Source: Clostridia bacterium (GTDB lineage: Bacteria; Bacillota; Clostridia; Oscillospirales; Acutalibacteraceae). From it: a DNA stretch of 40,899 bases. The notes beneath the pieces are model-generated. The model was given only the letters and a program-made list of their open reading frames with translations. It was not told the DNA's origin and did no database searches. Position 1 is the stretch's first letter. Every line of letters begins with the position of its first letter. The stretch is taken from the NCBI GenBank assembly GCA_017437005.1, contig JAFSBZ010000032.1, positions 1-40,899 on the forward strand, read 5' to 3'. Positions 1-40,899 of this stretch are shown here, one piece after another. The position numbers were made by a program, and so were the translations under genes.

Positions 1-2
1 TA

Positions 3-86
3 AAGAAATATATCCAAGACCAAGAGAAAGCAGATATTGCATTAGATAAGTTGAGTGTGAAAGAATACGCAGACCCGTTTAGTTAA
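3..86 (+). CDS. C-terminal end of a truncated unknown protein
   Basis: An open frame enters from the left edge and gives 27 charged residues ending ...KEYADPFS before a TAA at 84-86. No start is inside the window, so this is the tail of a longer gene. The tail is too short for a family call. It is followed directly by four hairpins (87-214), a layout seen at the 3' ends of mobile-element genes, but nothing in these residues proves a transposase or nuclease. Confidence 0.4.
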   Translation, partial: KKYIQDQEKADIALDKLSVKEYADPFS

Positions 87-214
87 CCCCTTTAGGGGTA
101 GCCAAAGAGGCAAATACTCTAAGGCTTGAACAAAGAGAAAGTCCGCGCCTTGAGACGCGGGTCGGCATTGTGGGCTTTTAGCCCTTGTGCAAACCACCCG
201 TTTGACGGGTGGTT
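87..214 (+). other. run of four hairpins after the truncated gene; possible structured RNA or mobile-element end
   Basis: Four consecutive stem-loops can be drawn: CCCC/GGGG (87-98), CCGCG/CGCGG (143-160), GGGC/GCCC (172-184) and the strong AACCACCCG/CGGGTGGTT (192-214). The last is followed by TTATGATTATTTATT and could end transcription of the truncated gene. A series of hairpins ending in a strong one just after an ORF stop resembles the omega-RNA/right-end layout of IS200/IS605 elements. That resemblance is an inference; no tnpA or tnpB domain is visible here. Confidence 0.35.
192..214 (+). terminator. terminator-like hairpin
   Basis: A perfect 9-bp stem (192-200 with 206-214) encloses a 5-nt TTTGA loop and is followed by the AT-rich tract ATGATTATTTATT. 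The stem is strong enough for intrinsic termination, but the U-tract is interrupted. It may instead be the terminal hairpin of a mobile element. Confidence 0.45.
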
Positions 215-218
215 ATGA

Positions 219-504
219 TTATTTATTGGATTTTTAAATGAAAACAAAGATCCTATGCAAATAATTTCACATATGGAATTAGCATTTTTTACTGTTCCAA
301 TACTGTTTTCTGCATTTTATGGGTTTTATTCTTATAAGCTGACAAAAAGTATTCTTTGGCCTAATTTAATTTTTTGTCCGCTGATGATGTGTTTTTCAAT
401 GTATTTCTATTAAGAATGAAAAATGTAATCCGTCATTAAATTCTAAAATACTAATAAAAGCACTTGAAGATAAAATTAACATTGTTAACAGTTGGGAAAG
501 ATAA
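219..504 (+). pseudogene. frameshifted remnant of a small membrane protein
   Basis: One frame is open from 219 to a TAA at 411-413. From an ATG at 255 it would give a 52-aa protein with two hydrophobic segments. A second frame, shifted by one, is open from 388 to a TAA at 502-504 and encodes a hydrophilic tail ending INIVNSWER. Together they look like one short membrane protein (two helices plus a soluble tail) broken by a single-base indel near 388-413. There is no good Shine-Dalgarno site before 255. The family is not recognised; a chance pair of AT-rich frames is possible. Confidence 0.25.
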
Positions 505-533
505 CCACGTATACTTTAAGGCTTGTAAATCTA

Positions 534-578
534 AAATCTCCTATGGTAGCATTTTAAACTACTACAGGAGATTTTTTT
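534..578 (+). terminator. intrinsic terminator
   Basis: AAATCTCCT (534-542) pairs with AGGAGATTT (566-574), extended by TGGTAG/CTACTA with small interruptions, around an A/T-rich loop. It is followed by a run of T up to 578. This is a classic + strand terminator shape and would end transcription through the remnant upstream. Confidence 0.6.
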
Positions 579-587
579 ATATATAAG

Positions 588-800
588 AAAGAACCTCACT
601 ATTCGTGAGGTTCTTTGGTGAGCCTTTACCTTTGGAATACGAACGCCCTGTTGTAATCCGGCGTCAATTTCCTTAATGGTAATAGTGCTGTGAGGGGATT
701 TCGCCATTGGCGAAATTTCCGAGCAGAACAGGCAGAGACAGCTCGGCAGTCATAGGGGCAAACCGTGCGAGTGTGATGTATGCGAGCAACGTGTTTGCCC
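588..800. repeat. structured intergenic stretch, possibly a dispersed repeat
   Basis: Three inverted repeats lie in a row: AAAGAACCTCAC with its exact complement (588-599 / 605-616), ATTTCGCCA/TGGCGAAAT (698-706 / 708-716) and GGGCAAAC/GTTTGCCC (756-763 / 793-800, followed by TTTTAT). On the - strand short overlapping frames run across it, including one starting MTAELSLP..., but they are broken and lack a ribosome binding site. The many exact stems without a stable ORF suggest a repeat element or degraded mobile DNA. Confidence 0.35.
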
Positions 801-949
801 TTTTATAATTCTTACAATATATAAGAAATTTGTCATAAAATTGTAAAGAGTGTTTATAGTTAAATAGTTTAAAACAATTTTGTCGGGCAAGAAAAAAGTT
901 AAAATCTTAATTTTGTCCACCAACGAATTAAGGCTGTACATTTACTTTT
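801..949. other. AT-rich upstream region of the glycan locus
   Basis: No convincing ORF. It contains the 9-mer AATTTTGTC twice, at 876-884 and 909-917, in the same orientation and 33 bp apart, plus a shortened copy AATTTGTC at 827-834. Same-face direct repeats upstream of a promoter would suit an AraC-family activator, and such a regulator ends this locus. The link is inferred. Confidence 0.3.
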
Positions 950-978
950 TTGGTTAAAAATATTAAAATTTATACTGT
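950..978 (+). promoter_or_regulatory. candidate promoter of the glycan-utilisation operon
   Basis: TTGGTT (950-955) and TACTGT (973-978) are 17 bp apart; the overlapping TATACT (971-976) is a better -10 hexamer but leaves only 15 bp. The match to the vegetative consensus is moderate, as expected for an activator-dependent promoter. It lies 45 bp before the first start codon. Confidence 0.35.
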
Positions 979-1022
979 AATAATATTAAAAACTGTGAAA
1001 TTTGTTACGAAGGGTGAGAAAA

Positions 1023-3911
1023 ATGTGTCGTAAAGCAGTTATAAAGCGATTCACTGCAGGCATTTTGGCGCTTGCTTTATGTTTTTGTGGTTTGCCGTTT
1101 ACAAGCGTTTTTGCAACAGATACGGCACAGCCTTTAGAGCAATCATCGCAGTCAACTGCGAATTTAAATACATATAGTGGATATATTAAGCAGTACAGTA
1201 CTCCTAAAACGGAGTTTTGTATTGAACCCACTGATATGACTAGTAGTGAAAATGCAGAACTATTAACCGACTATAACGGTCGCTCTGCTGTTTGCACAAA
1301 AGAGGATGGATATGTAGAGTACACCTTTTTGGTGCAAGAAGCAGGTAACTATGCATTAAATGTTGAGTATTATCCAATGCAGGGTAAGGGTACTGCTATT
1401 TTGCGTACACTTTGGTTAGATGGAAAAATTCCTTATGACGAGTTACAAGAAATTAAGTTCCGTCGCATTTGGGTAAATGAAAACGATACCATAAAAAAAG
1501 ATAACGTCGGTAATGATATCCGTCCAAGGCAAAAGGAAGAGCCTGAGTGGACTAATGCAGATATAACCGATACATCGGGTTATTATACCGAGCCCCTTAC
1601 TTTATATTTAACCCAAGGCGAGCATACCATCAGATTTGAAAGTGTTCAAGAGCCTATGGCGCTCGGCACACTTACATTTCATCCCGTCAAAGAAGCGATA
1701 TCATACAAGGAATACATATCTAAGTATGAAAAAAAGGGTTACAGCGTTGTACCCGAGTCATATATCGAGATTCAGGGTGAGGATGCTACACTTAAATCTG
1801 ATAGCACCCTGTACCCAACCTCTGACAGAGTGTCGGCATCGGTTGTGCCAAATGACCCAACAAAGCAACGGGTTAATACTATCGGTGGTGAAAAATATCA
1901 ATCGGTAGGTCAGTGGATAGAGTGGACTATACCTGTAAAGGAAGCAGGATTTTACCGCCTTACCTTTAAGGCTAGACAAAATATTATTAACGGCGCTTAC
2001 AGTACACGCACACTTTTAATCAACGGTGAGATACCTTTTAAAGAAGCCGCCGAATTAAGATTCAATTATGATACGGGCTGGCAGATAGTGACAATGCAAT
2101 CCGACGGCGAGGATTTGCTTGTATGGCTTGACGAAGGCGACAATACCTTACGACTCGAGGTTACACTTGGCGAGTTATCCGAGCTTATGTGGCAGGTTGA
2201 TTCCGCCGTGCAAGAGCTTAATGATATTTATCAAGATATTTATATGATTACGGGTGCCACACCTGATATTTATTTTGACTATCAGTTCCATAAGCAAATT
2301 CCACAAGTAATAGAGCGAATGGCTGTTCTTAGCAAAACGATGGATGATTGCTATAACACATACTGCACTATTACAGGGCAAAACGGTGAGCAGGCACAAT
2401 CATTGGCAAAGCTGGCGCGTCAACTAAAAGAGATGTCTGACGATCCCGATCAAATTGCCCGCACACTTACACGCTTTAAAAACAACATTTCAGCGTTAGG
2501 CACCTGGCTTCAAATTGCAGGACAGCAACCGCTTGAAATAGATTACTTCATTTTATCTGATCCGGAGTGCGAGCTACCTAAAGCAAATGTAAATATATGG
2601 AAAAGACTTTCCTTTGGTTTTAAGGCATTTTTATCTTCCTTTACCGAAGATTACGCTATGGTTTCGGGCAGTGTCGACAGTGAAAGTGATACAACCATTA
2701 CCGTGTGGTTGGGTAACAGTATGTCGGGCGGTCGTGACCAGGCTCAAATGCTCAAGCAGCTTGTCGACGAGCAGTTTACCGTTGAATCGGGTGTTGGAGT
2801 CGAGGTACAGCTTGTATCAATGAACTCACTGCTTACTGCAATGCTCGCGGGCAAAGGCCCAGATGTTGCTATATCGCTGTCGGGTTCAGATCCCGTTAAC
2901 TATGCTGTTCGTAATTCGGTTATAGATTTAACTCAGTTTGAAGGTTTTAGTGAGGTTGAATCGCGTTTTTATGACAGTGCTTTAACACCAATGCGATTTA
3001 ACGGCGGTGTGTGGGGACTTCCCGAAACACAGTCATTTTATATGATGTTTTACCGTGAAGATATTTTGCAGGAGTTAGGTCTTGAGCTACCGCAAACATG
3101 GGATGATGTAATCGAAATGCTACCCGTGTTACAGAAAAAGCAGTTACAGTTTGGTTTGCCGCAAACTATTGGTGAATTTGTTGGAATTGGCTTTTATGCG
3201 TATGCTATGTTCTTGTTCCAAAATAACGGTAGTTTTTATTATGATGACGGCATTGCTTCTGCTCTTGACAGCAATGAAGCAATCGATGCATTTGAGCAAT
3301 GGTGTCAGTTCTATACTGAATATATTTTGCCCGATGAATACAACTTTGTAAACCGTTTCCGCAGCGGTGAGGTTCCTATTGGTATTGCCGATTACACGAC
3401 TTGTAATTCTTTATCGGTATTCGCACCCGAAATTCGCGGTCGTTGGGGATTCACATTAGTCCCCGGAACACTTCAAGAAGACGGCAGTATTAACCGCGCT
3501 GTAACAGGCGGTGTAACGGCTTGCGCAATTATGGCCGATACCGATGAGCCACAGGCATCATGGAAATTCCTTGAATGGTGGACCCGCGACGATGTTCAGA
3601 CACAGTACGGTATCGAGCTTGAAAGCACATTGGGTTCGGCGGCGCGTTATGCTCCCGCAAACCGCAACGCTTTGCAAAATATGCCATGGTCAAATTCACA
3701 GTTAGAAAAAATATTGCAGCAGTGGACTTACGTTAAGGGTGTGCCCGAGGTTCCCGGTGGCTATCTTACACAACGTGAGGTAGATTTTGCTTACCGTAGC
3801 GTTGTTTACGATGCTCAGGATCCCGGTGAGGCTATTGAAGACGCTGTGCGCTCAATTAATCAGGAAATAGATAACAAACGGCGAGAGTTCGGCTTGCCGA
3901 TCCACAAATAA
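1023..3911 (+). CDS. Large extracellular solute-binding protein (family 1) with N-terminal accessory domains
   Basis: 962 aa from the ATG at 1023; an in-frame TTG at 1002 is less likely because AGGGTGAG lies just upstream of the ATG. The N-terminus is a Sec signal peptide ending around SVFA-TD, without a clear lipobox. Two related beta-sandwich-like domains follow (about residues 73-215 and 240-385, both with carbohydrate-binding-type phrases such as EAGNY or EAGFY). Next is a helical stretch (395-540), then the sugar-binding domain from about 557 to the end, with the family-1 pattern AMLAGKGPDV and a GLP...FYREDIL segment. Typical sugar-binding proteins are 400-550 aa, so this one is roughly doubled by its front half. 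It starts a tightly spaced operon with two permeases and probably hands oligosaccharides to them. Confidence 0.85.
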   Translation: MCRKAVIKRFTAGILALALCFCGLPFTSVFATDTAQPLEQSSQSTANLNTYSGYIKQYSTPKTEFCIEPTDMTSSENAELLTDYNGRSAVCTKEDGYVEYTFLVQEAGNYALNVEYYPMQGKGTAILRTLWLDGKIPYDELQEIKFRRIWVNENDTIKKDNVGNDIRPRQKEEPEWTNADITDTSGYYTEPLTLYLTQGEHTIRFESVQEPMALGTLTFHPVKEAISYKEYISKYEKKGYSVVPESYIEIQGEDATLKSDSTLYPTSDRVSASVVPNDPTKQRVNTIGGEKYQSVGQWIEWTIPVKEAGFYRLTFKARQNIINGAYSTRTLLINGEIPFKEAAELRFNYDTGWQIVTMQSDGEDLLVWLDEGDNTLRLEVTLGELSELMWQVDSAVQELNDIYQDIYMITGATPDIYFDYQFHKQIPQVIERMAVLSKTMDDCYNTYCTITGQNGEQAQSLAKLARQLKEMSDDPDQIARTLTRFKNNISALGTWLQIAGQQPLEIDYFILSDPECELPKANVNIWKRLSFGFKAFLSSFTEDYAMVSGSVDSESDTTITVWLGNSMSGGRDQAQMLKQLVDEQFTVESGVGVEVQLVSMNSLLTAMLAGKGPDVAISLSGSDPVNYAVRNSVIDLTQFEGFSEVESRFYDSALTPMRFNGGVWGLPETQSFYMMFYREDILQELGLELPQTWDDVIEMLPVLQKKQLQFGLPQTIGEFVGIGFYAYAMFLFQNNGSFYYDDGIASALDSNEAIDAFEQWCQFYTEYILPDEYNFVNRFRSGEVPIGIADYTTCNSLSVFAPEIRGRWGFTLVPGTLQEDGSINRAVTGGVTACAIMADTDEPQASWKFLEWWTRDDVQTQYGIELESTLGSAARYAPANRNALQNMPWSNSQLEKILQQWTYVKGVPEVPGGYLTQREVDFAYRSVVYDAQDPGEAIEDAVRSINQEIDNKRREFGLPIHK

Positions 3912-3925
3912 GGTAGGTGAAACAT

Positions 3926-4846
3926 ATGAAATCCAATACAAATATGCGTTTGGGCAAACCATCTTTGTTTAAGCAAATAGCAAAGAATTATTCTTGTTAT
4001 TTGTTTATGCTGCCATTTGCAGTTGTGTTTATACTTTTTACGGTTGTGCCTGTTATAACAGCTATTGGATTTTCTTTCACCGATTTCAATGTTTTAGAAA
4101 AACCCGAGTGGGTGGGCTGGCATAATTACCGACAGCTTTTTACGGGTGATGACCTGTTTTTAGACGCACTTAAAAACACATTGGTTATTGCAGCTATTGT
4201 AGGACCAGCAGGGTATATAATGTCATTCGTTTTTGCGTGGTGCATCAATGACTTGCCGCCGTTTTTTAGAGCGGTATTAACGCTGATGTTTTACGCACCA
4301 ACCTTGTCAAACATATATGCAATCTGGAAGATTATTTTCAGCTCTGACGATTACGGCATAATGAATTCATATCTTCTTGATTGGGGCATTATTGATATAC
4401 CGATTAAGTGGCTTCAGGATTCGGATTTCATTTTACCCGTAGTGGTAATAATTTTGCTTTGGTCAAGTTTGGGAACAAGCTTCTTATCGTTTATTGCGGG
4501 CTTGCAGTCGGTTGACCGCACACTTTATGAAGCCGCCGCAGTAGACGGTATACACAATCGTTTTCAAGAGCTTTGGTATATTACACTGCCTTCTATGAAG
4601 CCACAGTTGATGTTTGGCGCCATTATGAGTATTTCAACATCATTCGGTGTTGGTGATGCAATAACGGCAGTATTGGGCTTTCCAAGCCCGAGCTATGCCG
4701 CACACACAATGGCGCATCATATTCAGGATTATGGTTTCACGCGTTTCCAAATGGGTTATGCTTGTGCCATAGCAGTTATTTTGTTTGTAATTATGGTGTC
4801 AACCAACCAGATTATTCAGCGTATGCTTAAAAATGTTGGAAAATAG
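3926..4846 (+). CDS. ABC sugar transporter permease, LplB/MalF type
   Basis: 306 aa from the ATG at 3926, with AGGTAGGTG upstream; an in-frame GTG at 3917 lies inside that site. About six membrane helices are visible, starting with YLFMLPFAVVFILFTVVPV. The EAA loop that contacts the ATPase reads EAAAVDGIHNRFQELWYITLP (residues roughly 205-225). It is paired with the next gene as the second half of the membrane channel and with the preceding binding protein. No ATPase gene is in the window; in Bacillota such importers often share a distant MsmX-type ATPase. Confidence 0.9.
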   Translation: MKSNTNMRLGKPSLFKQIAKNYSCYLFMLPFAVVFILFTVVPVITAIGFSFTDFNVLEKPEWVGWHNYRQLFTGDDLFLDALKNTLVIAAIVGPAGYIMSFVFAWCINDLPPFFRAVLTLMFYAPTLSNIYAIWKIIFSSDDYGIMNSYLLDWGIIDIPIKWLQDSDFILPVVVIILLWSSLGTSFLSFIAGLQSVDRTLYEAAAVDGIHNRFQELWYITLPSMKPQLMFGAIMSISTSFGVGDAITAVLGFPSPSYAAHTMAHHIQDYGFTRFQMGYACAIAVILFVIMVSTNQIIQRMLKNVGK

Positions 4847-4876
4847 ATTTTGATTTAATTGAAAGGAGGGGTGGAT

Positions 4877-5767
4877 ATGAAGGCTTCACATCGTTTTCGT
4901 ATGTGGCGCAGCGCACTGCGCAAAAGAAAGGTAAACCGTTCAAAAGCAGGCTCTTTTGTGATGTTTACATTTTTGATTGTTTGCGCCGCTTTTACAGCAT
5001 TACCACTCATATACACAGTCGTAACCGCATTCAAGCCGCTTGATGAATTATGGCTGTTTCCACCTTCTCTTGTTACGGTAAATAATCCCACTGTCAAAAA
5101 CTTTATAGATATGTTTGTTTTGATGGCGGATTCAACCGTTCCGTTTTCTCGTTATATTTTTAATACGGTATTTATTACCTTTGCGGGTATGCTTTTGCAC
5201 GTAATTTTTGCAACAATGTGCGCATATCCGTTGGCTAAAAAACAGTTTCCCGGTAAAAATTTGTTTTTTGGTTTGGTAACCTTGGCGCTTATGTTTAACA
5301 CGTACGTTACATCTATGCCAAATTATTTAACAATGGCTAATTTAGGCTGGGTAGATACCTATTTAGCGGTTATTATTCCAGCTATCGGCGCTCCAATAGG
5401 ACTTTACCTTATGCGACAGTTTATGGAGCAAATTCCCGATGCCGTGTTAGAGGCGGCGCGTGTTGACGGTTCTAGCGAGTGGCAAACATTTTGGCGTGTT
5501 GTAATTCCTCAGGTTAAGCCTGCGTGGCTTACGATTATGATATTCTCGTTTAACGGCTTGTGGAATTTGCAGCAGAGCAACTACATATATAGCGAAGAGC
5601 TTAAAACACTGCCTTTTGCTTTAGGGCAGATTGCCAACGGCGGTATCGCAAGAGCGGGTGTGAGTGCGGCGGTAACTATGCTGCTGTTATCGGTTCCGGT
5701 ACTGTTTTTCGTGGCAACACAAAGCAATATTATTGAAACAATGAATAGCTCGGGTATAAAAGAATAA
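4877..5767 (+). CDS. ABC sugar transporter permease, LplC/YtcP type
   Basis: 296 aa from the ATG at 4877, chosen because AAAGGAGGGG (4862-4871) sits 5-6 nt upstream; a TTG at 4859 is in frame but precedes that site. A basic N-terminus is followed by a first helix near VMFTFLIVCAAF, then the AFKPLDELWLFPP segment typical of the second permease of these importers, and an EAA loop starting EAARVDGSSEWQTFWRVVIP. It forms the heterodimeric channel with the preceding permease. Confidence 0.9.
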   Translation: MKASHRFRMWRSALRKRKVNRSKAGSFVMFTFLIVCAAFTALPLIYTVVTAFKPLDELWLFPPSLVTVNNPTVKNFIDMFVLMADSTVPFSRYIFNTVFITFAGMLLHVIFATMCAYPLAKKQFPGKNLFFGLVTLALMFNTYVTSMPNYLTMANLGWVDTYLAVIIPAIGAPIGLYLMRQFMEQIPDAVLEAARVDGSSEWQTFWRVVIPQVKPAWLTIMIFSFNGLWNLQQSNYIYSEELKTLPFALGQIANGGIARAGVSAAVTMLLLSVPVLFFVATQSNIIETMNSSGIKE

Positions 5768-5791
5768 CAATCTGCAGAAAGGAGAAAAGCT

Positions 5792-7237
5792 ATGAGTAAG
5801 CGTATTTTGGTATTTGTGCTGACAATTATTATAATAATGACCGTTTCCTTTCCGGTTTCTGCGGCATATGCCAATTATACATACGATGTATGGGGCGATG
5901 CCTATATAGAACCTGACTCATACGTAGCAGAATTAGCATTAGACGGCGCGCAAATCGGCGCGGGGCATTTTTCGTCACCCAAGGATTTATTTGTTGCTAC
6001 AAACGGCAACTTATATATTGCCGATACAGGAAATCATCGCATAGTAATACTAAATTCTAATTTAACCCTTAACCGTGTTATAAACACATTTATTTACAAT
6101 GAAAAAGAAGAGAAATTTAACCAACCTAATGGCGTGTTTGTTGATAAAGACGGAAGCTTATATGTAGCCGATACCGAAAATCATCGCATTGTGGTATTTA
6201 ATGCTGCTGATGAGTGTGTTGCAATTTATGACACGCCCGAAAAAATGACCGAGCTTGCCGATTTTGAATATAGACCAATCCGTATCAGCGTTGATTCGGC
6301 AGGGCGAATATTTGTAGTGTCACAAGATTTAAGCAAGGGTATGCTTGAGCTTGACAGTGACGGTAATTTTGTCAGCTTTTTCGGCGCTACTTCGGTTAAA
6401 GAAAATTTTGCCGACCTAATTTGGAGCCGCTTGCTTACGCGTGAGCAAAAGGATAATGACTCACACAGCCAGCCTACCGAGTATAGCGCAAATGATATTG
6501 ACCAAGACGGTTTTGTATACGGCAGCATCAGCGCAAAGCTTGGTTCATCGGTTGCAATCCGCAGACTTAATCCAATGGGTGAGGACGTGCTTCGCCGCAC
6601 AGGAAATCAAGACCCCGTAGGTGACTTGGATGCAGTAGTGGTGTCTGGTGCCGAGGTTAGCACTCAATTTGTTGATATTTGTGTTCACGGCAACGGTTCT
6701 TACAGCGCTTTAGATCAACTGCGCGGCCGTGTATTTACATATGATTTTGACGGTAATTTGTTATATGTGTTTGGTGGCATCGGTAATTCATACGGTGAAC
6801 TGCAAACACCTACAGCAATAGACCGTATGCATGACGGGCGTTACATTGTACTTGACAGTGAACTTCAGCAGTTAGTTTTTTATAAGTCTACTGAATACGC
6901 GCAGCTTATTGAAAAAGCAGTAACCGCACAGGATTTAAGACAGTATAGCCAAGCGGAAGAGTATTGGCGCAAAGCGTTGACAATGACCACAAATTCCGAG
7001 CTTGCGTATGTTGGTGTAGGTAAAGCACTATTCCGCCAAAGAGATTATGAACAGGCGATGGAATATTTTAAGTTAGGTAACAACCGTGAATGGTATTCCA
7101 AAGCGTTTAAAGAGTATCGCCGCGAGGCCTTGAAAGAGGGCTTCACCTATATAATTTGGGGTGTAGTAATTCTTGCAGGCGGTGTGCTTGTATTTAATAC
7201 TGTTCGTAAAATACGAAAACGTGGAAGGATGGGTTAA
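5792..7237 (+). CDS. NHL-repeat beta-propeller protein with TPR segment and C-terminal membrane anchor
   Basis: 481 aa, start ATG 5792 with AAAGGAG upstream. It has a signal peptide of about 27 residues (ending FPVSAAYA). NHL-type propeller repeats follow; two are very clear (LYIADTGNHRIVI and LYVADTENHRIVV) and weaker ones extend to about residue 370. Residues about 378-440 form a TPR-like helical pair (EEYWRKAL..., ALFRQRDYEQAMEYF). A membrane helix (IIWGVVILAGGVLVF) and a short basic cytoplasmic tail end the protein. The propeller and TPR therefore face outward, suggesting a surface scaffold or binding partner for the import machinery. The gene is two bases from the next one, so the pair is probably co-translated. 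Enzymatic function is not evident. Confidence 0.75.
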   Translation: MSKRILVFVLTIIIIMTVSFPVSAAYANYTYDVWGDAYIEPDSYVAELALDGAQIGAGHFSSPKDLFVATNGNLYIADTGNHRIVILNSNLTLNRVINTFIYNEKEEKFNQPNGVFVDKDGSLYVADTENHRIVVFNAADECVAIYDTPEKMTELADFEYRPIRISVDSAGRIFVVSQDLSKGMLELDSDGNFVSFFGATSVKENFADLIWSRLLTREQKDNDSHSQPTEYSANDIDQDGFVYGSISAKLGSSVAIRRLNPMGEDVLRRTGNQDPVGDLDAVVVSGAEVSTQFVDICVHGNGSYSALDQLRGRVFTYDFDGNLLYVFGGIGNSYGELQTPTAIDRMHDGRYIVLDSELQQLVFYKSTEYAQLIEKAVTAQDLRQYSQAEEYWRKALTMTTNSELAYVGVGKALFRQRDYEQAMEYFKLGNNREWYSKAFKEYRREALKEGFTYIIWGVVILAGGVLVFNTVRKIRKRGRMG

Positions 7238-7239
7238 GT

Positions 7240-7869
7240 ATGAAGCAGTTTTGGCAAGAGCTTAAATATGCGTTTTATGTTATTGTTCATCCTTTTGACG
7301 GTTTTTGGTGTATTAAGCGAGAGGGTAAGGGTAGCATTAGGGTAGCTAATTTTATTGTTTTTATGTTGCTTATTACTTCGGTGCTTTCAAAACAATGCAC
7401 TTCATTCGCTTTTAATCTTACCGATAAAGATGCCTTGAACATCTTTAAAGAATGTTTGTTGGTGATTTTACCAATAGCACTTTGGTGTGTTGCGGGGTGG
7501 AGCATTACAACACTTATGGACGGCGAGGGAAAGCCGCGAGATATTTACATTTCTTGCGTGTATTCAACACTTCCGTTAATATTGCTCAATTTACCACTGG
7601 TGCCCATAACACATATGCTTTCATTAGATGAGGGCTCGTTATATGCGTTGGTGCAGGGCGCCGCAATTTTATGGACAGCATTTTTACTGTTTATTGCAAC
7701 AATGACGGTGCATCAGTACACCATAGGCAAGACAATACTTATGATTCTGCTTATGATATTAGGTATGGCACTTATAATATTTTTAGTTTTACTGTTTTTT
7801 GTTTTAATTCAGCAGTTAATCAATTTTATCTACGTTATGTATAAAGAATTTTCATTAAGATTTATGTAA
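7240..7869 (+). CDS. Yip1-family multi-pass membrane protein
   Basis: 209 aa, ATG at 7240 two bases after the preceding stop; its ribosome binding site (GGAAGGATGGG) lies in the end of the upstream gene. The N-terminal YAFYVIVHPFDGFWCIKREGKGS segment is typical of bacterial Yip1-domain proteins found beside sugar importers. About five hydrophobic helices follow (VANFIVFMLLITSV to MILLMILGMALIIFLVLLFFVL). It sits between the NHL protein and the DUF5696 lipoprotein, forming an accessory block between two permease sets. Role unknown; probably assembly or regulation of the transport complex. Confidence 0.7.
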   Translation: MKQFWQELKYAFYVIVHPFDGFWCIKREGKGSIRVANFIVFMLLITSVLSKQCTSFAFNLTDKDALNIFKECLLVILPIALWCVAGWSITTLMDGEGKPRDIYISCVYSTLPLILLNLPLVPITHMLSLDEGSLYALVQGAAILWTAFLLFIATMTVHQYTIGKTILMILLMILGMALIIFLVLLFFVLIQQLINFIYVMYKEFSLRFM

Positions 7870-7883
7870 AGGAGGAATATGTT

Positions 7884-10424
7884 ATGAAACGTTGGCTTGT
7901 GTTAGTCTTGTGCTTATGTATGGTGACGGCAACAGCTTGCGCTAAAACAGATACCTCCACAGTTAAAAGCGACATTGATTTAGATACCGTATCCGATTCT
8001 TTTGGTGAAGAACTAACCGCGCAAGAGGGTTTTGTTTCGGTAGCATCAAACGCTAATTTAGAGCTGTTTATAAACCCTCAAACTACTGAAATTGCAGTTA
8101 AGGATATTGCATCAGATTATACGTGGTATTCAAATCCTCAGAGAGATACCGACTGTAAAGAACAAATAACCCTTACATATTGCGACCAGTCTAATAATAT
8201 GAGCGGTATGAACAGCTACGACGATGCCGTTGCCGAGGGGCAGTTCGCTTTTCAAAAGATAGAAAACGGTGTAAGAGTAGTATACGAAATTGGCAAAAAG
8301 GTAAAGGTATTTGCAATACCTCAGGTTATATCAGCAACTACCTTTGAAGAAAAAATATTAAGCAAGTTAAGTGAAGAAGATGCCGAGACGGTTTTAATGC
8401 GTTACGAGCTCTATTCAATGAATGACGAACGTCTTACCGAAGAAGAAAAACAAACGCTTAAGAAAACCTATAAGCGCTTTGAAAAGGAAGATATTTATGT
8501 TCGCGCTGAGTCATTACCTGAGTTTGCATTAAAGCGACTTGAAACCACAATTGAGCCTACGGGATACAGTCTTGACGATTTAGCCGAGGACAATGAATAT
8601 CACGGCTTAACAGCGCCAGAAACAAGTGATATTTTCACGGTAGCTGTCGAATACCAATTAGACGGAGCCTCGCTTACCGTTACGGCTCCTATAGAGTCAA
8701 TTCAGTCACCTGCGCATCTCACACTTACCAATTTACAGCTTTTGCGTTATTTTGGCGCAGCCGATAATAACGCGCAGGGTTATATGCTTGTTCCAGACGG
8801 TTCAGGCGCGATTATTAATCTAAACAGCAATAAGGGTGATATGAGCCCCTATATATTGCAAATATACGGCGAAAATATGGCGGATTACAACAGAACAAGC
8901 GAGCCTATTGCACATTTGCCTATATACGCGCTTAAAAACGGCAATAATTCGTATCTTGGAATAATCGAGAGTGGTGACGCTGCTGCAACTATTCAAGCCG
9001 AGGTTTACAGTGAGACAAATAAATACAACCATATTTTTGCTTCGTTTGAAATAAGACGTGGTGAAAAGCTCACCACAAATTACTCTACAGGCTTAGGCTC
9101 TGATACAAGTGACCTATATGTATTCCAAAAGAACCCGCTTTCCGAGGATATAAGCGTTCGCTATTTGTTCCAAAACGGTGAAAACGCAAACTATGTCGGA
9201 ATGGCAACGCAATACCGTGAGCACTTGATAAAGCAGGGAATTTTAAGTAATTACACCCGCGATAACGGTTACGGTATGACGGTGGATATATTAGGTGCTG
9301 TTGAATATCCCGATTCACTGTTTGGTATACCGATTTCTCGCAGTAAGGCGTTAACAACCTTTTCACAAACGCAAGAAATTTTAAAGGCACTTAACGATAA
9401 AGGCATTACAAATGCCGATGTTAGATTGCTTGGTTGGGCAAATCAAGGTTTGCAAAGCGGTACCAACAAAAAGTTAAAGCCGGTAAACAATTTAGGCGGC
9501 AAAAAGGATTTGAACGCTTTGCTGCAAACGGCACAGTCTTTGGGTTATAACATTTATCCCGATATTGATATTCAGTTCGCTTACCGCAACACAATGTTTG
9601 ACAATTACACAACGCTTCTTGATTCACCAAAGGATATTTTAGGTGAGTCGTGGTTAAAATCACAAAAAACCGTTACAACTATGGTTGATGATAAGTCAAT
9701 ATTCGTTGTAAGACCAACGCTTTACGGTGAATATACCGATTCAATTTCTAAAAAGCTCAAAAAATTAGGCTTTAGCGGCGTGTCTACATCGGAATTGGGT
9801 TACACATTATATGCTGACTACAGCAGTAAGCATACTGCCGACCGCAGTGTCGCAGCTAAAATGGTGAGTGACTCTATAAACGAGTTTAAAAATCAGGGCT
9901 TTAAAACCGTTGTTGAGCAGGGTAATTTATATGCTATTAAGGGTGCTGACGCTATTGTTGATATGCCTCTTAATTCGGCATCAAAATATTATCTTGACTG
10001 CGATGTGCCATTTTTTGCTACCGTGCTTCACGGCTATGTTTCGTATTCAGGTGAAGCGCTTAATATGGCGGCGGACAACACGCAAAACTTCTTGCGCGCT
10101 TTGGAATATGGCGCCGAGCTGCATTACACCTGGATGTATGAGCAAAACAATGCCTTGCGCGAAATAGATACTGATTATTACGGCGTGTGTTGGTCGGGCT
10201 CGTTTGATTTGGCAACCGAGCAATACGTTAATGCTAAGGAACTGTTAGAGCAAGTAATTGATGCCACAATAGTTAATCATCAAATGATAGCTGAAAATGT
10301 ATATTGCACAACCTATTCAAACGGAATAAAAATTTTTGTTAATTACGGCACACAAGCCTACAATTCCGACGGCGTTAATATTTCACCGCAGGGCTATGCT
10401 ATGCAAAAGGAGGCGGCGAAATGA
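7884..10424 (+). CDS. DUF5696-type lipoprotein of a sugar-transport cluster
   Basis: 846 aa, ATG 7884 preceded by AAAGGAGGAA. A short signal peptide ends in TATAC, making Cys19 the likely lipid anchor (the lipobox is imperfect, with Ala at -3). The early part (about 40-270) is beta-rich and acidic. The diagnostic YMLVPDGSGAIINL segment lies around residue 295, and the C-terminal half has alternating strands and helices resembling a TIM-barrel or glycosidase-like fold (GWANQG..., YPDIDIQF, YTWMYEQNNA). Its place next to NHL and Yip1 proteins matches how I know DUF5696 genes to occur, but the biochemical role is unknown. It overlaps the next permease by 4 nt (ATGA), so translation is coupled. 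Confidence 0.7.
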   Translation: MKRWLVLVLCLCMVTATACAKTDTSTVKSDIDLDTVSDSFGEELTAQEGFVSVASNANLELFINPQTTEIAVKDIASDYTWYSNPQRDTDCKEQITLTYCDQSNNMSGMNSYDDAVAEGQFAFQKIENGVRVVYEIGKKVKVFAIPQVISATTFEEKILSKLSEEDAETVLMRYELYSMNDERLTEEEKQTLKKTYKRFEKEDIYVRAESLPEFALKRLETTIEPTGYSLDDLAEDNEYHGLTAPETSDIFTVAVEYQLDGASLTVTAPIESIQSPAHLTLTNLQLLRYFGAADNNAQGYMLVPDGSGAIINLNSNKGDMSPYILQIYGENMADYNRTSEPIAHLPIYALKNGNNSYLGIIESGDAAATIQAEVYSETNKYNHIFASFEIRRGEKLTTNYSTGLGSDTSDLYVFQKNPLSEDISVRYLFQNGENANYVGMATQYREHLIKQGILSNYTRDNGYGMTVDILGAVEYPDSLFGIPISRSKALTTFSQTQEILKALNDKGITNADVRLLGWANQGLQSGTNKKLKPVNNLGGKKDLNALLQTAQSLGYNIYPDIDIQFAYRNTMFDNYTTLLDSPKDILGESWLKSQKTVTTMVDDKSIFVVRPTLYGEYTDSISKKLKKLGFSGVSTSELGYTLYADYSSKHTADRSVAAKMVSDSINEFKNQGFKTVVEQGNLYAIKGADAIVDMPLNSASKYYLDCDVPFFATVLHGYVSYSGEALNMAADNTQNFLRALEYGAELHYTWMYEQNNALREIDTDYYGVCWSGSFDLATEQYVNAKELLEQVIDATIVNHQMIAENVYCTTYSNGIKIFVNYGTQAYNSDGVNISPQGYAMQKEAAK

Positions 10425-11335
10425 AAAATAAAAAAAGAACCTTAGCTCAGCAAAATGAAAGAGCAGGCTTGCTGTATTCACTACCGTTTATAATAGGCTT
10501 TGTCTGCTTTACGCTGTTTCCTGTAATACAGTCTTTTTTACTTAGCTTTCATACTGTTTCAGCCTCCGCAAACGGTATGGTGATGCGTTTTGAGAGTTGG
10601 GGAAATTATCACAGATTACTGTTTGAAAACGCCTCTTATGTCAGAGATTTATTATTACCGTCTTTAAAAGAATTGGCGATCAATTTTCCTTGTATTTTAA
10701 TTTTCAGCTTTTTCATTGCGGTAATGCTTAATCATCAGTTCCGTGGCAGAACATTTTTTAGAGTAATATTTTTCTTACCCGTTGTAGTAAGCTCGGGTGT
10801 TATATTGCTTGTGCAAGATAATCAACTGCAAACAAATATGCTAAGCGGAATCACAGGAAGTGCTTCGGGTGGCGGCGGAATATCGCAGTTTACCGATACT
10901 GTAACCGATCTGCTTGAAGATTTTGCCGTTGGTGAGTGGCTAATTACATTTGTTACAAGCGCAGTTGACAGAATATATGATATTGTCACATCTTCGGGTA
11001 TACAAATTCTCATATATCTTGCGGGATTGCAGACAATATCGCCCTCATTATATGAAGCATCAAGTATTGAGGGCGCTACTGGATGGGAAAATTTTTGGAA
11101 AATTACCTTCCCGATGATAAGCCCCATGATTTTAGTAAATGCCGTATATACTATCGTTGATATTATGGGCGGATTAAACAATAATCTCGTTAAGCAAATT
11201 TATAATACGTCATTTGTAATTGGCGATTACGGCTACGGCTCGGCAATGGGTTGGATATATTTCCTAATTATAGGATTAGTACTGTTGCTGTTTTTAGGCG
11301 TGGCTTCGCGTATGGTTTATTATGAAGATAGATAG
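10421..11335 (+). CDS. ABC sugar transporter permease, second system (MalF/LplB type)
   Basis: 304 aa, ATG 10421 overlapping the previous stop (ATGA), with AAAAGGAGG inside the upstream gene. The first helix reads LLYSLPFIIGFVCFTLFPVI, and the EAA loop is EASSIEGATGWENFWKITFP near residue 210. A hydrophilic, Gly/Ser-rich insertion around residues 140-160 (SGITGSASGGGGISQ) enlarges the loop between the middle helices, as in some MalF-type permeases. Partner of the following permease. Confidence 0.88.
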   Translation: MKNKKRTLAQQNERAGLLYSLPFIIGFVCFTLFPVIQSFLLSFHTVSASANGMVMRFESWGNYHRLLFENASYVRDLLLPSLKELAINFPCILIFSFFIAVMLNHQFRGRTFFRVIFFLPVVVSSGVILLVQDNQLQTNMLSGITGSASGGGGISQFTDTVTDLLEDFAVGEWLITFVTSAVDRIYDIVTSSGIQILIYLAGLQTISPSLYEASSIEGATGWENFWKITFPMISPMILVNAVYTIVDIMGGLNNNLVKQIYNTSFVIGDYGYGSAMGWIYFLIIGLVLLLFLGVASRMVYYEDR

Positions 11336-11349
11336 AAAGGTGGGATAAT

Positions 11350-12303
11350 ATGCTTGCGCAAATTAAAAAGAAGAGCTTTAGCATACAAAAAAAGAATATT
11401 GTTTCTTTTATATGGAACGTATTCAGATATGTTTTGTTTGCGGGTCTTGCGTTTGTTATTTTGCAGCCTTTAATTGTTAAGCTGTCTTCCTCTTTTAAGA
11501 GTATTTACGATTTATATGATTCCACCGTTATCTTTTTTCCTAAACAGGCAACACTTTATAACTATGAACGTGTTATAGAGTATTACGAATACGGCAAACG
11601 CTTTTTTAAGTCGGTTTTGCTTTGCGGAATGTCTGGTCTGCTGCAAACAGTAAGCTGCACATTGGTGGCTTACGGTTTGGCAAGATTTAAGTTTAGGGGA
11701 AGAAATCTTATTTTCGGTATGGCGATATTTACGCTGATTATTCCCACACAAACTGTTTTGCTACCGTTGTTTTTGCAGTTTAAATATTTTAGCCCCATAA
11801 CATTTTTTACGTTAGGCTTTAATCTGCAGGGAACCGATTTAATAGGTACGCCAATACCGCTGATTTTACTATCTTGCACGGCAAACGGGTTTAAAAACGG
11901 CCTATACATATTTATGTTAAGACAGTATTTTAAAAACCTGCCCGTAGCACTCGAAGAGGCGGCTTATATAGACGGCTGCAACCGTTTTACAACATTTTGG
12001 TATATTATGCTACCAGGTGCTAAAACCATGATGATAACAATATTCTTGTTCTCGTTTGTATGGCAGTGGAACGATTATTTCTACTCAATGATTTTAATGC
12101 CCGGTATGGATGTATTTACCACGGTATTCAGCAAGGTGGGTGAGGCAATAACTCGCAGTGATGGTGCGATGCGCGACACGATGCAAATGATGCTTTATGA
12201 CAGCGCAGCGATGATATTGCACATTATTCCTCTTGTTGTATTATATATTTTCACGCAAAAGTTCTTTGTCCAAAGTATTGAAAGGAGTGGTATAGTTGGA
12301 TAA
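11350..12303 (+). CDS. ABC sugar transporter permease, second system (MalG/LplC type)
   Basis: 317 aa, ATG 11350 with GAAAGGTGGG upstream. About six helices are visible; the EAA loop reads EEAAYIDGCNRFTTFWYIMLP around residues 197-217. A conserved FSFVWQWNDYFYSMI segment follows, and the protein ends in a typical short tail. The stop overlaps the start of the next binding-protein gene by 8 nt, so permease and binding protein are translationally coupled. Confidence 0.88.
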   Translation: MLAQIKKKSFSIQKKNIVSFIWNVFRYVLFAGLAFVILQPLIVKLSSSFKSIYDLYDSTVIFFPKQATLYNYERVIEYYEYGKRFFKSVLLCGMSGLLQTVSCTLVAYGLARFKFRGRNLIFGMAIFTLIIPTQTVLLPLFLQFKYFSPITFFTLGFNLQGTDLIGTPIPLILLSCTANGFKNGLYIFMLRQYFKNLPVALEEAAYIDGCNRFTTFWYIMLPGAKTMMITIFLFSFVWQWNDYFYSMILMPGMDVFTTVFSKVGEAITRSDGAMRDTMQMMLYDSAAMILHIIPLVVLYIFTQKFFVQSIERSGIVG

Positions 12304-13876
12304 AAGACAGGTAAAATTTTCAGCAAATATTTTTCTAAAGGTTTTGTGTATGGTGCTGGTGGCAGTACTATGCATAGGCTCGGCGGCAGGTTGCCGAAAG
12401 GTTAACCCATCAACTGATTTGAGCAGTTCGGGTTCTACAGGTGTGGTTGGTTCAATCGATGCTGATGTGACCAGCAGTGACGAAAGCACACCTACCGATG
12501 CTACTGAATCAACTGACTCTACTCAGTCGGATGGCAACAATTCAAGCACAACAACCCCAAGCGGTGACGGCGGCAGCACACAGACACCGCCGACTGTAGC
12601 GCCAACCGATGAAGATGTTGACACAGGCATTGTCACCGACCTTAAGGGACGCACCATCAAAATATTCTCTTACGGATATACAAAAGAATGGGCAACAAAC
12701 ACCGCAGTAGGTCGTTTGCAAGAGCAAACCTTTGACAAGGTTGAAAAAGAGCTTAACTGTAAAATTGAGATTTTAAGCGGTCCTGCTGACACCGATTTTG
12801 ATCCGATTTTCACATCTATCCTTGCGGGTGACCCGATTGTTGACATTGTTAACACAGCAGGTCCTCACACATTGGCAAAGCCAATTACCACAAATCTTTA
12901 TATGGATCTTGACCAGTTTGAAGTATTTAACTGGAAAGAGTCTAAGTGGGATAACGACACAATGGAAATTGCCGAGTTCGGCGGCAAACAGTATGTTGCG
13001 TTTATTGACCTTATAGGTGATAGCGCAGCGCTAATGAACAATGCTATGTTCTTTAACAAGCGCCTGGTAAAAGAAGCAGGCTACAACCCAGATGATATTT
13101 ACAAGTGGCAAGAAAACGGCACATGGACTTGGGCAAAATTCAAGGAAGTGGCTTCTAAAATTTCAAAGCTTGATCCCGGCAACATTTACGGTACAGGCGG
13201 CAACGGCGCAGTTCTTTATGAAAACTTGGTAGTTTCTAACGGAACAGACTACTTCCTTAGAAGCGGTGATAGCGTTGTATTTAACGGCGGCAATTCAGCA
13301 GCTATGGAAGCTATGAAATTCTATCTTGAACTTCATCAAGAAGGAATCATGAGCGATGATGATACCAGCGCAAATGCAACTCAGTTTATTGCTGGTAAAA
13401 TCGGTTTCTTACCTGATGTATTAGAGCGTTTGCAGTATTCAGACACATACGGTAAAATGAAGGACGACTACGGTGTCGTAATGATACCAAAGGGTCCTCA
13501 GGCAAAAGACTATGTATCAATGTTCAACTGGTACGGTGGTTACGCTATTCCTACAGGAACTAAAAATGCCAACGAGGTTGCAGCTGTGCTTAACGCTATC
13601 TGCGACTCACCTTATGGCAGCACAGCAGCCGCAAACAAGGCAGCAATAGTAGCACAAGAAACCTATGTTCGTGACGAGCAGTCATTGGCAGTATTTGATA
13701 TGGTTAAGACCCGTACATTTACATCTGCTCAGTGGCTCGGCGAGCCCGTTCGTACACAGTGGTTAGCTTTACTTCCTGACCTTAAGGCAGGCAAGCTTAC
13801 CGTAGCAAATGCCGTTTCAGAGCATAAAGACGAATATGCTGATATGCTTAAAAACACTTGGGCATTTAAGTTTTAA
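12296..13876 (+). CDS. Solute-binding lipoprotein of the second sugar importer
   Basis: 526 aa from TTG at 12296, which follows AAAGGAG (12281-12287) by 8 nt; no in-frame ATG fits better. The lipobox SAAGC places the lipid anchor at Cys33. A Ser/Thr/Asp-rich linker runs to about residue 95, then the ligand-binding domain begins with GRTIKIFSYGYTKEW. It contains the family pattern ILAGDPIVDIV and a C-terminal FNWYGGYAIP segment. It is distinct from the first, larger binding protein, suggesting that the two importers take different products of the same glycan. Confidence 0.87.
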   Translation: MDKRQVKFSANIFLKVLCMVLVAVLCIGSAAGCRKVNPSTDLSSSGSTGVVGSIDADVTSSDESTPTDATESTDSTQSDGNNSSTTTPSGDGGSTQTPPTVAPTDEDVDTGIVTDLKGRTIKIFSYGYTKEWATNTAVGRLQEQTFDKVEKELNCKIEILSGPADTDFDPIFTSILAGDPIVDIVNTAGPHTLAKPITTNLYMDLDQFEVFNWKESKWDNDTMEIAEFGGKQYVAFIDLIGDSAALMNNAMFFNKRLVKEAGYNPDDIYKWQENGTWTWAKFKEVASKISKLDPGNIYGTGGNGAVLYENLVVSNGTDYFLRSGDSVVFNGGNSAAMEAMKFYLELHQEGIMSDDDTSANATQFIAGKIGFLPDVLERLQYSDTYGKMKDDYGVVMIPKGPQAKDYVSMFNWYGGYAIPTGTKNANEVAAVLNAICDSPYGSTAAANKAAIVAQETYVRDEQSLAVFDMVKTRTFTSAQWLGEPVRTQWLALLPDLKAGKLTVANAVSEHKDEYADMLKNTWAFKF

Positions 13877-13899
13877 TATTTTTTGAGGAGGAATTATTC

Positions 13900-16800
13900 T
13901 TGAAACGAATATTATCAATCCTATTGGCAATATCATTGGTTGCAGGAATGCTGTGCGGTAACCTTACAGTTATGGCTACAACCGACAGCGTTAAAGTTGA
14001 GAAGGTGGATTTTTACGATTATACTGCGTCTTGGGGCAGAAGTGCTTTTCAGATTATGATCGATTTGTCAAAAGACTTCACAACGTCTGCAGCAGGTAGT
14101 TATATTACTGCAGATTATGCTGATTATATAACTATTAACGGCATAAATATGGCGGACAGAAATAACAATCCCGCTGATTATGGCGTTCAGGCTGACTACT
14201 GTTATCCAAACGGTTCTATAGCTGTTCAACCATACCCCACTACCGATGTAATTACACTCACAATGCAGGGTGGCGGTATCGGTAACATTGATGTTACAAC
14301 ATCAAACACAATAGTTATTTCAAAGGATATGCCAATGGCAGACGGTACTACATTGGGCAGAAATATTGCTTTAAGTTATGACCCCGCAACAAACGCTTGG
14401 AGCGAAGGCGTTACTGTTGAAAAGGTTGATTTTTATGATTATACCGAGGCTTGGGGCAGAAGTGCTTTTCAGATTATGATTGATTTGTCAAAAGACTTCA
14501 CAACATCTGCAGCAGGTAGCTATATAACAGCTGATTATGCTGATTATATTACTATCAATGGCGTAAATATGGCTGATAGAAATAACAATCCTGCCGATTT
14601 CGGTGTTCAGGCTGATTATTGTTATCCTAACGGCTCTATTGCTGTGCAGCCATATCCTACCACTGATGTTATTACCCTTACAATGCAGGGCGGTGGCGAA
14701 GGAAATATTAATCCGAGCGCATCAAACATAATTATTCTTGATGCTGCTTTGCCTATGGCAGACGGCACAACACTCGGCCGTGAAATCGTTTTGATTTTTG
14801 ACCCCGAAACACAAACTTGGGCAGAGGGTGAAAAACCTTCGGATGTTACTGCTGCGGTAACTCAGTTTGCCGATTATACTGAAGCTTGGGGCAGAAGCGC
14901 ATTCCAAATTTATATTGATTTTTCTAAAGATTTCACAACTGCAGCTCAGTATGCTTATATCACCGAGAATTATGCTTCGTACATAACCGTTAACGGTATA
15001 AATATGGCGGATCGTAACAATAGTCCTGCTGACTTAGGTGTACAGTCTGATTACTGCTATCCAAACGGTGCGGTTTCTGTTCAGCCTGATACACCTGACG
15101 TGATGATTCTTCAGATGCAGGGTGGCGGTAACGGCAACCTTGATTTTAGCACAGTTAACTACATTACACTAAGCAAGCTTATGCCAATGGCAGACGGCAG
15201 CTATTTAGGTCGTGACATCACTTTGGTATTTGACCCCGAAACACAATCATGGGCTGAGGGCGAGGTTCCCGTAAGTGATGCATCAGCTGAGGTTATTGGC
15301 TTCTTTGACCAAACAGCATCTTGGGGCAGAAGTGCATATCAGCTTTTCGTTAAGCTTTCTGATGCTTATACCGATGCTGCTCAGTATTCATATCTTACTG
15401 CTGATTTTGCACAATATATAACAATTAACGGTGCTAATATGTCAGACCGTAATGCAAATCCTGCAAAATACCGCGTAGATTCAGACTTCCACTATGATAA
15501 CGGTCCTATTGCAGTTCAAAATGACACAGGCGACATTATGATATTTACAATGCAAGGCGGCGGTGAGGGTATGCTTGATGCCTCTGCGGTAAATGCTATC
15601 ACAATTAGCCAATTCCTACCACTTTTAAACGGTGGTACATTAGGTCGCGACATTACCTTGGTATATGACCCCGCAACACAGACTTGGGCAGAGGGTGAAG
15701 CACCCGACTTTGACCTTGACCTTGACGACGGCAGCGATGATAACGACGAGCCGGAACAACCGCCACAGGTAACCGATCCTATAAACGTAAATGTTCTTTC
15801 TACCGACGTTAATGACTTTAGTTCATCACGCGGTATGCCTGATGAAACCTTCTTCCAGATTAATATCGTGTTTGAAGAAGCATTTACTAACGAAGCAGTT
15901 TGGTCTTACTTTACCGAAACACTCGGTCAGTATATTGAAATCAACGGCGTTAATATGAAAGACCGTTATGAAAACCCTGCTGATTATAACATTGGCGAAA
16001 TCCCAGAGGATTTCTATGGCGGCAAGGGTGTAGCTATTCAAAACGGCTCAAAGAGTCAGCTTACTATATTACTTATAGGTGGCGGCGACGGTAATATTGT
16101 CCTTAGTGAAAAGAACACCTTGGTTATTAAAGCAGGCTTCCCGTTTGTTAACGGAATATTGGAAAATGACATTGTTATGGAATCTATTCCTACCGAAAAC
16201 ACCTACAGCAGTTGGAATGTTACCAGCAGCGGCGGTAAGTCATACAAACTTTTGGATGACGAATGGGTACGCGATGAGAAAAACCTTATCACCAATTTCT
16301 ACAGTATGTATCATCCTGAGGTTGTTTATGTAAAAGAATGGGATGACGGTGAAAACTATCCTTACCTTATGTATTTCTTTGGTTGGGCATGTAACCAAGA
16401 AAATGATGCTATGGGTACCTATCCCGGTTATCCTGGCGGCGACGCTATCTTTATGGCGCGCGCAAAATCGGTTGAAGGTCCTTGGGAGGTTTATGCCGTA
16501 GACCGCGAAACCGGTGAAAATTATTGGGATACCGAGCAAAAACCAATAACCTGGGAGCCTGTTGTTACCTGTCAGGATAAGTGGTATGACAACTGGCACG
16601 TGGGTGATCCTTCAGTTGTTTATGAAGACGGCAAGTTCTATATGGCTTACTCTGCAATGGGTACCGACCAAGATGGTATTTTCAATACAAAAGAAAACGA
16701 TACCGATGGCGTAGCAGCCTGCATTATGGGTGCTACCTCTACCGACGGTATTAACTGGACACAAACCGACGAGCCGTTGCTTATCTGGCAAAATGAAAAA

Positions 16801-17982
16801 GGCTTTGACGAAGTAAACGATATCAATAATTATTTAGGCGGATATCAGCGCCCAAGCCTTATGCTTGAAGACGGCAAGTGGCGTATGTGGTTCGACCTCA
16901 GATACAACGAATACGGCTATGCTGAGTGTGATGGCGACTTCACAATGGCAGAGGATTGGACCGAGGTTTATGGCGGTGACAATCGTTTTGTTGACGAAAA
17001 CGGTATGCTCTTTAATATCGTTGATATGGATGTAATCAAGGTTGACGGTAAGTACTATATGTATGGTGACCCATATATGAACTGGTACGGTATTGTTGAT
17101 GACGCGATTCCTTATTATCCGTCTGATCCAAGCAACTGGTCCAATAGACAGATTGTTGAATTTGTTTCAGAAGACGGTATTACTTGGAAGCTTAGCGGAT
17201 ATTTCCGTCCCGACTCCGATACCGATGCAAACCAAATTCCGCAAATTTTCTTTGATGAAAAGGGTAACCGTTTGTGCTTGTTCTATGCAACACAACGCGG
17301 TATGCAGGGTGACGGCAGCTATGACTGGCGTTGGAACAACATACGTATGATGTATAAACGTCTTGGCTCATCGGCTATTGATCGTACCGAAAGCGAAGAA
17401 ATAACCGTTACAATTAAAGATGGCATTGCTGACCTTAGTAAAGATTTAGGTCTTGAAGCAGGAAAAGCAATGGAGATTACCTTGCAGTTCTCTGATTCTA
17501 TCACTACTGCTGCTGACGGAACAATAATTACCGATGAATTAAGTAGCTTTATTACTATTAACGGTGTTACCTTAGATCGTCGTATGGAAGGCGACCGCAA
17601 ACTTAAAATGGATACTATCCCCGATGAAATTTATGATGGCTACAATGTAGTTATCACAAGTGAAAACGGCGGCAAAACTATTAAAGTATTGCTTTTAGGC
17701 GGTGGCGAGGGTAACCTTGTAGCCGATGCAGCTAATACAATTTTAATTAGCGAAGATCTTCCAATCAAAAACGGTAACGTTCTTGGTAAAGGGGCTAACT
17801 TCTACTATAATCCTGCTACTGATAAGTGGGAGGCTACTGAGGCTTCAAATAATGACGAAACCAAGAGCCCTGATACATCAGATTCTACAATGCCGTTCGC
17901 GGTTGCAGTAGCCAGTGTTATAGCATCTGCTGCAGTAATCTTCACAGGCAAAAAGAAAATAGCAAAAAATAGTAAAGCCTAA
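13900..17982 (+). CDS. Giant surface protein: six copies of a ~140-aa module around a GH43-like propeller
   Basis: 1360 aa from TTG 13900; GAGGAGG (13885-13891) sits 8 nt upstream. A signal peptide of about 27 residues is followed by five module copies at about residues 33-172, 173-317, 318-462, 463-605 and 627-767, an acidic DxD linker near 605-625, a catalytic-type region at about 790-1165, and a sixth module at 1166-1312. Modules share WGRSAFQ, YITINGxNMxDR and a GGG-G-N core. The central region has WHVGDPSVVYEDGKFYMAYS and SLMLEDGKWRMWFD, phrases typical of five-bladed GH43/GH32-like enzymes; the exact family is unclear. The tail has SPDTSD (1323-1328), a hydrophobic helix and a KKK-rich end, a degenerate sorting-type anchor. 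It probably binds and trims the glycan on the cell surface. Confidence 0.75.
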   Translation: MKRILSILLAISLVAGMLCGNLTVMATTDSVKVEKVDFYDYTASWGRSAFQIMIDLSKDFTTSAAGSYITADYADYITINGINMADRNNNPADYGVQADYCYPNGSIAVQPYPTTDVITLTMQGGGIGNIDVTTSNTIVISKDMPMADGTTLGRNIALSYDPATNAWSEGVTVEKVDFYDYTEAWGRSAFQIMIDLSKDFTTSAAGSYITADYADYITINGVNMADRNNNPADFGVQADYCYPNGSIAVQPYPTTDVITLTMQGGGEGNINPSASNIIILDAALPMADGTTLGREIVLIFDPETQTWAEGEKPSDVTAAVTQFADYTEAWGRSAFQIYIDFSKDFTTAAQYAYITENYASYITVNGINMADRNNSPADLGVQSDYCYPNGAVSVQPDTPDVMILQMQGGGNGNLDFSTVNYITLSKLMPMADGSYLGRDITLVFDPETQSWAEGEVPVSDASAEVIGFFDQTASWGRSAYQLFVKLSDAYTDAAQYSYLTADFAQYITINGANMSDRNANPAKYRVDSDFHYDNGPIAVQNDTGDIMIFTMQGGGEGMLDASAVNAITISQFLPLLNGGTLGRDITLVYDPATQTWAEGEAPDFDLDLDDGSDDNDEPEQPPQVTDPINVNVLSTDVNDFSSSRGMPDETFFQINIVFEEAFTNEAVWSYFTETLGQYIEINGVNMKDRYENPADYNIGEIPEDFYGGKGVAIQNGSKSQLTILLIGGGDGNIVLSEKNTLVIKAGFPFVNGILENDIVMESIPTENTYSSWNVTSSGGKSYKLLDDEWVRDEKNLITNFYSMYHPEVVYVKEWDDGENYPYLMYFFGWACNQENDAMGTYPGYPGGDAIFMARAKSVEGPWEVYAVDRETGENYWDTEQKPITWEPVVTCQDKWYDNWHVGDPSVVYEDGKFYMAYSAMGTDQDGIFNTKENDTDGVAACIMGATSTDGINWTQTDEPLLIWQNEKGFDEVNDINNYLGGYQRPSLMLEDGKWRMWFDLRYNEYGYAECDGDFTMAEDWTEVYGGDNRFVDENGMLFNIVDMDVIKVDGKYYMYGDPYMNWYGIVDDAIPYYPSDPSNWSNRQIVEFVSEDGITWKLSGYFRPDSDTDANQIPQIFFDEKGNRLCLFYATQRGMQGDGSYDWRWNNIRMMYKRLGSSAIDRTESEEITVTIKDGIADLSKDLGLEAGKAMEITLQFSDSITTAADGTIITDELSSFITINGVTLDRRMEGDRKLKMDTIPDEIYDGYNVVITSENGGKTIKVLLLGGGEGNLVADAANTILISEDLPIKNGNVLGKGANFYYNPATDKWEATEASNNDETKSPDTSDSTMPFAVAVASVIASAAVIFTGKKKIAKNSKA
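13996..15720 (+). repeat. tandem coding repeats (copies 1-4 of the surface module)
   Basis: The anchor codons for WGRS fall at 14032, 14452, 14887 and 15322, giving periods of 420, 435 and 435 bp. Copies 1 and 2 differ at only 4 of the first 94 residues, and their DNA differs mostly at third positions. Copies 3 and 4 are more diverged. Copy 5 (about 15778-16200) and copy 6 (about 17395-17835) are distant relatives flanking the catalytic-type region. Internal tandem duplication is the obvious origin. Confidence 0.85.
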
Positions 17983-17990
17983 AATGTTAA

Positions 17991-18026
17991 TTAGCAGGCA
18001 GCATTTTAGCTGCCTGCTAAGTTTTA
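17991..18026 (+). terminator. terminator-like hairpin after the surface-protein gene
   Basis: TTAGCAGGCAGC (17991-18002) and GCTGCCTGCTAA (18009-18020) form a perfect 12-bp stem with a 6-nt loop, followed by GTTTTA. The U-tract is short, so termination may be partial. It would lower expression of the enzyme genes relative to the transport and surface genes, because only 21 bp remain before the rhamnosidase start. Confidence 0.6.
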
Positions 18027-18047
18027 CTTGAAAGAATAGGTATAACA

Positions 18048-20651
18048 ATGACAAACAAAATACAAATTTTTTGTGAGTATCAAAGTACGCCGCTCGGAAT
18101 ACAAAATTCTAATCCGCGCTTTAGTTGGCGCATAAATGATACGACTGCCGGTATGCAAAGAGCATATAGACTTACGGTATTTAACGAAGACGGCAATATG
18201 TATTGGGACAGCGGTGAGGTTCAAAGCTGTCGTTCTGTCTGTGTAATATACGAAGGCCCATTGTTAAAAGAAAAAACTCGATACAATTGGCAGGTTACCG
18301 TAACCGATGTAAACGGCATACAATATGTATCAGAGCCGTCGTGGTTTGAAACTGCAATTTTTGAGGAAAAAACCTGGCGAGGACAATGGATAGGCGAAGC
18401 ATCTCACACATACGGTCAGTCCCCACGTTTTAGACGTGAATTTACTCTATCTGAAGATACAAACCGCGCTCGGCTTTATATAAGTGGTTTGGGTTATTAT
18501 ATTGCTTACCTTAACGGACAAAGAATTGGTGATAGGCAGTTAGAGCCCGGAATGACCGATTATCGTTATCGCGTGTTGTATAGCGTTTATGACGTTACCG
18601 ATTTATTAAAAAAGGGCAAAAATGTTTTGGCTGTAGAGCTTGGCGAAGGTTGGTACGGTCATCAGCATGAGTGTATACAGCGTTTTATGGGGCATCAGCC
18701 GCTTTGGAATAATACCCCTAAGCTGCGTTATGATTTGGATATTTTATCTAATGATAATAAAGAAATTAATATATGCAGTATGGCAGATACTGACCGTTAT
18801 GGGCTTGGTCCAATTATTGAAAACAGCATATATGACGGCGAAAAATATGATGCTCGTCTGGATGTGCCTGATTGGAATATGGGCGAAGAGCCAAATGGTT
18901 TTTTGCCGTCGGTCGCTGTTGAAGCGCCAACCGGTAAAATGGTGGCACAGCAATGCCCGCCAATCAAAATTGCCGAAAAATTTTTGCCGCAGTCAATAAC
19001 TAAAATTGATAAAAATCATACACTTTATGATTTCGGGCAAAATATTTCGGGTTGGGTACATATGCGTTGCACAGGTGCGCGTGGTTCAAGTATAACCTTT
19101 AAATATTCTGAGGTAGCAACCGATAATCGTGCTGACCAAAGAAATTTGCGTTCGGCTAAATCTGCTGACACTTATATTTTGTCGGGTAACGGTGAAGAAG
19201 AATATCAAACTCGATTTACATATCACGGCTTCCGATTTGTTGAGGCAGTAGTTGAGGGTGACGTAAACATTGATTTTATTGAAGCTCAGATGGTATGCTC
19301 TAAGGTAAATGCCACAGGCGGTTTTTCTTGTGACAACAAGGTTATAAACGACACGCAAACAGCAATGATTTGGACAGAACGCGACAATATGCACAGCATA
19401 CCAACCGATTGTCCGCAAAGAGATGAACGTCAGGCATGGCTTAATGATGTTACAGCAAGATGCTCTGCCGCGCTTTATAATTTTGACATTTTGCCGTTTT
19501 ATGAAAAATGGCTCGATGATATATTAGATGCACAGGACGAAAGCGGTGCAATTCCTGATACCGCTCCTATGGTATACGGTATGCGTCCCGCAGTGCATGT
19601 TTCAAGTGTATTCATTTTATTACCGTTGTTACTATATCGTCAATATGGTGATTACACAATTATGAAACGCCTGTATCCCGCTATGAAAAAGTATCTTGAG
19701 CGCAAAGCAGCCGATAGAGGTGAAGACGGTCTTTTAGGTGGTTTATATTACGGCGAGTGGGCGCCGCCCGCTTCAGAATGTATGGATGACGGCGCTTGGA
19801 GTGCCACACCCGCTAATATTCCACCTGGGCTTGTTGCTACAAGCTTTATTTACGCCGACTGCAACTGGATGAAAGAAATCGCAACAATATTGGGATATAT
19901 TGACGATATAGCCGAATACGAGCGTATTGCTGACGAGGTTCGCAGTGCGGTTAACGGTAAATATCTAAAAGACGGATATTATGACAAGGGTGTACAAACA
20001 AGTCAAATTGTACCGCTTTGTTTTGAAATGGTTCCCGAACAATATGTTGAGTCAACATTTTCTACTTTAATAAAAGATTTAGAAAAGAGAAATTATTTGT
20101 TGACAACGGGTAATCAGGCATCAAAGCTTTTATTTGATGTGTTGTCACGCTACGGTAGAAACGATATAGCTTTTCGCGTAGCAACAGCAACAGAATATCC
20201 TAGCCTTGGCTATATGCTTAAAAATGATGCTACAACCCTTTGGGAAAGATGGGAATATTTAATAGGCGACGGTATGAATTCACACAATCATCCAATGCTT
20301 GGTTCGTACTCATTTTGGTTTTATAGCGACATTGGTGGAATTAGACGTGACGAATGTTTGTGTGACAAAGAGATAAAAATATCACCTGATATCACTTTAC
20401 CTATAGCTTCCGCACAAGCATCCACACTATGTGGTAAGGGCCGGATTAAAACTGCTTGGCAAAAGAGCGAAGACCAAGTTAAGTTGCAAATTTCAGTGCC
20501 GTGGAACACAGAGGCTGTGTTGTCATTACCGCGATTTGCTTCTACAACACAAGGATGGCAATTCGCATCAGATTGCACTCAAAAGCGTCTTTCAAGTGGA
20601 GAATATAAACTTGTTTTTGACGGAGCAAACTTTATAGAGGAGGCGCTTTGA
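18048..20651 (+). CDS. Alpha-L-rhamnosidase, GH78
   Basis: 867 aa, ATG 18048; the ribosome binding site (AAAGAATAGG) is weak. There is no signal peptide, so the enzyme is cytoplasmic and acts on imported oligosaccharides or glycosides, hydrolysing terminal alpha-L-rhamnose. It has an N-terminal beta-sandwich (SWRINDTT..., RYNWQVTVTD), then a second domain with YIAYLNGQRIGDRQLEPG. The (alpha/alpha)6 catalytic domain carries the GH78 signature DCPQRDER (residues about 454-461), which includes the known acidic catalytic positions. The second signature is TLWERWEYL with NSHNHPMLGSYSFW (about 728-755), where the base glutamate sits in related enzymes. The stop overlaps the next start (TGATG). Confidence 0.92.
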   Translation: MTNKIQIFCEYQSTPLGIQNSNPRFSWRINDTTAGMQRAYRLTVFNEDGNMYWDSGEVQSCRSVCVIYEGPLLKEKTRYNWQVTVTDVNGIQYVSEPSWFETAIFEEKTWRGQWIGEASHTYGQSPRFRREFTLSEDTNRARLYISGLGYYIAYLNGQRIGDRQLEPGMTDYRYRVLYSVYDVTDLLKKGKNVLAVELGEGWYGHQHECIQRFMGHQPLWNNTPKLRYDLDILSNDNKEINICSMADTDRYGLGPIIENSIYDGEKYDARLDVPDWNMGEEPNGFLPSVAVEAPTGKMVAQQCPPIKIAEKFLPQSITKIDKNHTLYDFGQNISGWVHMRCTGARGSSITFKYSEVATDNRADQRNLRSAKSADTYILSGNGEEEYQTRFTYHGFRFVEAVVEGDVNIDFIEAQMVCSKVNATGGFSCDNKVINDTQTAMIWTERDNMHSIPTDCPQRDERQAWLNDVTARCSAALYNFDILPFYEKWLDDILDAQDESGAIPDTAPMVYGMRPAVHVSSVFILLPLLLYRQYGDYTIMKRLYPAMKKYLERKAADRGEDGLLGGLYYGEWAPPASECMDDGAWSATPANIPPGLVATSFIYADCNWMKEIATILGYIDDIAEYERIADEVRSAVNGKYLKDGYYDKGVQTSQIVPLCFEMVPEQYVESTFSTLIKDLEKRNYLLTTGNQASKLLFDVLSRYGRNDIAFRVATATEYPSLGYMLKNDATTLWERWEYLIGDGMNSHNHPMLGSYSFWFYSDIGGIRRDECLCDKEIKISPDITLPIASAQASTLCGKGRIKTAWQKSEDQVKLQISVPWNTEAVLSLPRFASTTQGWQFASDCTQKRLSSGEYKLVFDGANFIEEAL

Positions 20652-21895
20652 TGGAATACATTACCGAACAGTTACAAACAAAGGTGTCGGGCGAGTATGA
20701 TGTGGTGGTTGTAGGCGCAGGACCTGCGGGTGTGTGCGCAGCCATTTCAGCCGCGCGCAACGGTGCTAAAACCTTACTCGTAGAGCGTTACGGCTTTTTA
20801 GGCGGTATGTGGAGTGCCGGTCTTATAATCCCACTGTTTGATTATGAAAATAAATCGTATGTCGTTACCGAAATCGTTAACGAGATCAAAAATAGGAACG
20901 GTTGGGGTGGCTTTTGCAACATTGCATTTGACTTTGAGGTAATGAAGCAGGTATTAGACGAGCTCATCACCGATAGTGGCTGTCACTTGCTACTTCATAC
21001 GTTTTTTGCGGGCGCATATGTTGAAGACGATACTGTAAAAGGCATATTCGTGCAAAACAAAAGCGGTCGCAGTCTTATTCGCGCAAAGGTTGTTATTGAT
21101 TGCACAGGTGACGGTGACGTTGCCGCTGATGCAGGTGTTCCGTTTACGGTTGGTCGCGGCAAGGATAATCTTTGTCAACCTGCCACCTGTATGTTTATGC
21201 TCTCTGGTGTGAATTTTGTGCAGCAGACACCGTATCACGTGCATGATTTAGTGGTTGAGGCATCCGAAAAGTGTGGGGTTCCGTTCCCGTTTTCTTACAA
21301 ACGTCCGTTTGTATTGCCAATACCAAACTCTGATCGCTGTGTTGTAATGTGGAGCCATATAAGAGGTACAGTTCCAATGGACGCCGAAGGCTTTAGCGAA
21401 ACCGAAATGGCTTCGCGCAGAGAGATACATCAAATTGTGGACTATCTGCAAAAATATGTTCCCACCTTTAAGGATGCGCAGCTTGTATCTATAGCGGCGC
21501 AAACAGGTGTGCGAGAGAGTCGTCATATACACGGTAAATATACCTTGACTTGCGAAGACTGCGTAACAGGTGCTAAATTTGATGATGCTATTTGCGATGC
21601 AAGTTTTTCGATCGATTTACACATACCTGATACCAACGAGCAGGACAATATCAAGGTAGAGGAGCCATATCAAATTCCATATCGTTGCTTACTGCCTATT
21701 AACCGAGATGGCTTGTTGGTTGCAGGCAGATGTCTTTCGGGCACTTATGAAAGCAGCGGCTCATACCGTGTTACAGGCAACTGTATGGCAACAGGTCAAG
21801 CGGCGGGTGTTGCCGCGGCATTGGCTACAAAATATTCAATATCTGTGTGTCAGATTGAGCCCCAAGAAATACGTGATATAATTGGTATGAAATAA
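20651..21895 (+). CDS. FAD-dependent oxidoreductase (FAD_oxidored family)
   Basis: 414 aa from ATG 20651, in a TGATG overlap with the rhamnosidase stop and with AGAGGAGG (20636-20643) at good spacing; a TTG at 20648 is also in frame. The N-terminal Rossmann motif VVVVGAGPAGVCAA and the ribose-binding VER at the end of the second strand mark FAD binding. GGMWSAGLI, CTGDGDVAADAG and a C-terminal LLVAGRCLSGT...GQAAGVAAAL are typical of the PF12831-type group. The substrate is unknown; the coupling to a rhamnosidase suggests oxidation of a sugar or of the aglycone released by it, but that is inference. Confidence 0.8.
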   Translation: MEYITEQLQTKVSGEYDVVVVGAGPAGVCAAISAARNGAKTLLVERYGFLGGMWSAGLIIPLFDYENKSYVVTEIVNEIKNRNGWGGFCNIAFDFEVMKQVLDELITDSGCHLLLHTFFAGAYVEDDTVKGIFVQNKSGRSLIRAKVVIDCTGDGDVAADAGVPFTVGRGKDNLCQPATCMFMLSGVNFVQQTPYHVHDLVVEASEKCGVPFPFSYKRPFVLPIPNSDRCVVMWSHIRGTVPMDAEGFSETEMASRREIHQIVDYLQKYVPTFKDAQLVSIAAQTGVRESRHIHGKYTLTCEDCVTGAKFDDAICDASFSIDLHIPDTNEQDNIKVEEPYQIPYRCLLPINRDGLLVAGRCLSGTYESSGSYRVTGNCMATGQAAGVAAALATKYSISVCQIEPQEIRDIIGMK

Positions 21896-21914
21896 TCTAA
21901 AAGGAGAATTTATT

Positions 21915-22487
21915 ATGAAATTAGTTAAAGATAAAAAATTAGTTGTAGGAGCAGACTTTGCGGGTTACCCATTAAAAGAAGCAGTTGTTGCTCACTTAAA
22001 GGCAAAGGGCTGGGATATTTTAGATATGGGCGTTAAAGCCGATAGTGATCCTGATGATACCGATTTAATGTTCCACCGTGTAGGCTTGCGTGTAGGCGCT
22101 ATGATTTCTGAGGGCGAATATGAGCGCGCACTTCTTTTCTGTGGCACAGGTATGGGTATTCACATCGCAGCAAGCAAATGCCCTCACGTTCACGCAGGTG
22201 TTGTAGAGAGCGTTCCTGCCGCACTGCGTGCAATTACGGGCAACGGTGTTAACGTGCTTACAATGGGTGCTTTCTATGTTGCTCCCGCAATGGGTTGCGA
22301 TATTGCCGACGCTTATCTTAATGCTGAGCTCGGTAGTGGTTACGAATGGTGGCATAATTTTTACGAGTTCCACAAGCTTGCTATTGACGAGTTAGAAGCA
22401 TTTGATTATGAAGAATATAAGAAAAACGGCTTTAAGGTTAACAAGCTTGGTGATTTCCCGTTAAAGCTTGAAACAAAACCCGAATAA
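21915..22487 (+). CDS. RpiB/LacA/LacB-type sugar-phosphate isomerase with altered active site
   Basis: 190 aa, ATG 21915 with AAAGGAG upstream. The fold signature is clear: VVGADFAGYPLKEAV at the N-terminus and FCGTGMGIHIAASK around residues 74-87, which carries the catalytic cysteine of the family. Two usual features differ: the His after the first Asp (GADHAG) is Phe here, and the HDxxSA segment before the NVL strand reads ESVPAALRAITGNGVNVL. At 190 aa it is longer than RpiB (about 145-150) because of a C-terminal extension rich in aromatic and acidic residues. It probably isomerises a sugar other than ribose 5-phosphate, perhaps a product of this pathway. Confidence 0.8.
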   Translation: MKLVKDKKLVVGADFAGYPLKEAVVAHLKAKGWDILDMGVKADSDPDDTDLMFHRVGLRVGAMISEGEYERALLFCGTGMGIHIAASKCPHVHAGVVESVPAALRAITGNGVNVLTMGAFYVAPAMGCDIADAYLNAELGSGYEWWHNFYEFHKLAIDELEAFDYEEYKKNGFKVNKLGDFPLKLETKPE

Positions 22488-22495
22488 TCAGTTTG

Positions 22496-23779
22496 ATGAA
22501 CAAAAACATTTTTGACCGATTTTTGTCAGCGGAGCCGCATGTCGAATATCATTCCGATTATAATCCGCACAGCAATCCTTCTGCCGATAAAAATGAATGG
22601 TCTAATATAATGGCTCTTACCTATGATTCGGCTACAATTAATGGACAAAAAACCAAGGTATTTGCCTATATAGGATTTCCTGACGGAGCATCACAATTAA
22701 ACAAGGTTCCTGCCGTTGTGTTAGTTCACGGCGGCACGGGACACCCCTATGCAGAATGGATAAAATTGTGGAATGACCGTGGGTATGCCGCAATTGCAAT
22801 GGATAATACGGGATATTTTCCGTCAGAAAAAGGCAAGGGTATTGCGGGTCGCGAGTTAGAGGAGCAGGGCTTATGGCATTACGGTCTTTATGGTGATTTC
22901 TTGCAAGATGGTTATGTTAACGCGCCCGATAACGATAATGTCCAAAACGCAGCTGAGCCACTTGAGAAGCAGTGGCTATATCACGCAATTGCGGATACAA
23001 TAATCGCGCATAAAATATTAGCTAATGATGACCGTGTTGATAGTAAAAAAATTGGTATAAGCGGTATTTCGTGGGGCGGTGTAATCACATCGCTTGCCAT
23101 AGGTTATGACACCGATTATGCTTTTGCAATATCGATTTACGGTTCGGCATATTTAGATGAAGGTCACGGCTGGATGGGACCAATTTTTTCCGAACAAAAT
23201 GCCAAAAGGTTATGGTCGGCAGCCGACAGGCTACACAATGTTAAATTTCCGATTTGTTGGCTTTGCTGGGCAGAGGATGCACCTTTCTCCTTAAACTCAA
23301 ACAGCAAATCATATATTGCCACAATGAAGTCGGGTTCGGTGCTTAACACCAAAGTCAATTGGGGGCATTGTCATAGTTGGGGTTGGAATGTACCCGACAG
23401 CTATATCTTTGCCGATGCTGTTATTGGCAGGCGCCAATCCATTACCACTATCAAGAAAGAACCACTTTTGCAAAAAGTGGCTGATGGCAGCTATAAAATA
23501 GTGTTAGATGTTTTACCCGATATCGACACTGTTTCTTTAACGGCTGAGGCACACTATATTACTGCCGATTTATCATACAGTAGTAAATGTGTTGGTGAAC
23601 AGGCAACAATTGACCAAATTTGGCAAACTAAAGATTGCAGTGTCGCTGATAATAAAAATGTTACTGCTTTTCTTCCCAAAGAGGCTGTTGAGTTTTTTGT
23701 TTCTATAAAAACCGAAACTAATAGAGATATTTATCAAATCAGTTCTAGGTTAATCAATTTGAAAAATAATAAAATTTAG
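22496..23779 (+). CDS. Alpha/beta hydrolase, acetylxylan-esterase/dienelactone-hydrolase-like
   Basis: 427 aa from ATG 22496, 8 nt after the isomerase stop; a TTG at 22493 is also in frame. No clear Shine-Dalgarno site is visible, so translation probably depends on coupling. No signal peptide. VVLVHGGTGHPYAEW (near residue 72) forms the oxyanion region. GISGISWGG (about 189-197) holds the nucleophilic Ser. CWAEDAP (about 257-263) may supply the acid and NWGHCHSWGW (about 286-295) the His. A C-terminal beta-rich domain of about 110 residues follows. It likely removes acyl groups from the imported sugar in the cytoplasm; peptidase activity cannot be excluded. Confidence 0.75.
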   Translation: MNKNIFDRFLSAEPHVEYHSDYNPHSNPSADKNEWSNIMALTYDSATINGQKTKVFAYIGFPDGASQLNKVPAVVLVHGGTGHPYAEWIKLWNDRGYAAIAMDNTGYFPSEKGKGIAGRELEEQGLWHYGLYGDFLQDGYVNAPDNDNVQNAAEPLEKQWLYHAIADTIIAHKILANDDRVDSKKIGISGISWGGVITSLAIGYDTDYAFAISIYGSAYLDEGHGWMGPIFSEQNAKRLWSAADRLHNVKFPICWLCWAEDAPFSLNSNSKSYIATMKSGSVLNTKVNWGHCHSWGWNVPDSYIFADAVIGRRQSITTIKKEPLLQKVADGSYKIVLDVLPDIDTVSLTAEAHYITADLSYSSKCVGEQATIDQIWQTKDCSVADNKNVTAFLPKEAVEFFVSIKTETNRDIYQISSRLINLKNNKI

Positions 23780-23823
23780 GTTATATTAATTGTGTAAAGA
23801 AATTTACAGTGAGGTGTTTGTTT

Positions 23824-24639
23824 TTGGATAATGTTTTATTTTCGCATTTAGAAAAGGTGCAACCGGTGTTGTTTTTGGGTGACTTTACCGAATGTGAAAA
23901 AGATTGGGGATACCACAATATTCGTCCAAGCTACAATAAATTATACTATGTTACCGAAGGCGAGGCATATATAAATATCGAAGGAAAAGAATATGTCGCT
24001 CATCCGGGACAACTGTTTTTGTTGCCTTGTAACTCCAAGCAAACATACCATCATACCGAGGCAAAGCATTTGGTTAAATACTGGATTCACTGTTCCTTTA
24101 ACTGTGGTGAAAAAGATTTGTTAGAAATGTTGCAGCTTCCACACTATATTGAGGTCACTTCACCCGAATATGTTGAGAAGTTATTTGAAAAACTATTGGA
24201 AGGCTTGAATGATACATCAGTAACAGGAAAGCTTTATCAAAAAAGCTGTTTGTTAGAATTGCTTGCATATTACTTTGATCACGTTGAAGAAATTCGCAAG
24301 GATTATTTCCGCGATGAGCGTATAATGAGCGTTCTGAAATACATTGACCAAAATTATCAAAGACGTCTTACCATACAAGAACTCAGTGATGTGGTGCATC
24401 TTCATCCTAACTATTTTATTAATTTATTTCACGATGTTGTAGATATGACACCTATGGAATATGTTAATAATGTGCGCATTAATCGCGCAAAAGAGTTGAT
24501 GCAAAAGGCAGTTCACAAAATTCCAATTAACGAAGTTGCAAGTCAAATAGGATTTACCGATGTGCATTATTTCTCGCGACTATTTAAGAAAAAGACAGGC
24601 TACACCCCAACCGAATATATGGACACATTGTTTTATTAA
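23824..24639 (+). CDS. AraC-family transcriptional regulator
   Basis: 271 aa from TTG 23824, which lies 7 nt after GAGGTG (23811-23816); an upstream in-frame GTG at 23809 is part of that site. The N-terminal cupin-like sensor contains YYVTEGEAYINIEGKEY and HPGQLFLLPCN. The C-terminal double helix-turn-helix contains LTIQELSDVVHLHPNYFINLF and IPINEVASQIGFTDVHYFSRLF, ending in the usual KKKTGYTPTEY. It is the last gene of the locus and probably senses a sugar intermediate and activates the operon, possibly through the repeats at 876-917. Confidence 0.9.
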   Translation: MDNVLFSHLEKVQPVLFLGDFTECEKDWGYHNIRPSYNKLYYVTEGEAYINIEGKEYVAHPGQLFLLPCNSKQTYHHTEAKHLVKYWIHCSFNCGEKDLLEMLQLPHYIEVTSPEYVEKLFEKLLEGLNDTSVTGKLYQKSCLLELLAYYFDHVEEIRKDYFRDERIMSVLKYIDQNYQRRLTIQELSDVVHLHPNYFINLFHDVVDMTPMEYVNNVRINRAKELMQKAVHKIPINEVASQIGFTDVHYFSRLFKKKTGYTPTEYMDTLFY

Positions 24640-24696
24640 TTATTATTTTATGATTAAAATTCTGTTTAAATGATTTAGAAGCACTATTTTGTTATA

Positions 24697-24740
24697 TAAT
24701 AATCGCACCCAAGCCAATTATGGCTTAGGTGCGATTATTA
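24697..24740 (+). terminator. terminator-like hairpin after the AraC gene
   Basis: TAATAATCGCACC (24697-24709) and GGTGCGATTATTA (24728-24740) pair perfectly; inside them AAGCC/GGCTT continues the stem after one C/A mismatch, with an AATTAT loop. The stem itself ends in ATTATTA, but no long T-run follows on either strand. It separates the AraC gene from the oppositely oriented tRNA and may act in both directions. Confidence 0.5.
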
Positions 24741-24757
24741 CTTCAAATGTAAAAATC

Positions 24758-24801
24758 AATAAAAAAAGAGAAACCCCGCATAAATACTGAGGTTTCTCTT
24801 T
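24758..24801 (-). terminator. intrinsic terminator of tRNA-Lys
   Basis: On the - strand AAAGAGAAACC (24801-24791) pairs with GGTTTCTCTTT (24775-24765), followed by a T-run to about 24758. The stem begins right at the CCA end of the tRNA, as is common for single tRNA genes. Confidence 0.8.
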
Positions 24802-24876
24802 GGTGATCCATCGGGGAATCGAACCCCGGACACCATGATTAAAAGTCATGTGCTCTGCCAGCTGAGCTAATGAATC
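24801..24876 (-). tRNA. tRNA-Lys(TTT)
   Basis: 76 nt with an encoded CCA. The acceptor stem GATTCAT/ATGGATC has one G-T pair. The D-stem is GCTC/GAGC, the anticodon arm is CATGA-CTTTTAA-TCATG (anticodon TTT), the variable loop has 5 nt, and the T-arm is CGGGG-TTCGATT-CCCCG with discriminator A. All cloverleaf parts fit without gaps. Confidence 0.97.
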
Positions 24877-24898
24877 ATTTGCTTTAAACAGCCTAAAT

Positions 24899-24927
24899 AT
24901 TATAACAACATTATGTCGTATTGTCAA
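24899..24927 (-). promoter_or_regulatory. consensus vegetative promoter of tRNA-Lys
   Basis: On the - strand TTGACA (24927-24922) and TATAAT (24904-24899) are exact consensus hexamers 17 bp apart, placing the start about 15 nt upstream of the mature tRNA 5' end at 24876. A textbook strong sigma-A promoter. Confidence 0.9.
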
Positions 24928-25015
24928 GCAAAATATTCGTAAAATTTTAACTTTTTTAAAAAAATTATCTTTTCTTGTTCAAATATACAAAATGTACCTT
25001 TTCACCATTTTATTT

Positions 25016-25033
25016 AGCAGTAAATATACTGCT
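25016..25033. promoter_or_regulatory. palindrome just before the ZIP transporter gene
   Basis: AGCAGTA (25016-25022) and TACTGCT (25027-25033) are exact complements around a 4-nt AATA centre, ending immediately before the ribosome binding site of the transporter. It could be a metal-repressor operator or an mRNA hairpin; the sequence alone does not decide. Confidence 0.35.
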
Positions 25034-25047
25034 TTAGGGGGTGTAAA

Positions 25048-25848
25048 ATGGATATTTCTATATTTTGGGCATTTGTTGCTTCACTTGGCACATGGGGGCT
25101 TACAGCACTTGGAGCAGCAATTGTAGTATTTTTTAAAGCCCCAAAGCAAAGTCTTTTAAATTTAATGTTAGGTTTTTCGGCGGGAGTAATGATTGCGGCA
25201 TCGTTTTGGTCTTTATTACAACCTGCAATTGAACAAGCCGAACAGGTATTAAATATACCTTCGTATATAGTTGTAACGTTAGGTTTTTTGTTTGGTGCTA
25301 CGTTTATATGGCTTTCTGATAAAGCTGTTACACATTCTATTTTAAAAGCTAACGCAAGTGAAGATAATATAATCAGTAAATCAAATCGCGTTATAATGCT
25401 TATAATGTCTATTACTCTTCACAATATACCAGAGGGTTTAGCTGTTGGCGTAGCCTTTGGTTTGTTAAAAGACAATTTTAACTATTCTTCATTTATGGGC
25501 GCGCTTTCAATTGCTATAGGAATAGGATTACAAAATTTTCCCGAAGGAGCCGCCGTATCTTTACCTCTTAGAAGGGAAGGGTACTCTCGTAAAAAAAGCT
25601 TTTTTTACGGTCAATTATCGGCAGTTGTTGAACCGATTTCTGCGATAATTGGCGCTGCGCTTGTAACAACGATAAAAACAATACTTCCGTTTGCTTTATC
25701 ATTTGCTGCAGGAGCAATGATTATTGTTTCGGTACACGAATTAATACCTGAATGTCAAAAAAACAAGTCAGAACAACCATACACAGCTACAATTGGAATA
25801 ATAGTTGGATTTTCTTTAATGATGCTTCTTGATGTAATGTTAGGGTAA
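25048..25848 (+). CDS. ZIP-family divalent metal transporter
   Basis: 266 aa, ATG 25048 with AGGGGG upstream. About eight membrane helices. The two metal-site helices contain HNIPEGLAVGVAFG (about residues 131-144) and NFPEGAAVSLPLRREGYSRKKSFFYGQLSA (starting near 164), the conserved pattern of the GufA/ZupT branch. A third helix ends with HELIPEC. It imports zinc, iron or manganese across the membrane; the metal cannot be told from sequence. Apparently a single-gene unit. Confidence 0.9.
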   Translation: MDISIFWAFVASLGTWGLTALGAAIVVFFKAPKQSLLNLMLGFSAGVMIAASFWSLLQPAIEQAEQVLNIPSYIVVTLGFLFGATFIWLSDKAVTHSILKANASEDNIISKSNRVIMLIMSITLHNIPEGLAVGVAFGLLKDNFNYSSFMGALSIAIGIGLQNFPEGAAVSLPLRREGYSRKKSFFYGQLSAVVEPISAIIGAALVTTIKTILPFALSFAAGAMIIVSVHELIPECQKNKSEQPYTATIGIIVGFSLMMLLDVMLG

Positions 25849-25870
25849 TTTGTTAAAAAATTAACAAATT
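25847..25870 (+). terminator. weak AT-rich hairpin after the ZIP gene
   Basis: AATTTGTTAA and TTAACAAATT (25847-25856 / 25861-25870) form a 10-bp stem with an AAAA loop, starting in the stop codon. It is almost purely A/T and is followed by AACG rather than T, so termination is uncertain. Confidence 0.3.
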
Positions 25871-26458
25871 AACGAATATTAGCTACTTAATTTAAGTTAT
25901 AAATAATTATAACATCATATTAGCAATTGGTCACAATAATATAATAACAGTAGGTAACATTGTTATTTAGAGATTAAATTATAGTTAAAAATTGGAATAA
26001 TGTGTGTATTTATAAAGAATAAGCCCACATATAACCAAATTAAACAATAAACAACATCTTTTTGCAATTTACCAACAAAAATATAATATTAACTATAAAA
26101 AAAACGTTGTTTCTCATCGAATAGAAATTTTTTAAACATACAATGTATCGTTTAGGAAAAAGTTATTCGATGAGATTTTTGTGAAGTAGGAATTAATAAC
26201 ACATTTTATTTTTTAAAATAGAATTTATAATGCTGTCAAATATAATACATAAAAATATAAGAAGTTCATCATATTGACTAATATAACAATGTTAGTTAAT
26301 ATGATAAATAAAGTGCAATATTGAGCTCTACAGTGTTATTTTATACCTTAAACACTACCCTTATTTATACAAAATATTCATTTTGTATAATTCGTGATTA
26401 GATTTTGCGAAGTCTTCTCTCTCTTATATGAATAAAAAATATTTATTCAAAGAACAAT
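25871..26458. other. long AT-rich non-coding stretch with several inverted repeats
   Basis: No plausible ORF on either strand. Three clear inverted repeats stand out. TCTCATCGAATA/TATTCGATGAGA (26112-26123 / 26164-26175) is followed by TTTTT. A 14-bp pair with one G-T wobble lies at 26268-26281 / 26292-26305. TTATACAAAAT/ATTTTGTATAA (26365-26375 / 26380-26390) has a 4-nt loop. The first has a terminator-like end and could finish a short RNA; the last looks like a protein-binding palindrome. Nothing identifies a known RNA family. Confidence 0.5.
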
Positions 26459-26493
26459 AAAAAGCACAAAATCAAAATGTTTTGTGCTTTTTT
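26459..26493. terminator. bidirectional terminator downstream of xerD
   Basis: AAAAAGCACAAAA (26459-26471) pairs with TTTTGTGCTTTTT (26480-26492) around an 8-nt loop. T-runs follow on both strands. On the - strand it lies directly after the xerD stop codon. Confidence 0.85.
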
Positions 26494-27382
26494 ATTTTGC
26501 AAGTGGATGGAATTTTGCGTATGACTGTACGTATTTACTTTTAATAAGCTGTGCGTAAATTTGCGTTGACGATATATCTGAATGACCAAGCATATCTTTT
26601 ATATCTTTTAATTGTGCACCGTTTTCAAGCAGATGCGCCGCAAAAGAATGACGTAGTGTGTGTGGTGTAATATCCTTTTTAATTCCTGCTTTATCGGCAT
26701 AATGCTTAATTATCTTCCAAAAGCCCTGTCGAGACATAGGTTGTCCATTCATATTTGTAAACAGGTGCTCTTCTCTATCGTCCTGAACAAGAGCAGGTCG
26801 AGTCATAGTAACATACTCAGTCAAATGTTTATTGGCTACAGGATAAATTGGTACAATACGTTCGTGCTTGCTGCTATGCATATGTATAATACCGATTTGT
26901 AGGTTTATATCATGAATTTTTAATTCAATAAGTTCAGAAACCTTTATACCGGTTGCATATAATAGCTCAAGCATTGCTTTATCACGTATGCTTTTATAAT
27001 CATTGCCGTCAGGTTGAGATAATAGCAACATAATTTCTTTTGAATCAAGAACATCGGGTATTTTTCTTGTGGTTTTTGGTCCCTTAACATCTTTGGTGGG
27101 ATCTTTATCAATTACACCCTGCGTTAAAAGAAAATTAAAATAAGAATGTAAGGATGCAACAGTTCTTGTTTTGGTGGCATCTGATTTTCCAATAAAGGTT
27201 AAGTATTCTATATATTTGATTATATAATCGTCGGTGATATCCTCTATACTCTTAGCGCCGTTTTGTGAACAATATAGTATAAATTGATTTACATCACGCA
27301 AATATGCATCAAGTGTATTTTTAGAGCATTTTTTTGTGTTGGATAAATACGATCTAAACAAATCTAAATTTCCATTACCCAT
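26492..27382 (-). CDS. xerD: Tyrosine recombinase, XerD-like
   Basis: 296 aa from the ATG at 27382, chosen because GAGGTG lies 6 nt upstream; a GTG at 27391 would lie within that site. The N-terminal SAM-like core-binding domain runs to about residue 105. The catalytic domain shows KHERIVPI, HTLRHSFAAHLLE and LGHSDISSTQIY with the nucleophile Tyr. The usual catalytic Arg of the first box (ATGxRVSEL) is Lys here (codon AAG at 26944-26942, residue 147). Adjacency to spoIIM matches the order known from Bacillus, which supports the chromosome-dimer-resolution XerD rather than a phage integrase. Confidence 0.83.
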   Translation of the reverse strand: MGNGNLDLFRSYLSNTKKCSKNTLDAYLRDVNQFILYCSQNGAKSIEDITDDYIIKYIEYLTFIGKSDATKTRTVASLHSYFNFLLTQGVIDKDPTKDVKGPKTTRKIPDVLDSKEIMLLLSQPDGNDYKSIRDKAMLELLYATGIKVSELIELKIHDINLQIGIIHMHSSKHERIVPIYPVANKHLTEYVTMTRPALVQDDREEHLFTNMNGQPMSRQGFWKIIKHYADKAGIKKDITPHTLRHSFAAHLLENGAQLKDIKDMLGHSDISSTQIYAQLIKSKYVQSYAKFHPLAK

Positions 27383-27402
27383 ATTGTTCACCTCATTTCA
27401 AT

Positions 27403-28032
27403 CTAAAAGTTAAAAAATTTTAAGAAAAATAAATTTAGCACTATCTCTAACAAAACCGTAACAATAACAACACCCGTAATAATTAAATATGTACTGCAAT
27501 ACTTTTTAAAATTATTAAAAAGTATTATTGGTTTTGCTTGAGGCAATGTTAGCTTTGCTACCAGCAAAGAATAATCAATTGAATGTTTTGCCGCAATAAA
27601 ACAACAAATAACAAATATTGCAGTTGGAGGAATCAATATTATCGCATTAAAAGCGACTCCATAAATTCCATATGTTGAATATAGCTGTGAGGTTAATGCA
27701 CCAAACCATATACCCTGCCAAAGTGTTAAAAATGGTATTGCAACAACGCCAAACATTGATGCGCCTAAAAAATAATAAAATATTAAAACAAATATATACC
27801 TTATAAAAATAGTTATAAATTTTTTAAAAAATTTATCGTTGCTATGTAACAGTATGTATTCATTTAAAAAAGATTTTGCACTATCTATAAGCTTATTTTC
27901 GTTTGATAAAGCTGTAACGCTTAAAATCATTCCTGTTACAAATAGTATACATAGAAAAATTATTATTTTGTTGTGGGTTACATAATCAAGTATTTTAAAC
28001 CTTTTTAAATTTAGTATAATTCCCTTTTTCAT
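27403..28032 (-). CDS. spoIIM: Stage II sporulation protein M
   Basis: 209 aa from ATG 28032, with AAAGGAG 7 nt upstream; an upstream in-frame start at 28086 would add 18 residues across this site and is unlikely. About five to six membrane helices, with FYYFLGASMFGVVAIPFLTLWQGIWFGALTS as the most characteristic part and a C-terminal helix VVIVTVLLEIVLNLFFL. SpoIIM belongs to the DMP complex that thins septal peptidoglycan during engulfment. It ends 20 bp before xerD, so both may be co-transcribed. The ribosome binding site lies in the loop of a small GTCAC/GTGAC hairpin. Confidence 0.85.
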   Translation of the reverse strand: MKKGIILNLKRFKILDYVTHNKIIIFLCILFVTGMILSVTALSNENKLIDSAKSFLNEYILLHSNDKFFKKFITIFIRYIFVLIFYYFLGASMFGVVAIPFLTLWQGIWFGALTSQLYSTYGIYGVAFNAIILIPPTAIFVICCFIAAKHSIDYSLLVAKLTLPQAKPIILFNNFKKYCSTYLIITGVVIVTVLLEIVLNLFFLKFFNF

Positions 28033-28393
28033 AACGTCACTCCTTTGTGACAGTATATGAAATTTTAGGACAAGATATGAGTACAATATTTAGTTGCTTT
28101 TTAAAAGCCTTATCAATATATAGTGATTTTAGTAATATTATGTAAACCAAATAATCAAATAAAGATAAAAATAAAACACCCTCATCGGCTGCATATTAGT
28201 TATACAACAAAATTAATTTTATGTCAACTACAAAATTGTAACCTTTTAAAACTTTATGTAAACTAATTATGTAAACCACACAAAATATATTGGTGTCAAT
28301 GTTATGTTAACCACAATTTATTGTAAATTACCTCTTTAAAAAAATTTTTTATATGTTATAATATTTTTATAATATTACTGAGGTGTTATACAT
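28033..28393. other. divergent intergenic region with a repeated 12-mer
   Basis: AT-rich region between spoIIM (-) and fabG (+), without an ORF. It holds four close copies of TTATGTAAACCA, at 28138-28149, 28254-28265, 28267-28278 and 28302-28313, all in the same orientation, with one or two differences in the second and fourth. They look like binding sites for a regulator of one or both genes. Two TATAAT hexamers (28357-28362 and 28368-28373) near fabG are candidate -10 elements, but no matching -35 is obvious. Confidence 0.45.
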
Positions 28394-29128
28394 ATGAAAA
28401 AGACAGTTGTAATTACAGGCGCATCCAAAGGCATTGGAGCTGCTATGGCAATTTTGTTTGCAAGAAAGGGTTATAATGTTGTAATTGGTTATAACGATTC
28501 ATACCAGCTTGCAAAGTTACTATCCTCTTCCCTATCCTCTCAAGGCTATAACGTAATACCTATTAAAGTGAATGTTGCCAATCGATTAGAAACCGATATA
28601 CTTATTAAAGAGGCCGTTTACAAATTTGGCTCGGTAGACGTACTTATAAATAATGCCGGCATTGCTTTTAACGGCTTAATAACTGATACGGAAGATTTTG
28701 ACTCTGACAGAATATTTGACATAAATTTAAAGGGTGTATACAATTGCTGTAAGTCGGTTACATCTACAATGGTTAATCAAAAATCCGGTAAGATTATAAA
28801 TATATCTTCAATGTGGGGTCAGGTTGGTGCATCGTGCGAGGTTGCATATTCTGCTGCAAAAGCAGGTGTGATTGGTCTTACAAAAGCGCTTGCTAAGGAA
28901 CTTGCTCCAAGCGGTATAACAGTAAATTGTATTGCTCCAGGACTTATTGATACAACAATGAATGCCGATATCAGTGTTGAAGATTTAAGCGCGTTTGTTG
29001 AGGATATACCTCTTGGCCGCATGGGAACTGCGGAAGACATTGCCGAAACAGCACTGTTTTTAGCATCAGAGGGCGCTGACTATATAACGGGTCAGGTGCT
29101 TGGTGTAAACGGCGGATATGTAATGTAA
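28394..29128 (+). CDS. fabG: FabG-like short-chain dehydrogenase/reductase
   Basis: 244 aa, ATG 28394, with GAGGTG 8 nt upstream. TGASKGIGAAMA near the N-terminus binds NADP(H), NNAGIA stabilises the fold, and the active site is formed by ISSMWG (Ser) and YSAAKAG (Tyr and Lys). The end, GADYITGQVLGVNGGYVM, is typical of 3-oxoacyl-ACP reductases. It is not beside other fatty-acid genes, so another substrate is possible. Confidence 0.83.
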   Translation: MKKTVVITGASKGIGAAMAILFARKGYNVVIGYNDSYQLAKLLSSSLSSQGYNVIPIKVNVANRLETDILIKEAVYKFGSVDVLINNAGIAFNGLITDTEDFDSDRIFDINLKGVYNCCKSVTSTMVNQKSGKIINISSMWGQVGASCEVAYSAAKAGVIGLTKALAKELAPSGITVNCIAPGLIDTTMNADISVEDLSAFVEDIPLGRMGTAEDIAETALFLASEGADYITGQVLGVNGGYVM

Positions 29129-29130
29129 AG

Positions 29131-29200
29131 CGGACGTGCAATGCACGCCCCTACGCAGTTAATATATAAATGTATTGTAGGGGCGACCATTGGTCGTCCG
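29131..29200. repeat. short dispersed-repeat-like element with 24-bp inverted ends
   Basis: The segments 29131-29154 and 29177-29200 are inverted copies matching at 20 of 24 positions, sharing CGGACG, CAATG and CGCCCCTAC. The differing bases keep each arm internally self-complementary (GTGCAATGCAC, GACCATTGGTC). The 22-bp centre is AT-rich. GTAGGGGCG-type palindromes of this kind are common intergenic repeats in gut Clostridia as far as I know; copy number in this genome is not visible here. Confidence 0.6.
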
Positions 29201-29215
29201 TATAGAGGATAAATT

Positions 29216-29821
29216 ATGAAAATTATATTTGTTCGCCACGGAAAAGACGATGATAAATTTCGTGGGGGTTGGAGCAATTTTGATTTGCTACCCCAAGGTG
29301 TTAACGAGGCAAAACTATTTGCAAAACACCTAAAAGCAAATAAAGATTTTTACAATATTTCCTATATTGTTTCAAGTGATTTACCAAGAACTATGAGCAC
29401 GGCGTGTTTTGCGGCAGAAGAATTAGGTTTGCCCGTTTTAAAAGAGCCACGCATAAGGGAAATAAATAACGGTGATTTATCGGGTATGTTAAACGATGAT
29501 GCGCTAATTAAATATCCAGGGTTATTTTTTAATACTTTACAAATGGATGAGCCCTACCCTAACGGTGAAAGTCCAAATGATTTTTATGTTCGCATAAAAA
29601 CGTGGTTTGAGAATTTTATCAATGAGTATAAAAATAGTGACGGTAATGTATTAGTTGTTACTCATAGCGGGGTTATAAATATAGTTTACCATATTGTAAA
29701 AAATGTTAATTGGAACAATAAATTACCTTTTTTCAAAATTTCTAATTGTGGCATACACATATTAGATACAAATTCTATGAAATTAGAAATAGAAAATAAA
29801 ATTGATTTTTTAATGGAGTAA
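29216..29821 (+). CDS. Histidine phosphatase family protein (phosphoglycerate-mutase-like)
   Basis: 201 aa, ATG 29216 with GAGGAT upstream. FVRHGKDD at the N-terminus carries the phospho-accepting His, SSDLPRTMSTA the second Arg, EINNGDLSG the acidic position, and VVTHSGVIN the second His. This is the full catalytic set of the branch that includes cobalamin and sugar phosphatases. The substrate is unknown. It is followed 4 nt later by a LURP-one-like gene. Confidence 0.82.
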   Translation: MKIIFVRHGKDDDKFRGGWSNFDLLPQGVNEAKLFAKHLKANKDFYNISYIVSSDLPRTMSTACFAAEELGLPVLKEPRIREINNGDLSGMLNDDALIKYPGLFFNTLQMDEPYPNGESPNDFYVRIKTWFENFINEYKNSDGNVLVVTHSGVINIVYHIVKNVNWNNKLPFFKISNCGIHILDTNSMKLEIENKIDFLME

Positions 29822-29825
29822 CTTT

Positions 29826-30302
29826 ATGAAACTTGTATTTAAACAAAAAATGTTTTCTTGGTTTGATAGTTATGATATTTTTGACGGATATGATGGTAGT
29901 GTCGTATATAAAGTAAAGGGTCAGCTTTCTTGGGGGCATTGTTTTAAGATATATGACGCTTCCGGCTTTGAAGTAGGTATGGTAAAACAAAGGTTATTTA
30001 CCTGGTTACCTAAATTTGAAATGTATTACGGTGAACGATATGTCGGCTGTATAAGCCGTGAATTTACATTCTTTAAACCGAGATATAATATTGATTGCAA
30101 CGGCTGGCGTGTTGAGGGTGACTATTTTCAGTGGGATTATAAGATTATTAATTCAAATGGCGCCGAAGTTGCCACAGTGTCAAAAGAACTGTTAAACTGG
30201 ACCGATACATATTCAATTAACGTTTACGACCCACAAGATGCACTAAATGCTTTGATGTTGGTGTTGGCAATTGATGCAGAAAAGTGCTCGAGAAGAGATT
30301 AA
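29826..30302 (+). CDS. LURP-one/YxjI-like protein
   Basis: 158 aa, ATG 29826 close behind the phosphatase gene, with GGAG upstream. The repeated strand-turn pattern (MFSWFDSYDIFD, VVYKVKGQLSWGHCFKIYDASGFEVGMVKQRLFTW, YNIDCNGWRVEGDY) fits the phospholipid-scramblase-like beta-barrel called LURP-one in plants and YxjI in Bacillus. No catalytic residues are recognisable. Cytoplasmic; function unknown. Confidence 0.7.
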   Translation: MKLVFKQKMFSWFDSYDIFDGYDGSVVYKVKGQLSWGHCFKIYDASGFEVGMVKQRLFTWLPKFEMYYGERYVGCISREFTFFKPRYNIDCNGWRVEGDYFQWDYKIINSNGAEVATVSKELLNWTDTYSINVYDPQDALNALMLVLAIDAEKCSRRD

Positions 30303-30339
30303 AATAATGTGATAAAATAAAAGTTTGATAAACATAAAA

Positions 30340-30365
30340 AAAGCTCCCTCTGACGAGGGAGCTTT
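30340..30365 (+). terminator. terminator-like hairpin after the LURP-one gene
   Basis: AAAGCTCCCTC (30340-30350) pairs perfectly with GAGGGAGCTTT (30355-30365) around TGAC and is followed by CATTTT. It is also the left end of the repeat-like element at 30341-30452. Confidence 0.6.
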
Positions 30366-30452
30366 CATTTTGTAAAAATGACTGAGGGAGAGATTTATTA
30401 GTGAATCACTCCTTCCACCGCAAGCGGTTCCCCTTCCTCGTCAGAGGAAGGC
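30341..30452. repeat. MITE-like element with ~16-bp terminal inverted repeats
   Basis: The left end (GCTCCCTCTGACGAGG from 30342) and the right end (CCTCGTCAGAGGAAGGC, to 30452) are near-perfect inverted copies. Each end is itself a hairpin (30340-30365 and 30432-30451), and a small ACCG-CAAG-CGGT hairpin sits inside at 30417-30428. It carries no ORF and lies between two convergent genes, where it probably also serves as a two-way terminator. The structure suits a miniature inverted-repeat element. Confidence 0.6.
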
Positions 30453-30459
30453 GTTTTGA

Positions 30460-31332
30460 TTATTTTATTCCACGCATTGACATAATAACCGATACATAGG
30501 TGTCCCACTGTTTTTTGCCACAGTTATATTGTTCTATACGCTTATCGTATTTTGTATTTGTAAGTCTTTTTATTTTATTTATTTCTTCAACAGTAAAATG
30601 CTCAGGCATAGTGTGTAATAATGCCTCGATTCCGTCAAGTGTTGTCAGTCTATTCGCGTTAATAATATCATATGCTAAATCAGCAGAAAATTTAGGATTA
30701 TCAGGTGTTAGATCGATTGTTGCATATCCGGTACAAATATCTTTAAAACCGTATTTTTGCATTACGATAGGCATTTCCATTTCGCTCATGGGATATTGAC
30801 ACACAGAATACTTTTCGGTTGAATTATCGTATTTTTGTACTTTCTTCCAAAATTCATTTTCATATTCATTTAAATCTAAACATTTTGGGTATATATTGAT
30901 ACCTTTGCGTGCAGAAAGTACAAGGCAGATACCGTTGGGTTTTAACACTCGTAACTGCTCACCATAAAATTTTGATGGTTTAATATGTTCTGCTACTGTA
31001 TTTGATATTGTAACATCAAATGTGTTGTTGTCAAAGGGTAGATTTGTAGCATCTGCCTCTATAAATTCAACACCTTTTTCGTTTTCATTTGCAAATCTTA
31101 TAAATTCACTGTCACGGTCGATAGCAGTAACTTCAGCATTGGGATACCAGCGATGAAGTGCGCCTGCAAGCGCACCAGGACCACACCCAATTTCAAGAAT
31201 TTTCAATTTCTTGCTTTCATCTAAATCAAACAGTGCTTTGTACTTTTGTGCAAACATATCGTTAAATCGTAGCTTACGAGTAGAATAAAGTGTATTTGTA
31301 CCCTGAACATATTTTGACCAGATATTATTCAT
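30460..31332 (-). CDS. Class I SAM-dependent methyltransferase
   Basis: 290 aa, ATG 31332 with AGGAG 7 nt upstream, 17 nt after the mutS2 stop, so probably the last gene of that operon. The SAM-binding motif ILEIGCGPGALAGAL is at about residues 44-58, VTAIDRDSEF marks the second strand, and EADATNLPF with FDVTISNTVAEHI the third and fourth. The C-terminal half is helical and unlike the ubiquinone methyltransferases. The substrate is unknown. Confidence 0.8.
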   Translation of the reverse strand: MNNIWSKYVQGTNTLYSTRKLRFNDMFAQKYKALFDLDESKKLKILEIGCGPGALAGALHRWYPNAEVTAIDRDSEFIRFANENEKGVEFIEADATNLPFDNNTFDVTISNTVAEHIKPSKFYGEQLRVLKPNGICLVLSARKGINIYPKCLDLNEYENEFWKKVQKYDNSTEKYSVCQYPMSEMEMPIVMQKYGFKDICTGYATIDLTPDNPKFSADLAYDIINANRLTTLDGIEALLHTMPEHFTVEEINKIKRLTNTKYDKRIEQYNCGKKQWDTYVSVIMSMRGIK

Positions 31333-31349
31333 TATTAACTCCTGTAGAA

Positions 31350-33740
31350 TTATTCTGCTATTTCTGCTATAGTTACACCGTTTTCGCCTTCGCCAAAAAG
31401 TCCGATGCGGAAGGTCTTTATATTGCGGTGGTGACGTAGGTGCGACTGCACGTTTTTACGCAGCGTTCCTGTGCCTTTTCCGTGGATTATAGTAATTGTA
31501 CCTATTCCTGCCAAAACGGCTTCGTCGATGTATTTATCAAGCTCTAACAGTGCTTCGTCGGTAGCAAGACCGCGGATATCAATTTCTCCGCTTACATTAC
31601 GGTCGGCACGTGATGTAATTCCGGATACCTTTCGTGTTTTTGGTGCCTCGGTAGATGGTGCATTTGATTTTTTTAGTTTGCAATCATCAAAGCCCACCCA
31701 CATTTTCATTGAACCTGACATAACGTATAGTTGTTTTTTGCTTTCTTCTACTTTAACAACGGTTGCATCACGGTTAAAGCTTGTAAGAATCACAATATCA
31801 CCCACATTGGGTGCTTTTTTAAGGCCTTCACCCGTGTTGTTTTCAACAACGGGATTTGCCTCGTCCTCCATTTGAGTTAACGAACTCTTATAATCACGGC
31901 GCGCTTTATCAACGTTTTGAGTAGCGTTTTGTGCGTTGAGCTGCTTTTTCATTTCTTCAAGCTCGTTTAATAGCTGACTTGATTTATAACGTGTGTTCTC
32001 GATTATTGCGGCAGCCTTTTCACGTGCTTCATTCATAAGTTTATCTTGCTTAAGCTTAAAATCGTGCTCGGCTTGTTCGCTACGCTTTTTGGCTTCGTTT
32101 ATTTGAGTACGCATTTTAGACATTTCGCGGCGATCACGCTCGGCATCCTGTCGTGCCTTTTCAAGACTTGCTACAACATTTTCAAAACGTAGGTCATCTT
32201 CGGTAAGCTGGTCGTTTGCAAGTGAAATAATGTCGTCATTTAGTCCTAATCTTTTTGAAATTGCAAAAGCATTTGATCGACCGGGTTGACCGATTATGAG
32301 ATTATAAGTAGGTTTAAGAGTCGCTACGTCAAACTCACAGCTTGCGTTCTCTACCCTATTGGCGTCCAATGCATAAGCCTTAAGCTCGGGATAGTGTGTT
32401 GTAGTAACTGTTTTGACCCCTTTTTGTGCAAGTGTTATAAGTATGGCTTTTGCAAGCGCGGCGCCTTCTACAGGGTCAGTACCTGCGCAAAGCTCATCAA
32501 ATAATACAAGTGAATTATTATTACAATCCTCAATTATTGAAATAATATTTACCATGTGTGACGAAAAGGTTGAAAGTGATTGCTCAATGCTTTGTTCGTC
32601 ACCAATATCGGCATAAATTTTATTAAATACGGCAATTTCGCTATTTTCATCACATGGAATCATAAGGCCAGACATTGCCATAAGGCACATAAGACCCGAT
32701 GTTTTAAGTGCTACGGTTTTACCACCTGTATTAGGGCCTGTGATTATAAGTGTGTCATACTCACCGCCTAATGTTAGCGTAATTGGCACTACAGCCTTTT
32801 GATTTATAAGAGGATGACGAGCACGTTTAAGGTAGACAAAGCCCTTGTTGTTAATTTTAGGCATAATTGCGCCCATTTTATAGGCAAGCTTTGCTTTTGC
32901 GAAAATTAAATCAAGCTCAACGAGTGCTTGATAAGACTGTTTAATGCTATCGGCAAATTCTGCGCAGGTAGCAGAAAGCTCGGCCAAGATGCGATTGATT
33001 TCGTCAATTTCTTTAGATTTTAAAACTCTAATTTCATTATTAACCTCAACAACCGACATAGGTTCTATAAATAATGTAGCACCGCTTGACGATGTATCGT
33101 GAATAATGCCCGAAATTTCGCCCTTATGCTCGGCCTTTAGAGGCACTACAAATCTACCGTCACGCTGTGTAATAATAGCATCCTGAAGGTATTTTGACAT
33201 TTGTCCGCGGACAATCTTATCAAGATTTTCGCGAATTTTTGCGCTTTTAGATGTTATTTTACGTCGAATATCGGCAAGTGTGCTTGAAGCAGTATCGGCG
33301 ATTTCATCTTCACCTTTAATGCAAAAGGTTATTTTATCTTCTAAAAATTTATTTGGAACAAGTGCGTTAAAAAGATAGTCAATTGCAGTTTCACGTTCGG
33401 CTGACGAATTATCACGCCAAGTCTTTACCAAACGAATAACGCGCAACACATTAGCTATTTTAATAAGTTCACCAGGTGTAAGCGTGGCACCTAAAGCCGC
33501 GCGCGACAAGCTTCCCGATATATTGACAGTGCCACCAAATGACGGTGAAGTAAATTTAGAAATAAGCAAATAAGCCGATTCGGTTTCGGCTAAATTACGT
33601 TTAACAATATTAATATCAGTTTCGGGTATAATCGTAAGTGCTAAATTATACGCATCTTCGCTTGCACACTCACCTGCTAATTTTTGTAAAACGGTTTGCA
33701 GTTCAAGTGTTTTTGCATGTTTTAATATATCATATTTCAT
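31350..33740 (-). CDS. mutS2: Endonuclease MutS2
   Basis: 796 aa, ATG 33740 overlapping the recO stop by 4 nt (ATGA). An N-terminal clamp/lever region is followed by the ATPase with Walker A TGPNTGGKTVALKT (near residue 330) and Walker B LVLFDELCAGTDPVEG. A long coiled coil follows (LEKARQDAERDRREMSKMRTQ...). The C-terminal Smr nuclease domain has EIDIRGLATDEA and TIIHGKGTGTLR. MutS2 limits recombination and, in Bacillus, rescues collided ribosomes. Full length for the family; no missing motif. Confidence 0.95.
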   Translation of the reverse strand: MKYDILKHAKTLELQTVLQKLAGECASEDAYNLALTIIPETDINIVKRNLAETESAYLLISKFTSPSFGGTVNISGSLSRAALGATLTPGELIKIANVLRVIRLVKTWRDNSSAERETAIDYLFNALVPNKFLEDKITFCIKGEDEIADTASSTLADIRRKITSKSAKIRENLDKIVRGQMSKYLQDAIITQRDGRFVVPLKAEHKGEISGIIHDTSSSGATLFIEPMSVVEVNNEIRVLKSKEIDEINRILAELSATCAEFADSIKQSYQALVELDLIFAKAKLAYKMGAIMPKINNKGFVYLKRARHPLINQKAVVPITLTLGGEYDTLIITGPNTGGKTVALKTSGLMCLMAMSGLMIPCDENSEIAVFNKIYADIGDEQSIEQSLSTFSSHMVNIISIIEDCNNNSLVLFDELCAGTDPVEGAALAKAILITLAQKGVKTVTTTHYPELKAYALDANRVENASCEFDVATLKPTYNLIIGQPGRSNAFAISKRLGLNDDIISLANDQLTEDDLRFENVVASLEKARQDAERDRREMSKMRTQINEAKKRSEQAEHDFKLKQDKLMNEAREKAAAIIENTRYKSSQLLNELEEMKKQLNAQNATQNVDKARRDYKSSLTQMEDEANPVVENNTGEGLKKAPNVGDIVILTSFNRDATVVKVEESKKQLYVMSGSMKMWVGFDDCKLKKSNAPSTEAPKTRKVSGITSRADRNVSGEIDIRGLATDEALLELDKYIDEAVLAGIGTITIIHGKGTGTLRKNVQSHLRHHRNIKTFRIGLFGEGENGVTIAEIAE

Positions 33741-34501
33741 ATAATTCCTCGTAAGAATTCTAAAGTTGTAAATCGGTGTTCGGTTTGATATGTAACATAT
33801 CGTTCGGTTAAAATTGAAAGTTCTTTTGCGGCGGTTTCGGGTATTTCAAAAGAATATAGCTGTTCAAATTTTGAATAAACAATATGCCTCATTGCTTGTA
33901 ATACAGTCAGTGTGATAGATACACAATTTTCTTTGCGGCAATCACTGCAGTATAGCGTGCCGTCATCTAATTTAAAATACATAACAGCATCTTCAAATTT
34001 ACCACAACCGTTACAAGCAATAATATTTGGCGCATATCCGGCAATTACAGCAATACGCAATTCGGTTATAGCTTTTATAAGCTCGGGCGAGCGTTTATTT
34101 TCGGTTAAAAAATGTAAGGAATTTAAAACAAGGCGTAAAAATTCTTCTGATTCATTTTCAACGGGACGAAAAATATTACAAAGCTCACAAAAATATTGCG
34201 CAACGGTAAGGGTTACAATATCACTGCCCGCGCCAAAAAACATTTTATTGACCGAGGCTTCAAGCACGGTATATGTATCGCCTTTAAACTCGAGGTTAAA
34301 GTTTGAAAAACAAAGCAAGCTTGTAGCCGAGCCACGCTTGCTTTTAATACTTTTAACCCCTCGTACAAAGGCAGTAATTACACCTAATTCACGTGTAATT
34401 ACGGTTATCATACGGTCATTATCCCTTATAGTCGTTTCCTTTATCACAAGGCCATCGGTCGTAATATGCAGTGTCGTCACCTCCGTATAAATCACGCTCA
34501 T
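33737..34501 (-). CDS. recO: DNA repair protein RecO
   Basis: 254 aa if read from ATG 34501. That ATG has no ribosome binding site. GGAGGTG lies downstream at about 34485-34479 and points to a CTG at 34471, which would give a start M-HITTDGLVIKE that matches the usual RecO N-terminus; a GTG at 34480 falls inside that site. The protein has the N-terminal OB-fold (TDGLVIKETTIRDNDRMITVITRELG), a helical middle and a zinc-finger-type CNGCGK...CSDCRK. RecO loads RecA on SSB-coated DNA. The 5' end overlaps the yqzL-like gene out of frame. Confidence 0.92.
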   Translation of the reverse strand: MSVIYTEVTTLHITTDGLVIKETTIRDNDRMITVITRELGVITAFVRGVKSIKSKRGSATSLLCFSNFNLEFKGDTYTVLEASVNKMFFGAGSDIVTLTVAQYFCELCNIFRPVENESEEFLRLVLNSLHFLTENKRSPELIKAITELRIAVIAGYAPNIIACNGCGKFEDAVMYFKLDDGTLYCSDCRKENCVSITLTVLQAMRHIVYSKFEQLYSFEIPETAAKELSILTERYVTYQTEHRFTTLEFLRGII

Positions 34502-34580
34502 TAATGTTTGATTTATAATCTAAATAATCTTTTGGATTTCCTGTTATTAAAAATTTAAGCCAAGATTTGTTTTGAAGCAT
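34419..34580 (-). CDS. yqzL: YqzL-like small protein
   Basis: 53 aa from ATG 34580, with GGAGG 8 nt upstream, ending at TAA 34421-34419. The stretch SWLKFLITGNPKDYLDYKS matches the W..F..TG....YL.YK pattern that I know from Bacillus YqzL, which is also encoded between era and recO. The tail is acidic and rich in Tyr, Gly and Asp. It overlaps the 5' end of recO by 53-83 nt in another frame, depending on the recO start used. Function unknown in any organism as far as I know. Confidence 0.75.
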   Translation of the reverse strand: MLQNKSWLKFLITGNPKDYLDYKSNINERDLYGGDDTAYYDRWPCDKGNDYKG

Positions 34581-34627
34581 AATATCAACCTCCACAAAAC
34601 TATTTTGTGAGTTAGTTTTGATATTAT
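34579..34627 (-). promoter_or_regulatory. nested inverted repeats over the yqzL ribosome binding site
   Basis: An outer 10-bp pair (ATAATATCAA at 34579-34588, TTGATATTAT at 34618-34627) and an inner pair (CACAAAA/TTTTGTG, 34593-34609) enclose the GGAGG of yqzL; the outer arm covers its start codon. In the mRNA this could mask translation initiation, or form a partial terminator after era. No T-run follows, so a terminator role is weaker. Confidence 0.5.
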
Positions 34628-34642
34628 GGTAGGTAAATTTAA

Positions 34643-35572
34643 CTAATTAAGATTGTCAAGTCCAAATGTATGTATAAGACCTTGGCGATTGCGCCAATCC
34701 TCTTTAACCTTTACCCAAAGTTTAACTGATGCTTTTATACCAAAGAAATTTTCAATATCTTTACGGGCATAGGTACCAATACGTTTAAGCATTTCGCCGC
34801 CTTTTCCAATAATAATTCCTTTGTGTGAATCTTTTTCACAATAAATTACAGCATCAACGTGTAAAACAGGTTCACCATTTACTGTATCGGTTTCGTAAAA
34901 TTTTTCAAGGTCAACAGCAACACCGTGGGGCACTTCTTTAGAAAGGCAACGAAGCAATTTTTCACGTATCATCTCTGCAACCATAACCTTTTCGGGTTGG
35001 TCAGTAAAATCGTCTTCTGCAAAGAAATGCGGTGACGGCTTTGAATATTTTGTAATTTCTTTAATCAGTATTTCAACACCGTCTCCACTTTTAGCGGAAA
35101 GTGGTATAACTGCATCAAAATCATAAATTTTTGCATAAGCTGTAATTATACCAAACAATGCTTCCTTGTCTTTAAGTAAATCTATTTTATTAATTACTAA
35201 TATACATTTAAGTTTTTTTGCCTTTAACGTCTCGATAAGCGAAAGTTCTGCAGGCGGAAGATTTTCTAAATCGAGCTTAAAATCAGGACAAGCATCTACC
35301 ACAAGAACAGCGGCATCAACATCGCTCATACCGTCTTTAACGGCTTTAATCATACTGTCGCCAAGTAAATTGTGCGGCTTGTGAAAACCTGGTGTATCAA
35401 TAAACACAAGCTGCGTTTCGCCATTTGTTACAACACCCATTATTTTTGTACGTGTGGTTTGAGGCTTGTCCGAAACGATAGCAACCTTTTGTCCTACAAT
35501 TTTATTAAGTAATGAAGATTTACCAACGTTTGGTCGACCTATAATTGTTATAAAAGCAGATTTTTGTTCCAT
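34643..35572 (-). CDS. era: GTPase Era
   Basis: 309 aa, ATG 35572 with AAAGGTG upstream. G1 GRPNVGKSS (residues 12-20), switch region TTRTKI, G3 DTPGFHKP, G4 NKID and the C-terminal KH domain with GIIIGKGGEMLKRIG are all present, ending in the typical WVKVKEDWRNRQG. Era helps 16S rRNA processing and 30S assembly. It begins only 3 bp after ybeY ends. Confidence 0.97.
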   Translation of the reverse strand: MEQKSAFITIIGRPNVGKSSLLNKIVGQKVAIVSDKPQTTRTKIMGVVTNGETQLVFIDTPGFHKPHNLLGDSMIKAVKDGMSDVDAAVLVVDACPDFKLDLENLPPAELSLIETLKAKKLKCILVINKIDLLKDKEALFGIITAYAKIYDFDAVIPLSAKSGDGVEILIKEITKYSKPSPHFFAEDDFTDQPEKVMVAEMIREKLLRCLSKEVPHGVAVDLEKFYETDTVNGEPVLHVDAVIYCEKDSHKGIIIGKGGEMLKRIGTYARKDIENFFGIKASVKLWVKVKEDWRNRQGLIHTFGLDNLN

Positions 35573-35575
35573 AGT

Positions 35576-36058
35576 TTACACCTTTGTTATTGCAAGTCCA
35601 AGCTTGGTTAGAATTGCTTCTTCTTTTTCTCTCATTCTTGCTTTTTCAATTCCCTCATCAACGTGGTCATAGCCCAAAAGATGGAGCATTGAGTGGACGG
35701 TAAGATACCCTACCTCACGGCGAATACCATGACCATATAATTCGCCCTGTGCTATAGCGTGCTCAACCGAAATAACAATATCACCAAGCATTTTGTTATT
35801 TGTCAGAGGATTAATATCATAAACACCGTCTTTGCCTAAAGGAAACGATAAAACATCCGTTGACTTGTCAATATTACGATAATTATTATTGTATTCTCGT
35901 ATTTGTTCGTCATCAACAAAGGTTACATCAACTTCTGCATTATCGTTAAAGCTTTCCTCTACCAAAGTAGCAATACAAGCCTTACGAACAAGTAATTTTG
36001 TACCAACAGGTAATTTAATCTTATTTTGAGAGTTTGTTATATTAACCTTTACTTTCAT
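35576..36058 (-). CDS. ybeY: Endoribonuclease YbeY (rRNA maturation)
   Basis: 160 aa from ATG 36058, which lies inside the end of phoH (17-nt overlap); a longer frame from 36118 is not needed because MKVKVNITN is a natural start. The zinc-binding motif HSMLHLLGYDH and the family phrases DKSTDVLSFPL and LGDIVISVE are complete. The ribosome binding site (ACGGTGA) is weak, so translation is probably coupled to phoH. It acts in 16S rRNA 3'-end maturation. Confidence 0.95.
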   Translation of the reverse strand: MKVKVNITNSQNKIKLPVGTKLLVRKACIATLVEESFNDNAEVDVTFVDDEQIREYNNNYRNIDKSTDVLSFPLGKDGVYDINPLTNNKMLGDIVISVEHAIAQGELYGHGIRREVGYLTVHSMLHLLGYDHVDEGIEKARMREKEEAILTKLGLAITKV

Positions 36059-37010
36059 TTTGTTCACCGTTTCTTTCATAAGCGTTGATAATTTCTTGTA
36101 CAAGTCGGTGACGTACAACGTCCTTGGCGCTAAGTTTTGTTATAGCTATATCGTCAATACCGCGAAGAATTTGAACTGCTTGTTTAAGTCCTGATTTTTT
36201 ATCACCAGGTAAATCAATTTGGGTAATATCACCTGTTACAACCGCTTTAGAGTTAAATCCTAAGCGTGTTAAAAACATCTTCATTTGCTCTTGGGTTGTA
36301 TTTTGCGCTTCGTCAAGAATAATAAAACTGTCATCAAGTGTACGACCACGCATATATGCCAGTGGAGCTACCTCTATATCCCCGCGTTCCTGACAACGTT
36401 GAAAATTTTCAGCCCCCAGCATATCGTAAAGAGCATCATAAAGAGGTCGCAAATAAGGATCAACCTTTTGCTGTAAATCACCCGGTAAAAAACCTAATTT
36501 TTCCCCCGCTTCAACGGCAGGGCGTGTAAGTATGATACGATTTACTTGCTTTGAACGAAAAGCATTTACTGCAAGTGCTACAGCAAGATAGGTTTTACCG
36601 GTACCGGCAGGACCTACACCAATGGTTATAGTGTTGTTTTTTATTGCCTCTATATATCTACGTTGACCAAGTGTTTTTGGTTTTATAGGTTTACCCTTAG
36701 CTGTAACACAAATGCAATCTGCGTTTGTTAGACGTGAAATTTTATCATCATCGTCATCATTAACCATATTTATAACATAATCAATATTTTGCGCGGTGAT
36801 TGTTTCACCCTTATTAATTATTTCGAGTAGGCATTTAATTGCACGCGAGGCTTGTGACACATTAATAGTATCACCGATTACTTTAAGTTGACCTGAATGT
36901 GATGTTATAGAAACATTATAATGATTTTCGAGTCTTTTTATATTTTCATCAAGATTGCCGAAAAGATTAACAAGCTGCTCGACACGTTCAATATCAATAA
37001 GCAATTCCAT
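36042..37010 (-). CDS. phoH: PhoH-family ATPase (YbeZ-type)
   Basis: 322 aa from ATG 37010, with GGGAG 9 nt upstream; a TTG at 37025 is in frame but precedes this site. An N-terminal KH-like region (to about residue 110) is followed by the P-loop GVGPAGTGKTYLAVALAV and Walker B SFIILDEAQNTT, then VVTGDITQIDLP. PhoH/YbeZ is an RNA-linked ATPase working with YbeY, whose gene overlaps it directly. Confidence 0.95.
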   Translation of the reverse strand: MELLIDIERVEQLVNLFGNLDENIKRLENHYNVSITSHSGQLKVIGDTINVSQASRAIKCLLEIINKGETITAQNIDYVINMVNDDDDDKISRLTNADCICVTAKGKPIKPKTLGQRRYIEAIKNNTITIGVGPAGTGKTYLAVALAVNAFRSKQVNRIILTRPAVEAGEKLGFLPGDLQQKVDPYLRPLYDALYDMLGAENFQRCQERGDIEVAPLAYMRGRTLDDSFIILDEAQNTTQEQMKMFLTRLGFNSKAVVTGDITQIDLPGDKKSGLKQAVQILRGIDDIAITKLSAKDVVRHRLVQEIINAYERNGEQNESKG

Positions 37011-37042
37011 ACATTTAACTCCCAAGACTTATAATCATTCTT

Positions 37043-37072
37043 ATTATACACCAAAAGTATAATAAAAGTCAA
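37043..37072 (-). promoter_or_regulatory. vegetative promoter of the phoH-ybeY-era block
   Basis: On the - strand TTGACT (37072-37067) and TATAAT (37048-37043) are 18 bp apart. The -35 overlaps the yqfD stop codon. It provides growth-phase transcription of phoH and the genes after it, independent of the sporulation genes upstream. Confidence 0.75.
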
Positions 37073-38238
37073 TTTTCTTTGCTTAACAATATATTCTCTT
37101 GTACAGCGACGTTTTCTTCGCATTTATAGGTTATTTTAAGTAAAATTCCCTTTTCTGTTTCAACAAACTCACGCTCACATTCTGTAATAGATATAAAACC
37201 AAAATCATCTACTTGTGTATTAATTTCATTAAGTAAAATTTCTTTAAGTTCATCTTTGTTATATTTATAAATCAAATTTTCTTTAATTTTATATTCTTCG
37301 CAAGCAACACTTATGGGTAACCGGTTACCAAATAACTTTAAATTATTTATCTTACAGTTATAATTATTCATTTTATTTACTTTTCCAAAATATAAAGGAA
37401 TTTTAATATTAAAAAATTCTATGGTATAACGCTTAATTATCTCCCCTGTTTCGACCTGCTTTTGTTGTTTAAAATTACATTGAGCCGAAAATTCTCTATA
37501 TGTATCGGCAATTATTTCTCCACTTGAATGAACAAAATGAACGCCATCTGCTTTGCTAACAACACCCGATACAAGTAAATCGCCTTTTGATACAGTATCA
37601 CCCACTTTAACGAGAGCATCGCCCGACGATACATTAATTTTTTTAATTGTACCTTCAATTATACTTTTAATATTAGATGGATAATCACTCTCTTTAATTA
37701 TTGTATTATCAATTTCACTTAAATTTATGGTAAGTACTGAACCTTCAACAACGAATGAACACCATCCAATATCGTCACGTATTATTTGTAGATGTTGAGC
37801 AGCATATTTATTATTGATTTTATTTTTTGCCATTCCTTCATAAATACCTATTTCTTTACAAGAATTAATTACTTGTGAGTCGGTAATTTTATTGTTACCA
37901 TCAATATCAATTATCCAAATAAAGTTTGATAATAAAATAATAATAGAAAAAAACAATATTATGCCAAGAATAAATCCAAAGCGCTTTTTATGTCTTTTAA
38001 GAGAGAAAACTAAACCACATTTTTCTATTATTTTAATTTTGCACTTTATTCCTTTACGTAATTCGTAAAGCTTTATAAATCCGGTAGGAGAAATATTACC
38101 ATAGATGTATCCGTCTTTGTACTGTAAATTCCATATTTTAATTTTAGATGCGGCGGCGCGGTTTAGAAGCCTTTCGCTATTTTCTCGATTTATCTTAATT
38201 GACAAATATCCCATAAAAAATTGCCAAAGCCGTAACAT
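37069..38238 (-). CDS. yqfD: Sporulation protein YqfD
   Basis: 389 aa from ATG 38238, with AGGTGAT 5 nt upstream; the GTG at 38247 is within that site. A cytoplasmic N-terminus (LRLWQFFMGYLSIKI..., ERLLNRAAASKIKIWN) is followed by one membrane helix (FGFILGIILFFSIIILLSNFIWIIDIDGN) and a large outer domain with an HTH-free beta-rich fold (GTIKKINVSSGDALVKVGDTVSKGDLLVSG). This matches the YqfD family, which is made in the mother cell and is needed for normal forespore development. It sits directly after yqfC (9-bp gap). Confidence 0.9.
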   Translation of the reverse strand: MLRLWQFFMGYLSIKINRENSERLLNRAAASKIKIWNLQYKDGYIYGNISPTGFIKLYELRKGIKCKIKIIEKCGLVFSLKRHKKRFGFILGIILFFSIIILLSNFIWIIDIDGNNKITDSQVINSCKEIGIYEGMAKNKINNKYAAQHLQIIRDDIGWCSFVVEGSVLTINLSEIDNTIIKESDYPSNIKSIIEGTIKKINVSSGDALVKVGDTVSKGDLLVSGVVSKADGVHFVHSSGEIIADTYREFSAQCNFKQQKQVETGEIIKRYTIEFFNIKIPLYFGKVNKMNNYNCKINNLKLFGNRLPISVACEEYKIKENLIYKYNKDELKEILLNEINTQVDDFGFISITECEREFVETEKGILLKITYKCEENVAVQENILLSKEN

Positions 38239-38247
38239 AATTATCAC

Positions 38248-38541
38248 CTAAACACAAAATTCTATTTCCATAACATTTCCTTTAATATCAATCTTTTCTT
38301 CATTAAAAAAAGAAATTAAAAAATCACTACCTGTAAAACTTATAAAACCCTTTTTTAATTTTAATTTTATGTAATTTTCTTGATAATCTACAATATTGTA
38401 ACAGCCTTCAACAATAACCCTTTTATTAGAAAAAAATTCAATATGAGCACCATTTATTGATTCATAATTTATAAATTCGTTTTTATCCTTAATTAGATTT
38501 AATTTGTTTTTCTTTGAGGATTTAAATTTAAATTTATGCAA
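38248..38541 (-). CDS. yqfC: YabP/YqfC-family sporulation protein
   Basis: 97 aa from TTG 38541. An ATG at 38550 directly touches AAGGAG, leaving no spacing, whereas TTG follows that site by 9 nt. The beta-rich body NGAHIEFFSNKRVIVEGCYNIVDY...GFISFTGSDFLI is the YabP/YqfC signature. It works with YqfD in sporulation. The start choice changes only three residues. Confidence 0.85.
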   Translation of the reverse strand: MHKFKFKSSKKNKLNLIKDKNEFINYESINGAHIEFFSNKRVIVEGCYNIVDYQENYIKLKLKKGFISFTGSDFLISFFNEEKIDIKGNVMEIEFCV

Positions 38542-38550
38542 AAAATGCAT

Positions 38551-38632
38551 CTCCTTAAAATATAACTAATTTAACATATGAAAAAAAAATAATAATAATT
38601 CGGCATGGCATATAAATAATTAAGGTGATTTT
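38551..38632. promoter_or_regulatory. divergent sporulation promoter region
   Basis: A short AT-rich gap between yqfC (-) and the YlbJ-like gene (+). Both directions have a -10-like CATAnnnT box: CATATAAAT at 38609-38617 on +, CATATGTT at about 38579-38572 on -. This is the sigma-E/sigma-K type -10 shape; -35 matches are poor (GAATT on the - side, 16 bp away). It is consistent with mother-cell expression of both genes. Confidence 0.4.
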
Positions 38633-39688
38633 ATGAAAAGCAATAAAAGGCTTGTTACAATTTTTTTAGTAATAATTTTTTTAAGCTTAATCATTACATT
38701 TCCAAATATATCAAGAAATGGCGTGTTACAGGGCTTAATAATATCAACTAAAGTCATAATACCCTCGCTTTTTCCTTTTTTGGTTTGTATTTTTTTACTA
38801 ATAAAAAATCAAATTAGTGTAACTAACAATTTAATAAATAAAGTTTTACATAAGCTTTTAGGGCAAAATTTTAATATGTTTTTTGTGTTTGTATTATCTA
38901 TGCTTGGCGGTTATCCGGTGGGCGCTGCATTGATAAATGAAATGTACAAACAAAAAATAATAAATAGTAGAACTGCCGATATCATGCTTACCTACTGCGT
39001 AAACGCAGGACCGGCTTTTATTGTTATTATTACAGGTGGAGCATTAGGTTCAAGAATTTTAGGTATTGTATTATTGATTTCTCATATAATGTCATCAATA
39101 ATGAGCGCTTTAATTTTTTCTAATCAATTAAAAAAGCAAAATGTATGTTATAAACCGATTAAAAACATTAAAAATTCTTTTATTATTACTTTAACAGAAA
39201 GCGTTAATGAAGCTTGCAACAGTATAATTAAAATATGCTGTTTTGTAATACTTTTTTCTGTAATTAATTCATATTTTGATTACTTTTTTAGTAATATGCC
39301 TATTATAAAATATATATCGTTATTTACTGAAGTGACATCGGCTGTTACAAAATGTAAAAATATATACTTTGTATCGTTTTTACTTGGATTTTCGGGAATA
39401 TCAATATGGTATCAGGTTTTATCGTTGTGTGAAAACAGAAAGGTTAATATAATACGTTTTATACTTGGAAGAATTTTTCACGGAACAATGAGTGCTACGA
39501 TAACTTATTTAATAATTAAAATTTTTAAAATTAAGATTTCAACATTTAATAATAATGTAAGTTTTACTAAAAATTTCATTATTTCTGATGCAACATTATT
39601 TATATCAATTTTTATTATGGTTATAATTTTGTTAATATCTGTTTTTTCAAAAAATAAATGTGGAAAATTTATAAAAGATGTGTTATAA
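38633..39688 (+). CDS. ylbJ: Sporulation integral membrane protein, YlbJ/SpoVV-like
   Basis: 351 aa, ATG 38633 with AAGGTGAT upstream. About eight membrane helices; LSMLGGYPVGAALINEMY and YCVNAGPAFIVIITG are the conserved nucleoside-recognition-type motifs of YlbJ, and LGFSGISIWYQVLSLC matches its C-terminal half. In Bacillus this protein (SpoVV) moves dipicolinic acid across the outer forespore membrane. The opposite-strand neighbours yqfC-yqfD are also sporulation genes. Confidence 0.83.
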   Translation: MKSNKRLVTIFLVIIFLSLIITFPNISRNGVLQGLIISTKVIIPSLFPFLVCIFLLIKNQISVTNNLINKVLHKLLGQNFNMFFVFVLSMLGGYPVGAALINEMYKQKIINSRTADIMLTYCVNAGPAFIVIITGGALGSRILGIVLLISHIMSSIMSALIFSNQLKKQNVCYKPIKNIKNSFIITLTESVNEACNSIIKICCFVILFSVINSYFDYFFSNMPIIKYISLFTEVTSAVTKCKNIYFVSFLLGFSGISIWYQVLSLCENRKVNIIRFILGRIFHGTMSATITYLIIKIFKIKISTFNNNVSFTKNFIISDATLFISIFIMVIILLISVFSKNKCGKFIKDVL

Positions 39689-39709
39689 TGTCTATTCGAG
39701 GTGATACGT

Positions 39710-39925
39710 ATGGCACTTAAAGGCTTTAATAAAAAATTGCAAAAATCATGCCTATGGTGTGTTCATGGCAGAAAATCTGAATACTCTGATGAAATTTTTT
39801 GTAAAAAACACGGTGTAACAACACGTGCCGATGCATGTCGCCAATATAAGTATGATCCACTTAAACGTACACCGCAACGTCAAAATGCAAGCGGTAGTTT
39901 TACTGCTGACGATTTTTCACTTTAG
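39710..39925 (+). CDS. Small cysteine-containing hypothetical protein
   Basis: 71 aa from ATG 39710 with GAGGTG 6 nt upstream. The arrangement CLWCVHG...EIFCKKHGV...ACRQYKYDPLKR gives four Cys and two His in a compact order, so it could bind a metal ion. The tail is basic, then Ser/Asp-rich. No family recognised. It is 38 bp before smpB and in the same direction. Confidence 0.7.
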   Translation: MALKGFNKKLQKSCLWCVHGRKSEYSDEIFCKKHGVTTRADACRQYKYDPLKRTPQRQNASGSFTADDFSL

Positions 39926-39963
39926 TTGATTATCAAAATAATTAGAAAGGAGATATACAGCTT

Positions 39964-40422
39964 ATGGTAAACACAAAAACAATTGCAACAAATAAAAAAG
40001 CATATCACGAATATTTTGTTCTTGAAAGTTTTGAAGCCGGTATCTCACTTTCTGGTACCGAGGTCAAATCAATCAGAGCTGGTGGTGTAAATCTTAAAGA
40101 CTCTTGGGTGAGCGTAGATGATGGCGAGCTTATAATTAAGCAAATGCATATTAGTCCTTATGACCACGGTAATATCTTTAACAAAGAACCAAAACGTGAT
40201 CGTAAGCTGCTTATGCATAAGCGTGAAATAATGAGGCTTTTTGGCACAGTAAAACAACAAGGACTTACACTTATTCCCCTTTCTCTTTATTTCAAGGGTT
40301 CTCTCGTAAAAGTTCAGTTAGGACTATGCAAAGGTAAACAGCTACACGATAAACGAGCAACTGCTGCAAAACGTGATGCCAACCGTACAATAGACCGCGC
40401 ACTTAAAGAACAAAATCGATAA
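39964..40422 (+). CDS. smpB: SsrA-binding protein SmpB
   Basis: 152 aa, ATG 39964 with AAAGGAGAT upstream. NKKAYHEYFVLESFEAGISLSGTEVKSIRAG is the classic SmpB start. HISPYDHGNIFNKEPKRDRKLLMHKREI and LALKEQNR-type basic tail segments bind tmRNA and the decoding centre. It lies 43 bp before the tmRNA gene it serves, rescuing stalled ribosomes in trans-translation. Confidence 0.97.
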   Translation: MVNTKTIATNKKAYHEYFVLESFEAGISLSGTEVKSIRAGGVNLKDSWVSVDDGELIIKQMHISPYDHGNIFNKEPKRDRKLLMHKREIMRLFGTVKQQGLTLIPLSLYFKGSLVKVQLGLCKGKQLHDKRATAAKRDANRTIDRALKEQNR

Positions 40423-40465
40423 TTTACATTTTCACTATTCACTCTTACCTATTACTTTAATATTT

Positions 40466-40811
40466 GGGGCCGTAAAGGTTTCGACAGGGATTTTGAACTA
40501 TTGGAAGCGAGCAGCGGTGCGGAACCGCTTTAAAATCCGCAATTTAAAATTAACTGACAACAATAAAGTTGCACTTGCTGCCTAATTAGGCGGCCGTCCG
40601 ACCAAAGAATACCGCGACTTTGGAAGGGCGTCATTTAGCGGTAAATGTGAACAGCAGCTTGTTCCAGTTGCTGTCATAAAGTAGGAACTACTAATTATAA
40701 CGGTTTGATTTTTGTCTGTTATAAAAGGGAATTTTAAACAATAATCTGCGCTCGGAGATGCCGATAGGAATAGATTTTTGGACGGGGGTTCGACTCCCCC
40801 CGGCTCCACCA
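40466..40811 (+). ncRNA. ssrA: Transfer-messenger RNA (tmRNA)
   Basis: 346 nt. The 5' GGGGCCG pairs with the 3' CGGCTCC before ACCA, and the T-arm CGGGGGTTCGACTCCCCC is intact. A tag frame is read from GAC at 40556-40558 to TAA at 40583-40585, encoding DNNKVALAA; with the tRNA-borne Ala the tag is ADNNKVALAA. A loose promoter (TTCACT 40431-40436, TACTTT 40453-40458) lies upstream. The tag end VALAA fits Clp/FtsH-type recognition. Ends are inferred from pairing. Confidence 0.95.
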
Positions 40812-40848
40812 GAAAACGACAGATTCCGACAGGAATCTGTCGTTTTCA
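40812..40848 (+). terminator. tmRNA terminator
   Basis: GAAAACGACAGATTCC (40812-40827) and GGAATCTGTCGTTTTC (40832-40847) form a perfect 16-bp stem with a GACA loop directly after the CCA end. The T-run is inside the right arm (GTTTTC). Confidence 0.8.
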
Positions 40849-40852
40849 ACTA

Positions 40853-40899
40853 AATCCACCCTTGCGGGTGGGTGAAATATTGCTTTGCAATGTGAAATA
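40853..40899 (+). repeat. partial repeat-like element cut by the window end
   Basis: Two small stem-loops, CCACCC-TTGC-GGGTGG (about 40856-40871) and ATTGC-TTT-GCAAT (about 40878-40890), are followed by GTGAAATA, which echoes GTGAAATAT just upstream. Repeating GTGAAATA units around small hairpins look like an array of intergenic repeats, but only the beginning is visible. Confidence 0.4.

Follow-up and report, generated by a model that had tools for sequence, protein, structure and literature searches.

The 40,899-nucleotide stretch of DNA analyzed here (the window), from a gut-type bacterium, contains an ORF on the + strand (13900–17982, 1360 aa, start codon TTG) whose product carries a repeated module around a glycosidase-like centre, raising the question of whether this module is new and what it does beside that centre. 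The answer considered most likely is that a lineage-specific sequence family, likely with a common fold, is joined to an as yet unclassified domain of a known propeller superfamily; the protein is probably a variant, new in sequence, of a well-known type of machinery with which plant sugars are captured and processed. An earlier note, made from the DNA letters alone, had proposed an exported 1360-aa protein with five N-terminal copies and one C-terminal copy of the module. Both points are borne out, as the reading frame has an export-type start and a ribosome-binding site (Table 1) and the modules M1–M5 and M6 are alignable.

Table 1. Coordinates of the gene, the parts of its product, and the neighbouring genes (aa, residues of the 1360-aa protein).
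Feature	Position (nt)	Strand	Basis
Gene run before the gene: solute-binding protein, two permeases, NHL/TPR, Yip1, DUF5696, two permeases, probable solute-binding protein		+	
Putative ABC solute-binding lipoprotein, 23 nt upstream	12296..13876	+	Look of sequence, place after two permeases
Ribosome-binding site GAGGAGG	13885..13891	+	Sequence, 5' of TTG start
Signal peptide, aa 1–26	13900..13977	+	Translation; cleavage after VMA placed by eye
Module M1, aa 30–170	13987..14409	+	Alignment; AF2 model
Module M2, aa 171–312	14410..14835	+	Alignment
Module M3, aa 313–452	14836..15255	+	Alignment
Module M4, aa 453–598	15256..15693	+	Alignment
Acidic linker, aa 599–625	15694..15774	+	Translation
Module M5, aa 626–775, divergent, beside propeller-type domain	15775..16224	+	Alignment
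Central GH43/GH130-superfamily propeller-type domain, aa 776–1160	16225..17379	+	Profile relation; fold putative
Module M6, aa 1161–1312, divergent	17380..17835	+	Alignment
Sorting-type C-terminal tail, aa 1319–1360 (SPDTSD, hydrophobic stretch, KKK)	17854..17979	+	Translation
Terminator-like hairpin, 12-pair stem, right after gene	17991..18020	+	Consensus scan
Alpha-L-rhamnosidase, GH78-type domains, downstream	18048..20651	+	Pfam
Gene run after the gene: GH78-type rhamnosidase, FAD oxidoreductase, RpiB-type isomerase, esterase-like protein, AraC regulator		+	

Six Homologous Modules, Their Predicted Fold, and Their Distribution

The six modules are homologous, since the real scores of all 15 module pairs exceed those of their own shuffles (200 each), with a minimum real score of 153 and a maximum shuffled score of 69. 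The count of six copies made in the earlier note thus stands, although a finer picture emerges in which M1–M4 are alike (53–82% mutual identity), while M5 and M6, which bracket the centre, are divergent and share 28–37% identity with any other copy and 28% with each other. Identity to M1 decreases from 82% in M2 to 64% in M3, 54% in M4, 37% in M5, and 30% in M6. The relation is also visible in the DNA, where direct repeats occur among M1–M4 with a spacing of 420–435 nt, and M5 belongs together with M1–M4 to one 57-nt repeat family, at 516 nt. The motifs that had been presented as common to all copies are only partly so: GGGxG is present in 6/6 modules, whereas WGRSA is restricted to M1–M4, YI[TE][IV]NG.NM.DR to M1–M5 (the M6 version being FITINGVTLDRR), and GGGxGN to five of the six, M4 having GGGEGM.

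As for known sequence families, Pfam gave no match for any of the six modules scanned singly (E ≤ 1) and no PDB sequence matched any module alone, in agreement with the earlier claim of a module without a known family. The module profile found no relative in the PDB either, its sole row (E 0.52) being a ribosome biogenesis protein. In the Pfam scan of the whole protein, Kelch_1 reached 20.3 bits against a cut-off of 20.1, with no stretch passing alone and a best stretch of 14 residues, and Fve and the other Kelch models fell below their own cut-offs. These Kelch and Fve matches, which are absent when modules are scanned singly, were rejected and are probably caused by the short DPxTxxW stretch that ends M1–M4. 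Likewise rejected was a sub-cut-off match of aa 319–364 to a tRNA-binding protein in the NCBIfam scan, for which the whole protein only was used. The CBM54 cleavage motif, GGG-x-[NQDH]-S in the available text of PMC5132251, does not occur in the modules, which have GGGxG[NM] and Ser at that place in 0/6. The end of the module shows a partial profile likeness to Pfam Big_5 (PF13205), hhalign assigning a probability of 18.5% over 43 columns to the last part of the module, against 0.14–0.21% for three unrelated sets. The Pfam cut-off of Big_5 is reached by none of the six modules, Big_5 has no match in the own genome at E ≤ 0.001, and a distant relation, below the level of confidence, is suggestive. 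A literature search on such modules returned no on-topic paper, although relevant publications may exist.

The AF2 model of M1 (pLDDT 92.8) is a predicted all-beta sandwich in which short helices follow the ING loop and most of which can be aligned with solved Ig-like domains. Its best fold matches are Ig-like, with 7–16% identity and no Foldseek E-value below 0.048, and nothing in a viral fold library reached E ≤ 0.001 (best 0.025). Judging from this model, the module is probably a common Ig-like beta-sandwich and not a new fold, no single match being strong. What had been called unrecognised and new probably remains so as a sequence but not as a fold.

In its own genome, the module is confined to this ORF, and in the genus it is found in 2/70 genomes, the own one included. 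Among 300 genomes of the family and 398 of the phylum (E ≤ 0.001), two samples that overlap and neither of which includes the second positive genus genome, it is found in the own genome only. Weak matches in 15 other genomes of the class sample (391 genomes, E ≤ 0.05; E 8e-4 to 0.05) were judged to be due to chance, 11 of the 15 having been read in frame and found by eye to be unrelated (three CapA-like proteins, a flavoprotein, and others), and the other four (L019, L024, L027, and L028) being counted with them. Plasmid and phage records gave no match at E ≤ 1e-3, and viral contigs contained no relative of the module or the centre. A scan of genome contigs that rests on one peptide pattern yielded one locus (L007, SVOH01000023.1), from an Oscillospiraceae MAG that is probably identical to the second positive genus genome (G693). 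The L007 protein is 96% identical to the query (1309 of 1364 columns), and the surrounding DNA (12042–22400) has 95.8% identity over 10.4 kb. Between both genes, dN is 0.018 and dS 0.227, and, therefore, purifying selection is indicated; the acidic linker contains an indel and shows the highest dN. M2 differs from its L007 counterpart by only 2 nt (dS 0.02), in comparison with a dS of 0.14–0.34 in the other modules and the centre, for which recent recombination or conversion is a possible cause. Found almost nowhere beyond two of the genomes sampled, the module presents a clean case of a domain that is specific to one lineage, probably has a common fold, and was amplified within a single protein.

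The Central Domain and Its Relatives

The centre, which includes WHVGDPSVVYEDG at aa 899–911, had been described as a GH43/GH32-like enzyme. Alone, it matches GH130 in Pfam with 16.8 bits (cut-off 26) and beta-1,2-mannobiose phosphorylase in NCBIfam with 22.4 bits (cut-off 450), both below cut-off. An alignment (A2) was composed of the query centre and five relatives, that is, five of the seven non-self matches from 382 genomes searched, the two weaker ones (1.9e-6 and 6.2e-6) being left out. The A2 profile matches 9fj8 at 2e-8, and hhalign relates it to GH130 with 95.6% and to GH43 with 92.7% probability. The profiles connect the centre with the propeller superfamily of GH43, GH32, GH117, and GH130; a five-bladed propeller is described as common to GH43, GH62, GH32, GH68, GH117, and GH130 (PMC9728383). 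Five inner-strand-like motifs chosen by eye, namely YHPEVV (starting at aa 804), GDPSVV (902), QRPSL (983), VDMDV (1041), and QIPQI (1112), align across 6/6 sequences, as expected for five blades. The AF2 model of M5, centre, and M6 (aa 626–1310) has a pLDDT of 36.6, too low to confirm a propeller, and was built from an alignment with only two near-identical rows.

The relation to the superfamily is accepted here, but the term enzyme is too strong, because catalytic positions of both GH43 and GH130 are replaced. The catalytic Asp of GH130 mannoside phosphorylases and hydrolases (Asp142/Asp104, PMC4599007), which belongs to the motif DPR and is invariant in 22/22 members of the comparison set, faces Arg984 in an alignment of 16% identity and uncertain register, and residue 984 is Arg in all six A2 sequences. 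In GH43, the Asp base, Asp modulator, and Glu catalyst are placed on blades 1, 3, and 4 (PMC4356313). At 13% identity and, again, uncertain register, at most one of the three is kept (D903, GDPSVV facing the base-bearing strand), while the blade-3 Asp and the blade-4 Glu face R984 and V1041, the latter position being V in the query and P in the relatives. Nevertheless, E807, D848, D903, D999, E1033, and D1057 are invariant in 6/6 sequences and position 1044 is acidic throughout (D in the query, E in the relatives); on the basis of the alignment, these residues remain candidate catalytic positions.

The five relatives are encoded by open frames of 397–452 aa without modules and, by eye, with a lipoprotein-like start. 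The centre probably represents an unclassified subgroup that has stand-alone lipoprotein-like members in other genomes of the same class. Ten ORFs around the relatives were scanned, which revealed three GH32 ORFs on L043 and one pectate-lyase-like ORF on L042, whereas the neighbours on L040, L041, and L044 gave CotH, a phosphoesterase, or nothing. On L043, a second propeller-like protein (3144–4907), which matches GH130 weakly and below cut-off (12.2 bits, E 0.084), is encoded directly 3' of the centre relative and followed by the three GH32 ORFs.

Probable Wall Anchoring and Genomic Surroundings

The C-terminal tail has a PxT motif, a hydrophobic stretch, and a basic end, in accordance with the pattern of sortase substrates; the canonical LPXTG motif is absent and the tail reads SPDTS. 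Since five other ORFs of the own genome have similar PxT[GSA] tails (weak E-values of 0.026–0.61) and two sortase matches exceed the cut-off, attachment to the cell wall through the C-terminus appears likely.

The gene lies within a + strand gene run (1002–24639). The protein encoded immediately upstream gave only a sub-cut-off Mucin match in Pfam, and rhamnose or pectin as the substrate of the operon is a guess based on the GH78 gene. A consensus scan of positions 7000–25000 found 19 terminator-like hairpins versus 16.1 expected, and the one with the longest stem lies between the gene and that of the rhamnosidase, the remainder of the operon being tightly packed. As it is located directly 3' of the gene, the gene may end a transcript. 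Other features of the run were also observed. The ORF at 1002–3911 encodes 969 aa, of which only about aa 584–869 form a solute-binding domain, with more than 500 N-terminal residues having no Pfam family above cut-off; NHL/TPR, Yip1, and DUF5696 proteins are encoded consecutively (5792–10424) within this ABC sugar-uptake operon; and a perfect sigma-70 consensus (12/12, 17-nt spacer; 24899–24927, − strand) is directed into the 3' end of the AraC regulator gene.

Possible Roles and Comparison with Known Systems

Even chances are given to the reading, taken as a whole, of a wall-anchored, glycan-acting propeller protein of a polysaccharide-utilisation operon, in which M1–M4 bind and M5 and M6 serve as scaffold. 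According to this proposal, the protein would be secreted, and its centre would adopt a five-bladed GH43/GH130-superfamily propeller, most likely cleaving or binding a plant-type oligosaccharide. The modules would constitute a strongly diverged, lineage-specific Ig-like beta-sandwich multiplied by duplication. Counting from the wall, the presumed order is M6, propeller, M5, and then M4–M1 outermost. M5 and M6 would most likely support the propeller that they bracket, M6 standing between it and the wall, while M1–M4, distal to the anchor, would most likely keep substrate or matrix close to the centre.

Alternatively, all six modules could be ligand-free Ig-like spacers or stiffeners of the stalk type, the propeller doing all the work, a reading to which appreciable but less than even probability is assigned. 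The fold matches of M1 fit such a role, as they include domains of bacterial alpha-2-macroglobulin, SbsC, TssM, and CopC, none of which is known as a sugar binder. Moreover, 14 of the 19 invariant module columns are Gly, Pro, Asn, Asp, or Thr, and ChiW shows that Ig-like domains can stand next to catalytic domains while a different domain does the binding (PMC5132251). However, M1–M4 share F9, W16, Y39, Y47, Y73, and W138, and only M6 lies between centre and anchor; the other five modules are farther out than the centre, in a position that calls for no stalk. Since a mere stalk would be expected to link the enzyme to the wall, binding of some partner is the more likely role of the distal M1–M4. 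The distinction matters, since mere spacers would leave an ordinary surface glycosidase-like protein, whereas a binding role would bring together a new glycan-binding Ig-like sequence family and an unclassified propeller subgroup that could be tested jointly. A bolder version, in which M1–M4 found a new Ig-like carbohydrate-binding family and the centre is a multi-domain member of a new GH family of the GH43/GH130 superfamily with a rearranged catalytic site, the two forming a self-contained capture-and-cut device on the surface, is doubtful. Improbable is the proposal that M1–M4 act as an adhesin for a protein or surface of a host, feed particle, or neighbour cell, with the centre as a catalytically dead lectin-like domain: repeat amplification, the sorting-type tail, the very narrow distribution, and the loss of the GH43 and GH130 catalytic positions would suit it, but the gene is placed in an operon for sugar uptake, together with GH78 and ABC permease genes, and the many invariant acidic residues of the propeller subgroup suggest a working site.

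The preferred reading, with binding M1–M4 and a glycan-acting propeller, can be compared with several known systems. The fold matches of M1 are Ig-like domains of alpha-2-macroglobulin (4u48, 4zjg, 5a42), TssM (8q00), SbsC (2ra1), and CopC (6nfq), structures that represent MG or Ig-like domains; the module differs from them in the short helices behind its ING loop and in its GGGxG loop, and the likeness to CopC comes from the fold match only. At the level of whole architecture, ChiW, a cell-surface chitinase of Paenibacillus, is likewise a multi-domain surface enzyme with Ig-like domains, but, as described in PMC5132251, it differs in its GH18 catalytic domains, CBM54 beta-helix, and SLH anchor. 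Finally, the endo-xylanase CbE1Xyn43-l of Clostridium boliviensis likewise joins a non-catalytic domain to a GH43-like domain of clostridial origin that falls outside the CAZy families, although, as described in PMC11022575, its GH43 base and acid are retained and it carries a known CBM6.
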